A stretch of DNA of 64,000 nucleotides from Hypoxylon rubiginosum. Lineage: Eukaryota; Ascomycota; Sordariomycetes; Xylariales; Hypoxylaceae. The position numbers and the translations under genes were made by a program. Below, one piece after another: positions 1 to 64,000 of the stretch. The DNA is taken from assembly GCA_902806565.1 (NCBI GenBank), contig CADCXA010000035.1, positions 26,803 through 90,802 of the forward strand. Reading direction: 5' to 3'. Position 1 is the stretch's first letter, and every line of letters starts with the position of its first letter. Under the pieces are notes generated by a model. It was not told the DNA's origin, made no database searches, and worked only from the letters and a program-made list of their open reading frames with translations.

Positions 1-754
1 CTGTAGCTTCTGGCACCAATAAAGTGGTGAATTATATGGATTATCCAGACTGAACTTATTACGGGCCGTTTCGAATTGTTTCACGGCATCTTGCTCTTGG
101 ATGAGAGTCCAGATTAGGCACTCGAGAAAGATACATCCAAGACTCCAAATATCCTTGGATCGTGAGACCCTTCCTTGAACAACATGCTCTGGAGCGCTGT
201 AAACTGGGTCTCCGGTTGATGCTTTGCGATTATAGAGCTCCTCGGTGGATTTAACGGCCGTATATTTGACGTCGCCGGATCCGAAGTCGCCTAATTTCCA
301 CACCGGACGGTTTGCTTTGCCGGACTCAAAAAGCAAGATATTTGCTGGTTTGAGATCGTGATGAAACCCGATCCGTCTAGTGGGTAAACTTTCGCCTTCG
401 GATGAAATGTACTCATGAAGGTATTCGATAGCTTCACAAGTACCCAACATTTGTTCGATAAGCCAGATTCCGATACCGGACATGACGTCGGGAGGTGGTT
501 TATGTTTGAGGTATTGGTTTAGATCGCAAACTGCAAGTGGAAACAGCATATATGATGCATCTGGAACAGCCCAAGAAGACAGAAGCTGTATGATGTGCTG
601 ATGAGGAACTTTGGGATTTGGGAAGGCAAACCTCGTAGGCTCCGAGGCGAACTCTGAATACTTCTCCCACAGTACCGGACCCAAGGAGATCGTCCCTGGG
701 ATTGAACCTGAATGGAACTAGAAACCCAGGGCATTGTATTTCGATGATAGCCAT
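1..754 (-). pseudogene. protein kinase, broken N-lobe, runs off the window start
   Basis: Read on the minus strand, this is a eukaryotic-type serine/threonine kinase domain. A start codon at 754 leads to a glycine-rich loop GSGTVG. In a different frame follow HQHIIQLLSSW, a catalytic loop HHDLKPANILL (HRD changed to HHD), DFG within LGDFGSGD, the activation-segment APE and the DIWSLGC helix, open to base 1. The order matches the canonical fold. Between the Gly loop and HQHIIQLL there are only about 25 codons and one frame change. The beta3 strand with the ATP-binding lysine and the alphaC glutamate are not visible. No convincing intron repairs the frame. I infer a kinase inactivated by a deletion plus frameshift, with its 3' end outside the window. 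Kinases of this style are common in fungal NLR-like and self-recognition gene families, and the nearby hydrolase and ankyrin genes fit such a neighbourhood. The kinase call is firm, the pseudogene call moderate. Confidence 0.72.
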
Positions 755-961
755 TATTATTAGATCTCAGCTGTCGTCAAACGGAAAATGCCTTCCTTCT
801 GTGTGCTGGCTGACTGATGGTATCACAGCCCTATGTTTCGGGATTTCGGGGAGAGAGGGTTAGGGTTGCCAGTATATCACTGTAGGGGATGATTGTGTTG
901 GCCGCCTGCCATGTTAGGTAGATTCTGCCAGCCACCGACCCATTTTACTTGAACCTCCAAA

Positions 962-1091
962 AATTTAATGACATAATCTTCCATATGCCCTATAACTGCC
1001 CTATAGTACAGGGACTTAAGTGCTGAGCACAGCTATAATTACAGTGAGTTACAGCGTGCACCTTCTATACCTACGGACTATGTCATCAATT
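962..1091. mobile_element. short inverted-repeat element (about 130 bp), internally deleted relative of the element at 46135-46706
   Basis: The ends are imperfect inverted repeats (left TTAATGACATAAT, right ATGTCATCAATT). The left part (ccatatgccctataactgcc...acagggac) and right part (ctataattacagygagttacagc) both recur in the same order in the longer element at 46135-46706. The flank at 1098-1140 (ggcggttttgggtaatatggccagccgt) also recurs, inverted, beside the second copy at about 46082-46120. The longer element carries a tandem-repeat core that is missing here, so this copy looks like an internal-deletion derivative. No coding capacity. Superfamily not assigned. Confidence 0.6.
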
Positions 1092-1329
1092 TTCAGGCGG
1101 GTTGGCGGTTTTGGGTAATATGGCCAGCCGTCTCTGGGCCATCCAGTCGCTATCTGGCAACTTTTGCTATACTCACTATTAGTACGGCCCGCCAGCAATC
1201 CCACCAGGGCGGTGAAGACGGCGCAGTCCGTGATATAATAACACTTCTTTCGCTCTATGGGACAGAAGATATACTGCAGTGTAATGCGTAGCCATTCGTG
1301 CGATAAACTCTCCCTTAGGATCACTTACT

Positions 1330-1800
1330 ACTTCCCCTTAGTTGTTGGGTCTTATGATCAGTCGCACGTACCCCTATAATTCCTAGTTCCTCCAGTCTCT
1401 AGCTGACTTGGTTAGCAAGCTTCGCAAGTGTCGACTTGTTTAGACTCCGAGATGGCCGGCTAAGGCGTCTTGGTTTAACTGCTGAAGCCAATGGTATAAA
1501 GGGCCTTTCTGGGAGCTTGTGGTCTTAATCGCCATACCGTCTAGAATAGGCTATAGATTGCTTTTAGGCCTCTGCGTCACTCCTGGATGCCACCGAGGAT
1601 GAACATCCCATCTACTGAATGGTACCGCAGTCATAGGCCTCCAATATATCGCATGATAGCGGGGTATCCCAAGCTTTGGTACAGAGCAACCGTCGTCACA
1701 TATCCCAATAGCTTCTAGCCATGGGTTTAATAGGCCCTGTAGAGCTTGTGTGGCTTTAAGATGCTCTTTAGTAATCTAAGAGGGTGCCTTATGGGAGGTA
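1330..1800 (-). pseudogene. unrecognised decayed reading frame
   Basis: On the minus strand one frame is coherent for about 75 codons (contains EAIGICDDGCSVPK and RYHAIYWRPM), then meets a stop and continues for another 40 codons in the same frame (contains KGPLYHWLQQLNQDAL) before a second stop. Composition looks protein-like but I do not recognise a family. It lies directly beside the inverted-repeat element at 962-1091, so it may be transposon-derived. Weakly supported. Confidence 0.25.
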
Positions 1801-2459
1801 ATATCAGAGATTCTGCCTAGGTATTCTGCGCCACTTCCCGCATGCCCTCGAGCTGTCAAGATCTCGTCCTTATCACAGGCTTGGTTGAATTCCCCTCTCC
1901 TGGTCTTTCAATATGCTTTGGATTGCTTCGGCTAGACGATGTAAGTGGCTCATCCCATTCAAGAGATAGCTAGCTCTTGCTGTTTCTATTACTGGCTTCT
2001 GCACCACATGTCACTCGAATACCAGTTACGGCACTTCCAAATAAAACAAGTGCCCCCTGTACCCTTACAGACATATAGGTCTTGTACACAAACCCGAGAA
2101 TTGGGCCTTGGTTGCAGAGTTTCGTACACTCAGATGCAGCATTGGAAACGGTGCCTAAGCACCTCAGTAGCCGGAGTGTTTTTATATATGAATACCGAGA
2201 TACAGTGTTTCTTGGAGATGGACAGACCGAAATCATGTGGCTATACCTGTGCCTTGCGGCTTTTGCCGAATACAATGACTATATCTTGACATTATGTAAG
2301 GCTGAAAGGGCTATGTCCTGTCTCAATTTGATGCTGATCTCTCCTTCTCCCTTTCACCGTCTCGGTTTAATTCCTTGCACGAAGACGAAGGTGGTCTGTA
2401 TCAGTATATTATGACTTCCTAACTGCATCCACATCCTTTGTACTTCGGGCTCCGGCCGC

Positions 2460-3235
2460 TTAACACCATGCATAACGCTCGTTGTTGACCCATATCAACG
2501 GACTCGTCCTATCACCGCTCTTGTCATACCATAGGTGAGGCGTTCCAAAAAACACAACGCCAGCTACTAGTTCAAGCGTTTTTCGGTGTTGTAATGGCAA
2601 CGCAGGGTTGGATAGAACGCTCAAGACCTGTAATATCTCAGCCATCATTCCCGCTTAAAAAGAAGACTGGGGATCAATATTCATGTACTCATTTTACAAC
2701 TATGCCTCCCAGGCCATACCCAACAAAGATGACTGGTTTTTGGAATATCTACGATTATTAGCCTTACACTATAGACCATTTGGGCTATCCTGATTCGAGA
2801 TGGGTTGCACACAGACCTGAAACCTGGGTGCCTCGCTCTGCAAGTTAAAAAGCAACTCGTCTCCCTTTTCGCTAAGTTGACGCCATATGGAAGCACCGTG
2901 AAGAGATATGCGAAATTCTAGACGAAGAATCTGAATGCTCGCGCTATCCGGCGGTATAATGGAATTTACCCAGCTCAATGAGGGCTTCGTATGGGTGCCA
3001 TCCTTGGTAAAATCTCCCACGACGACTATGCTACCTGGGTGGTTAGATCAGGCATCGCGTAGGAGTCGAATAGGTACTCACTTAAGCTCCGGAGGCGTCT
3101 CGGGGTGACCGAGCGGAAAGGCAACGATGCGACTCGGTTCCATGATGATATCGTGTCGTCATGGATTATGTGAACAAGCTCCTTCTCGGGCGGGAAGAGT
3201 CCGACATGAAAACACCACAAAAGCCAATGAGCCAA
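2460..3235 (-). pseudogene. alpha/beta hydrolase remnant (SesB/DUF676-like)
   Basis: Minus-strand pieces match the fungal lipase-like domain found at the N-terminus of many NLR-like proteins and in SesB-type esterases. In order they are a segment ending GDELLFNL (about 2850), then KPVIFVGYGLGGIVVK (about 2700-2745), then LELVAGVVFFGTPH (about 2530-2575). The nucleophile elbow, usually GHSLGG, reads GYGLGG, so the catalytic serine is absent. The frame changes between the pieces, and after FFGTPH the reading frame ends within about 25 codons, so the C-terminal half is missing. A candidate first exon begins with an ATG at 3143 and ends at a GTGAGT donor near 3080. Short introns could explain one frame change, but the truncated end argues for a relic. 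No NACHT or NB-ARC sequence is seen downstream. Confidence 0.5.
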
Positions 3236-3429
3236 AGCGGAGGGCTTAGGGACCGTGATACGAGGCGACTATGGTGGGATCCCTTCGAAGTGAGAGATGA
3301 AGCAGAACCTCGTCGCCGATCTTGACCTAAGCCAGTAAAGCAAAGGCTGGTCAAGCACATCTCATTTGCCGAAAAGAAAATGGCACAGCCACACAGTATG
3401 TACCTAGAGAGTTCTGCCAGGTTTTCCTT

Positions 3430-3610
3430 TACTTCATGTACCTAGCCTACACGGCATTTAATAAATTATATATCAATAATATCGAAAAATGTTTTTAATT
3501 TTTCCTATTTATTTTATATCACTATTCATCAATAAATATTTTATAATATTAAAAAAGAACTCTTTTTCAATTCCAGTATTTATTATTTACAATAGTTAGT
3601 TACATTCATT
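3430..3610. other. small A+T-rich pocket between genes
   Basis: A roughly 180-base stretch dominated by A and T (taataaattatatatc...ttataatatt) between ordinary mixed-composition DNA. No gene or structured repeat is seen. It resembles, on a small scale, the RIP-like block at the right end of the window. The interval 3611-4014 also holds nothing I can support. Confidence 0.4.
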
Positions 3611-4014
3611 GCTCTTCGGCACACTTCCGTCCCAACGGGACAAGTGACCGGGCTCAAACGCACCGTAGACTCAGAGTATCCCCCCCTGGAACTCATCATG
3701 GTTCAAACTCATGCCGCCTGCTCCGTATCCTTCTCAGATGATACCAAGTCGAGGCCTCCGATCAACTTTTATTCGTCCCTCCCAGCCTTTCCACGTCCGC
3801 GAGGGATTAAAATGCATATGAATTGCTATTCCCTGTTGGAGACGTCAACGTCAGAAATCCCCTGCTTGAAAATTGAAAAATAGCTTACGCTATGCGTGAA
3901 GCACAGCTACCGAACGTACCATTAGACGGCTTGTTCAGGACTCCATCCTCAAGTTTATGCCGAAAACAATGGCAAGTTGATCATGCGAAAGCTCGTAAGA
4001 TATGAAGGGAGCTC

Positions 4015-6353
4015 TCAAGAGAAATCGCTGCTGTACTTGAACAACAGATCGATCCCTTCGCGATTTCGACATTCTTGGAGGATTTCCAAAGGTAGCCAGA
4101 GTTTGGAAGTCATGGGATCAGTTAGGGTCATATTCGCGTCGACTCCGAGACGGAAAAACATTTCCAGCAAGGCGCTTGTGGCGGGTCCCGGTCCTCGATG
4201 GCAGACAGTCCACATAATCTTGGGTAAGAGCGGTGAGTTGAGGTTCACGAGCCCCCGTTCTATTATGCACCTCACGAGCTCGACCATCTCGTCAAAATGA
4301 ATGGCGATCTCGAGGTCGCAAGGAAGCCCTTCGATGGTAGGCGCTCGAAGAGGATCCGCGCCGAAATCGAGTAGAACCATACCTAAGGCATGGTTTCCTT
4401 GTTCAATGGCCAAGCGAAGGGGACTTTTTCCGAAATAGTCGACGTGGTTTATACCCTTGCACGCACTCTCGGGGTAGTAATATTCGCCTGCGCCTGCCTC
4501 CAGTAGCTTCTGCACCATATGTAGGTTGCCAATTTCACACGCGTGGAGGAGACAGGTCCAACCGCTCGGAGACACATACGCCCATGGCGCACCAGCGTCT
4601 AAGATGATCTCTGCGACCTTGATGCTTTTGAATTGCAGTGCTGCGAACAAGTAGGTATCGCTGCAGATAAGTTCGCACGCGTCTCTGAATTGGAGAGTAT
4701 ACTGGAGCGCCTCAACATTGTCCTTACGAACAGCATGCTTCAGCATCGAAGCAATACCATCTCCCCGCGGTCTCGCACCAAGTTGTTGTAGGAGCTTGCA
4801 GATCTCAAAGTCATTGGATTTGAACAATGGATCGAGTAGATAGCTAGCGCAGCTATCCATTCCGCCTGAGGGCGGGCCGTGAGCCAAGAGTAATCTTGCG
4901 GTCTCGGTCTTGTCAGGGTGTGTCCTCCCAGAGAAACATAGCAATTCGAAAGGATAGCGGCCGAAACTATCCGGAATGGTCGCCGAAGCTCCCCGTCCCA
5001 GGAGCAACTTTACGATAGAGAGTAGCGGAGCGTCCTCGGGAGCCGTACCTAGCAGACAGGCTTTCGAGAGCGGAGTCTCACCGTTAAGATCCCGAGCATT
5101 GACATGAGCTCCAGCGTCTATCAAGTACTGGACGACAGGTAGGAAGCCTCCGTATGCCGCATACATCAGAGGAGTGTGGCCATTGTCCAACCTTTCTGCG
5201 TTAACATCCGCTCCCCTATCAACGAGAAGCTTCACAAGCGTCAATCGATCGATTTGCTGTAGCGGACCTTGCTGCAAGTCGTCTTTTCGTTGAGGCGAAG
5301 GGTCCATCGACTTCTGGCAACACATGTGCAAGGGGGTGGTGGTATGAAAAGGGCGGAGGTCAGCCCCTAGCTGAAGAAGACGGTAGGCCTCGGCAAGGCG
5401 ACCCCAAGCACACGCACTCAATAGTAGCGAGCGGCCATCCGCAATCTTGGCATTGACGTTCGCTCCATTCTGTACGAGCCACTCAACCGTTTCCCAATTG
5501 GACGCCTCGAATGCTACCGAAAGCGGGCTCCTGCCGTAAGGGTCTTCAATGTCGATGGGTGGCCGGAAATGATCCAAGAGGAGGCGAGAGATTTCAAGAT
5601 TTCCGGTGTGGCATGATACGTGTAGAGCTGTTATGTACTTGTCGGAGGAGCCCAATGTTCTCGTGGCGACTTGAAAGGAAGCACCTCCAGCCAAGAGCAG
5701 CTGGACCATCGTAAGATCGTTGTGACACTAGCGTCAAGGATTAGCAACTACTTAGATACGTTTTGTTGAGCGAAGGAGCGCATAAAACTTACGATGGCTG
5801 TATGAAGAGGCATCCACCATGGCTGACCGTCCAAGTTGATGTCGTGGTGATACACGGATGGGTAAATACATGAACAGAATTGATGAGAGAGGGCGTGGAC
5901 GTTTGCCCCCTTTTCCAGTAAGAAGCTGACCACATCATGATGGCCTAGACGAATAGCGTCGTGGAGCGGCGTCCATAATTCCGAATATGGAAAAGGATGT
6001 AGTTTCACTTCACCTGTAGAAGGACCATCTGGCATATTCTCGGCCAACATCATCATCGCTCTCGCTAGCCTCGTGGAATCTAGAAGAATACGCCTCTGCA
6101 TTTCCACAAGGCTGTCAACGAAGGCTAGGTCGGGATTGGTGCCTGTTGCTAGTAATTTACCGAGTACGCTTGTGTTTCCATCTTGGATGGCCCGCTTCGT
6201 GACTTGCTCGTTATTTCGAAGACGGCGGTAAAGAATCGGGTCAAAAGCTGCATTGAGGTCACGGCAGGAAAGATGGAGATTGGCGATGTCCTCGGTAGGC
6301 AGGTATTCTGCTGTAAGATGAAGCAGGTCAAGTGGCATCGTTAGGAGCGCCAT
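4015..6353 (-). CDS. F-box and ankyrin-repeat protein
   Basis: Two exons on the minus strand: 6353-5793 and 5727-4015, with a 65-bp GTAAGT...TAG intron (5728-5792). The join restores an ankyrin repeat (PLHTAI-CHNDLTMVQLLL) and gives 757 residues. The N-terminus (about residues 5-45: MPLDLLHLTAEYL...LSCRDLNAAF) is a fungal F-box. The rest is a long ankyrin array with signatures such as TPLHDAIRLGHHDVVSFLLEKGA, TPLMYAAYGG and SPLRLAIEQGNHALGMVLL. F-box proteins act as substrate adaptors of SCF ubiquitin ligases, with ankyrins as the likely target-binding surface; that role is inferred from the family. The ATG at 6351-6353 directly precedes the F-box, and no upstream in-frame ATG is needed. The gene appears intact. 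Partner and substrate are unknown. Confidence 0.85.
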
Positions 6354-7169
6354 CTTTGATACACTGCGACGTCTTACTTCCGAAATAATGTAACACCAGA
6401 ACTGAAGTTATCTTCGTTAGGATAGAGTAGAAATCAATATTGGGGACGTGGAGGGTTGAAGGGTTGAGTAGGCGGCGCTGTTCGTAATTGTGGCGCTGTG
6501 CTGCTATGTTATTGAAGGTAAAAGTTTTAGCCCTCTTTTTGCGTGTGTGGCGCACAAACAAGTGCTACTTCTTTTTGGATTCGACGCTAGTGAGGTCCAA
6601 GCGTCCGTGCAGGGCACAACTTTATACTGTAGGTACCTTAGGTACCTTAGGTAGGTATAAGGCCATCTATCGAGGTTGATCCAAGGTTGTTATCGAATAA
6701 CATTACTGAATAACACCTTAATCACTACCTAAGTCGTCTACCGCCGCCATCTCGCCAATACCTGTAGCATTCAGCACTATTGACTATTGAAGAAGCTGCT
6801 CATTGCCCCCAAACAGAAATGTTCATTGTAAGAACTTGGGATTGTTGAATTCGTCCTAGGTACCTATCTCAGTCTTAGCATGCATTCATTCATGGGAATG
6901 GGAACTTTCAACGGGCAATTCACCTACAGTAAATTCCAAGTACAGTTATCATGGGACACAATCTTCAACGATGTGCAATTGCCTTCACACAGGGGCATCC
7001 CTTTGATATCCATAGTAAATCTTTGACTTGGGTTGTGAGTTTAGTGCAACTTGTCGGTCGTTTCGTAGCAAGGCGATTATGCTGATATATATACCCTAGG
7101 TAGGTAGGTATATATATATATTCTAACGCACATGTTGATGTTAGTGTTCAGGGGTTGAGTTCTAAATAA

Positions 7170-7587
7170 AGAGCTGTGCTATTTGAAGAGTGTTCGCAGA
7201 GTGGTTTTTGAACCTGCTGGGCCAGCTGGCAATATAGACCTCTATACCTCCCTCAAATATTTACAAGTATTCGTAATATTTTGAAGCTATTCGCAACGCC
7301 TCCATCACATACCTACCACCTAGGTACCACCTGTCCATATAGCTGTCAGGGTCTTAGCCTTCGCCATCCAGGTAATAGCATAGAAGATAAGCCCCTTAGT
7401 TCCTAGGCCCCTTTGCCCTAGCCTCTTATATATACCTGGAGCTTTGCAAAGCATTTGGATTGTAGCAAAACAAGTAGAAAAACTGAAGTTATACAAAGCA
7501 AACTGCTTCCCGAAGTGACGGCCGGGGAGCCGGGTTGCCAGCTGGTCAAAAAACACTCTGCGAACACTCTCCAAATAGCACAGCTCT
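7170..7587. mobile_element. MITE-like element with 50-60-bp terminal inverted repeats
   Basis: Bases 7170-7232 (agagctgtgctatttgaaga...ccagctggcaa) and 7535-7587 (ttgccagctgg...aatagcacagctct) are inverted copies with few mismatches and one small insertion. They bound a 418-bp unit without coding capacity, which is the layout of a miniature inverted-repeat transposable element. Flanking bases (left ...ctaaata, right agttatta) do not show a target-site duplication I can define with confidence. Confidence 0.7.
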
Positions 7588-10138
7588 AGTTATTAAAGCG
7601 AACAAGTGGACGGGTTAGGCTTCTGTTCAATATGTCCTGTAATCGGGATGGACCTTATGAAGTAACTTATGAATTATAAGGTTTGCGAGGGACCTCGATA
7701 CGAACCGACAGGACCGGCTTGTCGTCACTTCTACCACATGATAAGCCGGAGAAAGGTCCGCACAGTATTACTGGCACCGTGATTCGGCAACACAGTGGCG
7801 ACGGATTTAGAACACAGTAGCCATACAAATGAACCGCAACTCTCCCTTCAAGAGAAAATGCTTGATTATTTCGAATTTCTCATGCGTATAATAGAGAAAT
7901 AAAGAAATGAATTAGAAGTGATGGCATTTGCCATGTAACCCTAACGTAGTAGGTCAGGTTCGCAATAGATCGATCTCTTAGCGAAATTACAGCGTTAATA
8001 CCTCATTCAGTAAACGTATTTCCTATACAGTTGGCCCCCAGTTGCCAGCTTCTTGTACCTGAAACAAGTGTCTGAGCTGATTGGCCACACTGACTGACAG
8101 ACAGCTCAGACACCTACTTGGTCGATGAAACTGACAAGATCGGCGAAGGGAGGCCTCTGCTCATGGAGATGACGCAATAGAACTTGAGATGTAGATTTAT
8201 AGATGTAGGTCGGGTACAAAGGGGATGCAAAGCTCTCAGATTATCATGGCCTACTCTATACCGCTTGAGGATATTGAAGATCTAGCATCGGGCTATTTAC
8301 GAAGGAGGGAACCGGCGAGTTACTATGGATACAGCTGTCTTACCTGAGATGATGGTCGGTGAAGGACACGTGCACCGTAAATGCAACCCTCATACGAGTA
8401 GATGCAGATATGTAAAGAGCCTCTTTAAGCAAATGAACAAAGAAGTCTGGATGTATGTATGAGCTAAGCAGACTTGTGAGAAAATATTGAACTTGGAGGG
8501 TGAAAAGATCGGAGTAGGTTGCGATCGATAAAACACCCTGGTCATATTGTACCAATTAGGGGTTGAATGACGAGCATGGTTCTAGCTCCAAGCTCATTGA
8601 TTGGTCAATCCATTCAGAATCAATTAAACGCGGTTGGAGTTAGAACGCGTGTAAGTCGCGTCAAGACGCGTCTTCCACACTTCCACACTTTCTCCGTTTC
8701 CGCCAGTCTGCCCCCACCACCAGACAGACCTATTCTCTTTTGCCCTCCCCTTCCAGAGGCCCTCTCGTCTCTTCCACTCTCCCGATACCTCCGATACTTG
8801 CCAGCCGAAGGAATTGAGTACCTAGGTACTGTTGCACTCAAGTACCGGTCGAAACCAACCGGGGAATTCTTCGTAAAGTGCGTGCAGATACTTATGCAAG
8901 AGTGGACAAGAGTGGACTAGAAGACCAATCAACCGCAACGGTATCTACATGCCCCCGTCAAAGCCGCTGTCCCTGCAATAGACACCTGGCGTACAGTCAA
9001 GGAGTTGTCTTTATTATTGTAGCAATTGTATTGGAAGGGCTTAATTCTAGGAGGCACATATGTTCTCTAGAGGTTTGATATCAGCTGATCATACGAGACC
9101 TCAGTTCTATCTATTACGCACCATTGACGGACGATGGAAAGGAAGTTATGTATGTAGGTAAGCAAAAGGCACCTAGGTATCCCAAAAGGGCTGCCTAACG
9201 AATAGGTGGGTGTACCCGTTGATTACGCCATGAGCCGTTTTCTTCAATGTCTATCGCCTTGCATGCATTATCAAGATGCAAGGGCGGACAAGAACGAGGG
9301 GGTTGCTGATGGTGGTGTGGGTGATCTAAGGCTAAGGTCTCGGGGCTGTTTTTCCATTACAACTCGATTAGACGGGTTATAGGAAATACTTGACGGCATA
9401 TAAGTCTATCCTCATTAAAGAACCCATTATGCATCGCGCAAGGATCAGCAGGGTGACTGTCGAAATCGAGAATGCACTCGAGATCTTGATCCGAATCCTT
9501 CACTAACACTATCTTATAATTGCGGTAGACCTGTATAGGATGCGTCTATGACGAAATATCCGGTCGAAAATAGCTTGCTGGCTTCCTTATCAAAGCCGAG
9601 AGGAACCTGTCTCTGGCTGTAACCTGACCGTCTCTACATCTTGAGCATTTGCATTCTTGCCCCGATGGAAATTTCTCTGTGTGGTCGGGAAGTCGAGAGT
9701 TTCACCGCATGAGCGTCTACGAAGCGCAACGCTCATCTGACACCCATTAGCAACCCTTGATTGCTCGCCTAGGTAAGTTCCGGGGCCTGAGAACGGCGCC
9801 CTTGGAAATATGGAGGGCGCAAAGGGCGGTTGCAGAGTAGAACGTAGCGTATCTCTCGACATCTAGATGGAGTGAACAGAGTCATTCGGGTAGTACACCA
9901 AGTCGAAAAGGGGACTTTGAATGAGACTATATTGTAAGACTATCCCCAACGAAGACGAAGCTACAAGACTTAGGTCTAGAGAGGACTGAGCGGTGGATCT
10001 TTGACGGGTCGATCAGGACTAGCCGGTTCTCAAATCTCCTGCATGATGCCTCGTGGCACACCATCTTCAAAGAAAACTACGGATTAGACAGCCAGACAAG
10101 CCAAAAAGGCTTAGGAAGAGAAGACGATAAGTTACCAA

Positions 10139-10174
10139 GTGGATAGTAGATAGTGGATAGTAGATAGTGGATAG
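10139..10174. repeat. 14-bp minisatellite
   Basis: The unit gtggatagtagata is repeated about 2.6 times, followed by related ggatag motifs up to about 10186. Confidence 0.8.
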
Positions 10175-10929
10175 GTAGCGGATAGGCACTCCAATGATTA
10201 GAATCGCGGTGTAAGGGTTGTGTCAAAGTCTTGAACGGTGTAAGTGGTGTTAGTTCTCGGCTCTATCCTCTTCCCCTCCCCCTGGTTCGTCTGGTTTTAG
10301 TTGGTTTAGTCGGTTTAGTTACCGTACCTTGGGGCTAGGTACCTAGCTCTGTTCCTAGCATTCCCCTGTAATCATTTTTCTCTTCTCTGGTCCACTATTG
10401 GCCTCTACACCTCTAGACCGAAAACGGTACGTATCATGTGGTCCGTCCGTGCAACCTTGACAGGCAGAGTCAGACAGTTTTTGGGGGCAGGGCAGGGTTT
10501 TCCTGGGGGGTGTTTCGCTGGTCTTATTAGGCGCATTATTCCAGCCATCCCGTCCATTCCGCTCTCCTCCCACCCCAAGCTTCTACCTTTCCCACTTACA
10601 CCTCCATCACCTAGCAACCAGCAACGAGCAATCAGCAACCAACACCCAGCATAACCATTGATCGCGAGCGCATACCGTCGCATTTACCAACCTTCAACCG
10701 TATATCGCATCGTCGTCGCAGAAGGATATTTACTTTTTGGAACCGCTCAAAGATATTTGGATCGATTTGCGCAATCTTTATTCGCATCCCTCAGCGCCGC
10801 GCGCATCGCATCTTTGACTCGTCGCGGTCGCATTCGAAAACCTTCCAACACTGCGCCTTCACTTACAACACATCAGCGCTATCGCACACAAAGATACATA
10901 TATAAAAACATATTTTACAAATCGCCAAG

Positions 10930-11763
10930 ATGCTCATGCCGTCTGCACTTTCGTGCGACTCGTCGCATCCGCCTGTCACCAGGCTTCAATCTGCTCTTTT
11001 CGCATCGCCGCCTGCCAGCCCCCCAACGAGCGCACACAGCAGCACTTTCGGAAACATCTTCAACTCGTGTCGCGCCCTCCAGTCCATGCTAACGACGCCC
11101 GCGACAATCCCTTCCAATGACAGCCTCCCCGCGCCCCGAGATCCACTCCCCACACCGCCAATGGCTCACACCGCTCTTCCGCCCCTGAAGCTGCGCCTGC
11201 GATCGCGCAAAGCAGATGCCAACGGGGAGGCCATTCCCCGCAAGAAGGTCGTGAAGCGGCCCGCCGCGCCTCCACGTGGCATCAATAAGAGGCGTCGCGC
11301 CGTCGAGGACGACGTGGGGCGTGACGACGACATTGACAGCGACCTCGAGATCGGCAGCGCGGACAACCAAGACCAGAGCCAGGATGCGGACGAATCAAGC
11401 TTCCGACCCAGCACACCAAAGCGCGCTCGCATTGCGCCGGAAGTGATCCCGCTCGGCCTAGAGCGCAACGACTTCCACAACCTGCACACCTCCAATGGTG
11501 AGGAAGAGAGCACAGTGGAAGGGACAGAGGTGGAGATAGAAGCCGACGGGGAGAAGTGGAGCAAGGAAGACGACCGGATACTAGTCGAGCTTGTCCTGGA
11601 GAAGCTCAAGCTCTCCAAGACGGATTGGCAAGACTGCGCACGGAGCCTAGGCAAGGACCGGAGTAGTATCGGGCGAAGATGGAGGAGTCTGATGATAAAT
11701 GGGGACGTGGGCCTCAAGTCGTCGAGGAGTCGACGGGGCAAGATTCACAGCACCTGGAGGTGA
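10930..11763 (+). CDS. nuclear protein with C-terminal Myb/SANT-like domain
   Basis: Single exon, 277 residues. The C-terminal 60 residues (about 208-265) contain three spaced tryptophans in a Myb/SANT-like helix-turn-helix: KWSKEDDRILVELVLEK, TDWQDCARSLGK and SIGRRWRSLM. The middle holds basic clusters typical of nuclear localisation signals (RKKVVKRP, NKRRRAVED) and an acidic serine-rich stretch (about 125-155). The N-terminal 80 residues are low-complexity Ser/Pro-rich; translation could instead start at the ATG at 11089, losing about 53 residues. Function is inferred as DNA or chromatin binding. No target is evident from context. It looks like a conserved Pezizomycotina gene unrelated to the cluster downstream. 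Confidence 0.72.
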   Translation: MLMPSALSCDSSHPPVTRLQSALFASPPASPPTSAHSSTFGNIFNSCRALQSMLTTPATIPSNDSLPAPRDPLPTPPMAHTALPPLKLRLRSRKADANGEAIPRKKVVKRPAAPPRGINKRRRAVEDDVGRDDDIDSDLEIGSADNQDQSQDADESSFRPSTPKRARIAPEVIPLGLERNDFHNLHTSNGEEESTVEGTEVEIEADGEKWSKEDDRILVELVLEKLKLSKTDWQDCARSLGKDRSSIGRRWRSLMINGDVGLKSSRSRRGKIHSTWR

Positions 11764-13734
11764 AGTCTACGTGCTGCTGCTATGTTCATTCATTGATCTA
11801 CTTCGCTTCTCTATTCTGTTACGTTACTTGGATCTCGGAAAACCCGAGTTTCTAGCTGTACTTTTTTGACGAATATGGTTATCATTGCAGGAGAAGGGGG
11901 TGGGAACGGCCAGGCGCTACGGATGGTAGGAATTTTGGAATTTATGGATATGATATCCCATATCGCGCCAATTGCGCTTGATACATAGTTAGGTCAGAGG
12001 TGTCTTGTTTAGGTACCTTAGGTACCTTGTGGCCTTATATTTGAATATCAACGTTTGTTGAAACATCACGATTTCTGTTTATGTGCTTTCTTGAGCTTCA
12101 TCGTCTTGCCCAACATGACATCTTCACTGCACAGCAGGTACTTAGCAGCTATTCCATACTCGCGCTTCAACGAATGACTTGCAGACATGGAACTCTCCCT
12201 TGTCTATCCGACTCAAAGTCCATAACCCTAGATACTTACCTAGGTAGTTCAATGGTGATTACGACTTGCCTACCAGCCACATACAATATCCAGGGAGGGT
12301 GCAACGACAGCCTCCCTTTTACGAATTTGGACGGGACCCTCACGAATTAATATCGACGCTGTTGTATTAAAGCGACCGCTCCCGGCGACCTTGTTATCAG
12401 GGTTTGACCGGCTTGGTCAAAATTTCAGGGTCCTCTTCGCTTCGAGGCTGGGCTCTACTGGTCAAAAAGATTTGTTCCCCCTCGAACTTACAGTAGCTTC
12501 CGCGGCTCCGCTGCGGCGGCTAGGAGGCAAGGTTGGGTTTTTCGCTTCCGACGGGTTGGAGAGCGGGAGGCTGGGAAAATCCATGCGGCAAACCGTACAT
12601 GGAAGTGGCTATTGGAATGTCAGGATGTATAGATATACCAAGGGATAGAGGGATCTTTCAAAATCGGCATCGTTCGATTTTCTAGGGTTTAGCGTTTGTT
12701 TTCATTCCTGTCACAATCCAAGGGCAGGCTGGTCATGCCAGTCATGTCAATCATGTCTGACTTCTCCATGCGATATGCGATGACTTGCACTAGGGATGTG
12801 CCAGCCTCTTTTTCTCCTTGCTGCCCCTTGCTTTTTGTTCTAGGGGGCTAGAGGGCCTAGGAAATTTTTGATAGAGAAATCAATGATGTCGTGCATTAGA
12901 ATCTTCACGATCCCTTCTTCTTTCTTGCACTGGTCTCAGGTATCTCAAGTATCTCAGGTATCTCAGTGAATCTTACGGCATACAGTTATTAGTAGGTTAG
13001 AGAGGCACTGTGTATGAATATCCCTGACTGGATGCACTGTGTGCACTGTGTGCACTGTGCCCTACAGTGTGCAAGATGCTGCCCTGCTACCCTGATCTAT
13101 ATCCCGTATCCCATATCCCGTTGAACGTGGCAGGCTGCCGATTGGTTCTACTCTTACCCTAGCTCGAAACGCGACGGTTAACAACTTTGAACATTTCTTC
13201 ACTGTCATGTCAGACTGTCTACCTCGTACATATACATAGTACTGCCTTATCTTTCTATCATTTTCTACACATGTAGGCTTCTAGGCTCCCAACGTATGAC
13301 AACCGACATATCATGTCACACTACGTCGAATGCCGATTTACTTGCTTTGCCTGCCTAGCAATGCTACCCCTCAAGCGTTTGCATCTTCGCCCGACGTGCT
13401 AGGGGAAGCCTATCAATTGCAACCCAGAACGCCACCTAGGCTGCCAGGTCAGAATGAGCCTGTGCTCATGAGGAAACGTGCATTAAATGACTGCGTGAAA
13501 CTGCACCGAGTCGACGTTGTGTTCCCATCTCATGCGTTGTCGCTGTTTAACAAGCATTCACAGTGAAAGTGTTTATAATAAACAAATAGAGCGCCATGCT
13601 TGGTCCCTCAACTTGACGGGTGGCCTTCAATTTATATAAGGCTAGCCAATATGTATGTATGATTGCAAGCTCACAGATAGCAATCTCCCCTAGCCATCGA
13701 TTTATAATTGTTCTCAATTTTGAACTCCAACGCA
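11764..13734. other. intergenic region
   Basis: About 2 kb with no supported gene. It contains short simple repeats: tatctcaggtatctcaagtatctc (about 12940-12966), a 9-bp tgcactgtg repeat (about 13033-13059), tatcccgtatcccatatcccg (about 13101-13124), and TAGGTACC-type palindromes near 12010-12025 and 12237. An open frame at 12391-12648 is GC-rich without a recognisable product and is not called. Confidence 0.4.
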
Positions 13735-15237
13735 ATGCATCGTGGCAGAGGATCAAACTCTTACCGCGGACGATGGCGCGGCGGTGGCCAAACCCCACGG
13801 CCCGGTGACAGCTGGAATAGGGGTAGAAACTCAACCCCTAAGCCGAAAGTTACCACGCCTCCTACGCCTCCAACTGGCCGCCTGATTGTAGAGATCACGA
13901 CGGATAATCTTCCCAATCATAACATTCAGGCGGATGATGCAAAGATTAACAATGTCAATTTTGCGGCATCGTACTCGCTAGTAGACCAACATTCATCCAA
14001 GATTATCATTCCTGGTAAGCTGTCACCATCTCCAAGTCCTACCCTATAGTATCTAGGGAGCTTAGAAGCGCCCGATGGCGATGTTTACTCGAATCCTAAC
14101 CCACAATTAGGGCAGCCGGCGACTTGGAAACCGCCCCAATTACCTGCTCAACTTCCACCTGATTACGGTGATTACCTTCGCGACCATAATGGGGCCCGAT
14201 TCAAGCACCCTCTGCAGCCCACGGTCCAATCCCTCTTTGCTCTGAACAAGAGCTTCGACCCCTCCAATATCGATATCGTAGGCTGTGCCAGTTCTCTAGG
14301 GGATATTCTGCGCTTCACCCGGTCGGTCGAGTCAACGTTCAGGTTTGATGTCGAAATGGTTGGAAACACACTATTCATGGTCCGCAACCACCAAAAAGAA
14401 GTCATCCCTGACGTTCGTGGATACGGCCATTCTTTTCTCGACAGCTTCACGTCTCACGAAGACAAGTTAAAGAAGACAGAGTCTCATCAGCGCGTCATTT
14501 CCTATTCCTTTGGCGGTCTGAAATGCGTTCTACGTTTTGAATGCGACGGATATTTCGCAGATAAAGATGGGGAATTGGATGCGACAGCTAGTGAACTGAA
14601 GGACCTCAACCTTCCAAAGACACCAACCTCTAACTTGATCCAGTCGGAGAAATCTGGCAAGGCGGTGCCCCAGGAATCGATCATCGAGATTAAAACAAGA
14701 TCACAAGCAAAGGGAACCCTCGACATGAATGAGCAACTGCCCCGACTGTGGCTCCGGCAGATTCCCAACCTCATAACAGCATACCACTTCCGTGGGAAGT
14801 TTGCAGACGTCCAGGAGCAGGCTGTCAAACAGGACACACTCAGCTGGGAAGCCGAACACGAAGCCGAGCTTCAGTCGTTCGCTTCCATCTTGCGCCAACT
14901 AATCGTCGAAGTTAAACGAGCAAGCCACTTGAAGCTGGAGCTCTGCCGAACCGGCTTGGGACCTCTAGAATTGAGGGAACAATCCGGGGTGCAGCGGGAA
15001 GCGCTTCCTGCGTATTGGAAGGATAAGTGGGCTGGGGAGTATCGCGAGGATCCCGACGGAGAAGACGGACCCAGTGACACATGTGCCCACAGCGACCGAT
15101 GTCCGAGTCTTTCTCAGAGCGGAGAGTCTAGCGACACGGAAGGCTCTGGTGGTGACGATGACGATGATGATGATTTCGCGTTGGATTACACGGCTTGCGA
15201 CTTTACGACTTGCGGATACTGTGGCCACTGTGCATGA
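13735..15237 (+). CDS. conserved fungal protein with ECD/EIK nuclease-like motifs
   Basis: Two exons, 13735-14014 and 14057-15237, with a 42-bp GTAAGC...TAG intron; the join closes in frame as 486 residues. The start ATG precedes an Arg/Gly-rich N-terminus (MHRGRGSNSYRGRWRGGG), an RGG-like segment often linked to RNA binding. The core runs from about residue 95 to 420 with LRFECDGYF (E255-C-D257) and ESIIEIKTRS (E304-I-K306), followed by LWLRQIPNLITAYHFRGKF. The C-terminus is acidic, with a run of aspartates and a Cys-rich tail. I believe relatives are often labelled 'geranylgeranyl pyrophosphate synthetase', but no DDxxD prenyltransferase motif is present. The paired ExD and ExK motifs resemble RAI1/DXO decapping enzymes and PD-(D/E)XK nucleases. 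That is an inference from two motifs, not a firm assignment. Confidence 0.75.
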
Positions 15238-15872
15238 AGATAGATATGATATGTAGCATGGAGTAGGTAACATATCAGATCTCCGTTTGCGCTCTCGCTC
15301 GCCTGCATAATTATCCCCAAAGGTACTCGCTGGAATCTTCCGCGCAGCTGCATAAAGGCCATATCCAATGATTACTGGTGTTATCCCGTCGTTTCACCAG
15401 TGAGGGGGCGGCGCATGGAGCAGCCATCCATTAGGTACCTATGACACCACCTTGAGCTCTAGGCAGACAGTGTAGCCTCATGTGGCCTCGTGTGACTGGT
15501 CTGCCTCATGCAACAAACGTGGTATGTACAGACAGGTTAATCAGTAATATGATTATGCAGGTTCCCGAGGACTTTATTGTCAACCCCAGGCCTAAACGAA
15601 TACCTGTCACCTAGGCACCCCCACGAAGTAGAATGTACTCGAGCGTTTCCCTCTCTTCGACTTCGCGCTTCTGCAAGTACGTAAACTTGTAAGTTTAAGG
15701 ACCATCTAACCATCTCCTGCCAAATCCCCATTTCATACACACACACACATACACCACAAACACCTATACGCACATCTATACACACAAACAGACACACATC
15801 TACACTTGGGCGCAGGCGCACATATAGACACATACGTGTATATACCCTTTGCCCTTCATAATTACTTCCATA
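15238..15872. other. intergenic region with CA-rich repeat
   Basis: About 635 bases. Bases 15734-15825 are rich in CA and CACA (a CA microsatellite core at about 15736-15749 with interrupted extensions). A TAGGTACCTA palindrome lies near 15432. The stretch is otherwise featureless and should contain the promoter of the helicase/AAA gene. Confidence 0.5.
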
Positions 15873-18800
15873 ATGTCATATCGAGGCAGTCTCGGTCGAC
15901 GTGCTCCTCAAGGCCATACACCTAATAATGGTCAGGACATCAATTCTCGATCTCGACTACTGAATGGGTTCTTCTATGCGGTGATTGAAGGGCAACGGAT
16001 GATACGAAAAGTTGACGAGGCCCAGAAATTTTTAGAGTCTATCGTAAACAGAGATGACAAGTCGGACTGCATTGAGAGACTAGTTTCGTCGAAACTCGGC
16101 CGGGATGCTCTTCATAAGTCACTTATATCCAGCACCTCAGCCCAATTCCTTAACACATATGTCTCGGACCTCCTACAATGTCTCTCAGACCCCGCTCTGA
16201 AGAGAATCTGCGATGGTGAACTCCTAGATCAAGTTCTCTGGGCCATGGTCGACCCCCCGGCGTTCTGGAACACACTCGTCCAGCACTTTAAATCAAAGCA
16301 GTTAGAACCCCAAGCTGTAGATGGATTCGCCTGGCTATTGCTGCAGCTGGTGCTTCTGCCATCTGCACAGTCATCGGCTTTCCGACAAACTGCCGAGTCG
16401 CTACTCAAAGACCAGACCTTAGATAAGTCAGGTTCTTCGACAGCCCATATTCTATTTCAGAAGATCCGATCATTGGTCCAACAATCGCAGGCCGGAGGGA
16501 ATCCTGAACTCGTCGACGACTTCGGCCCGGGAGGTCGCCACGACAATGACTTCATCAACTATCATGACATTTGCATCCACCCTACCCGTGCAGAGCTCCA
16601 GTCGAAGGAGAGGCCATTCTACATGCAGGCTTCAGCCGCATTTGAATTACCGATCGAGGATCGCGCGTATGCTCAACTTGCCAACCAGTTCCGTCTCCTC
16701 AGGGAGGACATGCTTGCCGACATACGTGAGGACTTGAAGAATGCGAAGCGTGCGAACAGTAAACCGGGCAGTAAACCGAGTAAGAAACACATGATGATTA
16801 CCAATCTCACATTAGAGGAAGTTACCGTGACTTCGGTGAAGAAAGGAATACCGTCTACCCTAGTTCTCAAGTGCGAGCAGGATATCCTGAACATGCCGGG
16901 CGCAAGTGTTGAGAAGAGGAAGAAGGAGTTGAACAATAGGCCGGGATTTTTAAGGCATCGCGGCTTTGGCTGCTTAATGCATGGTGGCAGCATCCTTGCC
17001 TTCGCAACTCTCGACAGAAACGAAGACAAACTCGCACTCTCACCCCCACACCTCTGTTTGCAAATCACCGATGCGGGAATACTAAGAGAAACTCTGTCGG
17101 TCCTTCGAACAAGCACGGTCGATTTCCTGCTCGCGTCCACCCCAATGTTCGCCTACGAACCCATATTGGAGAGATTGCAACGGAAGACTGACGTGGAACT
17201 CGAGCCTGACATTCTGATCCACTCCGAGACTCCAATGGAATCAACAATACAGCCAATCGACATCATAGATGCCCTCGAGGAATCCCTGGCTGTCCAGTCT
17301 GACTTACAGCAGCTAATCCAGACAACACGGCAGGTTAACCTGGATCCCTCGCAGATCATGGCCCTGGTACATGGTCTAAGGTACCAAACTTGTCTAATAC
17401 AGGGCCCTCCAGGTATGTGAATATCGAGTACAGTTCTTGTGATTGACATTACTAAGTTCTGATACAGGAACTGGCAAATCCTTAGTTGGTGCCCTCCTAA
17501 CTAAAATCCTACTTGACACAACGAAGGAAAGATTGCTTGTTTTGTCATATACAAACCATGCCTTGGACCAGTTTATAGAAGACTTGCTAGACATCGGGAT
17601 TGATGACAACAATATCGTCCGGCTCGGTTCCAAATCCACGGATCGGACCATGCCTCTCTTACTAAGGAATCAGACACCTAATTCGACAAAAATGACAAGG
17701 CCCCGATACGACCGGATCAGAGTCCAGGAGGAAAAGTTGGACTCCTTGACTGAGAGCATTGACCAATGTTTTCGGTCATACCGCCAAGAAAAGATACCAC
17801 CTCTTCAACTGCTACAATACTTGGAATTCTCCGAGGCAGAAGGTCGTTTCTACGACGCGCTCTCCATACCGGAAGCAGCACCTGGCGAGGTCCGAGTAGG
17901 TAAAAAGGGAGCACCAATGCGGCCCGACTACCTGTATTCGCGCTGGGTCAATGGACAGAAGGCTGGTCCCTTTACCAAGGATAAACTCGATGCTTCATGC
18001 AGTGACATATGGAACATGAAGAAACCCGATCGACTCGCGAAGGTCCAGCAATGGGAGCAGGATATCCACCAAGAAAACACTGTAACTCTCGCAAATCAGA
18101 TGGCTGAGTTCAACAAGACGCAGAAGATTCTGCAGGGTCTGCGGAACGAGAAGACAGAGCAAACACTGCGGAGCAAGCGCATTATCTGCTGTACTACGAC
18201 GGCCGCTTCGACGTCCGCTCGAGAAATCCAAGCTGCTGCTCCTGGTATCGTCGTCGTCGAGGAAGCAGGTGAAATTTTAGAAAGCCGTACGTATATTTCA
18301 GGTTTCTTTAATCCTTTTCATGGAGCTCCTATTATTGCAGGTATCATACCTCACTACATTACTCCTAACTCTTGATAACTTCCATATACCTCGTGCAAAT
18401 GACAATCACTAAGTCTAGGTATTACAGACATTCTAGCTGCTATGGGTCCTAGCACGAAGCAGCTTATTCAAATCGGAGATCATAAACAGCTTCGGCCCAA
18501 GGTGAAGAACTACAAGCTCACCGTAGAGGCGGGGCATGGCTACGATCTCAATCGTTCACTGTTCGAGAGACTCATACTTCAAGGCCGACCTCACTGTACA
18601 TTGCTGAACCAGCATCGAATGAGGCCAGAGATCTCTGCCATGATCAGACACAACTACCCTGCCCTGCAAGATGCCAAAGATACCGAAAACCGGCCCCATC
18701 TTCTTGGGTTCCAGAGTGACGTCGTCTTCGTCAATCATAATCATCCTGAAGTAGGGATAAATTTCCTTGTCGACAAGCTTGATCAAGGTACAGGATCAAG

Positions 18801-21800
18801 CAAGCAGAATATCTACGAGGCAGATATGGTCTTGAAGTGTGTCCGTTACCTGGGCCAGCAACACTACAAGACCACGGACATAGTAGTCTTGACTCCTTAC
18901 CTCGTAAGTCCCTGTCCGAATGCGAACTTGTCTTAGGTACGCAAATCGGTGTGCTGTGAATGCTAATGGTAATAGGGCCAACTCTCGCTGCTTCGAAATA
19001 AATTAAGCGAAGACCTTGATCCAGTCCTAAACGATCTTGATTCGCACGACTTGGTCGACGCTGGAGAAATGCCGGCCGCAAGCGCAGAAGTCAACAAGAA
19101 GCCTATTCGTCTTTCGACCATTGACAACTACCAGGGAGAAGAAAGCGACATCGTCGTCGCTTCATTGACCCGCAGCAACGAGGATGGGGACATCGGGTTC
19201 ATGGCTGCCCCTGAACGCTTGAATGTGCTTATCTCTAGGGCCAGAAATGCACTGATCATGATCGGTAGCGCGGATACCTTTATGAATGCAAAAAAGGGGA
19301 GCGAGGAGTGGACCCAGCTATTTGATCACTTGAAGGCGGATGGGAGAATCCACGACGGATTTCCGCTCAAGTGCGAGAAGCACCCGGACATGAGACGTAT
19401 AGCTCGCTCGGTTGAGGATTTCGACCTTTATTGTCCGGACGGGGGGTGCGCGCTGCCATGTAATGAGCTGCTGTCTTGCGGCAAGCACAAGTGCCCGAAG
19501 CGATGCCATTTACGAATTGACCATTCGAAAGTGCAGTGCTACGAGGTCATGAGGGACGTTTGCCCTGACAATCACAAACTGATGTGGAACTGCTCCGACA
19601 AGGCCCGACCCGCGTGCCAGAGCTGCCGTCGCGAAAAGGAGGAGCGAGACCGCAAAGCTCGGAGGGACAAAGATCTCGAGCTCGAGCGGCAGGCAAAGCA
19701 GTTGGCATATGCTAAGCAACTCCAGGCCATCCAAGACGGCATTGCTGCCCAGAGAAAAGCCCTCAAAGATCGCCAAGAAGAGGTCCTCAGACAGCAGACT
19801 CTCCAACAGCATAGCGCCGAGCTTTCTCGACTGACAGAACAAGTCAAAAAGCCTATAAAGACGGCCAAGCCACCACAGAGCCAAGCATCTAAACAACAAC
19901 CAGTCCCTGATGCAGCTAAACCTGTCGAGAATAAAGCTCCAAGTACTGGCTCCGAAGCAACACCTGTTAACGTTTCTGTACCGAGCACAAATGACAACGG
20001 AAATGACAAAGACGACGGCGATAGCAACACACCAGAAGCTACACCTGACAGTAGCCACGAGCCCGAGCCCGAGCCCGAGCCTGAGGCCGAGCCTGAGCCC
20101 ATGCCCGAGCCAAAGGGACCGTCGCCCGCTGAAGCAGATTGGCAACATCAAAAAGACTACGAGAATGCTTCCAATGAATCCCTCGATTCTCTTTTTAAGA
20201 TGATTGGGCTAGAGAGCGTGAAGAAGGGGTTTTTAAACATAAAGGCAAGAATCGATACATCCCTTCGCCAAGGAGCGGATATCAAGGATGAGCGGTTCGG
20301 CGCCGCCCTGCTTGGCAACCCAGGAACAGGTAAGCTCTTGACATGTATATCTTACTGTAGGTTCACTGCTAACGGCGATATAGGCAAAACGACAGTTGCG
20401 AGATTATACGCCAAGTTCCTGTCTTCTGTCGGAGCAATTCCGGGAGACCACTTTGAAGAAACTACAGGTTCCCGGCTCGCTAACGACGGCGTAAAGGGCT
20501 GCAAGGATCTAATTGACAAGATCCTCAACAACGGCGGCGGCGTATTCTTCCTCGACGAGGCGTACCAGATCGTGTCGAGCAGTTCCTTCGGAGGCGCGCA
20601 GGTGCTCGACTTCCTCCTCGCCGAAATCGAGAACCTCACGGGCAAGGTGGTCTTCGTGTTCGCTGGATACCGGAAGCAGATGGAGGCCTTCTTCGCGCAC
20701 AACCCCGGCATCCCGAGCCGGATTCCCATTCAGCTAGACTTCCAGGACTACGAAGACGACGAGCTCCTCAGGATCGTCAACTTCCAGCTCGAAAAGAAGT
20801 ATGGGGGCCGCATGAAGGTCCAAGGCGGGCTGGGTGGACTCTATATGCGGGTTGTGGCACGCCGTATTGGCCGCGGACGAGGAAGAGAGGGGTTCGGCAA
20901 CGCTCGTGAGGTGCAGAATGTGTTGTCGATTCTGCTCGGGCGCCAAGCCGACCGTCTACACCGGGAAAGACGGCAAGGAAAAACACCAGATGACCTACTA
21001 CTTCAGAAAATCGACCTCGTAGGACCAGAGCCAGCAGCGGAAATTTCCAAGAACAAAGACTGGATCAAGCTTCGCGGCATGATCGGATTGGAATCGGTGA
21101 AGCAATCGATCACGGTTCTAGTCGACCGTCTGCAGACGAACTACCAGCGCGAGCTGAAGGAGGTGCCTCTGGTTGAATGTTCGCTAAACAAGGTGTTCAT
21201 GGGAAATCCCGGGACTGGCAAGACCACCGTCGCAAAGCTCTACGGCAAGATCTTAAAGGCCCTGGGTCTCCTATCCAACGGCGAAGTCGTCATCAAGAAC
21301 CCAGCGGACTTTGTCGGCGGTGCCCTCGGCCAGTCGGAGAAGAACACCAAAGCCATCCTGGATTCGACCAAAGGAAAGGTTCTCATCATCGACGAGGCAT
21401 ACATGCTCGCGAGCGGCACCTCGGACTCCGGGGGCGCCAGCGACCCGTACAAGACGGCGGTGGTGGACACCATCGTCGCCGAGGTCCAGAGCACGGCGCT
21501 CGAGGACCGGTGCGTCCTGCTGCTGGGCTACAGCGACCAGATGACCAGCATGTTCCAGAAGGTGAACCCGGGCCTGACGCGGCGCTTCCCGCTCTCGTCG
21601 GCCTTCGTCTTCGAGGACTACGCCGACGGCGAGCTGCGCGCGATCCTCGACCTCAAGCTCCGGCAGCAGGGGTTCCGGGCGTCGGAGCCGGCGAAACAAG
21701 TCGTGCTGGAGGTTCTGGGGCGCGCGCGCAACCGGCCCAACTTCGGCAACGCCGGCGAGGTCGACATCCTGCTCGACCAGGCCAAGGAGCGGCAGCAGAA

Positions 21801-23466
21801 GCGCCTGTCCAAGTTCCCGGGGGCCAAGAACGTCGACCTCCTGGTCCCCGAGGACATCGATCCCGACTTCGACCGGGGCGAGCGCGCCGCGACGAATATT
21901 CGCATGCTATTCAAGGACGTGATTGGGTGCGAAGATGTCGTCGAGCAGTTGGAAGGGTACCAGCAAGTCGTCCAGAATATGAAAGCGATGGACATGGACC
22001 CCCGCTCCCAGATTCCCTTCGGGTTCCTCTTCCGCGGACCGCCAGGTAAGATTTTCCGCCCTTCTCAGTGCACGTGCTAGGTAGACTAACAGATAGTGTC
22101 TAGGGACCGGCAAGACTACGACTGCCAGGAAGATGGGAAAGATCTATTACGATATGGGGTTCCTGGCGGAGGCGACGGTAGTCGAATGCTCGGCGACTGA
22201 TATCATAGGCCAGTATGTGGGCCAGACCGGGCCCAAGGTGCAGGATATGTTCAACAAAGCTCTAGGGAGAGTCCTCTTCGTGGACGAGGCGTATAGACTT
22301 GCGGAAGGCCACTTCGCCAAAGAGGCAATGGACGAGATTGTCGATTGCATGACCAAGGAGCGCTTCCAGAATAAGCTTGTCGTCAGTAAGTACATTCCAC
22401 GGATTTCCTTTTTCGCCCCTGTTGTACCCAGTCCGCGTGGGCGGGCCTCTGAAAATTACTGTAGCTGACTTGAAATACTACAGTCCTCGCGGGTTACGAC
22501 AACGACATCAATAGACTAATGAGCCAGAACCCCGGCTTAACTAGCAGATTTCCAGAAACAATCTCCTTCGACAACCTGCCACCACGCCATTGTCGGGACC
22601 TTCTCCTGCAGTGTCTCCAGAGGAAGAAGCTAGACGTCAGCGGCCTGGAAGCCTCACCCACTCTAGACGGCAGGCTCCTGAGCCTATTCGGCACGCTCGC
22701 GCAGACCCCGTCGTGGGGCAACGCCCGCGACATACAGACCCTAGCGAAGTCGGTCTTCTCCAAGATCATGAAGTCCAAGACGCCGGATCCGAACCGTACC
22801 GTGCCGGAGGGCCTCGTCTTGGACGCCATCAACAAGATGATCAAGGAGCGGACCGAGCGAGCCGCAGCTGTCAACTCGGGTCCGCTTTCATTCCCCTTCC
22901 ATCCCCTTCAGCAGCAGCAGCAGAAGCAGCCGCCGCCGCCGCCGCCCCAGATCGCAACCACTACGACCACCGCGGCAGAAGCAACCCCAGATGAGCAGGA
23001 GCAAGAGAAGGAGCCCCCAGCCACGGACGAGGACGGGCCCAAGAACCCGCCGTCCGGCAAGTCCGGCAGCATCCGAGACGCCGGGGTCTCGGACGCGGTG
23101 TGGGAGCAGCTAGAGCAGGACAAAGCAGCCGCCGAGCAGCGCCAACGCGAGCTCGCCGCAGCGCGGGAAGAGGCGGCCGAGCTGGAGCGCGAGATACGGC
23201 GGCAGGAAGAAGAGCTGAAGCGGCAGAAGGACGAGGCGGCGCGGCGCGAGGTGCTGCTCAAGCTGGAGGCGGCTCGGATGGAGCGGGAGCGCGCGGAGAG
23301 GGCGCGCAGGGAAATGGAGGAAAGGCTGCGTAAGGAGCGGGAGGTGCAGGCCCGGCTGCAGAGGATGGGGCGCTGCCCGATGGGGTACGACTGGATCGCG
23401 CAGGGGGGCGGGTATAGGTGTGCTGGGGGCTCGCATTTCTTGGGGAATGGGGAGTTAGGAATTTGA
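15873..23466 (+). CDS. SF1 helicase (ZNFX1/UPF1-like) fused to NFX1-like Cys/His segment and three CbxX-type AAA ATPase domains
   Basis: Seven exons: 15873-17412, 17468-18286, 18428-18903, 18976-20329, 20384-22045, 22104-22385 and 22484-23466. They sum to 7116 bases, 2371 residues plus stop. The start is the ATG before SYRGSLG. Helicase motifs: GPPGTGKS (about 510-517), VVVEEAGE (about 778), GDHKQLRP (about 803), TIDNYQGEE (about 990) and RLNVLISRA (about 1025). A Cys/His segment (CALPC...CGKHKCPKRCH, about 1077-1123) resembles NFX1 fingers. Next come a charged coiled coil (about 1163-1236), a Pro-Glu repeat (about 1307-1324), and three AAA modules with Walker A GNPGTGKTT (about 1390), GNPGTGKTT (about 1670) and GPPGTGKTT (about 1948). 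Each has a Walker B FFLDEA, IIDEA or FVDEA and an arginine segment NPGxxxRxP. A poly-Q/poly-P tract and a second coiled coil end the protein. Relatives of the helicase act in RNA surveillance and RNAi-linked silencing; the AAA modules suggest a remodelling role, by inference. Fusions of this layout exist in other fungi. Confidence 0.9.
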
Positions 23467-24819
23467 TATCGTCATCGAGACAGGGGTTTCGTGTGACTCA
23501 GGCACAAAGATCAGATGTGTTGGACAGAGGGCTGTCCTATGAAGATATATCTACCTGGTTGTTCTCAGGTGTCGTATGGTGCTTCGCTTATTAATATTAC
23601 TGACAACCACAGAGGTTCTACATTCTGTTGATGCGCGTTCGTGTTGCGTTCTAAGATCATGCCAAGTATAGTTAAGCCGCCCTACCAGCCCTGACTTTAT
23701 GACGGGCCCCATCTAGCGTGGACCATTAGAGCATAGAGGGCTCGTTTCGAATCAGCTCAGGGTGAAAACCGTCATCGATAAGAACTGTCGAATATGAGTT
23801 GTAATTTTCGGTGTACCCCTATTCCGAACCTAAGGGGGTAAGAAAAAATAAGCCGCTGCCGTCTTTATTTCTGCCAAATACAGGAGGTACTGGAATTTAC
23901 GTTTGGTGTGGCTTCTCTAAAGACGATGAAATAGTGATGATCCAAATGATGGAAAAATACCACGCGCGCAAACGGAGTGAAAGCAGCTCCTTCAAGGACG
24001 GTTGTTGATTTTGATGTGGGTATCGAACCTGCAATGTGTATTATGACAAGGCGGATGTTACTTCTGCGATATAGGCTTGGAAAGTATAAGTGAAACGAGC
24101 CATTGTAATCTATAGCGGTAGCTACGATGCTGTAAACTTTGGAGTGATGAGCTTTTCTCTAGTTCTGCTCCCTTTAAATGTCGGTTCTTCTCCTGTTCAA
24201 CATAAACTTCATCCAAGGTGTCCCACATACACATTCGATCGTTTATCAACCACATAATCGTTAGAATATCTTGACCCGAATCACTCGCTCAAACATCAAT
24301 GATGATTGATTCTATCGCGAGCGCTATCTTTGATTTAAAACATCTTACTACGTAAGTTACACAACCTTCAAGACTCGGATCAAGAATATCGAGGCCAGCA
24401 AGCCTATAGTTGGGCCAAAGCTTGCCATCTCTCCACTCCATCTTAATTACTAAATGAACAGCGTACTTAGCCTCGGGCCACCTGTTCAGCTCTCATGTCC
24501 GCCCAGCACATGGGCTGCTTGAGACCAGGATCAAGCCCACTCCTCTCCTTGCCCGGCCACTCTAACGCGGGCACCTCAAATCTGGCCCCGAGCTAACTCT
24601 TAGACCTAGCCTCTACCCTTATGTTAGTGAACCTATGATACATCCCCATAGAAACGTGCTTGTTTATTTCTAACATGGTTTAGTATAAGGAGTCGACGAA
24701 TACGCCTCGTCGGGAATAGACGATGCGTTACATTGATTGACACTGCTGGTTATGGTTGTCAAAGGGTATCCCGGGCACGTTAAGAAATACTCCAAAGATA
24801 TTCCATTCCGTAAAATGCT
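23467..24819. other. intergenic region between convergent genes
   Basis: About 1.35 kb separating the 3' ends of the helicase/AAA gene (plus) and the HR-PKS (minus). An open frame at 23811-24008 has no recognisable product and no good start context, so it is not called. This gap is the likely left boundary of the biosynthetic cluster. Confidence 0.5.
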
Positions 24820-27800
24820 TTAAAGTCCGGAATTCCCCTTGCCAATCTGACTCGCCTTCGTCACCAACTCCCCAATTGCGGCCACGGATCTTCCTCCCAT
24901 TATGTCAAAGACCGGCACCTCGGCGGCAAACTCCTTCGCAATCCAGTTTCTCAGTTCTACCGCGACTAGGGAATCCACCCCGAACGCGTGGAGCGGCTGC
25001 TCCGTATCCACATCCTCAGCCTGGATCGACAGCGCGCGAGCTAGCTTCAGTGCGAGTGAGCGCACAGCTACTTTGGACCTCTCTTCGACCGATTCGGCTT
25101 GCCGAAATAGCAGCGAGAAATTGATCTGGTTTCCAGCCTGCGACGTAGGCAGCATCTTTCGAGCCTGGCTGAAGTGAGCAAAAAGAGGGCGCTGTAACAT
25201 TCCAACTTCGACCTCCTTGCCGTGAGTAAGTAGGTCGACAGGGGTTGTGACACCCATTGTGATCTGATGCTTTTGACGATAAGGTGGGTTTCGCGTCGGA
25301 TCACAGCACATGTCTAAAGCGGCCATCAATTCCTTCTCTTCAATCTGGCCATATCCTAAGTAGCCTTCAAAAGTTTGTCGAAGCGCCTCAGTTTCCGCGA
25401 CGAAACCGATGTCGCGCATTAGTCCTAGGTCAACGGAAACTGCTTTCTGGCCATGCTGGACACGATACCTGGCCAAGGAATCTTGAAATGTGCAGCCGGC
25501 GGCGTAGTTTGCCTGACTAACATTCCCGACTACGCCGGCGACTGACGAGAGCATGATGAAAAAATCCAGGTCGGCGGGAAGAAGACTGTGAAGATTCCAC
25601 GAAGTCTGAACTTTCGACAGTGCAGTGCGTTGCCACTGAACGTAGCTCATGTTATCGAAAATCGAATCCTAACTCGGGTTAGATATACCTTCTATAAAGC
25701 CCAAAGCTAGAGAGTTCCTGCTATGAAACCTGCCTCCCCGGTAAGGGGGATGGTCACTTACGTTGAGAACCATAGCCGCATTAATGCATCCTCGAATAGG
25801 TGACATTGTTCTGTCGTACTGCTCTAGCACTCGAGAGAGTGCCTTCGCCGACGAGACATCACATTTTGGCGTTACAACCTCGACGTTGTTTTTGGTAAGT
25901 TCATCGACGAGGTCATGAGCTGATTGAGATGTACACCCCGATCTAGACAGGATGATTAGGTGTTTTGCCCCTTTCGAAGCCATCCACCTAACCATAGATC
26001 GGCCGATTCCACCTAGACCGCCCACAACAAGGTACGTGGCATTCTCGTTGAACGTCCAAGTGCTGCGGTATTTGATATGTTTCTAATAAATGTCAGTCAT
26101 TGCTTAACATGAGCAGCTGGTTCCTTATTCGTACCTGTACTTGAGCATACGGATCGATTTTAATAACAATTCTTCCCGTGTTCTTCCCGCTTTGGAAATA
26201 TCGAAAGGCATCTTCTACAGCCCACACGTCGAATGTATGCAATGGCTGTGGATGCCGAATCCTTGTATCTCTGGCCAGTTCCATTATCTTATGTAATAAC
26301 TTCCTCGCCGACTCTTTCCGGTGGGAGAATGTATGGCGGAGGTCTACAGACGAAAAGGACAAGTTATTTGCAAACCGCTCCATCGGTAACGATGCGTTTG
26401 CGTTGATATCGGCTTTGCCAATCTCGATGAAGCGGCCGTAAGGGGCGACGCAGTCTAACGACGCACGCAGACCCTCGCCGACCAGTGAATTCAACACCAC
26501 ATCCACGCCATAGCCGTCCGTTACGCGCATAACACCTTTGGCAAAGCTCAGGTCTCTGCTGTAGAAAATGTGGTCTTCCGGGATATGGTAGTGATCCATA
26601 AGCAGCTTCTTTTTGTGGTTGTACCCGACAGTTGCGAATATCTCGGCACCGATCATTTGCGCCACTTGGATGGTTAGCTGACCCGTCGCGCCGGAGGCCG
26701 CGTGGATAAGGACCTTCTCGTTCGTTTGCAGACGCCCGAGCTCCACCAGGGAATACCACGCGGTAACTCCGGGACTAATTACTGCGCATGCTTCTTCGAA
26801 GCTGACGGAATCCGGAATCTTTACCGTGGCCCACTCGTCGGAACGGGGGTAGGCCCGCATACAACCAACCGCGCACATACAGACTCGATCGCCAGGTTGA
26901 ATCGAGCTGCAGCGGGAGCCGACTCTCGTCACGGTACCCGCACAGTCTGTGCCAAACCCATCTTCCTGTAAGCGTCCCAATGCGCCGAACATGTCGCGAA
27001 AGTTGACTCCCCAGGCTCTGGCCTCGATCTCGACTTCAGAAGGTCCGAGTTCGGTGTAGTAGTCCTTATCTTCCACGAATTGCAGCGTTTCAAGCGACCC
27101 ACGGCTTCCGATATCAAGCTTCAGTGGTGGTCCATCGATCCATGAACCATTTTGCTCCTGGGAGTGGAGATAGGAATTCACGTCTCTGTTGGCTTCCATC
27201 TCTTCAACAAGTCTTCCAGTCAAGATCTTCCCGCCTCGAACTACGTACTCGACTTCGGGCGAGAGCTTTCGAAATGCGGTATTGAAGACCTTGCAAATGA
27301 TATCGATGCGAGCTTCCATGCCCAATGTCGCATCTTCGAAGGAGAGCGAGACCAGGCGTTTGCTGTTGAACTCCGACCGAAGCGTCCGAAGTAGGCCATC
27401 TTTCAGCCCAGGATATGGTAACAGTACTGAGTCTGGTTCATCAGAGACGTCTAAGGAAGATACCCAAAGCAGGCTTTTCGACTGCTGTATGCACCCCTGA
27501 ATGAGCCTAAAGGTGGTCTCAGACATCTGGCTCAACACAGACATTCCCATATCACCAAGGAACAGAACGCAAGTGCTTTCTGATATTTTTTGGTCTGCCA
27601 ATTGCGCAATAGTTATGATTGTTGGTTGTTCGCCATCAAACAGATCAATAGCCTCGTTAGCTACTGATGATGCTACGCTTAACTGGTAGTCGTCGTCGTC
27701 GTTCACAACGATGAGGGTCCTCGGGCCTTTTACCCAAAGCTGCGCGTTGTCCAGGGCCGTGGAAACGATAAAGCTTGCGTAATGCGCAGCGTCGTCCCGG

Positions 27801-30800
27801 TAGTCTCTTATGATCATATCGTTTCCCGAGAAACCGTTCTTTCTCAGCAGCGCATCCCATTCGGCCCCCGTAATCGTAGGACACCCTGCGCGAAAGTCTT
27901 CTTCGCTGCGCCACCAACCGGGCAGTATGCCGAAGCCGAAGCTCATTACGAAGCAGTCGGGCGCGGTGGTTTCATGAAATACCAGGTGGCCTCCTGGCCT
28001 TAACGCGCGTCGAAGGTTCTCCAGGGTAGCAGTGAGGTTACTGGTCGCGTGCAACACACCTCCAGCTATGATCATGTCATAGCTGCCCGGATCGAACCCC
28101 TGTGTAGTGATATCTTGTTCGAGGTCCAGGAGTTTGTACGTCATACGATCTTGGTGTTCCACAAACTGCTGCCGGGCTTCTTCGAAAAAAGCCGGAGAAA
28201 TGTCGGTGTAAGTGTATTCGGCAAAGGCAATTCCCCCCGTGCGTTCCTCAAATCCCTTGAGAGCTGGGAGGATGCGGCTGGTAAGGCTGCCTGTGCCCGC
28301 GCCGACTTCTAGTATTTTCTGGGTCGGAGTTTGATGTGCTGATAGTTCCAGAAAGGAGATGAGTCTCTGGTCGAAGACGCGATTGTAGAATTCGAAATAC
28401 ACATCTCGCGCTCGAGAGCCGGAGAAAAGGAATTCCAGGGCATCAATCTCGCCGCGCACGATAGACCGCAGGTTTCGAGCCACATCGATGAACAGTCCCC
28501 AAGAAGGTCTCCTCCGTTTCAGGTCTTCAAGCTTATCGTTCAACTGCTCTTCGCTGACTTCGATGGTCAACTGGCTTGGCACTTTATGAACCTGTCTCTT
28601 GATCCAAGAGACGTATTTTTCCATGTGCGGTGGTGCCTTGGACCATTCCTCCGGCACTAGACTGTGGGCATTGTGTGCAAGGACCGTTCGTAAGGCCCAC
28701 TCCAGTTGGGTACAGTACTCGACGGCGCTGCTTTCATCCCGGAAGTCGTCGTCTATAGCGCAATGCTGACGTAGCTGGTCCGGACTCAATAGAGATAAGT
28801 CAGGCTTCCAGTCGATACTGTGAAATAGCTTCCTACTACTATCGCTTCTCGTTTCTGGACCCACTATGGGTAACATTTCTAAACGTTTGACATGGCAAAG
28901 GGGGGACCCTTCGTCTGCCAACGCGGTGAATGAGCAGTCCAGCCCTTTTATCGTTGCCTTGAACTTTGATGTCGTCAGCATTCGGATTTGGTTCGTGTGC
29001 GGATACTGCCACCCCGACGCAGATATCCAGGTATCGTGGAGCTTATGGGGAATTATGGTCGGCAGCTTATCAGACATCCCATTCGATGGGGCCGCAAAGC
29101 ATACTTGACAAGCAGCATCGAGCACGGCGGGATGGACTATCCCATCGAACGGTTCGGTAGGGGGGCCCACGTCCACCCGCGCCACACCACGTTCGCCGCC
29201 ATCCCAGCCTATTTCTTCAGCTAGCGAGAAAGCTTTGCCGTACTTGAGGCCTTGATCGTGGTGCCACTTGTAGAAGCTTTTCTCGCTTATATGGTTGGTG
29301 CACGCGTCTTTTGCGTCCTCGTAATTGCCAACGAGGGCTTGGGCGAAGGCACGAGCCTCATTTCCGCCATCCACCTCCGTCGAGGGCTCTTCATACTCGG
29401 TGTGTATTAAGGCCTTGAAGCATTCGCTCCAATGGCCGCCGACCAGAGCGAACACTCGAACCTCGGACCGCCGTGAGGTCTTCTCGTAGGGCTGTTGAAG
29501 CGGGCGCAGTTTGGTCATGACTTCGGTCTGACCCTCCGGCCTGACGATGATTGGGTTTGAAAAGGTCGCCTCTTTTATGAGGTAGGCTGAGATGGCTTCA
29601 GGGGCTTGGGACGTCTGCCGCACGGCTTCCAGTGCCATAGTGAGTGTTCCGGTGCCCGGGAAGAATATGGTGTCGCCGACAACATGATCCGCAATCCACG
29701 GGATTCTTTCGACGCTCAGATAATTGCGCCATTGAGGCTCCAGCGGGTTCCAGTCCGTGGTTGGGATGCCCAATAGGCTGCCGGCGACTGACTTCCGGAG
29801 GCGCCATTCGCTGCTGAGTCGGGACTCGTAGTAATATAGCTGCGAATGGTCGAACGGGTACTCAGGGATATTCACTAGAAATGGTGCTGGTCGCTTCTGG
29901 GTCTCTTGTCGGTTGGCTGACGTGATAGAGACAGCATAGCCTCTCGAAAAGAGGCGGCCAGCCGTATTCAACACAGTTTTCACCGGCGAGTCAAATCTGG
30001 TCATAATAGACGTATAGCTGTAGCCTTTGCTACCAAGGACTTGGCCAAGAGTGTCGCAAATGGGTCTCCGCAACGCCCCATGCGGTCCGATCTCAATGTA
30101 CTCAGATATCTGCTTGTTATCTACTTTGGGTGCCACCACCGCGAGATACTGCAGCGCGTCGTTCAGTCTCACAGGAGACACTAGGTTATCGACCCAATAT
30201 TGACCGTCAGATGTGGTCGTGTAAGAAATTGGTTGGCCGGTTACGGATGAGACCATCAAGACGTCCTCGCCGGATGGTATTCCAGGGTCTAATATCCCTA
30301 AACACGAGAGGTACTCGGCAGCTATAGCTTGCATAATTGGTGAGTGATACGCGATTCCTATTTTCAGTTTCTGTGCGAAAATTCCGTCTTTGTCGAGATA
30401 AGACTTGAGCCTATCAATCTCGGAGTCGTATCCAGAGATGGTTACGTTGAACGGGCTGTTGATACAAGCGACATACATCTCCGAGCCAAGAGAGAATCTC
30501 TCCAAGTAAGCATAGGCGTCGCTCTCCGAAAGGTTGACAGACATCATAGCGCTCGGCCTCGACAGGGAGGAAATCAGCTGCCCGGCTAGCCGGCCTCGGT
30601 GGTAGGCGACCTTGCAGGCAGATTCGAAGGAGAGGGCACCGGCCGTATACGCCGCAGCAATTTCCCCAGAGGAATGGCCTAGAACTGCAGCTGGCTTGAT
30701 GCCAAAGCTCCTCAAGAGCTCCACGAGGGCAATCTGGATAGCGGTACATAGGGGCTGGCTGAGCTCGGGTCTGTTGATATTTTCTCCGGTTTGAATTTCC

Positions 30801-33156
30801 TCTGCTTCCAGTTAGCAAGCTTCGACCCGAAATGCGCAATTCTTGCTTACGCACCTAGCAATGTCCATTTAGCCCCCAGTTTTTGAAATACGCTGCTGGC
30901 CCTACCCATTACGTCCTCGAAGACGGGATATTGGAGCAGCTCCAGGCCCATCTTAGGGTGTTGCGCGCCTTGGCCGGTGAAAACAAACGCAAGGCCCGGG
31001 TTGCGCGCCGAGCGAATAATGTTAGACGTAGAGGCGTTTAAGAGGGAGGCGGAATCAGGCGCGGAGCCCGGCTCTACGAGGGCAAAGGATCTCCATGTCA
31101 TAGGGCTCCGCCGAGCAGCAAGTGTGTAAGATAACTGGCGTAGTAGCTCTTGAGAGCCGGCTACGTGCGTTTCGTAATAGCCGGCGTTGCGTTGCAGCAT
31201 TCGCTTCAAGGCGGCTTCATCCTTTGCCGACCATACGAGGATCTGGTACTTGGTGGCCGACTTGTGTATCTCTGGAGTGGTTGTCTCACACAATTTTTGC
31301 ACGGGAACTTCATTAGTTTGGGCGGCATGCGTATAGTTACCCTCTTGAGATGAATCAGGATGGCCGTTTAGAAGCCGCGCAGGGTTCCCGGATAATACAG
31401 CGGTGGACACTCCGTTCATCACCGCAACCTCTCTAGTGTTCCCGTTAGTCAAAGTCTTCTTGAGTATAGACCTCTCTTTGATAAGGCCAGGGGCCACTGG
31501 CGATATTGAAGTGCAATGGAGCCCTTCGATACCAAGTTCTCGAAGGGTATGGTATGCGTCATCCATGATGATGTGCCCGTTGGAACCCCCGAAGCCAAAT
31601 GAGTTGATCGAAATGCGACGAAGACCGTCCGTTGGCCACGAAATGCAGGACGTTGGAACCTAAGGCGATCAGCTTCCGTGATAGATAGAATCGGAATAAT
31701 GGGTTTACTTGGATATTGTAAAACTTGGCATTGATGCTAGGATTCATTTTCTCGAACAGCGGATTAGGCGGTATGATGCCCTTCTCCAGGATCATGATGC
31801 ATTTGAGTATGCCGGCAAGACCACTACCCCCCTCGAGATGGCCAATATTGGCTTTTATAGACCCACTATCCATTAAATTAATAGCTAGGACACGTTTACA
31901 ATGAGGGGAATACTGACACATAGAGTGGCTCTGTGGAAGAACGACTCGCTCTGAAGACACGTCCCAGAGCATTAAGTTCGCCAGAGTCTCCGACCTGGGT
32001 TCCAGTGCCTTAAATGCCCAATTAGAATATATCGGGCTACGCAAAGGAAAGGAATACCTTACCATGAGCCTCTACATATCGTGTAAGTCCCAGTTCAAGG
32101 TGACAGTTCTTGTACACTTTTCGGATCAGCTGCTCTTGCGCGGCGGAACTTGGCTGAGTTATGCCGGGTGTACGACCGTCCTGGTTCGACCCGGTCGCCC
32201 GGATGACAGCACGAATCATGTCTCCATCCCGTACCGCGTCAGAGAGCGTTTTAAGAACCACGACGATAACTCCTTCTCCTCTCGCGTAGCCGTTGGCGCG
32301 GTGGTCGAAGCTGTACGAAAGGCTGTCGGGAGACAGAAAATTCATATTCGTCATATAAAGGGAGTTCTCGATCGTTAGAATGACGTTGGATCCCGTAACA
32401 AGTGCCTGTCAACCAGTTAGATACTTATACCAGCTTGCTCCTAGGGGTCAAGAAATACCATCGAACTCTGGCCACTTCGGAGTGATTGACAGGCGAGATC
32501 CATCGCAATCATGCTGGTAGAGCACGCGGTGTTGAGCTGAATACTTGGACCCTTTAGATCAAAGTACCAACTGAGCCGATTAGCCAGGATAGCAGGTGAG
32601 GATCCCGTAGCGGTATTGGTTGGCGCATTGTCCGGGTCTTTCGCAATGACCTTTATATAGTCATCCGCCATAGACCCGGCGAACACTGCCGTATCTGTTC
32701 CTGCGACTCTCTCAGCGGGGATCCCGGCTTTTAATCATTAGCTTTGGTTACGAAAAAGTGCTAATAACTATAGACGGATGACACACAGTTTTCCAAAGCA
32801 TGATACGAGGTCTCCAGTAGCAAGCGCTGCTGCGGGTCCATGGAAGCCGCCTCTTTGGAGGTAATTGAGAAAAAGGGGGCATCGAAGGCAGCTGGATGCT
32901 CTTTCATGAAATGCCCTCCTCTCGATTTGACCTTTATACTGCAGTATTAGCTGTCGAATTCATCTGAGGAGCTGGATGGCCATACCGTGTTGGTCGTAGC
33001 TGAAGTTGAATGGTAGAAAGCATCGACGTTGGCTCGTGATTCTGGCCAATCCGTCATGACGTTTCTACCACTTTCCAACATATCCCAGAGGCTAGAAGGA
33101 TCTTCTACGTCCTGGGGCAGCCTGAACGAGAAGCCTATGATAGCAACTGGCTCCAT
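24820..33156 (-). CDS. highly reducing type I polyketide synthase, KS-AT-DH-cMT-ER-KR-ACP, no release domain
   Basis: Ten exons on the minus strand: 33156-32986, 32931-32787, 32727-32459, 32405-32063, 32008-31918, 31865-31709, 31659-30855, 30801-26135, 26082-25762 and 25668-24820. They total 7818 bases, 2605 residues. Catalytic features: KS Cys174 in NTACSTS with EAHGTGT and [10 protein letters not shown] Ser704 in GHSSGE; DH His1033 in DHVVGD...PG with Asp1222 in LDAACQ; methyltransferase LEVGAGTGS near 1492; ER with GVNFRDMFG near 1924 and HAASGATGQ near 2027; KR nucleotide loop GGLGGIG near 2236 with NYAAG; ACP Ser2556 in GVDSLVAVE. All appear intact. It ends about 50 residues after the ACP serine with no thioesterase, reductase or condensation domain, so product release needs a partner. 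The alpha-oxoamine synthase at 39150-40704 is the obvious candidate. Expected product: a C-methylated, largely reduced acyl chain. Fumonisin-type synthases share this domain order. Confidence 0.95.
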
Positions 33157-34404
33157 GATGCTGGAACTGTAACCTAGGGGATGATCTGATGTTCGTAAAG
33201 GGGTTTGAGATTTCAAGAACAGAATGGTTACGCTGAAAGCGTCGGATGCCACACGCCTACGTATAAGTCATGATAATAAACAACGCCGGAGGCAATATAT
33301 ACACAAATATATATCATTCGAATATTTTTCTCTACCATAGAATCGAAGCCACCCGTGCCGTAGTTAGAACAGCCTGCAGCCAACAGGTCGTTAGGCTCAT
33401 GTCGTCCTCGGTGATAATGACATTGTCACACCCTCTCACCTGTTGATTGACTGCACCGCAGATATTCACAGCCTTGGAAGATAGATAGATGCCTGCGAAC
33501 TCGAGGCGCAAAACCGGGACTGAAACAGGGTACCACCTAACTATGCAACGCGTAAGGGTAATATTTTTCTAAACGCCTTATAGGCCAGTCTGGATTTTGG
33601 GGGCGGAATCATCTCCATTATGAGGTTGAATTCGCGAGTGGTACATCGCAGGTTGCGCTGAATGGAGCCTAAGAACACAGTCTTTCTGCCTACTACTTTG
33701 TGAGTGGTGAATAATGACCGTCTATACGACGTAACTAACGTTGCGAGACAAAGTAACGGAAACAATCAGTCGCCACGGATAAGATTCGTCCAGTCCAGAC
33801 AGCCAGGGCCAAGATGTGATCATCCGATGCCTGCCTTAGCGGCGTAGCAAGATTCAGTGTAACAGTTCTATGTAGATTGCCTGCAGATCGCTGTAGCGCC
33901 GGCCCGCGCCCCCAAGCTGAAAGTGACCGCTACGAAATGCGGGGGAGGTATACCGTTTGACCGTGACGAGGGTCTTTTGGATCGTGATGCCTGTAGAGCT
34001 TGCTCGCTGATTCCCATGTCTACCTACTTATTAGACGGTCACCAAGTATACCAACCTAAGGTACGCTTTTTGACATGAGGCTGCCATGTCAAGCTTAGTA
34101 GGATCACTGAGATGCTAGATATGTTATAATGTTACACAAGGTACCTAGGTATCTACCTACGTGTAGTCTTTCTCAACCTTGAACACTAGCATCCACAGGC
34201 ACTTATTGCGTAAACATTTAATATGATAGCCAAGTATCTATGTATTATTGTTTGTTGTTTGTAGTATTGATAATTATGGGCCTCTAGCATAGGTCGTAAG
34301 GGGCTACATACCAAGTAAATATGTAGCAGGTGATTACATCTAGACGGCTAAGTCGAGCGACTACGCATTCAGGCACTGAAGCTCATGGTGTGGACGCTTC
34401 ACCC
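33157..34404. promoter_or_regulatory. PKS upstream region
   Basis: About 1.25 kb between the PKS start and the stop of the reductase gene, both on the minus strand. It must contain the PKS promoter. A TACCTAGGTA palindrome lies at about 34143-34152. I see no gene and no regulator-binding array I can define. Short open frames here have no recognisable product. Confidence 0.45.
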
Positions 34405-35591
34405 CTACCGGAATGCGTCTCCCTTGCACTTCTTCTCCACGTCACGTCTAATAAGAGGGAAAAGAATGCTTGCGAGCAAAGCAAGCAACGAGTCCACTAT
34501 TCCCCACCCTCTCTTAGGTGACGACCCCAGCCCGCTCGCCCAGAGAAACTGAGGTTCTAGCCTCTTGTCCGTGACAGCAAAGTCGTTGCTTGCCACCGCC
34601 GCCACAATCTCCGGCGCTATCTTGGCCGCATATGGGAAGTGCTTCTCCAGAGTAGCGAGATCGGTAGCCGTTGTACCCTCAATCCGCTTGCAGAGGTCGG
34701 GTTTCATCTTCTGCTCCTCAAGGAATGTCTGCGTGATGTAGTTGTGGGCAAAGATGCACTGCACGGCGTAGGTAGATTTCGGGCCAGAGTACCGCATGAC
34801 TTCGAGCCGCATCGTGTCTGCCAGGGCACGTTGGGCTGCTTTGGCAGCTGGAGCAGGTCAGTTTAAGCCTCAGGTCTGATGATGGAAAAACGTACTCGAG
34901 TATGCAAGATATCCCGGTACTGGTACGAGGGAGGCGGAGCTGTTCACAAAAATAATCTTGCGAAGTTTAGGACTGGGTGGGATTTCGGCATTTGCATCGT
35001 CTTGTATCCATCTTTTTAACACTGCCTGGGCTGGGTATAGGCTGGAATAATAGTTGTTTGTCATGCAGCGCTCAAAGACCTGAGGCTCAAGGTCGACCAA
35101 AAAGCCGCATTCTGTAGGCGTGCCGCCGGCGACGCAATATAGCACGTCGGGAAGTTGAGGCTGGGAATCGAGGATCGAATGAGCCTATTTCGATTGTCAG
35201 AAGAATGAAACGGATAGGGAGAGCGATATAGACACGGACATTAGAAGCAATCCCCATGTCGCCAGCTACGGCATTGATAATTTGTGACTCGACATGTCTA
35301 GCTGCGAGGATCTCATTTCTGGCCTCATCGAGAAGGCCTTGCTTGCGACCGAAGATTGTAATATGGGCGCCTGCCATGGTGAGAAGCTTATCGGAATGGA
35401 CTTGGTTTAGTCGTTTCGCGACATACCTTGACCTGCCATCACCTTGGATATCTCCCTTCCAAGCCCCCCAGAGCCTCCAACGACAAACACGGTCTATTTA
35501 CCAGGTACATTAGCATCTGTATTGAGCAAAGCGCATAGCAAGATATCTTATTCCAACTCACCTTTCCATCGAGCTCATTTGCACTTCCCAT
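34405..35591 (-). CDS. short-chain dehydrogenase, 3-ketodihydrosphingosine reductase (KDSR/TSC10)-like
   Basis: Five exons on the minus strand: 35591-35562, 35493-35427, 35370-35240, 35184-34896 and 34847-34405, 960 bases, 319 residues. The cofactor loop is GGSGGLG (residues about 16-22), the active-site serine region NSSAS, and the catalytic YSTAK (Tyr171, Lys175). The segment after YxxxK (RALADTMRLEV..., then EEQKMKPDLCKRIEG) and a hydrophobic C-terminal helix (IVDSLLALLASILFPLI) followed by a basic tail match endoplasmic-reticulum 3-ketosphinganine reductases rather than generic SDRs. Such enzymes reduce the 3-keto group of a 2-amino-3-ketone with NADPH. Being next to an HR-PKS and an alpha-oxoamine synthase, it most likely reduces the cluster's aminoketone, as proposed for Fum13 and SphF. 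Alternatively it could be a spare housekeeping enzyme giving self-protection. The first exon is only 30 bases, and start choice rests on frame continuity. Confidence 0.85.
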
Positions 35592-36572
35592 TGTTGCAAA
35601 ACAAGAAAGTCGCTTGATGGCGCTCGGGATGGTGAGTGAATGGCAGGTGGAGTTGTAGGTGCCAGGCAAATAGGAGGTATGTTTCTTAGACGCGACCCCG
35701 CATAAGCCACTTTCAGGGGCGGAGGGTTGTTGGTCACACTATTCGATTCAGGGGCTAACAGTTATAATGATACGGAGATAGAATTCGACAGTTTTATACC
35801 AACCAACACCCGTTTCGTTACAAGTAGGAAAATATTTAAGTACTACGATGTATGAATTCATTGGCTTGGCTGTATAAGCTCCTGTTTGATTCGAAAATTA
35901 AATGGCACATGCTGATCTGATAACTGCTGGGCAATCGGTCTAGAAAAAGTACCCAGGTACATAGTAGAACTAACACTTGATATGATGCCGTTGGGGTTGG
36001 GGGCGATTCTTGGCACTATCGTACCACCTTGGCTGCTTGGCTGCTTGGCTGCATTCTATTTTTCAACGCGGTACGGGCCGGATCACGGTGCATGTCAGCC
36101 TGCTTCAAATTGGAACAATCTGCTTAACGTAACGGTAATAGGGCTATAGTCTCGCATGCGCCTCTCAGCCGCAGCGGGTGCAACACGCAGATCACCCAGC
36201 TTGCATCCACATCGGACCGGAGGAAAAATGGAAAGGTCTCGACGGGTAGGTCGTTGGTCGGTACACCGCAGAAGGATCTTGAGGTATCATTTGGATGCTG
36301 GTGTGCGGCGAAAGCTGGCTGAAGCAGCGCAGTTGAGTTAGTGGTGTCAAGCGGGGATTCTGCCTCACACGATATCGATCCCAAGCCAATATCGGCAGTC
36401 AGCCTATGACAACTGGTAAGAAAAGAAGGGAAAATATAGTAGCATCATCCGTCGATCTTCTAAAAGCATATGTCCAACTAGCTGTTCCAATCTACTTCCC
36501 CCACCGTTGAATATCATCACTTCGCGCAACCACATCGATCATTCGTTATTCACTAATCTACTATCTCTTACC
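35592..36572. promoter_or_regulatory. divergent promoter region of the reductase and 7-TM genes
   Basis: About 980 bases between two divergently transcribed cluster genes, so probably a shared bidirectional control region. It contains a direct ttggctgc repeat (three copies near 36029-36052). No coding sequence is supported. Confidence 0.5.
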
Positions 36573-37875
36573 ATGGCATCTGACGAAGAGCAAGCTGCAT
36601 TCATCGAGGCTCTTCTCGAAGGTCCCTCGATGGAGCCGCCAGCTGGAGTTGACCCAAATTTTGATGATCCCGGTGGTAATCATACCATAGGGTACGCCAT
36701 TATTATCTTGGGGTCTACGCTTGCAACCATGGCCATTCTCTTGCGGTTGTGCTCCAGGGTCATCCTAAAGAGAATCAAAATTGAAGATGCCTTGTTTATT
36801 TCAGCATTAGTTTGTCTAAGCGAGAATGACCCGATACTAGGATGAAGTACTGACCTCCCCAATCCCAGGGTCTTTATGCTGGGCACCAATACGTTTTCTA
36901 CGAAATGTCAATATTCCCAGGTCTCTGGGTCCATCAATGGAACTTTCAGCTAAAGAACATCTCACACATTTCCTATGTGAGTCCATTATAACATATTAAT
37001 CCAAAAAGGCTAAGGCTAATCGAGAAGAACATTCACATTGGCTCGGTTTTCTATGGCCTCACAATAATGTGTCTCAAAGTTGGTATTCTACTGGACTGGG
37101 TGCGCATATTTTGTCCCGTTGGTACTCGCAATGCCATGCTCTGGATATCCCATGTCATCATATGGGCGAACATAGCATTTTATGGCATTGGGACCATGGT
37201 GGAACTATTCCAGTGCACGCCCCGCGAGAAGATCTGGAATCCGCTGTACGAAGGAGGGAGCTGTCCGATGAATATGCACGCTCACAATTTCGCCTCCGGA
37301 ATATTCAACATCATATCAGACCTCGTAATTCTTGCTGTACCCCAGAGCATCATATGGAAGCTCCAGATGTCGACATCGAAGAGGATCGGAGTGTCCCTAC
37401 TCTTCACGATTGGAATCTTGTTAGTAACTAAGATATATGTCATAGCTACCTGTGGCCTTCCGCTAATATTTCCTTCTAAAGTGCCTGCGCATGCGCAATA
37501 GCTCGTCAAGTTCTTATCAATACACTAATCCGTTCCGACGATGTCATTTATAACATCTCTTCTCTTGGTTTGTGGGACGTTGGAGAAATTACGGCTGGGT
37601 TCATGATCGTGGGCATCCCTTCACTTCCTCAAGTCGTCAAGAAAATCCCCTTAACCGAGTCTGTGGTGTCGCTTGTCCGGATTTTCACACGCAGCACCCA
37701 CAGTGACCTTCATAGCACTCCCAAACAGGAACTCCCGTTATGGATGAAACCCCGGGGGCAGAAAGCCCCCCGTCACTGGGATTCTATAATTACGGATGAA
37801 TACAACATGAGCTCGGTGCGCAGCACTGATTCTACTGTCGGTCTCCGTCGAAATGTCGAGGAAGTGCCGCAATAG
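36573..37875 (+). CDS. PTH11-like integral membrane protein (fungal rhodopsin/GPCR-like domain)
   Basis: Four exons: 36573-36809, 36869-36976, 37028-37419 and 37482-37875, 1131 bases, 376 residues. The N-terminus is hydrophilic and acidic. About seven hydrophobic segments follow, starting with IGYAIIILGSTLATMAILLR. Family-typical motifs are present: IKIEDALF after TM1, LKVGILLDWVRIFCP around TM3, PREKIWNP in the extracellular loop and LGLWDVGEITAGFM near TM7. The last 75 residues form a soluble tail. This is the Pezizomycotina-specific family named after the Magnaporthe receptor PTH11, whose members are candidate G-protein-coupled sensors. It lies between the reductase and the alpha-oxoamine synthase, so it is physically inside the cluster. 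Whether it belongs functionally is unknown; a role in sensing the product or a precursor is speculation. Confidence 0.85.
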
Positions 37876-39149
37876 ATGAGGGCTCGGGATGGGACATGAA
37901 GCTCGTGGTATAAGCTTGAGTCAACGGTGGACTAGTTTGGTACTGTACTTTAGAGACTAGAATTTAGATATTCTTATACCAATTATTCGCAAAGGTACTT
38001 TTCCATCTGGGCGACTCGTTGGAGAGAGGCATTAATTTGGTTACTGTGATAAATTGTTATGAGTAAACAATTCACGTCATAAGGCCAACTACACGATAAG
38101 GGTTAAGGAAATAAATTTGTTGCACGAGGAGTTACTTGCACACCGAGGCAACCCCTTTCCCTCCGCTCTAGCCCCCATCCCAGACGATAAACCACCTAGG
38201 CCAACACCAATCGTGAGCCAAGAGGCTTCTCGTCCTTTACAGCTGCTATGCTGAGCCCTTCTCATATCCATCAGACCATGTCTTTGTACGACTACAGTTA
38301 CTTTGGTGTGCTCTCCCTACCTAAGAAAACTTAGGTGGGTGGCCCGATGCCAAGTCTGCCCACAGAGCCAAGAGGTCATCGCCAAGGTAGCCTGCAGGAC
38401 CCCCTCCCAAGGCAGCCTGATTGATGATCAGGATCTTAGCATGCCTTACCACCGTTTATTTATCTATTTTGTGATATTGATCGGCTGCTGGTTCGAATCC
38501 TTCCTATCGAAAACTCAGTAACCTATCGAGGGGCAGACCTTCTGTTGTTCACCAACGATGCAGATGCACGTCGGATGTTGCCTGTACGTGACATATATAT
38601 ATGAGGAGGTGCGTAGGCACCCAGGTATGTAATACGACACCGTCCAATTATTTGATTGCGTCTAAATTTAGATGCTCGCAAGAATTTACTCTAATAGTAC
38701 GAGTATATTTCCTCTCCGAAAACCCCGATATAGCTACAAGTCTCGAACCAACTGCCGCCTAGGACTGGCTTGGCGATCGGATCAAGCACATCTTGTATCT
38801 GAAGGTACCTGCAACTTAAGTAGATTGAATGCATACAATACGTTATCGTGTGAAGTTGTTGGCAGAATATGAAGCAATGGCGAAAGCTTGACCACGCCAC
38901 AACTAAATGAAGTCTTTTCACTTATAGCAATCTATTTACAAGCACTTTGACGTAATTTGATCTTCCAATGGTGCGGTTTGTGAGTGCCTAAGGTAGGTAA
39001 GGTATCAGCCCTGCCATCTACTCCGTTCCCAAACTCAGTCGGGGGCCACCACCAGCAAGTGAATCTCTACGATAGTTTCGCGATTCTTTTCTTTCGTTTT
39101 CTCCAACGCCGTGTCCATCACCTTCAGCCAGGTTGGCAAAGGAAGCAGC
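37876..39149. other. intergenic region upstream of the alpha-oxoamine synthase
   Basis: About 1.27 kb. No gene is supported. It contains a B-box-like GGTTCGAATCC at 38490-38500 without a foldable tRNA around it, an atatatatat run near 38592, and ggtaggtaaggt near 38992, close to the synthase start. Confidence 0.4.
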
Positions 39150-40704
39150 ATGGACCTGTCAAACGGTCAATCTATTATTTCGCCAACCAGCCCTCTTGTG
39201 GCTCGAATAAGAGCTCAGAAGGTGGACTCGCGCTCAACCAAAGGTCTTCCGACCTTCTATCGCAACCTCGAAGAAGCTCTGGATATACGTCGCTCCTCGC
39301 AGTCTCTGTGCCCCATCGTCCAGAACAGCTGGCAGGTAGGCGACGCGGTGGACTTCTGCTCTAACGATATCCTGTCGCTGAGCGCCAGCGGGGCCCTACG
39401 TACGGAGTTCCTGGCCGAGCTATCGAGCCATCCGGATTTCAGCACCGGGTCCGGCGGCTCGCGGCTCATCGACGGGAACTATCCGTACCTCGAGGAGGCG
39501 GAGCTGGAAATCGCCGAGTTCCACGGCGCGGAATCCGGCCTGATTCTCGGCTCGGGGTTTGACGCCAATATCGCGATCTGGACCGCAATTCCTCGGCCCG
39601 GCGATCTCATCGTGTACGACGCATTAGTGCATGCGAGTACGCACGAGGGAATAAGTCAAAGCCTTGCCATACAGAAGGTCGAATTCAAGCACAATGACGC
39701 GGAGTCTTTTCGCGAGGCGTTGCTTTCGATCCTGAAAACTCAGCCACTGGTCAAGCAGGGCAGGAGATCTGTTATCGTGGCGGTAGAATCCGTGTATAGT
39801 ATGGATGGGGATGTATGTCCGTTACGAGAACTTGTGGATATTTCCAAAGAGCTTTTTGATCAGCAGGGAAATATTCAGTTCGTGGTAGACGAGGCACATA
39901 GTACAGGAATTATCGGGCCAAAGGGCTCCGGCCTTGTTTGTGAGCTTGGCCTAGAGAAAGAAATCGCATTGAGAATGCACACTTACGGAAAAGCGATGGG
40001 TGGAAGTGGAGGTGAGTCCCTTCTTTTAGACTGGTTTCTCGAAAGCTCACGATCTCACAGCAACAATTCTCGGAAACAAAACGACCAAGGCCGGTTTGGT
40101 TAATCTTGCGCGATCCGTTGTCTTCACTACCGCGCCCTCTTTCCCTTTCGTCGCGTCCATCAGAGCGTCATATGCCCTACTGCAGAGAGGCGAGACCCAA
40201 CAAGTAATTAAGTCAAACTGATTTCCCCTATCACTATCAAAGTACTCAAACAAAAAATAGGCTCAGGAGCGCGTGCAGTCCCTTGTCCGGCTCTTCTTCG
40301 AAGCGGTAACGTCGCACCCCCTTTGGCATCAAGCCCGCAATAGGGGTCTACTCTCCGTCCCATTAACAGAGGGCTGGGAAAGCCGACCTTTTGCCACACA
40401 CATCGCAACTCTGTGGACTCGGCAAAGATACCTTTACCCCCTGTATTTTCATATTCTCTCGTCCTCCTATTGTGTTTTCCCTGTCGGCCCTCCTGCTGTG
40501 CCACTTGGCCAGAGTCGGCTAAAGGTCACGTTCCATGCAAGCAATACTGAGAAGCAGGTCCAGGGCTTAACTCATGCAATATTTGAATGGGTACAGGAGG
40601 TTATGGCCATTGAAAATGGCACCACAGATAAAAGGTTATCTAGGGCTGCGGAGACTGTATATAACTGGATGAGAGCTGAGGGCTTGAGTGGTTTCGGAAT
40701 GTAG
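39150..40704 (+). CDS. alpha-oxoamine synthase (PLP-dependent, class II aminotransferase fold; BioF/KBL/ALAS/SPT family)
   Basis: Three exons: 39150-40011, 40061-40203 and 40261-40704, 1449 bases, 482 residues. The start is the ATG before DLSNGQS. Family landmarks: DFCSNDILSLS near residue 70, STGSGGSRLIDG (substrate and cofactor contact), VDEAHSTG with Asp247 and His250, and TYGKAMGGSG with Lys281 as the Schiff-base lysine. ARSVVFTTAPSFP follows. Enzymes of this family condense an acyl thioester with an amino acid and lose CO2, giving a 2-amino-3-ketone. In fumonisin and sphingofungin pathways the homologues (Fum8, SphA) release the PKS chain this way. Here no other release function exists, and a ketosphinganine-reductase-like gene is close by. 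It is a single-domain enzyme, shorter than Fum8, with an N-terminal extension of about 55 residues relative to bacterial BioF. A biotin-pathway KAPA synthase is the alternative. Confidence 0.88.
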
Positions 40705-41275
40705 TCAGGACAGGGTGAATAGATACCAGGTACCTAGGTAGGCGGAGTAGATAAGCAGGCTGACAGCAGAGACCATCGTAAATTAATTAATATATGTATT
40801 CAGTATTCTCTGAGCTTGGCTACTTCTATAGCACACTTGTCCTAATCCCACTCATCCATTTCTTGAATTGAACCCCTTTTTACATTTCCGTATAAAACGT
40901 CAGACTATGGTGGGTAACACCAGAGATACGTAAATACCCGGCCACACAGACCGACGGCACCTATAGTTACATTTGATGCCGATCGTTTAGGGGCGGCGCC
41001 AAGGATGTGATGGCACCTAATGTAGGTATAATGAAACCCCTTTCTCCGTACCAACCAGCCGCCAATCATCAATGTCATGATACGATGTACATTGTACGTC
41101 GGTCAGAGCTGTTGACGAATCATCCAGATAACTTTGTGTTACATGAGTTCTGAGGGACACCCGGACTGACGCAGACGGGCTACCCCCATTATCAACAGAG
41201 CGCGGCAGAGAAAAGAGAAATACCTGCGTTCTTCCTCGGCCATTTACTTCAATTCTAGCTCATGGTACTGGCACG
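40705..41275. other. intergenic region between the oxoamine synthase and transporter
   Basis: About 570 bases, with a TACCTAGGTAGG motif at about 40730-40741 just after the synthase stop. It should hold the promoter of the MFS gene. No open frame is supported. Confidence 0.4.
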
Positions 41276-43044
41276 ATGGATTCAACGCGCAAGTTAACCG
41301 TGACGACGTTGGATGTATCTACCGGTACGATGAAGTCCTCACCATCCGCGCTTCCGGGAGGAGATCCAGAGAAGGAACAGAATGATACCGGTGACATCCC
41401 CATACGCCAGGGGGAAGCCCAGAAGAAAAAAACATTCGGCTTCCACATGTCTTTTCTTGCTCTCCTCGTCATGTGCTTCATCGTTTCAATTGACGGCACT
41501 ATCCTCGCTATTGCAATCCCAGTATATGCTTCCATCCATCCCACCGTCTAAAGAAATATGCTCATATTGTCCAGGTTATAACCCACGAACTACATGGCAC
41601 AACCTTGGAAGCATTCTGGGCCAGCATATCCTTCGTCCTGGCAGTTGTCATTGTTCAACCCATCTACACGAGCGTGTCCAACGTACTTGGGCGTGTGATC
41701 CCACTCTATACCTCCTTTCTGCTATTCATACTCGGCTCCATAGTCTTTGCCTCCGCCAGAAGCATGGGCGTCCTGATTGCTGGCCGGGTTTTCCAGGGGC
41801 TCGGCTCAGGGGGTCTGGATGTGCTCAACGAGATCATTCTCGCCGATATCACCACTTTGAAGGAACGCCCTCTATATCTGGGCCTCCTAGCAGTCCCGAT
41901 GGCTGGAGGAACAATCCTAGGGCCTATTGTAGGCGGTCTACTAAGTCAATATACCACATGGAGATGGATTGGGTGGATCAACCTGCCAGTGTCCGGGATA
42001 GGACTTCTTCTGGTCGCCCTTTTCCTGAGGCTGAAAACAATCGATCGATCTTTCCGGCAAAAGCTGCGACGGCTGGATTGGAGTGGGTTGCTTCTTTTTA
42101 CTATCGGCTGCACGTTATTCACCTCCCCGCTCGCGTGGGCCGGCGCGATGTTCCCATGGTCCTCCTGGAGGACATTACTTCCCTTTTGCCTAGGAGTCGC
42201 CATTCTCTTCATTTTTGGGTGGTACGAATCCAGGTCAAAGGATCCGGTCTTTCCGTACCGAATATTCAAGAGCCGCACTGCGTCGACCACCCTTCTCGCC
42301 TCATTCCTACACGGCTGGGTGACCTTCAGCATCATCTTTTACCTGCCCTTGTTCTTCCAGGCCGCATACCTAAACACGCCGTTGCAAGCCGCCGTATCAA
42401 TACTACCGCTCTGCGCCACATCCGTCCCTTTTGGGATCATCTCGGCAGTCGTGGTTGAAGTGGTTCGTAAGTACCGCGTGCTTGTACTAGCTAGCTGGGT
42501 CTTCACCGCCGTTGGTACTGGCCTCTTCACACTCTGGAGCCAGTCCGCCTCGCTCGCCGCGAAAGCTTCTTTTCAGATCATCTTCGGTATTGGAACCGGT
42601 ACGCTTTTCTCCATTCTCAACCTTCCCATCCAAGCCAGCGTCCCCCGTATAGATGACATGGGAACCGCAACCGGCATCCTAGTCTCGTTTCGTCTATTTG
42701 GAGCGCTGGTTGGGTTGGCCGTATGCTCGACGGTATTCAACAACGTGTTTGCTTCTCGGATCAGTCTCCTAGGGGCTTTGCCAGATGCCATGGCTATGTT
42801 AAGTGACGGCCGAAACGCGATCGAATTCATCCCTCTGCTTATAAATATAGATGTTGTGCCAGAGCTACTGGAGAGCGTCATTGAAGTGTATAGGTATTCC
42901 ATGTTCGTAATATTCTGGATGCTGGCGGGGATAGCGACAGCGGGTTTCTTTGTTTCCCTTCTGATACAAGAGAAATCTTTGGAGAAGGAAGAGCTGGGAA
43001 GACAGCAGTTCGAGGATCGTGCATCGACCACCCCATGCTCCTAA
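41276..43044 (+). CDS. MFS transporter, 14-TM drug/metabolite exporter type
   Basis: Two exons, 41276-41521 and 41575-43044, with a 53-bp intron, 571 residues. A hydrophilic, Lys/Glu-rich N-terminus of about 55 residues precedes 14 hydrophobic segments. Motifs include DGTILAIAIP at the end of TM1, GRVFQGLGSGG in TM4 and the antiporter-type GGTILGPIVGG in TM5, as in DHA2-like fungal toxin and drug efflux pumps. The predicted role is proton-coupled export of the cluster product across the plasma membrane, by inference from family and position directly downstream of the alpha-oxoamine synthase. The gene appears intact, with a charged C-terminal tail. Confidence 0.9.
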
Positions 43045-43570
43045 GCGTTAGCGGGGGTTTTAATACAAAGACTGAATTCAATATCCTGCTGCTGCCACAG
43101 TGTGAAGTGTTACAAGAAGTTTATTGTGATCTTGGTCTTCACATTTGATTTATGGTTAATGCTTGAAGGCCTAATACCGTTCGGTGTGCTCAGTCTCATC
43201 CTAGCGGGCCCACCTTCAGCTTCGTAAACACTATTGTACCTACGTATACAGAGTTATGGTTCTCTAACATGATTTCTCACAGCATTACAACCCTAGGGGC
43301 CTAGAACGAGACGATCATGGAGCTAGGCCTCAGTAAGGGGAGGTCGCCGTTACCCGAGGAGTAAGGGTAGATTCGAGCCAAGTGTTCAAAATGAGGTTAT
43401 CCAGAGCCCACCTTATATCCACTCTTTACTGTTTTAGGAAATTACCTATTTCGGGGGCCGTCGGACATCTTAAAGTGGGCACGATCTCTCGGGCTGCTGG
43501 TTACACACGGAGAGTGGAGACAAATATCCCGTCACTTCGGCTCCGAATTAGCCATAACTCCGACGCAACC

Positions 43571-43608
43571 AAAAAAAAAAAAAAAGGGGGGGGGGGGGGG
43601 GGGGGGGG
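43571..43608. repeat. poly-A (15) followed directly by poly-G (23)
   Basis: Bases 43571-43585 are all A and 43586-43608 are all G, then tacc. Such an abutting pair of homopolymers is rare in fungal DNA. It may be a real low-complexity tract able to form G-quadruplexes, or an artefact at a contig or read junction. It marks the transition from the intact cluster to the degenerate flank. Confidence 0.85.
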
Positions 43609-43769
43609 TACCAACAGTCCGTGTGACGATCTTTAATCTTTTCATGTAATATTTAAACCCTTTGGCGACTTCTTTCAAACAAGAGCCAGCCAGTTTTTTT
43701 CTCATTTCATTACTTCATCAACGCGTCCCCGCATTTAGACAGCCTGCTGCACGGTACGGATCTGTCACG

Positions 43770-45671
43770 ATGGCAGCCACTAACGACACTTCCTTTCCCG
43801 AGAGAAATAGAGGTTGGTACCAGGAGGACCTGATCAAAGTCAATGCCCCTATCCACAAGCTGCTCGAGAACTACTCCCACGTGCCCAGTTCCGAGGTTGT
43901 CAAGCACGTCAACGACATAGCAAGCGTGTATTACTCAGACAGCATTCATCGAGATCCCCTTATTACTTCGACAACCAAGTCCGACCTAATCTTGGTCCGG
44001 TTACGTCACATAAAGGAAGCGTCCCAGGACTTTATTTTAATACTCGAATTCAAGGAACAAGATACCTGTGTTGAAGCCCATCACCGCGCTATGATATGCC
44101 CTAGAGACACCTCACTAAAGGCGATAGCGGAAAAGCTTGACCTTATAATTCAAAACACGTCTGGAAATAAAAGTGCTAGCAATGGATTGCTCAACCTGCA
44201 ACTTGCACTGGAGCCTATCTCGGGGCGACCGATGTTTACTATCAAGCCAAAAGCAATGCTTCGCCCGCCAGACGTCACCTTCGATGCAAGTGCCGAGTTG
44301 CAGAAATCATATTTGATGGCAGTGATTGAAAGAATACTACAAGCACAGGGGCGAGGAGAGGATCTCCGGAATATCGATTACTGCGAAAAAGGCTACGAGC
44401 TGAAGAGCATCTATGGTCAGCCGCCGCTCGTGTGGGCCTCTAAGAAGGGCAATACCGAAATAGTTAAGCTATTTCTAGACAACGGTATCGATATAGGGGC
44501 TTTAAAGAACGGCAAACGGACGCCATTAGTCGTAGCTTCGGACGAAGGGCATGTTGAAGTTGTTCGACTGCTTCTTGCTACTAGGAATATCGACGTAAAC
44601 TCGAAGGATAGCGAGAGTAGCTAGACGCCATTGATTGCGGCTTCGAGCAAAGGACATGTCGATGTAGTTCGACTACTTCTGTCACGAGACCGTCCAACCG
44701 ATGAGGGTAACTAAGACGTTGTTGCACGAGGAGCTATAGACCTAACAGCTACGAGCGTCTTCGTATATACAAGAATGACAGACAAAGAAGCCTATCAGGC
44801 AAGGGAACTTCGCCTCCGATATCCCTGGTGGTACAAACACCCGATACCGCTATCCTAGGGGTCACGATACTTCCTTAATAGTAAGGGCTAGGTTTGTGTA
44901 CAAGACCTAAGTCCTGACAACTTCTTACTGCTAACAAGATTGATATAGACCTGAAGGATAGCGAGAACGACCGGACGTCGCTGAGTTGGGCCGCTGAGAA
45001 GGGGCATGAGGCCGTCGTAAAACTACTCCTCGAAAAGGATGCCGATGTTAACGTCAAAGAAAGCTACACGTACGGCTCTCTCGTACGCCGCCGAGCGGGG
45101 GCATAAGGCTATTGTACAACTGCTCTATAAAAGTGGTGCGGCTGCAGATGATAAAACTACCGGATGGCGGCTATGCCAGACCCTTGAGAACCATAAGGAT
45201 AGTGTCTGGTTAGTTGTATTCTCGCACGACTCGAAGCTGCTGGTATCAGCATCAAATGACCACACCATCCGCATCTGGGATACGGCAACAAGGCAGCTAC
45301 GACTCACTCTTGATGGCTATACAGGTGGTGTCTGGTCAACCGCCTTCTCACACGACTCAAAATTACTAGCGTCAGCATCATTGGAAGCGAAAACCATCCT
45401 ACTTTGGGATACGACAACGGGCCAGCTTAAAAAAACCCTTACTGTCCATACGAATGACATCTGGTCAGTTGCCTTCTCGCGCGATTCGAAATTACTAGCA
45501 TCGGGATCGATGGGCTATACTATCCGGCTCTGGGATACAGCAACGGGGAGGTTGCGACAACACCTTTGGGGTCACGAAGATAGCGTCTGGTCAGTCACTT
45601 TCTCGCACGACTCGAAGCTGCTAGCCTCGGCGTCAGCAGACCACACCGTTCGGCTTTGGGAAACTTGCTAG
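43770..45671 (+). pseudogene. chimeric ankyrin-WD40 gene, broken by a stop and a frameshift
   Basis: From the ATG at 43770, the first 45 residues (GWYQEDLIKVNAPIHKLLEN, then YSHVPSSEVVKHVNDI) resemble the N-terminus of AusD-type fungal methyltransferases, but no SAM-binding fold follows. A middle region of unknown type (about 46-210) precedes ankyrin repeats from about 44400 (PPLVWASKKGNTEIVKLFL, TPLVVASDEGHVEVVRLLL). An in-frame TAG at 44622-44624 interrupts the array, which resumes in the same frame as TPLIAASSKGHVDVVRLLL. A CAG-to-TAG change would fit RIP-type mutation. After a spacer of about 220 bases without repeat homology, ankyrins continue at 44940 with a one-base frameshift near 45060. 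Four to five WD40 repeats follow (45170-45660; SVWSVTFSHDSKLLASASAD, TIRLWDTATG) and end abruptly. Ankyrin and WD40 arrays are typical of fungal NLR-like proteins; here it is a relic. Confidence 0.75.
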
Positions 45672-45941
45672 TATCGGCATTGGTGTCAGCGGAATATGCG
45701 GCTCGAAAACTATTAGAGCACCCGCCAACCACATGAATAAAGACGAATGCCGTGGATCGACATCTCCGGCAGTCGCCAAGCACATTGAGTCTAGTGAGTC
45801 ATGTAGAAAGATATAGGTCTATTGCAATCCCCCTTTTTTCATTTGATCGAACTTTGAAGCATTTCATGGCCCTGCGCAAGACCGTTCTGCTTCACAACGG
45901 GCTACGGACCGTGGACGAAAACGGCAAGATGGAGACCGCAA

Positions 45942-47250
45942 ATGCGCATGCACCCTGGGCAAGAAGCCATTGGCATTATTGGCTTTGGCCACAATGGTAT
46001 GTGTAATAAACCCGCCATATATCGTTCCATGCTTTAACCGTATGCCAGGAAAACATGTTGATGACCTTTGCGAGCAAAAGGGGACGGCTGGCCATATCAC
46101 CCAAACCGCCAAATCGGTCAAAACTCCAAAAAAGAATTGATGACATAATATTCTATATGCCCTATAACTGCCCATAATACAGGGACCTAAGTGCTGGAGG
46201 TCACAGATAGCCTCAACAACGGCTCAACAACGACTTAATAACGGCTTCGCGTATATCCAAATACGTATGAATTAATAGACAACAATTATAATTGAGTTTC
46301 AATTGAATTATACTTAGGAATGAGCCAGGTATGTGGTAAAAGGTTAAGTGTTTTATAGGGCCTCTAAACCGTGGCTCAGCAACAGCTCAGCAACGGCTCA
46401 GCAACGGTTCAGCAATGGCTCAACAACGGCTTCGCGTATACCCAAATATATACAGGAATTGATAAATAACAATTACAATTGAATTACAATTGAATTATAC
46501 TTAGGAATAAGCTAGATAGGTGGTAGAAAATTAGGTATTCTATAAGGTCTCCAAACCTTGGCTCAACCGTGGCTCAACAACGGCTTCGTAATGGCCTAAA
46601 TGCTGGTATAAATGCACTAAAATACAGGGAGCTTAGTGTCAGTCTCCGCTATAATTACAGCGAGTTACAGCGCACACCCTCTATAACCTAGATTATGTCA
46701 TCAATTTTTAGGGGTTTTTGTACCGCAAAGGATTGCTTACCTCCTAGGTTATATGTATTACATAAGCGGTCCGCTACCAAAACCCTGGCGTTCCGCCAGG
46801 GGCATGTTTTCTTTCGTTTTGTTTACTTCGCGGAACAACAGTTCCTAGACCTTGACAGCCGCGTCCCGTTCGACCCAGTTATCAGATCACCTACCGTGCT
46901 CTTCATCTGCTGCACGTTCAACGAGGAAGCGCGCAATACGATCGATACACAGGAGCTCAACGTGATGCCACCCGAAGCAGTCATTGTCAATGTGTCGCGG
47001 AGGCGTTATGAGCACCGCTACAGTAATACAGGCTCTGCGGGAGAAGCGCATCTCTGGCGTCGCGGCAGATGTGTTTGACCGGGAGCCTGCCAGCACCGAG
47101 GACGACAGTGTTTTCTTGCCATTACCACATATCCGAATCTTACTCTCCCCTCACGCAGGCTATTTCTCGATAAAGACGGTATTGACGATGAAATCGATAG
47201 CCGTAACCACACCGGGGTTGAGTTTTAACCATGTATCTTTTTACCCTTAG
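45942..47250 (+). pseudogene. D-isomer-specific 2-hydroxyacid dehydrogenase, split by an inserted element
   Basis: Before the insert, HPGQEAIGIIGFGHNG (45951-45996) is the NAD-binding loop of the D-2-hydroxyacid dehydrogenase family. After it, from about 46840 to 47220, come PTVLFICCTFNEEARNTID, PPEAVIVNVSR, then (with one base missing near 47000) GGVMSTATVIQALREKR, SGVAADVFDREPAS and ILLSPHAGYFS, which holds the family's catalytic histidine. Between the halves lies the 572-bp inverted-repeat element at 46135-46706 plus flanking repeat sequence. The N-terminal catalytic-domain half is missing. The gene is therefore dead by insertion, frameshift and 5' truncation. Any former role in the cluster is unknown. 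Confidence 0.75.
46135..46706. mobile_element. 572-bp non-autonomous inverted-repeat element with internal tandem repeats
   Basis: The ends are a perfect 15-bp inverted repeat, aattgatgacataat at 46135-46149 and attatgtcatcaatt at 46692-46706. Inside, a unit of roughly 150-185 bp (ggctcaacaacgg... then ttcgcgtata...caattgaattatacttaggaat) occurs about 2.3 times between 46211 and 46600, and itself contains a ggctcarcaacr decamer-like sub-repeat. It sits inside the dehydrogenase relic. A deleted relative is at 962-1091. No coding capacity. An outer sequence at about 46082-46120 (ggctggccatatcacccaaaccgcc) also recurs, inverted, beside the other copy, so the true element may be longer on that side. 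Confidence 0.7.
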
Positions 47251-47624
47251 CTACAACAAGATTTCAGCTTACTGCCTGTTTAAGACAAAGCGGTTTAGAA
47301 CAAAAACCGGCTGCCTAGTTTAATGTGGGCTTCATTGGGACCAATAGTATCTACGTAATGGTAATAAGATACCTCGGTATCAATGAGATAGAGATATCAG
47401 CTAGAATATTATCAAAAGTTGAGTTTCAGCTTCCTCTCTACAAACCAACAAATAAGCCCCCCTTTCCCCCTCGATTCTTAGCCATCCCTTACACAGTGTC
47501 CCTCTCTACAAAACAACATACAAGTCCCCCTCTCAATACTTTTCATCTTATTCTCAACCACGGTCTTTTGCTTTTAGCACCCCTCTTCACCCCACGGCCA
47601 AGTTAACCCCCCTTCGTCTTCAAG
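47251..47624. promoter_or_regulatory. methyltransferase upstream region with a direct repeat
   Basis: A roughly 33-base sequence (cctctctacaaaccaacaaa... then agccccc) at about 47432-47464 is repeated with a few changes at about 47502-47534. The two copies are about 70 bases apart, within 200 bases of the methyltransferase start. The last 100 bases are pyrimidine-rich, as in fungal core promoters. Confidence 0.5.
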
Positions 47625-48479
47625 ATGGCTTCACAAACCCAGCACCCGCACCTCCCCCTGCCTGATTACTTCTCCAAGTTCGCCGGCATCTACGTCCGCC
47701 AGACGGGCCACACAACGCTCAACATTCTGGCCGACGTCATTGCCGAAAACGTGCAGACGTCCGCTAGCCCGATTAGTCCGGACTCGGTCGTCCACGATAC
47801 GGCGGCGGGGCCCGGCATCGGCGCCGCGGCGCTCGTCGCCAGCCTCCCCAAGGACCGGCTGCCGAAGGAGATGCTGGTCTCAGACAATGCCGCGATCATG
47901 ATTTCGGCCGCGCGCGAGTCTCTCGCCGCCTCGCCGCTACCCCGCGTCGACTGCAAGGAGATCGACTCGCAGGACCTCTCGTCGGTGCCTGACAACTATT
48001 TCACCCACTCGATCGACAACTTCAGCATATTCACCTTTGTGCGCCCCGTTGATGTCATCCGTGAGACGTACCGCACGCTCCGCCCGGGCGGCCTCGCCGT
48101 CGTCACTTGCTGGCGCCGCTTCGCGCCCATGTACATCGTGCACGCGGCCCAGAAGAGGATCCGCCCGGATCTGCCGCTCATGCCTACGCCGAGTCCGCAG
48201 TTCTACGAAGAAGACGTGCTGCAGAAGGTGGTCGAGGAGGGCGGTTTCGCCAAGGGCAACATAACGGTGGTCGACAAGGTGCGGGTCGTCTCCGACGACG
48301 AGAATGTAGCTGGGCTTACCATGCTTATGACTGGCCCCATGATGGCCAAGGCACGCGAGGGGTACACGGAGGAGGAGCAGGCTAGGTGGGCTGAGTCTGT
48401 TAGCCAGTCTGTGAAGGAAGAGGTAAAGCAGTTTGGGGGTATTAGATTCGAGGCCTATATCCTATTGGCTACTAAGTAG
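47625..48479 (+). CDS. class I SAM-dependent methyltransferase
   Basis: Single exon, 284 residues, with no obvious lesion. The SAM-binding motif I is HDTAAGPGIGAAAL (about residues 62-75), with acidic motif II near LVSDNAAIMISAAR and the post-motif segment LRPGGLAVVTCWRR (about 150-163), as in UbiE/Methyltransf_11-type enzymes. These methylate small molecules on O, N or C. The substrate cannot be read from the sequence. It is more G+C-rich than its degenerate neighbours. It lies about 4.6 kb from the transporter, separated by pseudogenes, and about 130 bases upstream of a P450 fragment. It could be a tailoring enzyme of the cluster or an unrelated survivor. Confidence 0.82.
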   Translation: MASQTQHPHLPLPDYFSKFAGIYVRQTGHTTLNILADVIAENVQTSASPISPDSVVHDTAAGPGIGAAALVASLPKDRLPKEMLVSDNAAIMISAARESLAASPLPRVDCKEIDSQDLSSVPDNYFTHSIDNFSIFTFVRPVDVIRETYRTLRPGGLAVVTCWRRFAPMYIVHAAQKRIRPDLPLMPTPSPQFYEEDVLQKVVEEGGFAKGNITVVDKVRVVSDDENVAGLTMLMTGPMMAKAREGYTEEEQARWAESVSQSVKEEVKQFGGIRFEAYILLATK

Positions 48480-48606
48480 GCCAGCTTGTGTATCTGCGCA
48501 GGGAGAGGGAGAGGGAGAAAAAATCAGTCTCGCGCCTGGGTGTTAACCAATATCTACCCTGATAGTACTGAACACAGATCAGTAGTTACTTTGGTTTGGA
48601 CCAGCC

Positions 48607-49046
48607 ATGCAATCCATTCCTCGCAGCCTGATGTTCAAAATAGCCAACGAGGGTACCAGGGAATTCTTTCGATACATTCAGGGACGCTTTAGACCTTATG
48701 CCGACTTTGGGGTCACTGACAGTCGGCGCTAGGAATGTGAAGAAGACACGAAAACCTCCTCAGCATGGCCGCTACATCCTCTACCGAGCAGGTGGCCTCA
48801 CCTCGAACCATCGTCCACGAGATAATCAACTCGAAGCTTTCACCGGAAGAGAAGACGTTCCCGCGAGTCTTGGACAAAGTAATAATCGTAACAGGCGCCG
48901 GTTTCGAGACGACGGCCAGCGTGATGCGATTAATCTGTTATCACGCTTTCAGCAACCGTACCATTCTGCAGCGACTACGGGCAGAGCTTGACACAGTGAG
49001 CGAGCAGTCTTCGTCTGGAGAGGCTACTGTCAATCTAAGCTCATGA
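48607..49046 (+). pseudogene. cytochrome P450 fragment
   Basis: A first piece (48607-48732) reads SLMFKIANEGTREFFRYIQG before a stop. A second, in another frame (48765-49046), reads TIVHEIINSKLSPEEKTFPR, then VTGAGFETTASVMRL, which is the P450 I-helix oxygen-activation motif (A/G)GxET(T), and HAFSNRTILQRLRAEL. The ExxR helix, the heme-cysteine loop and the N-terminal membrane anchor are absent. The sequence ends about 400 bases before the A+T-rich block. This is the middle third of a fungal P450, dead by truncation and frameshift. Confidence 0.8.
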
Positions 49047-49454
49047 TATCTCGATCGGCAAACATAAGCTGGATATCTGCATAGGTACTTCCCATCGCGA
49101 GAGCTAGTGACTGAGTTAATCTAAATATAGGCCTTTACGTTATTGAATACGGACGTCCCTTAGAATACCTCACTTGGAATATGCTGTGCTATGCAGTACA
49201 CTTATATGACGGCTATATACACAAGTACAATCTGTACCTACCTACCAAATACCTGCCCTAGGTACCTTGGTACTGAGTACTTTCTCATGCCGATGTTCCA
49301 ATAGAGCAGGTAGCAGATAAAAACCTGCTGTGAACCTGCTGTGCGACCAACAGTTTTGAAAGATGGCCCCGCGACCTCCGCTGTAAATTTACGCTAAACC
49401 GCCAAAGTGATAAAAGTGCCAAGTTCGCCAAATCTACCAAACTTGCTAAACCTG
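49047..49454. other. transition zone to the A+T-rich block
   Basis: Mixed-composition, gene-free sequence with TACCTA/TAGGTACC motifs (about 49238-49270) and a short internal duplication (aacctgctgtg at about 49322 and 49333). Base composition shifts sharply to A+T at about 49440-49460. Confidence 0.5.
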
Positions 49455-49639
49455 TAAAATAAGTTAAAATTATAATATATATAATTTTTATATTATATAA
49501 ATACACTAAGTTTTTAATAAATTAATATATTTTATTAATTTAAATTATAAAAAACTTATAATAATTAATTATAATTATATTTAAATTTAAAATTAAATTT
49601 ATTATATTCATAAAATATTTATAATAATATTTAAATTAT

Positions 49640-49745
49640 TATAAAATTATTATTAAACTATTATTAAACTATTATTAAATTATTATTAAATTATAATTAA
49701 ATTATTATTAAATTATAATTAAATTATATTTAAATTATAATTAAA
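49640..49745. repeat. short-period A+T tandem repeat
   Basis: The motif attattaaac/t, about 10-12 bases long, is repeated roughly nine times with small changes. Confidence 0.6.
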
Positions 49746-52700
49746 TTAAGATTTTTATATTATATTAAAAACTTTTAAAATTTTTAATTAAATTAATAAT
49801 TTTAATAATATAACTTATTATATATTAAATAATAATTTTTTTATTTATTTTAATTTTAATATTTTAATTATTATATATTAAAGTTTTTTAAGTTTTTATT
49901 ATTTTTAAAGTTTAAATAAAAAATATATAATTTTTATAATTTAAATAAAAAGTTTAATTTATTAATATTAAAAAAAATATAAACTAAGTTTATTTATATA
50001 TAAAATATTAATATTAAAATAATATAATAATTTTTAAATTTATAATTTTATTATTTAAATAATAAGTTTTATATATATATATAATTAAATTTAAAAACTA
50101 TATATTAAAAAATTAATTAATTTTTTTTTATAATTTATATAATTTATTAGTTAAAATAAATTAAAGTTTTTATTATAACTTTAAAAACTTATTTAAAAAT
50201 AACTAATTATAAAAACTTAAAACTTTAAAATATAAATTTATAAATATAAATAAAATAATTATTATAAATAAATATTATTTATATTTAATTTATTTTTTAC
50301 TTAAATAAATACTAAATAAAAAAAAATATTAAATATTATATAAAATATTATTATAAGGTATTTTATTAATAAAAACATTAATATTATAAAATAATAATAT
50401 TATTACGAAATTATTTAAATAATAAAAGAAATTAAAATATTATTATATAAAAAGTAATAAATTTAATAATTATAAACATTTTTATATATATAAAAATAAT
50501 AAATAAAAAAACTTATTAAATAAAAATATTTATTATATTTATTTTTAATATTTTTAATAATATAAACATTTAATATTATTATTTTAAAAACTATAATTTT
50601 TTAAATAATAAAAGCTAGATTTTTATAATAAAACTTTAATTTTAAACTTATATATTAATATTATAATAATTAATATTTAAAAAATCTTAATTTTAAAAAA
50701 GTTAAAATAAATTATTATAAAAAACAAATTAATAATAACTTAAATAATATTTTAGATTTTATATATTAAATATAAGCTTATTAAAAAAAGCTTATAAAAA
50801 TAATTAAATTATTATTATATATATTTTTATAATTTAATTTATAAGATATTTAAAATATATTTAAAATAAGATTTTTTTTTATAATTTAAAATAAATAATC
50901 TAATTATAGTTTTATATATAATATATTTTTAAAAAGATTTATAAAAGTTAAATTATTTTTATTTATTATAATATTAAATATAATATAAAAAAAGTTATAT
51001 AAGTTTTAAAAAACTAATAAAATTAAAACTTTTAATAAATAAAAATAATAATTTTTATTATTTAATATTTATTTATTTAATACTTATTTATTTAAATATA
51101 TATTTAAATACTGATATTTTAAATAATAAAATAATATTTAATAAACTAAATAAATATTTATTTAAATAAAAAATAATTAATAATTAAAATAATTATATTT
51201 ATTATTTTAATAGTTTATATATTATAAATATATATTAAAAAAATAAATAATTTATAATTACTATAAAAAATTATATATAAATTTTTAGTATTTTTTAAGT
51301 TTATTCTTTTATTTTTAAAATATTTAATAAATAATTATATAATTATATTTATTTTACTTTTATTTATTTTTTTACTTTATTTAATTAAACTATATATTAT
51401 ATTATTTTATTATATAAAAACTTATTAAATATTAATATCGGTTTTTTTTTATTTTTTTTTTATTATTTTAAATAATTCTTTAAACTAATATATTTATTAA
51501 AATATAAATAGTTTTTATTTTTAATAAATTTTAATAAATGTTATATTAGTTATTTATTATAAATTTATTATATTTTTAAAGCTTAAAAAACTATTAAAAT
51601 TATATTTATATATAAGTTTTTTTAACTAATATATTAATTTTAATAATAAAGAATAAAAAATTAAATTTATAATATAATTCTTTATTTTTATATTACTTAA
51701 GTTTATTTAAAGTTTATTAATATAATTAATAATTTTATTTTCTTGTTATTTAATAATATAAATATTTTATAAATAAATATATTAAATTACTTTTTATTAT
51801 AATAAGTTTTTTAAAATAATATATATTATAATTTAAATATAAAAATAATATTTTTTAAATAAACTTAAATTATATAAACTTTTAAAATATTATTAATAAT
51901 ATAATATTAATATTAATATTTAATAATATAAATATTAATTTAAAAAAAAAGCTATTATTATTTAATTTTTATATTATATTAATTTATATAAAATTTATAT
52001 AACTTTAAAATATATATATTTTATAAGTATTTTACTTTTATTTTATTTATAAATTATATAATTATTTAAAACTTAATTTATATAATTAATTAATATTATA
52101 TTTAAGTTATAAAAGAAATTTTAATTTTATAATTTATATATATTATTTAAGGTTAAAATCCTAATATAATAATTATTTTAAAATATTAATTAATTATATT
52201 TATAAATAAATTATTAAATCTATTAATATTATATTATATAATTTTATAAAAATAAATATTAATATTTATATAAATCTTAAATTTAATAAAATAACATTTT
52301 TAATATTTATTTATGTTTTATAATTAATTTAATTTTAAAATTAAAAAAAATCTTTATTTTTTATTATAATAAACTTTTTTTAATTATATTAATAATTTTT
52401 AATTTCCAGGTATATTCAAATATATTTAAATTAAATTATACTTTTAAAAATAAATTATTTTATAATTATATATATTAATTTAAATTACATTTTTTACGTA
52501 ATATAACTTTTATTAATTTTTCATGTAATATTTAAATTATATATATTTTACCCCGCTTATTTTATATTAATAACTTTTTATATAATTAATTATATAAAAA
52601 TATTAATATAAAGCTTTAATAATTATTATAAATATATATTTTTAATTAAAATTATAATTATTTATAAAACTTATTATATTTTTTTATTATATTTTTATTA

Positions 52701-55700
52701 CTTATTTATATAAGCTTTATACTTTATTTTAATTTTATATATAATCTTTTTTAGTTTTAATTTTTTATTTTATATGTTTATTTTTTTAATATATATAAAA
52801 ATTATTATAATATTTTAACATTTAGTTTTTTATAATTAAAAAATATTATATAATATTTTTATAATTTATTTAATAATTAAATAACTTTTATTATTATTTT
52901 TATTTATAATTTATTAATTTACTTTTTATAATAATCTTTTTAAAATAATTATAGTTAGTAATATAATTAATAGTTATTTTTTAAAATATTTTTATAATAT
53001 AATTTTAAAAAGAAATTATTTTAATATATTTAATAATATATTTAAAAATAAAAACAATTATTTTATTAATTATTAAATAACTTTTAATAGTAATTTTTAA
53101 ATATTTTACTTTTTTTTATTTAACGGTAAAAAAATTTATTTTTATAATTTATTTTTCATTTTTTTATTTTTCTTATTACTTTTTTAAAACTTTATAATAT
53201 TTATTTAAAATCTATTAAAAAAAGGTTTATAAAAAGGTTTTTTTTTTAAATAAAATAAAACCTTTTTTTAAATTATTATAAAAATATATATAAAATTATA
53301 ATTATAAAGTTTATTACTTATAAACTAGTAATAAAATAAGCGAAAAAACACCTAGATATTATATTATTAAATATATTTAAAATAAGTTAAAACCGTTATA
53401 AATTAAAATCTATAAAAAAGTTAATTATAATAAAAAAATTAAATATATATAATAAAAACGTATAATTTATATTAATTATAATAATAATTAAATATTTTAT
53501 TTTTATAAAATAAATAATATATATATTTATAAAAATATATAATATATAATTAATAATTATATTTATTAATAATTTAATAAAAATTATAAATAATATATAA
53601 AAAGTTTATATAATAATAATATTTATATATTTATAATTATTATTTTTTTAAAGTTAACTTTCTTAGATATTTTAATTATATTATAAAATATATATAATTA
53701 TATTTTAAAAATTTATATATAAAAGTTTTAAAACTTTATATTAATTTAAACTTTTATTAAAATAATTAATAACTATAAATTAAAATACGTAATTAAATAT
53801 AAAAAAATAAATTTTAATTACTTTAAATATATTTTCTAGTTTTATTTAAAATATTAAAAATTTCTTTTAAATTTTAATAAGGTTTTATTTTTTAATTATA
53901 CTTATAAAATAAACTAATATAAAATACCTTTTATAAATATTACTAATATTATTAATAAAAAAATAATATTTAATATTAAGTTTATTATTTTACTTAATAA
54001 AACGTAAAAAAGTTATAATTAAATTATAATATTATTTATTAAACTATTAAAAATATAAAACTATTTTTTATTTAAAATTATTATTTTAAATTTTTAAAAA
54101 TAATTTAAATAAATTACTTTAAAATAATTATTAAACTTATAATAAATCTTTTATATTTTTTATATAAATAAAAATATTTATTATTAAATTATAAGAAAAT
54201 AATAATAATAAAGTAAAATAAAAAAATATAATAAACTTAAAAAATATTTAAAATAATAATATTAATATTAAAAGTAATAATATTATAAATAAATTAAACT
54301 TTTATAAATTATATAAATTAAATAATTATACTTATTAAAATAAAACCTTTTAAAATTTTATAATTATTTTTAATAATATCACTTTTAATTATAAAAAGAT
54401 TTTAATTTTATAAGCTTATATAGTTTATATAAAATCGAAAATAATATTTAATAAAATATAAAATTATTTATAAGTTATTTTTAATAATATTTAATAAAAT
54501 ATAATTATTTATTTATAAATAAAATATTTATTTATTAAAAAATAATAAACTAGATACTATATATTTTAATATTATAAATATAATTAATAAACTATATCTT
54601 TTATTAAATTAAATAATTATAATATTAAAATATATTTTAAAATTAAAAATAAAACCGATCTTTTTAAGCTTTAAAAATTATTAAAATATATAATAAAAAA
54701 AGAATTTATAAATTTTAATAAAAGTTTATAAATAAAGTTAATAAAGTTTTAATAATATTATTTGGTTATTTATTAAACTAAAAATATATTTTAAATTTAT
54801 ATAAAATTTACTTTTAATTTTATATTAAAATAATATTATAAAATATATAGGTTTTTATTTATATAAATTAATCCGATTTTATAAAAAGCTGTTACTATAT
54901 ATTTATATTATTTAAAATTAATATAGTTTATTTTATTATTATAAAATCTTTAAAAAGTTTAAAATATCTAATAAAAACTTTAAAATATAAGGAATATTTT
55001 ATAAAAAAATTAATTTTTAATAGCGTTTAAATAAGTTTATTATTAAAACTTAAATAAAAATAAATATATTTAAATATATATATTATAAAAACTAATATTT
55101 ATAGTTTTATAAAAAAATAATAATTAATTTTTTTAAATAAAAGATTTTTATATTACGAAACTTTATAATTAATTAAGAAATACGTTTAATATTTTATTTT
55201 AAATTATATTAATATTATAAATTATATTTTAATTTTTATAATTTTCTTTTATATTATAATTTATTATAATAAAAATTAATTAATAATAATAATAATTTTA
55301 TATTTATAATAATAAATTAAATAAAAAAAAAAAAACCTGGAAGATTTTATAAAATTAACTTTATTAATTAATTAAACTAAGTTTTATAATTTTAATTTAA
55401 ATAAAACCTTAATAAATTTAATAAAAAAACTTAAATAAATAATAATAAATTATTAATTAAATATAATTATAAACAGTTTTATAAAAACATATATTTACCG
55501 TTTATTAATAATATAAATAATTAGCTAGTAAAAAAAATAAAAATAAACTTTAAAAAAAAGTTTTATTTATAGAAATTTTATTAAATAAAAGTTTTAATGT
55601 TAATTTTTAACTTAAAAAAATAAGTAATATAAAAATATATATAACTTAAAAAAAAAAAATATTATTAAATTATTAAATAATAAATTTAAATCTAATAAAT

Positions 55701-56844
55701 CTAAATAATAATAAAAATACTTATAATTAATTTAAACGATATTACACGATTAAAATTAAATTAATTTAATTATTTAATAAAATAAAGTTTTATATATATA
55801 ATATAAATATTTATTAAATTATATTAAGTTAAATATATAAATAATAGTTATTTATTTATTTATTATTTATTAAATTAAATAAATATATATATAAATAATA
55901 AAAAACTTTATAAATATAAAATATAAAGTTAAAATAATAACTATTTTATATATTTTAAATAATAATAAATCTAAATAAAATAATAATTTAAATTTAATAT
56001 AACGTTATATTTATAAATTAATATATTAATTATTCTAATATTTTTATATTTTTTTATATATATAATAAAATAATAATAAAACGTTAATTCTTTAAATTTT
56101 TTTTTTTTAATAACTAAATATATAAAATTATTAAAACATATTAATATTTATTATTTTATATATTTTAATATAAAGTTGTTACTTAGCTTTAAGTTTTTTA
56201 ATAATAATAACGTTAATTATATTATTATATATTATATTTATTATATTATAACTAAAAATATTTAAAATGTTAATAAAAATAAAAATTATATAAACAAATA
56301 TAAAAATAAAACTAAGAATAATTTTTATCTTTTTAAAACAATAAAATAAAAACTAATATTAATTTCTAATAATAATATTATAATTTTAAGTTATTACTTT
56401 TTTATATTTTAAAAAAAAATATAATATTAATTTTATAACTTTAATAAATATTTTATTAATTAAATATTTATATTAATATATTATTTTTTTTTCCTTAATT
56501 TTAACCAATAAATGTTTCTTAAAAATTTTTTTAAATTATAAGTATATTTATAATTAAAACTTAAAAAAATAAATTAAAATTTAAAAATAAATATTATATA
56601 AAACTATTTTTTAAAAAACTTTTTAAAGAACTATTTTTAAGTTAAAATTTTTTTGTAAAACCTTATTATATTTTAAGGTATTTATTTAAAATTAAGCTTA
56701 AATATATAATTTTTAAAATAATTTTAAAATAATTTAATATTAATTATATACGTGATTATTTAACTTTAAATTTAAAATATAATAATTTTTTTAAATTTAA
56801 TAAAATTATATTAAATTAAATACCAATAAAAGATTTATAAAATA

Positions 56845-57475
56845 ATATAAATATAATAATGTTTATAAAGTTTTTAAAAGATTATAATTTTAAATAATTA
56901 ACTTTTTTTATATTAATAAATAAGAATCTTTTTTTATTAATATAAATTATATTTAATTAAATATCACTTTAAAATTCTTTAATTAATATAAATATTATAA
57001 TTTTATTATAGTTTTTAAAAAATTACATTTTTAAATAACTAGTCTTTTAATATTATTAAATAAAAATAAATTAAAATTTAATAAATTTATATTTATTTAA
57101 ATGTTAATTAAAAATTTATAAATTAATATAAATATTATATTTTTATTTAAGGTTTTAAATAATACTAAGATTAAATAACTTTTTTTTTCTTAATATTATT
57201 AAATAAAAAAAATTTTATATTTATTAAAATTATTTTTATTTAAATATAATTTAAAAGTTTATAAAACCATATAAATATTATATTTTTATTAGAACTTTTA
57301 AAAGATTTAAACTTTAATTAACTAATTTTAATAATATTATTAAATAATAATTTCCTTAAGTTTATTAAAATTATAATTATATTTAAATAAATATTATATT
57401 TTTATTAAAGTTTTTAATAAATTTTATTTTAAAATAAATAGTTTTATTAATATTATTAAATAATTTAACTTTTAT
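56845..57475. repeat. degenerate tandem array, unit about 115-145 bp
   Basis: Five successive blocks share the order atataaatattatatttttatt..gtttttaaa, then aaataact, then ttaatattattaaataa. They begin near 56850, 56988, 57128, 57271 and 57387. The regular spacing in an otherwise random-looking A+T sequence suggests a mutated tandem repeat, possibly a former repeat-protein coding region. Confidence 0.5.
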
Positions 57476-57551
57476 ATAATTGAAAAATAATAAAAAATAA
57501 TATATTAATATTTAAACCTTAAGTATTTTAAATATTATAATATAATATAGC

Positions 57552-57697
57552 TTTAATATCTTATAATTAAAAAACATTATAAGTAATAATAAATATAAAA
57601 AATATATTAAAAATATATTAATTAATATAAATATTTAATTAATATTAAAATATTATATATAATAAAAATAATATTTAAAGAAAAACTATTTTAATAT
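57552..57697. repeat. dispersed direct repeat, copy 1
   Basis: About 146 bases, nearly identical to 58661-58805. The few differences I see include C/T changes. Confidence 0.75.
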
Positions 57698-58660
57698 AAT
57701 ATTTAAATAAACTATATAATAAACTTAAGTTATATATAATTTAAAATATTATATAATATTTTAATATTTTAATATTTTAATTTTATTATAACTTTTTTTT
57801 ATAATAATAATAAGTTTTTATTAAATTAATGTTATATAAAATAAATAAATAAATAAATAAGTAATTAAATATATAATTATTAAACTTAAATAGGTTTTAA
57901 AAAAAAAAAAAATTTAAAACGCGTATATTAATAATTTTTTTATAACTTTTTTTTTTATATTTAATATTTATACTTTTTTATATATAACCAACGTTTTAAT
58001 TAATTTAATATTATTTTAAATCTTTTTTTTAAAACATTAATATTTAGAATTTAATTTAAATTTAAAAAAAATAATTATATAAAGTTTTTTAAACTTTAAA
58101 ACCGTTTTTTTATATTTAATTTTTATTTAATATTTTATAAAATATTTTATAAAATATTTTATATAATATCTTATATAATATTTTATTTAATATTTTAAAT
58201 ATTTAATATTTTTATAACTAATATTTTAATAACTAAGATTTTATATAATTAAAATTAAAATCTTATAAATTTTAATTAATTAATATTTTATAATTAGTAT
58301 TTTATTTAATATTTTATTTAATATTTTAATAATTAAAATCTTATATAATTAAAAGTAACTAATAATAATATATATAAATTAATTAATATTATATTAACTT
58401 AATTAATAAATATTATAAATAATTTTATTTATAAATATTTAAGAATTTTTTAATATATAAATCTTAATATAATAATAAAAAAATAATAAAAAAAAATAAA
58501 AAACTTTAAAACTTTTATATTTAAAAACTTATAATATTTATTTTAATTAATACGACATTAAACTATTATATTAATTAAAATAAATAAAAATCTTTTTTTT
58601 TAAAATTATAATTATATAAATTTAAATTTAGGTTAAACGTTAATTATAATAAAATCTAAT

Positions 58661-58805
58661 TTTAATATTTTATAATTAAAAAATATTATAAGTAATAATA
58701 AATATAAAAAATATATTAAAAATATATTAATTAATATAAATATCTAATTAATATTAAAATATTATATATAATAAAAATAATATTTAAAAAAAACTATTTT
58801 AATAT
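58661..58805. repeat. dispersed direct repeat, copy 2
   Basis: Same orientation as copy 1, about 1.1 kb downstream. The sequence following copy 2 (aatattttaattttattataa) matches that found about 80 bases further on after copy 1 (about 57768-57790), so the repeat extends across an indel. Confidence 0.75.
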
Positions 58806-61635
58806 TTTAATTTTATTATAATATAAAATATTAATTATTTTATTAAAAAACCTTACTTATTTTATTTTATTTTATATATTATATATTATTATTTGTTTTT
58901 TTTTATAAACCACTTTTTATTTTTTATAAATATAAAACTTAAAAAAGGTTTTAAGTTTTAACTAGCTTTATTTTTTTCCTTTATATTAATAAAATTATTA
59001 TAATAAATATAATAAATAATTATATAAATAATAATTATTAAATTTTACTTTAAATTTTAAATAATATATAATATTTATAAAATATTTGTTTAATAAAATT
59101 TTTAATATTAAAAAACCTTTATATTAATATTAATAATATAATAAAAGATATTTTATTAAATAATTTAAAAAAATAAATAACTAAATATATAAAATTAACT
59201 ATAAAAAATTTCCTTAGTAATTTATTAAGTTTAATTAATAAACTAATATTTTTAAATAACCAGTTTTAATATTTATAAAATAAAATAAAAACATTTTTAA
59301 CGTATATTAAATTTATAGGTTTAATTAATTTAAAAAAGCAATTAAAAAATATAAGTAAGCTTTTATTTTATATTAATAATTTTTTTATTATTATTAACTT
59401 TATAATTAAATATATAAAATAATTTCTTAATATTATTATAAATTAATTTAAATTTTTTTATTAATTTAAATAATTTTATTTATTATTAACTTTCTAAGAA
59501 ATTAAAATAATAAACTTTTATTATTATTTTATTATTTTATAATTTTTAAAAATTATATTTAAGATTTTTAATAAAACTTTAAAATTTAAAAAATAATATA
59601 ATAAATATTTTTATTAAATATTATTATATAATAAAAAGAAATTTCTTAAGTTTTAATAAATTAATATAACAAGTTGTTTTTAATTATATTAAAAAAATTA
59701 TTTTTAATATATATTTAATATTAAGATATTTATTTATATTTTTAGTTATAATAAATAATTTATTTTAATATAAATTATTAAAAACTAAAAATTTACCTTT
59801 TATTATAATATAAGCTGAATTTTTTTTAACGGTTTAAAATAAAAATATATTTTTTATTATAATAAAAATAAAATCTTTATTAATAATTTAAACTAAATTA
59901 TTTTCTTTTTTTAATAATAAAAAACCTTTTTTATAAGTTTTTTAATGTTATTTTTAAACTTATTTAATTAAGTTATATATTTTTAATTAATTATAATTAT
60001 ATATATTAATTTTTATATATTAATTTTTTATATATCCTTTAATTTATATTTGATTTATATTAAAAGTTATTTAAATATTAATATATTATATATATTATTA
60101 TTAACTTATTAAAAAAATAAAATATTATATAATAATTTTATATTTAAAAAATATATTTTTATTTAAATAATTAATAAAATATAACTAATTAAAATAAATA
60201 AAACTATTAATTATTAGTTTTTTAACGTTACTTTTTTAACTTTAAATATATATAATTTCTTATTTTTAATATAATGATTTTATAAATAAAAACATATAGT
60301 TTAATAAATTATTATATAATATAAATAATTTAATTATCTTTTAATTATAATAATAAATTATTTATAAAAAAATATAAAAAAAAGTAGGAAAAAACAGTTA
60401 TTATTTTTATTAAACCTTTTTTATTAACTATTAATTTTTTTATATTATATTTTTATTTATAATAAGTTTAATACTTTTATTTTTATAGTGTTTTTATATT
60501 AAAATTATTATTTAAAAAATAATTAATAAGTAATATTTAATAAATATAAATATTAATTAAATTATTTTTATAAAAATATTTATAAATGTTTTAATAAAAA
60601 CTTTTATTTAATATATTTATATTATTATTTATAATTTTATATTATAATTATTAATTAATAAAAAAATATATAAATAATATATTATACTTAATATTTAATT
60701 TAATATATTTATTATTTTTTATATTATAAATAATATAAATAATGTAACTTATATAATAAATTTAAATATATTTATATAACTTTTTATTAACTTATAAAAA
60801 AATAAAATAATTTAGAATCTATTAATTAAATATATATTAATTAAAAGTATATTAAATAAAAATATATTATAATATAATTATTTTAAGAATTTTAATATTA
60901 TTAATAAAAATACTATATATACACTTAATATTTTAAAAAAAAATAACTATATATAAAAAAACAAAATATTTAATATATAATTAATTTTAAAATTAAATAA
61001 CTTTATAAATAAAGATTATTTTTTATATTTTTTTTATTATAAAAACTAATAAAAAAATATTATATATATTAGTTTATAAAATAATTAATAATAAATTTAT
61101 ATAATTTATATAACCTTTTATTTAATTAATATATAAATTTTAATAAAATATTAAGTTTAAATTTCTTTTAAAAATAATAATTAACTTATATATTATTAAT
61201 TTTATAATAATATTTATTATAAATTTAATTTTAAATTACTTTTTTATTTTTAAAAAGTTAAATATTTTTACTTTATTTAACATTTTTAAATTTAAGTTAA
61301 AAGATATTTTTATATAATAAAACTTTTTAATTATAAATTAATAATATTTAATAATTTTTATAATAAAAATATAATATTTTAATTTAAAATAATAAATATA
61401 AAAAAGAAAATGTTTAAAGCTTATATAATAATATATAAAAAAAAGTAAGAAATTTTAAAATAAATTATTATATAGTTATTAATTTTAAACCTGTTTTTAC
61501 TAAAAATAAAATAAGTTTTTTAAAATAAATAAAAACGTTAAAAATCGTTTATATTAAAGTTATTATTTATATTATTTTTTTATTAAAAAAAAAAACTTAT
61601 TTTATTATTAGTTTTATATTATTAATAAACTTATA

Positions 61636-61765
61636 GGCGAGTAAAAAAAACAAAAGAAAAGATAAAAAAAAAATTTAAAAAAAAAATAAAAAAGAAAATA
61701 AAAGAAAAAATAAAAAATAAAATAAAAAATAAAATAAAAAATAAAATAAAAAAAAAGAAAATACC
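61636..61765. repeat. A-rich simple repeat
   Basis: A purine-only stretch of aaaataaaat and aaaagaaaat units. It contrasts with the A/T mixture around it. Confidence 0.7.
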
Positions 61766-62039
61766 TGTTTATTTATAATTAGTAAAAAAATAAAATATAA
61801 CATTAAGTATTTTTATTAAAAATTTATTTATTAAAAAATCTTTTTTTAAAATATTTATATTAATTAATTATTTATAACTTTATAAAAGATTTATTTAAAA
61901 ATATAAAATTATTTAATTATTTATTAAACTTATTAATTTAATTATAAGTAATTATTTTATAATTAAATATAAAGTTTTTATTATATTAAAAAACTAGATT
62001 TAATATTATAATAAAATTAAGATATTAAAATGTTAAAAT

Positions 62040-62225
62040 GTTATATAATACCTCGGGCCGTATATAGCTTAAACTTACTACGTAGCTCATTTAAATATTA
62101 CATTAAAACAGCCTTTTTTTAAATACCATTTTTATTATATACGGTGCTTTGATATTAATTAAATATTCGTGCCAATCAATGTATTTTTAATATATTTTTT
62201 ATATTTATTATTACCTACGATGCTT
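62040..62225. other. island of less degraded sequence inside the A+T block
   Basis: Bases 62049-62080 (cctcgggccgtatatagc...ctacgtagctc) and about 62140-62225 (acggtgctttg, cgtgccaatcaatg, acctacgatgc) are clearly richer in G and C than anything else in the block. No coding sequence is seen. Confidence 0.5.
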
Positions 62226-64000
62226 TTTAATTATAAGATATTAAAACTATATTTTATTATAATATAAAAACTTTTTTATATTAATTAATTAAATTAATAA
62301 TAATTTATAATATAATTTAACTTTAAATTATAAATATAACATTTAATAACGTTAAATACTAAACTTTTTTTTAATGTAATTATTTTATTTATATAAAAAT
62401 ATAATATAAAAGAAAATTACTAACTTATATTTATATATATTTATTAAACGTTTAAATATTAATAATTAAAATATATTTTTCTTTAATTTAATAAACTATT
62501 TTATTTATTATATAATAATATAAAATATATTAGTTTTATAAAACTATTTATTTTATTTATATAAAGTTTATATTATAATAATAAATTATTATATAATTAA
62601 TTAATTTAAAATAAAAAACAATGATTATATTAATAAATATTAATTAATTTTAAAAATTAAAAATTTAAATTAATTTATATAATACTTATTTAGGTTAAAT
62701 ATAATAAAAATAATAATAAAAATAACGGTAATAAAAATAATAGTAATAAATATAATAAAATTAAAAATAAAATAATTAAAAATAAAAAAACTAAATATAA
62801 AAAAACTAAAAATAAATAACTAATTAAAAATAAAACTTAATTATAAAGTTATTAATAAAAGCTTATTAAAAATTAACGTTTAATTTATATTTATATAAAT
62901 AAATTATATAATTAATTATTTAAAATATTATAATTTTATTTTTATTTTATTTTATTTTTTAAACTTTTTTTATTATGTTTTTTATTAAAAAAATATTATT
63001 TTATTTAACTTATTTAAACACTTAAAATATCATTTATTTAATGTTAAAATAATAAAAACAACTAAAAAACCACGTTAAAAATTATATATAAATATATAAA
63101 AAATAATATAAAATATAATATATAAAACTATATAAAATAATATAATAAATAATATAAGTAATATTAAAATAAAGTTATTTATAATAATTATAAAATAAAT
63201 GTTATTTAATTTATTTAAATCCTCCGTTTATTATTCTTTTTTTTAAATTAAAATATATTTTATATATTTTAATTTAAAATCTATAAATAATAAGCAAAAA
63301 ATTTAAATAGATTAAATAATATTTATTTTATAGTTTTTATATTTATAAGTATTTTTAATAATATATTTTCTTTTTTTCTTTAAATTTATAAATTAAGTTA
63401 TATATTTTAAACTTAGAATAATTATTTTATATATTTAAATAAGCTTTTAATATTTAATAAAAAACATGTTATAAAAATTTAAACTTAATAATTTAAGGAA
63501 ATAGTTAAGTTTTATTTTTATAATAAATATTTTTAATATTAATAAATATAATATATATATATATATTTATTAATTAAATTATTAATCACTAATATTATTT
63601 ATAAAAAATCCTTAATTAAAATATTAGTTTTTAACGTTTAAAAAAACAATAAGTTAATAATAAATATATTTATTTTATTATTTATTAAATATATTATATT
63701 ATTTATCTTTTTATTTATATTATATATTATAACCTAGTTATTACTAATAAAAAATATTATTTTACTTATAATATTATTAATTATATTTTTAGTTTTTTAA
63801 AATATATATTTATTTATTTATTTAATATTATAATTTTATTTATAATATAATTATTTAAAACTTAAAATTTATTTATTATATAATAGTTTATAATTTTAAT
63901 ATAAATGTTTATAACTTTAAATTTATTAATTAATTAATTATAATTTTAAATAAATATTATATATATTTATATTTTATAATTAGTATTTAATTTTAAATTA

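Follow-up and report, generated by a model that had tools for sequence, protein, structure and literature searches.

The window, that is, the whole stretch of 64,000 nucleotides analysed here (C35:26803-90802, its right edge being the contig end, in an assembly of 48.3 Mb and 70 contigs), very probably carries an intact-looking sphinganine-analogue pathway of the SAM type, comprising an HR-PKS, an alpha-oxoamine synthase (AOS) for offloading, an SDR and an MFS exporter. Compounds of this class act as inhibitors of sphingolipid synthesis, and important mycotoxins and drug leads are among them. The evidence consists of gene content, active-site residues, enzyme families and a conserved pairing of PKS and AOS genes. 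Established pathways served as the model for how the chain would be offloaded, for the substrates, and for the product and its presumed activity. By this analogy, the HR-PKS would assemble an acyl chain, reduced and C-methylated, on its own ACP, and the AOS would take the ACP-bound chain and condense it decarboxylatively with an amino acid, for which alanine is the likeliest candidate. The resulting 2-amino-3-ketone would be reduced by the TSC10/SphF-like SDR to the 2-amino-3-ol, which the MFS protein would export. The predicted product is a C-methylated 2-amino-3-hydroxyalkane, probably derived from alanine.

The region 24820-43044 holds HR-PKS, SDR, Fung_rhodopsin (PTH11-like), AOS and MFS genes, all five near the places given for them in the first-pass annotation, whose outer limits, 24820 and 43044, coincide with the stop codons of the PKS and MFS genes. 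Only GT..AG introns were allowed in fitting the gene models, which sets the splice sites by construction; internal stops were absent from all four resolved models (PKS, SDR, AOS and MFS). The features are as follows:

24820..33156, minus strand: HR-PKS, 10 exons (33156-32986, 32931-32787, 32727-32459, 32405-32063, 32008-31918, 31865-31709, 31659-30855, 30801-26135, 26082-25762 and 25668-24820), 2605 aa, from Pfam and spliced alignment to P0122
34405..35591, minus strand: SDR, TSC10/SphF-like 3-ketoreductase, 5 exons, 319 aa, fitted model
about 36573..37875 (exon borders approximate), plus strand: Fung_rhodopsin (PTH11-like) membrane protein, PF20684, 90.9 bits at 36992-37501
39150..40704 including the stop, plus strand: SphA-type AOS, 3 exons (39150-40011, 40061-40203 and 40261-40701), 482 aa
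41276..43044, plus strand: putative MFS exporter, exons 41276-41521 and 41575-43044, start codon uncertain, PF07690 at 116 bits
49500..64000, no strand: AT-rich block of 5.7% GC with RIP-type dinucleotide indices, the right bound of the gene island and outside the pathway

The SDR gene lies 1.2 kb from the PKS gene and 3.6 kb from the AOS gene, and neither Rfam nor tRNA scanning gave a match in the window. Together with the domain and motif checks, these models confirmed the earlier description of an HR-PKS stopping at its ACP, an AOS with its Schiff-base lysine, a 3-ketoreductase-like SDR, a PTH11-like gene and an MFS gene.

The PKS has the Pfam domain order KS-AT-DH-CMeT-ER-KR-ACP and terminates 49 residues past the ACP serine. 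The residues checked were all present, namely the KS Cys-His-His triad (C174, H309 and H349), the AT Ser-His pair (S704 and H813) and the DH His-Asp pair (H1033 and D1222), as were the CMeT motif GAGTG, the ER motif GATGQ, the KR residues S2365 and Y2378 and the ACP serine S2556. By domains and residues the enzyme is thus of the kind that makes a highly reduced chain, as in SAM-type clusters, and full reduction would be expected. No release domain was found in the window PKS with Pfam, which suggests that the AOS offloads the chain. A thioesterase was likewise absent from the Pfam lists, read by eye, of the best 120 of 4779 PKS homologues, of which 69 extend as far as the ACP serine and the others are partial. 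Within the genome, the PKS most similar to that of the window is a paralogue on C33 (45% identical); a BAHD-type transferase is encoded there, about 8 kb upstream of the first ketosynthase match. No AOS was found in the 30 kb examined at this locus, and PKS lineage alone therefore does not imply AOS offloading.

The catalytic residues of the window AOS are the Schiff-base lysine K281 and D247, H250 and H161, which in the best 120 of 7066 homologues are conserved in 118 (with two gaps), 120, 119 and 120 cases, respectively. The nearest named homologues among the matches listed are from Annulohypoxylon moriforme, at 86%, and Hypoxylon sp. FL1284, at 85%, with one further row at 96%; the host is accordingly most likely one of the Hypoxylaceae. 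When the first exon plus read-through was used to search the PDB, the top matches were 9dos (353 bits; named 8-amino-7-oxononanoate synthase) and 9pep, which is SphA (351 bits), followed by a bacterial KAPA synthase at 102 bits. By homology, then, the window AOS is of the SphA type. A six-frame genome search, in which only the best candidates are scored, returned the window AOS, copies on C21, C59 and C9, a more distant gene on C53 and weaker matches on C25 (two) and C62. Identity to the window AOS over the full length was 53% for C21, 46% for C59, 46% for C9 and 36% for C53; the window, C21, C59 and C9 genes each have a middle exon of the same length, 143 nt, and the introns of C53 differ.

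An AOS tree was built from 81 rows, made up of 72 of the 120 listed homologues (48 under 330 aa were dropped) and nine others. Support of 100/98 was obtained for a group of SphA and 9dos with C21, P0086, P0111, P0116 and P0118. The window AOS grouped with P0001-P0003, with support of 100/99, within a 61-row clade that is separate from SphA and is likewise supported at 100/99. The C59, C9 and C53 sequences sat on long branches at the unresolved base, with a program warning. As the C21 AOS groups with SphA and the window AOS falls in a separate clade, C21 is, on this tree, a sphingofungin-branch locus and the window represents a different branch. At the position equivalent to ALAS-83 the window AOS has Ser104, and the 120 listed homologues have S (74), V (36), A (6), P (2) or I (2). 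Under the rule of Kim et al. 2020, Ser at this position predicts alanine (PMC7376913). SphA also has Ser here and yet uses aminomalonate as its substrate (PMC10936153), which makes the amino acid of the window AOS uncertain; alanine is considered likely, though not sure.

The SDR carries the nucleotide-binding motif GGSGGLG and a YxxxK motif (YSTAK), with an adh_short match of 74.6 bits. Its best PDB match was the TSC10 3-ketodihydrosphingosine reductase 8jat (59.6 bits; the next, 40.4), and 3 of 13 homologues bear the source name 3-dehydrosphinganine reductase, a fourth being named uncharacterized. Among the 83 of 182 candidates that were scored, the window MFS is one of five genes that stand clearly apart, with 48-53% identity to the window's protein before a drop to 36%. 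Four of the five, the window's included, lie 0.6-4 kb from a SphA-type AOS; around the fifth (C59:760325), no such AOS was found within the 20 kb examined. As an AOS occurs with this one MFS subfamily at four loci of a single genome, the combination offers a marker for finding such pathways. The Fung_rhodopsin gene, a putative pathway member, carries little weight as an indicator. There are 93 matches to it in the genome (exon pieces counted apart, itself included), among which the one at the C9 AOS locus ranked only ninth, below seven paralogues elsewhere, so that the PTH11-like gene was rejected as a diagnostic part.

Pairing of PKS and AOS genes was inferred indirectly, from exact equality in size of the longest contig given for each row. 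On this measure 36 of the 120 listed AOS homologues (36 of 78 when only AOS rows on contigs of 12 kb or more are counted) are on source contigs equal in size to that of one of the 120 listed PKS homologues, as compared with a mean of 0.045, and at most 2, when sizes were shifted by 1 to 500 bases either way. The AOS of 30 of these pairs falls in the 61-row clade of the window, five were too short for the tree and one (P0082) belongs to a neighbouring group. Locus tags were one or two apart in all four pairs for which both were given (DL771_007287/007288, TruAng_005707/005708, SLS62_000675/000674 and AAE478_001234/001232). Identities of AOS and PKS over 37 pairs were correlated (Spearman 0.53; none of 2000 permutations as high), a parallel divergence owed partly to common species history. 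The first-pass annotation had stated that its proposal would fail if PKS and AOS never co-occurred in other genomes, and the pairing shows that they do. The sphinganine-analogue logic it put forward, with PLP-dependent offloading followed by SDR reduction of the 3-ketone, is supported by this result and by that of the other refuting test it had named, which concerns the biotin enzyme and is described below.

Within the present genome, three of the four SphA-type AOS genes have a ketosynthase match at a distance of 2.4-6.3 kb. Given 59 ketosynthase loci, one falls within 7 kb of a given gene with a probability of about 0.017, so that the chance for three of four AOS genes is about 2e-5, or about 9e-4 for two of the three others when the window, which was picked for its pair, is left aside; the 7-kb limit was set after the distances were seen. 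The C21 locus contains AOS, SDR, PKS, MFS and P450 genes, plus a transcription-factor match just under the cut-off. At C59, no SDR was found in 30 kb by tblastn, nor among seven ORFs given to Pfam, although these searches could overlook a gene made up of small exons; of these two other PKS-AOS loci, only C21 thus has a detectable SDR. The C9 locus has AOS and MFS genes without a nearby PKS, the nearest ketosynthase being 37 kb away. Duplication of a whole cluster is not favoured as the origin of these loci, as the AOS copies are 46-53% identical and the C21 PKS only 32%, less than the 45% of the AOS-less C33 PKS. The C59 PKS is 26-48% identical to the window PKS by pieces and is absent from the listed PKS paralogue rows.

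It was also considered whether the AOS might be the KAPA synthase of biotin synthesis, or a copy of that enzyme that moonlights, beside an unrelated PKS. The best NCBIfam model of the window AOS is bioF (175.5 bits, with only the first exon given, which makes the cut-off of 426 no fair test), and BioF has the superfamily, the chemistry, the lysine, the DEAH motif and Ser at position 83 in common with it, this serine being found in KAPA synthases under the published rule (PMC7376913). A separate AOS, however, fills the biotin slot. It is located at C53:31360-32951, between bioDA pieces and bioB, with the nearest ketosynthase 69 kb away; bioB scored 262.5 bits, above the cut-off of 225, and the flanking pieces with Aminotran_3 and AAA_26 domains (BioDA) scored below the curated bioA/bioD cut-offs, being pieces. 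This gene, with its low identity to the window AOS and its different introns, rules out biotin synthesis as the main function of the latter, which is, moreover, far nearer to SphA than to the best bacterial KAPA synthase and has homologues paired with PKSs in many genomes. The outcome that had been named as refuting the proposal, a biotin-type AOS next to biotin genes, was therefore observed for C53 and not for the window, and a biotin role for the window AOS is regarded as highly improbable.

It could further be argued that the genes are mere neighbours, the AOS serving another PKS product and the window PKS releasing a plain polyketide, as the C33 paralogue without an AOS and the C9 locus without a PKS might suggest; conservation of the pairing and the parallel divergence of AOS and PKS across many genomes speak against this, and it is considered improbable. 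Somewhat less so, though still unlikely, is a pathway in which the condensation occurs but the 2-amino-3-ketone is cyclised (to a pyrrole, pyrroline or pyrazine) or otherwise tailored, so that no sphinganine analogue results. Fungal routes to alkaloids that employ a PKS and a PLP-condensing enzyme do exist (curvulamine), a ketosynthase and an AOS are silent as to later steps, and a methyltransferase and a P450 piece (48741-49046) are found 4.6 kb and 5.7 kb, respectively, beyond the MFS gene. Within the cluster itself, however, there is a TSC10-like SDR with its motifs, and the open stretches scanned between PKS and MFS, from which very short exons could escape, contained no cyclase or oxygenase family. 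The sphinganine-analogue pathway remains the preferred reading.

A wider reading is offered only tentatively, namely that the window lies in a large PKS-AOS branch apart from that of sphingofungin, in a genome with three pairs (window, C21 and C59) and one PKS-less AOS-MFS locus, and that the AOS may have kept its exporter and changed its PKS partner. Organism names in that branch are from Xylariales, Pleosporales, Helotiales and Diaporthales. If true, many ascomycetes would make several unseen sphingoid-like amino alcohols. Independently of this, the compact set of PKS, AOS, SDR and exporter is a simple case in which to consider the unloading of an HR-PKS without a release domain and the choice of amino acid.

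Clusters of this type have been described. Kim et al. 2020 reported 'SAM' clusters of PKS, single-chain AOS and SDR genes, in five classes (SAM1-SAM5) in Fusarium, together with putative clusters from outside Fusarium, in 43 species and 24 genera, an SDR being present in 26 of these clusters; their SAM1 tree includes Hypoxylon, and deletion of AOD1 forms part of the precedent (PMC7376913). The window likewise has a PKS for a highly reduced chain, a single-chain class II AOS and an SDR for the 3-ketone. By their published description, SAM1-SAM5 have these genes close together, as here, and few or no tailoring enzymes, as here, with MFS among the gene types of the Figure 3 legend; that legend has no Fung_rhodopsin gene, which the window does have (PMC7376913). 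The earlier statement that this is not a described cluster accordingly holds for this instance, as far as searched, but not for the cluster type, which was described in 2020 (PMC7376913). No description of the instance was found in the literature searched by title and abstract, subscription papers being mostly uncovered, and the main text of a 2021 survey of Hypoxylaceae contained no terms beginning with sphing, fumonisin, oxoamine or oxononanoate (PMC8403587).

For sphingofungin in Aspergillus fumigatus, the first steps are carried out by SphB, SphA and SphF, and sphF rescues yeast tsc10-1 (PMC10936153). The likeness to the window extends, as published, to a PKS without thioesterase (SphB), an AOS (SphA), a 3-ketoreductase (SphF) and an MFS protein (SphD) (PMC10936153). 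The two differ in that the window AOS falls outside the SphA clade, whereas the C21 AOS of the same genome falls inside, and no P450, monooxygenase or acetyltransferase genes were found in the stretches scanned between the window PKS and MFS. With fumonisin and AAL-toxin the window has in common, by description, the way in which the chain is offloaded and the presence of a 3-ketoreductase (Fum13). In Fum8, Lcb1- and Lcb2-like parts are considered to be fused (PMC7376913), unlike in the window AOS, a single chain that is SphA-like rather than FUM8-type. What appears to be new is this instance, which lies in a branch distinct from that of sphingofungin and belongs to a kind of pathway that is already known.

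A gene set resembling part of the window cluster was located on another contig of the same genome, C9, where an alpha-oxoamine synthase (AOS) gene is accompanied as follows:

C9:76759-82060, AOS, MFS and PTH11-like genes, in the gene order of the window, with the PTH11-like gene inverted

Neither a PKS nor an SDR gene was found near these three genes, and the set adjoins an AT-rich block. This locus reads as a reduced or decayed relative. Low-GC blocks with RIP-like dinucleotide indices were also seen next to the AOS loci of both C9 and C59, a further contig.

The nearest paralogue of the window PKS within the genome (45% identity) lies on yet another contig, at C33:204-234 kb, in a stretch without an AOS gene; upstream of it come genes for a PTH11-like protein and for a BAHD-type transferase. 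Among matched AOS/PKS homologue pairs, the C-methyltransferase motif has lost its GxGxG form in 6 of the 14 in which the AOS carries Val or Ile at position 83, compared with 2 of the 22 other pairs, these being raw pair counts that ignore phylogeny.

A GC scan of contig C35, to which the window belongs, revealed a normal-GC island of about 58 kb flanked on both sides by AT-rich blocks. These blocks and the genes bordering the cluster are:

C35:1-17800, low-GC block (4-9% GC, RIP-like dinucleotide indices)
window 15849-23466, helicase-like (AAA_11, AAA_12) and AAA ATPase pieces
window 43650-45671, ankyrin pieces, then WD40 pieces, just past the MFS gene
window 46692-49046, 2-hydroxyacid dehydrogenase pieces, methyltransferase ORF (284 aa) and P450 piece, the last ending near the AT-rich edge
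window 49500-64000, low-GC block (4-9% GC, RIP-like dinucleotide indices)

The helicase-like and ATPase pieces seem to make up a single long gene or two, and the predicted ankyrin and WD40 pieces resemble parts of a fungal STAND/NLR protein.
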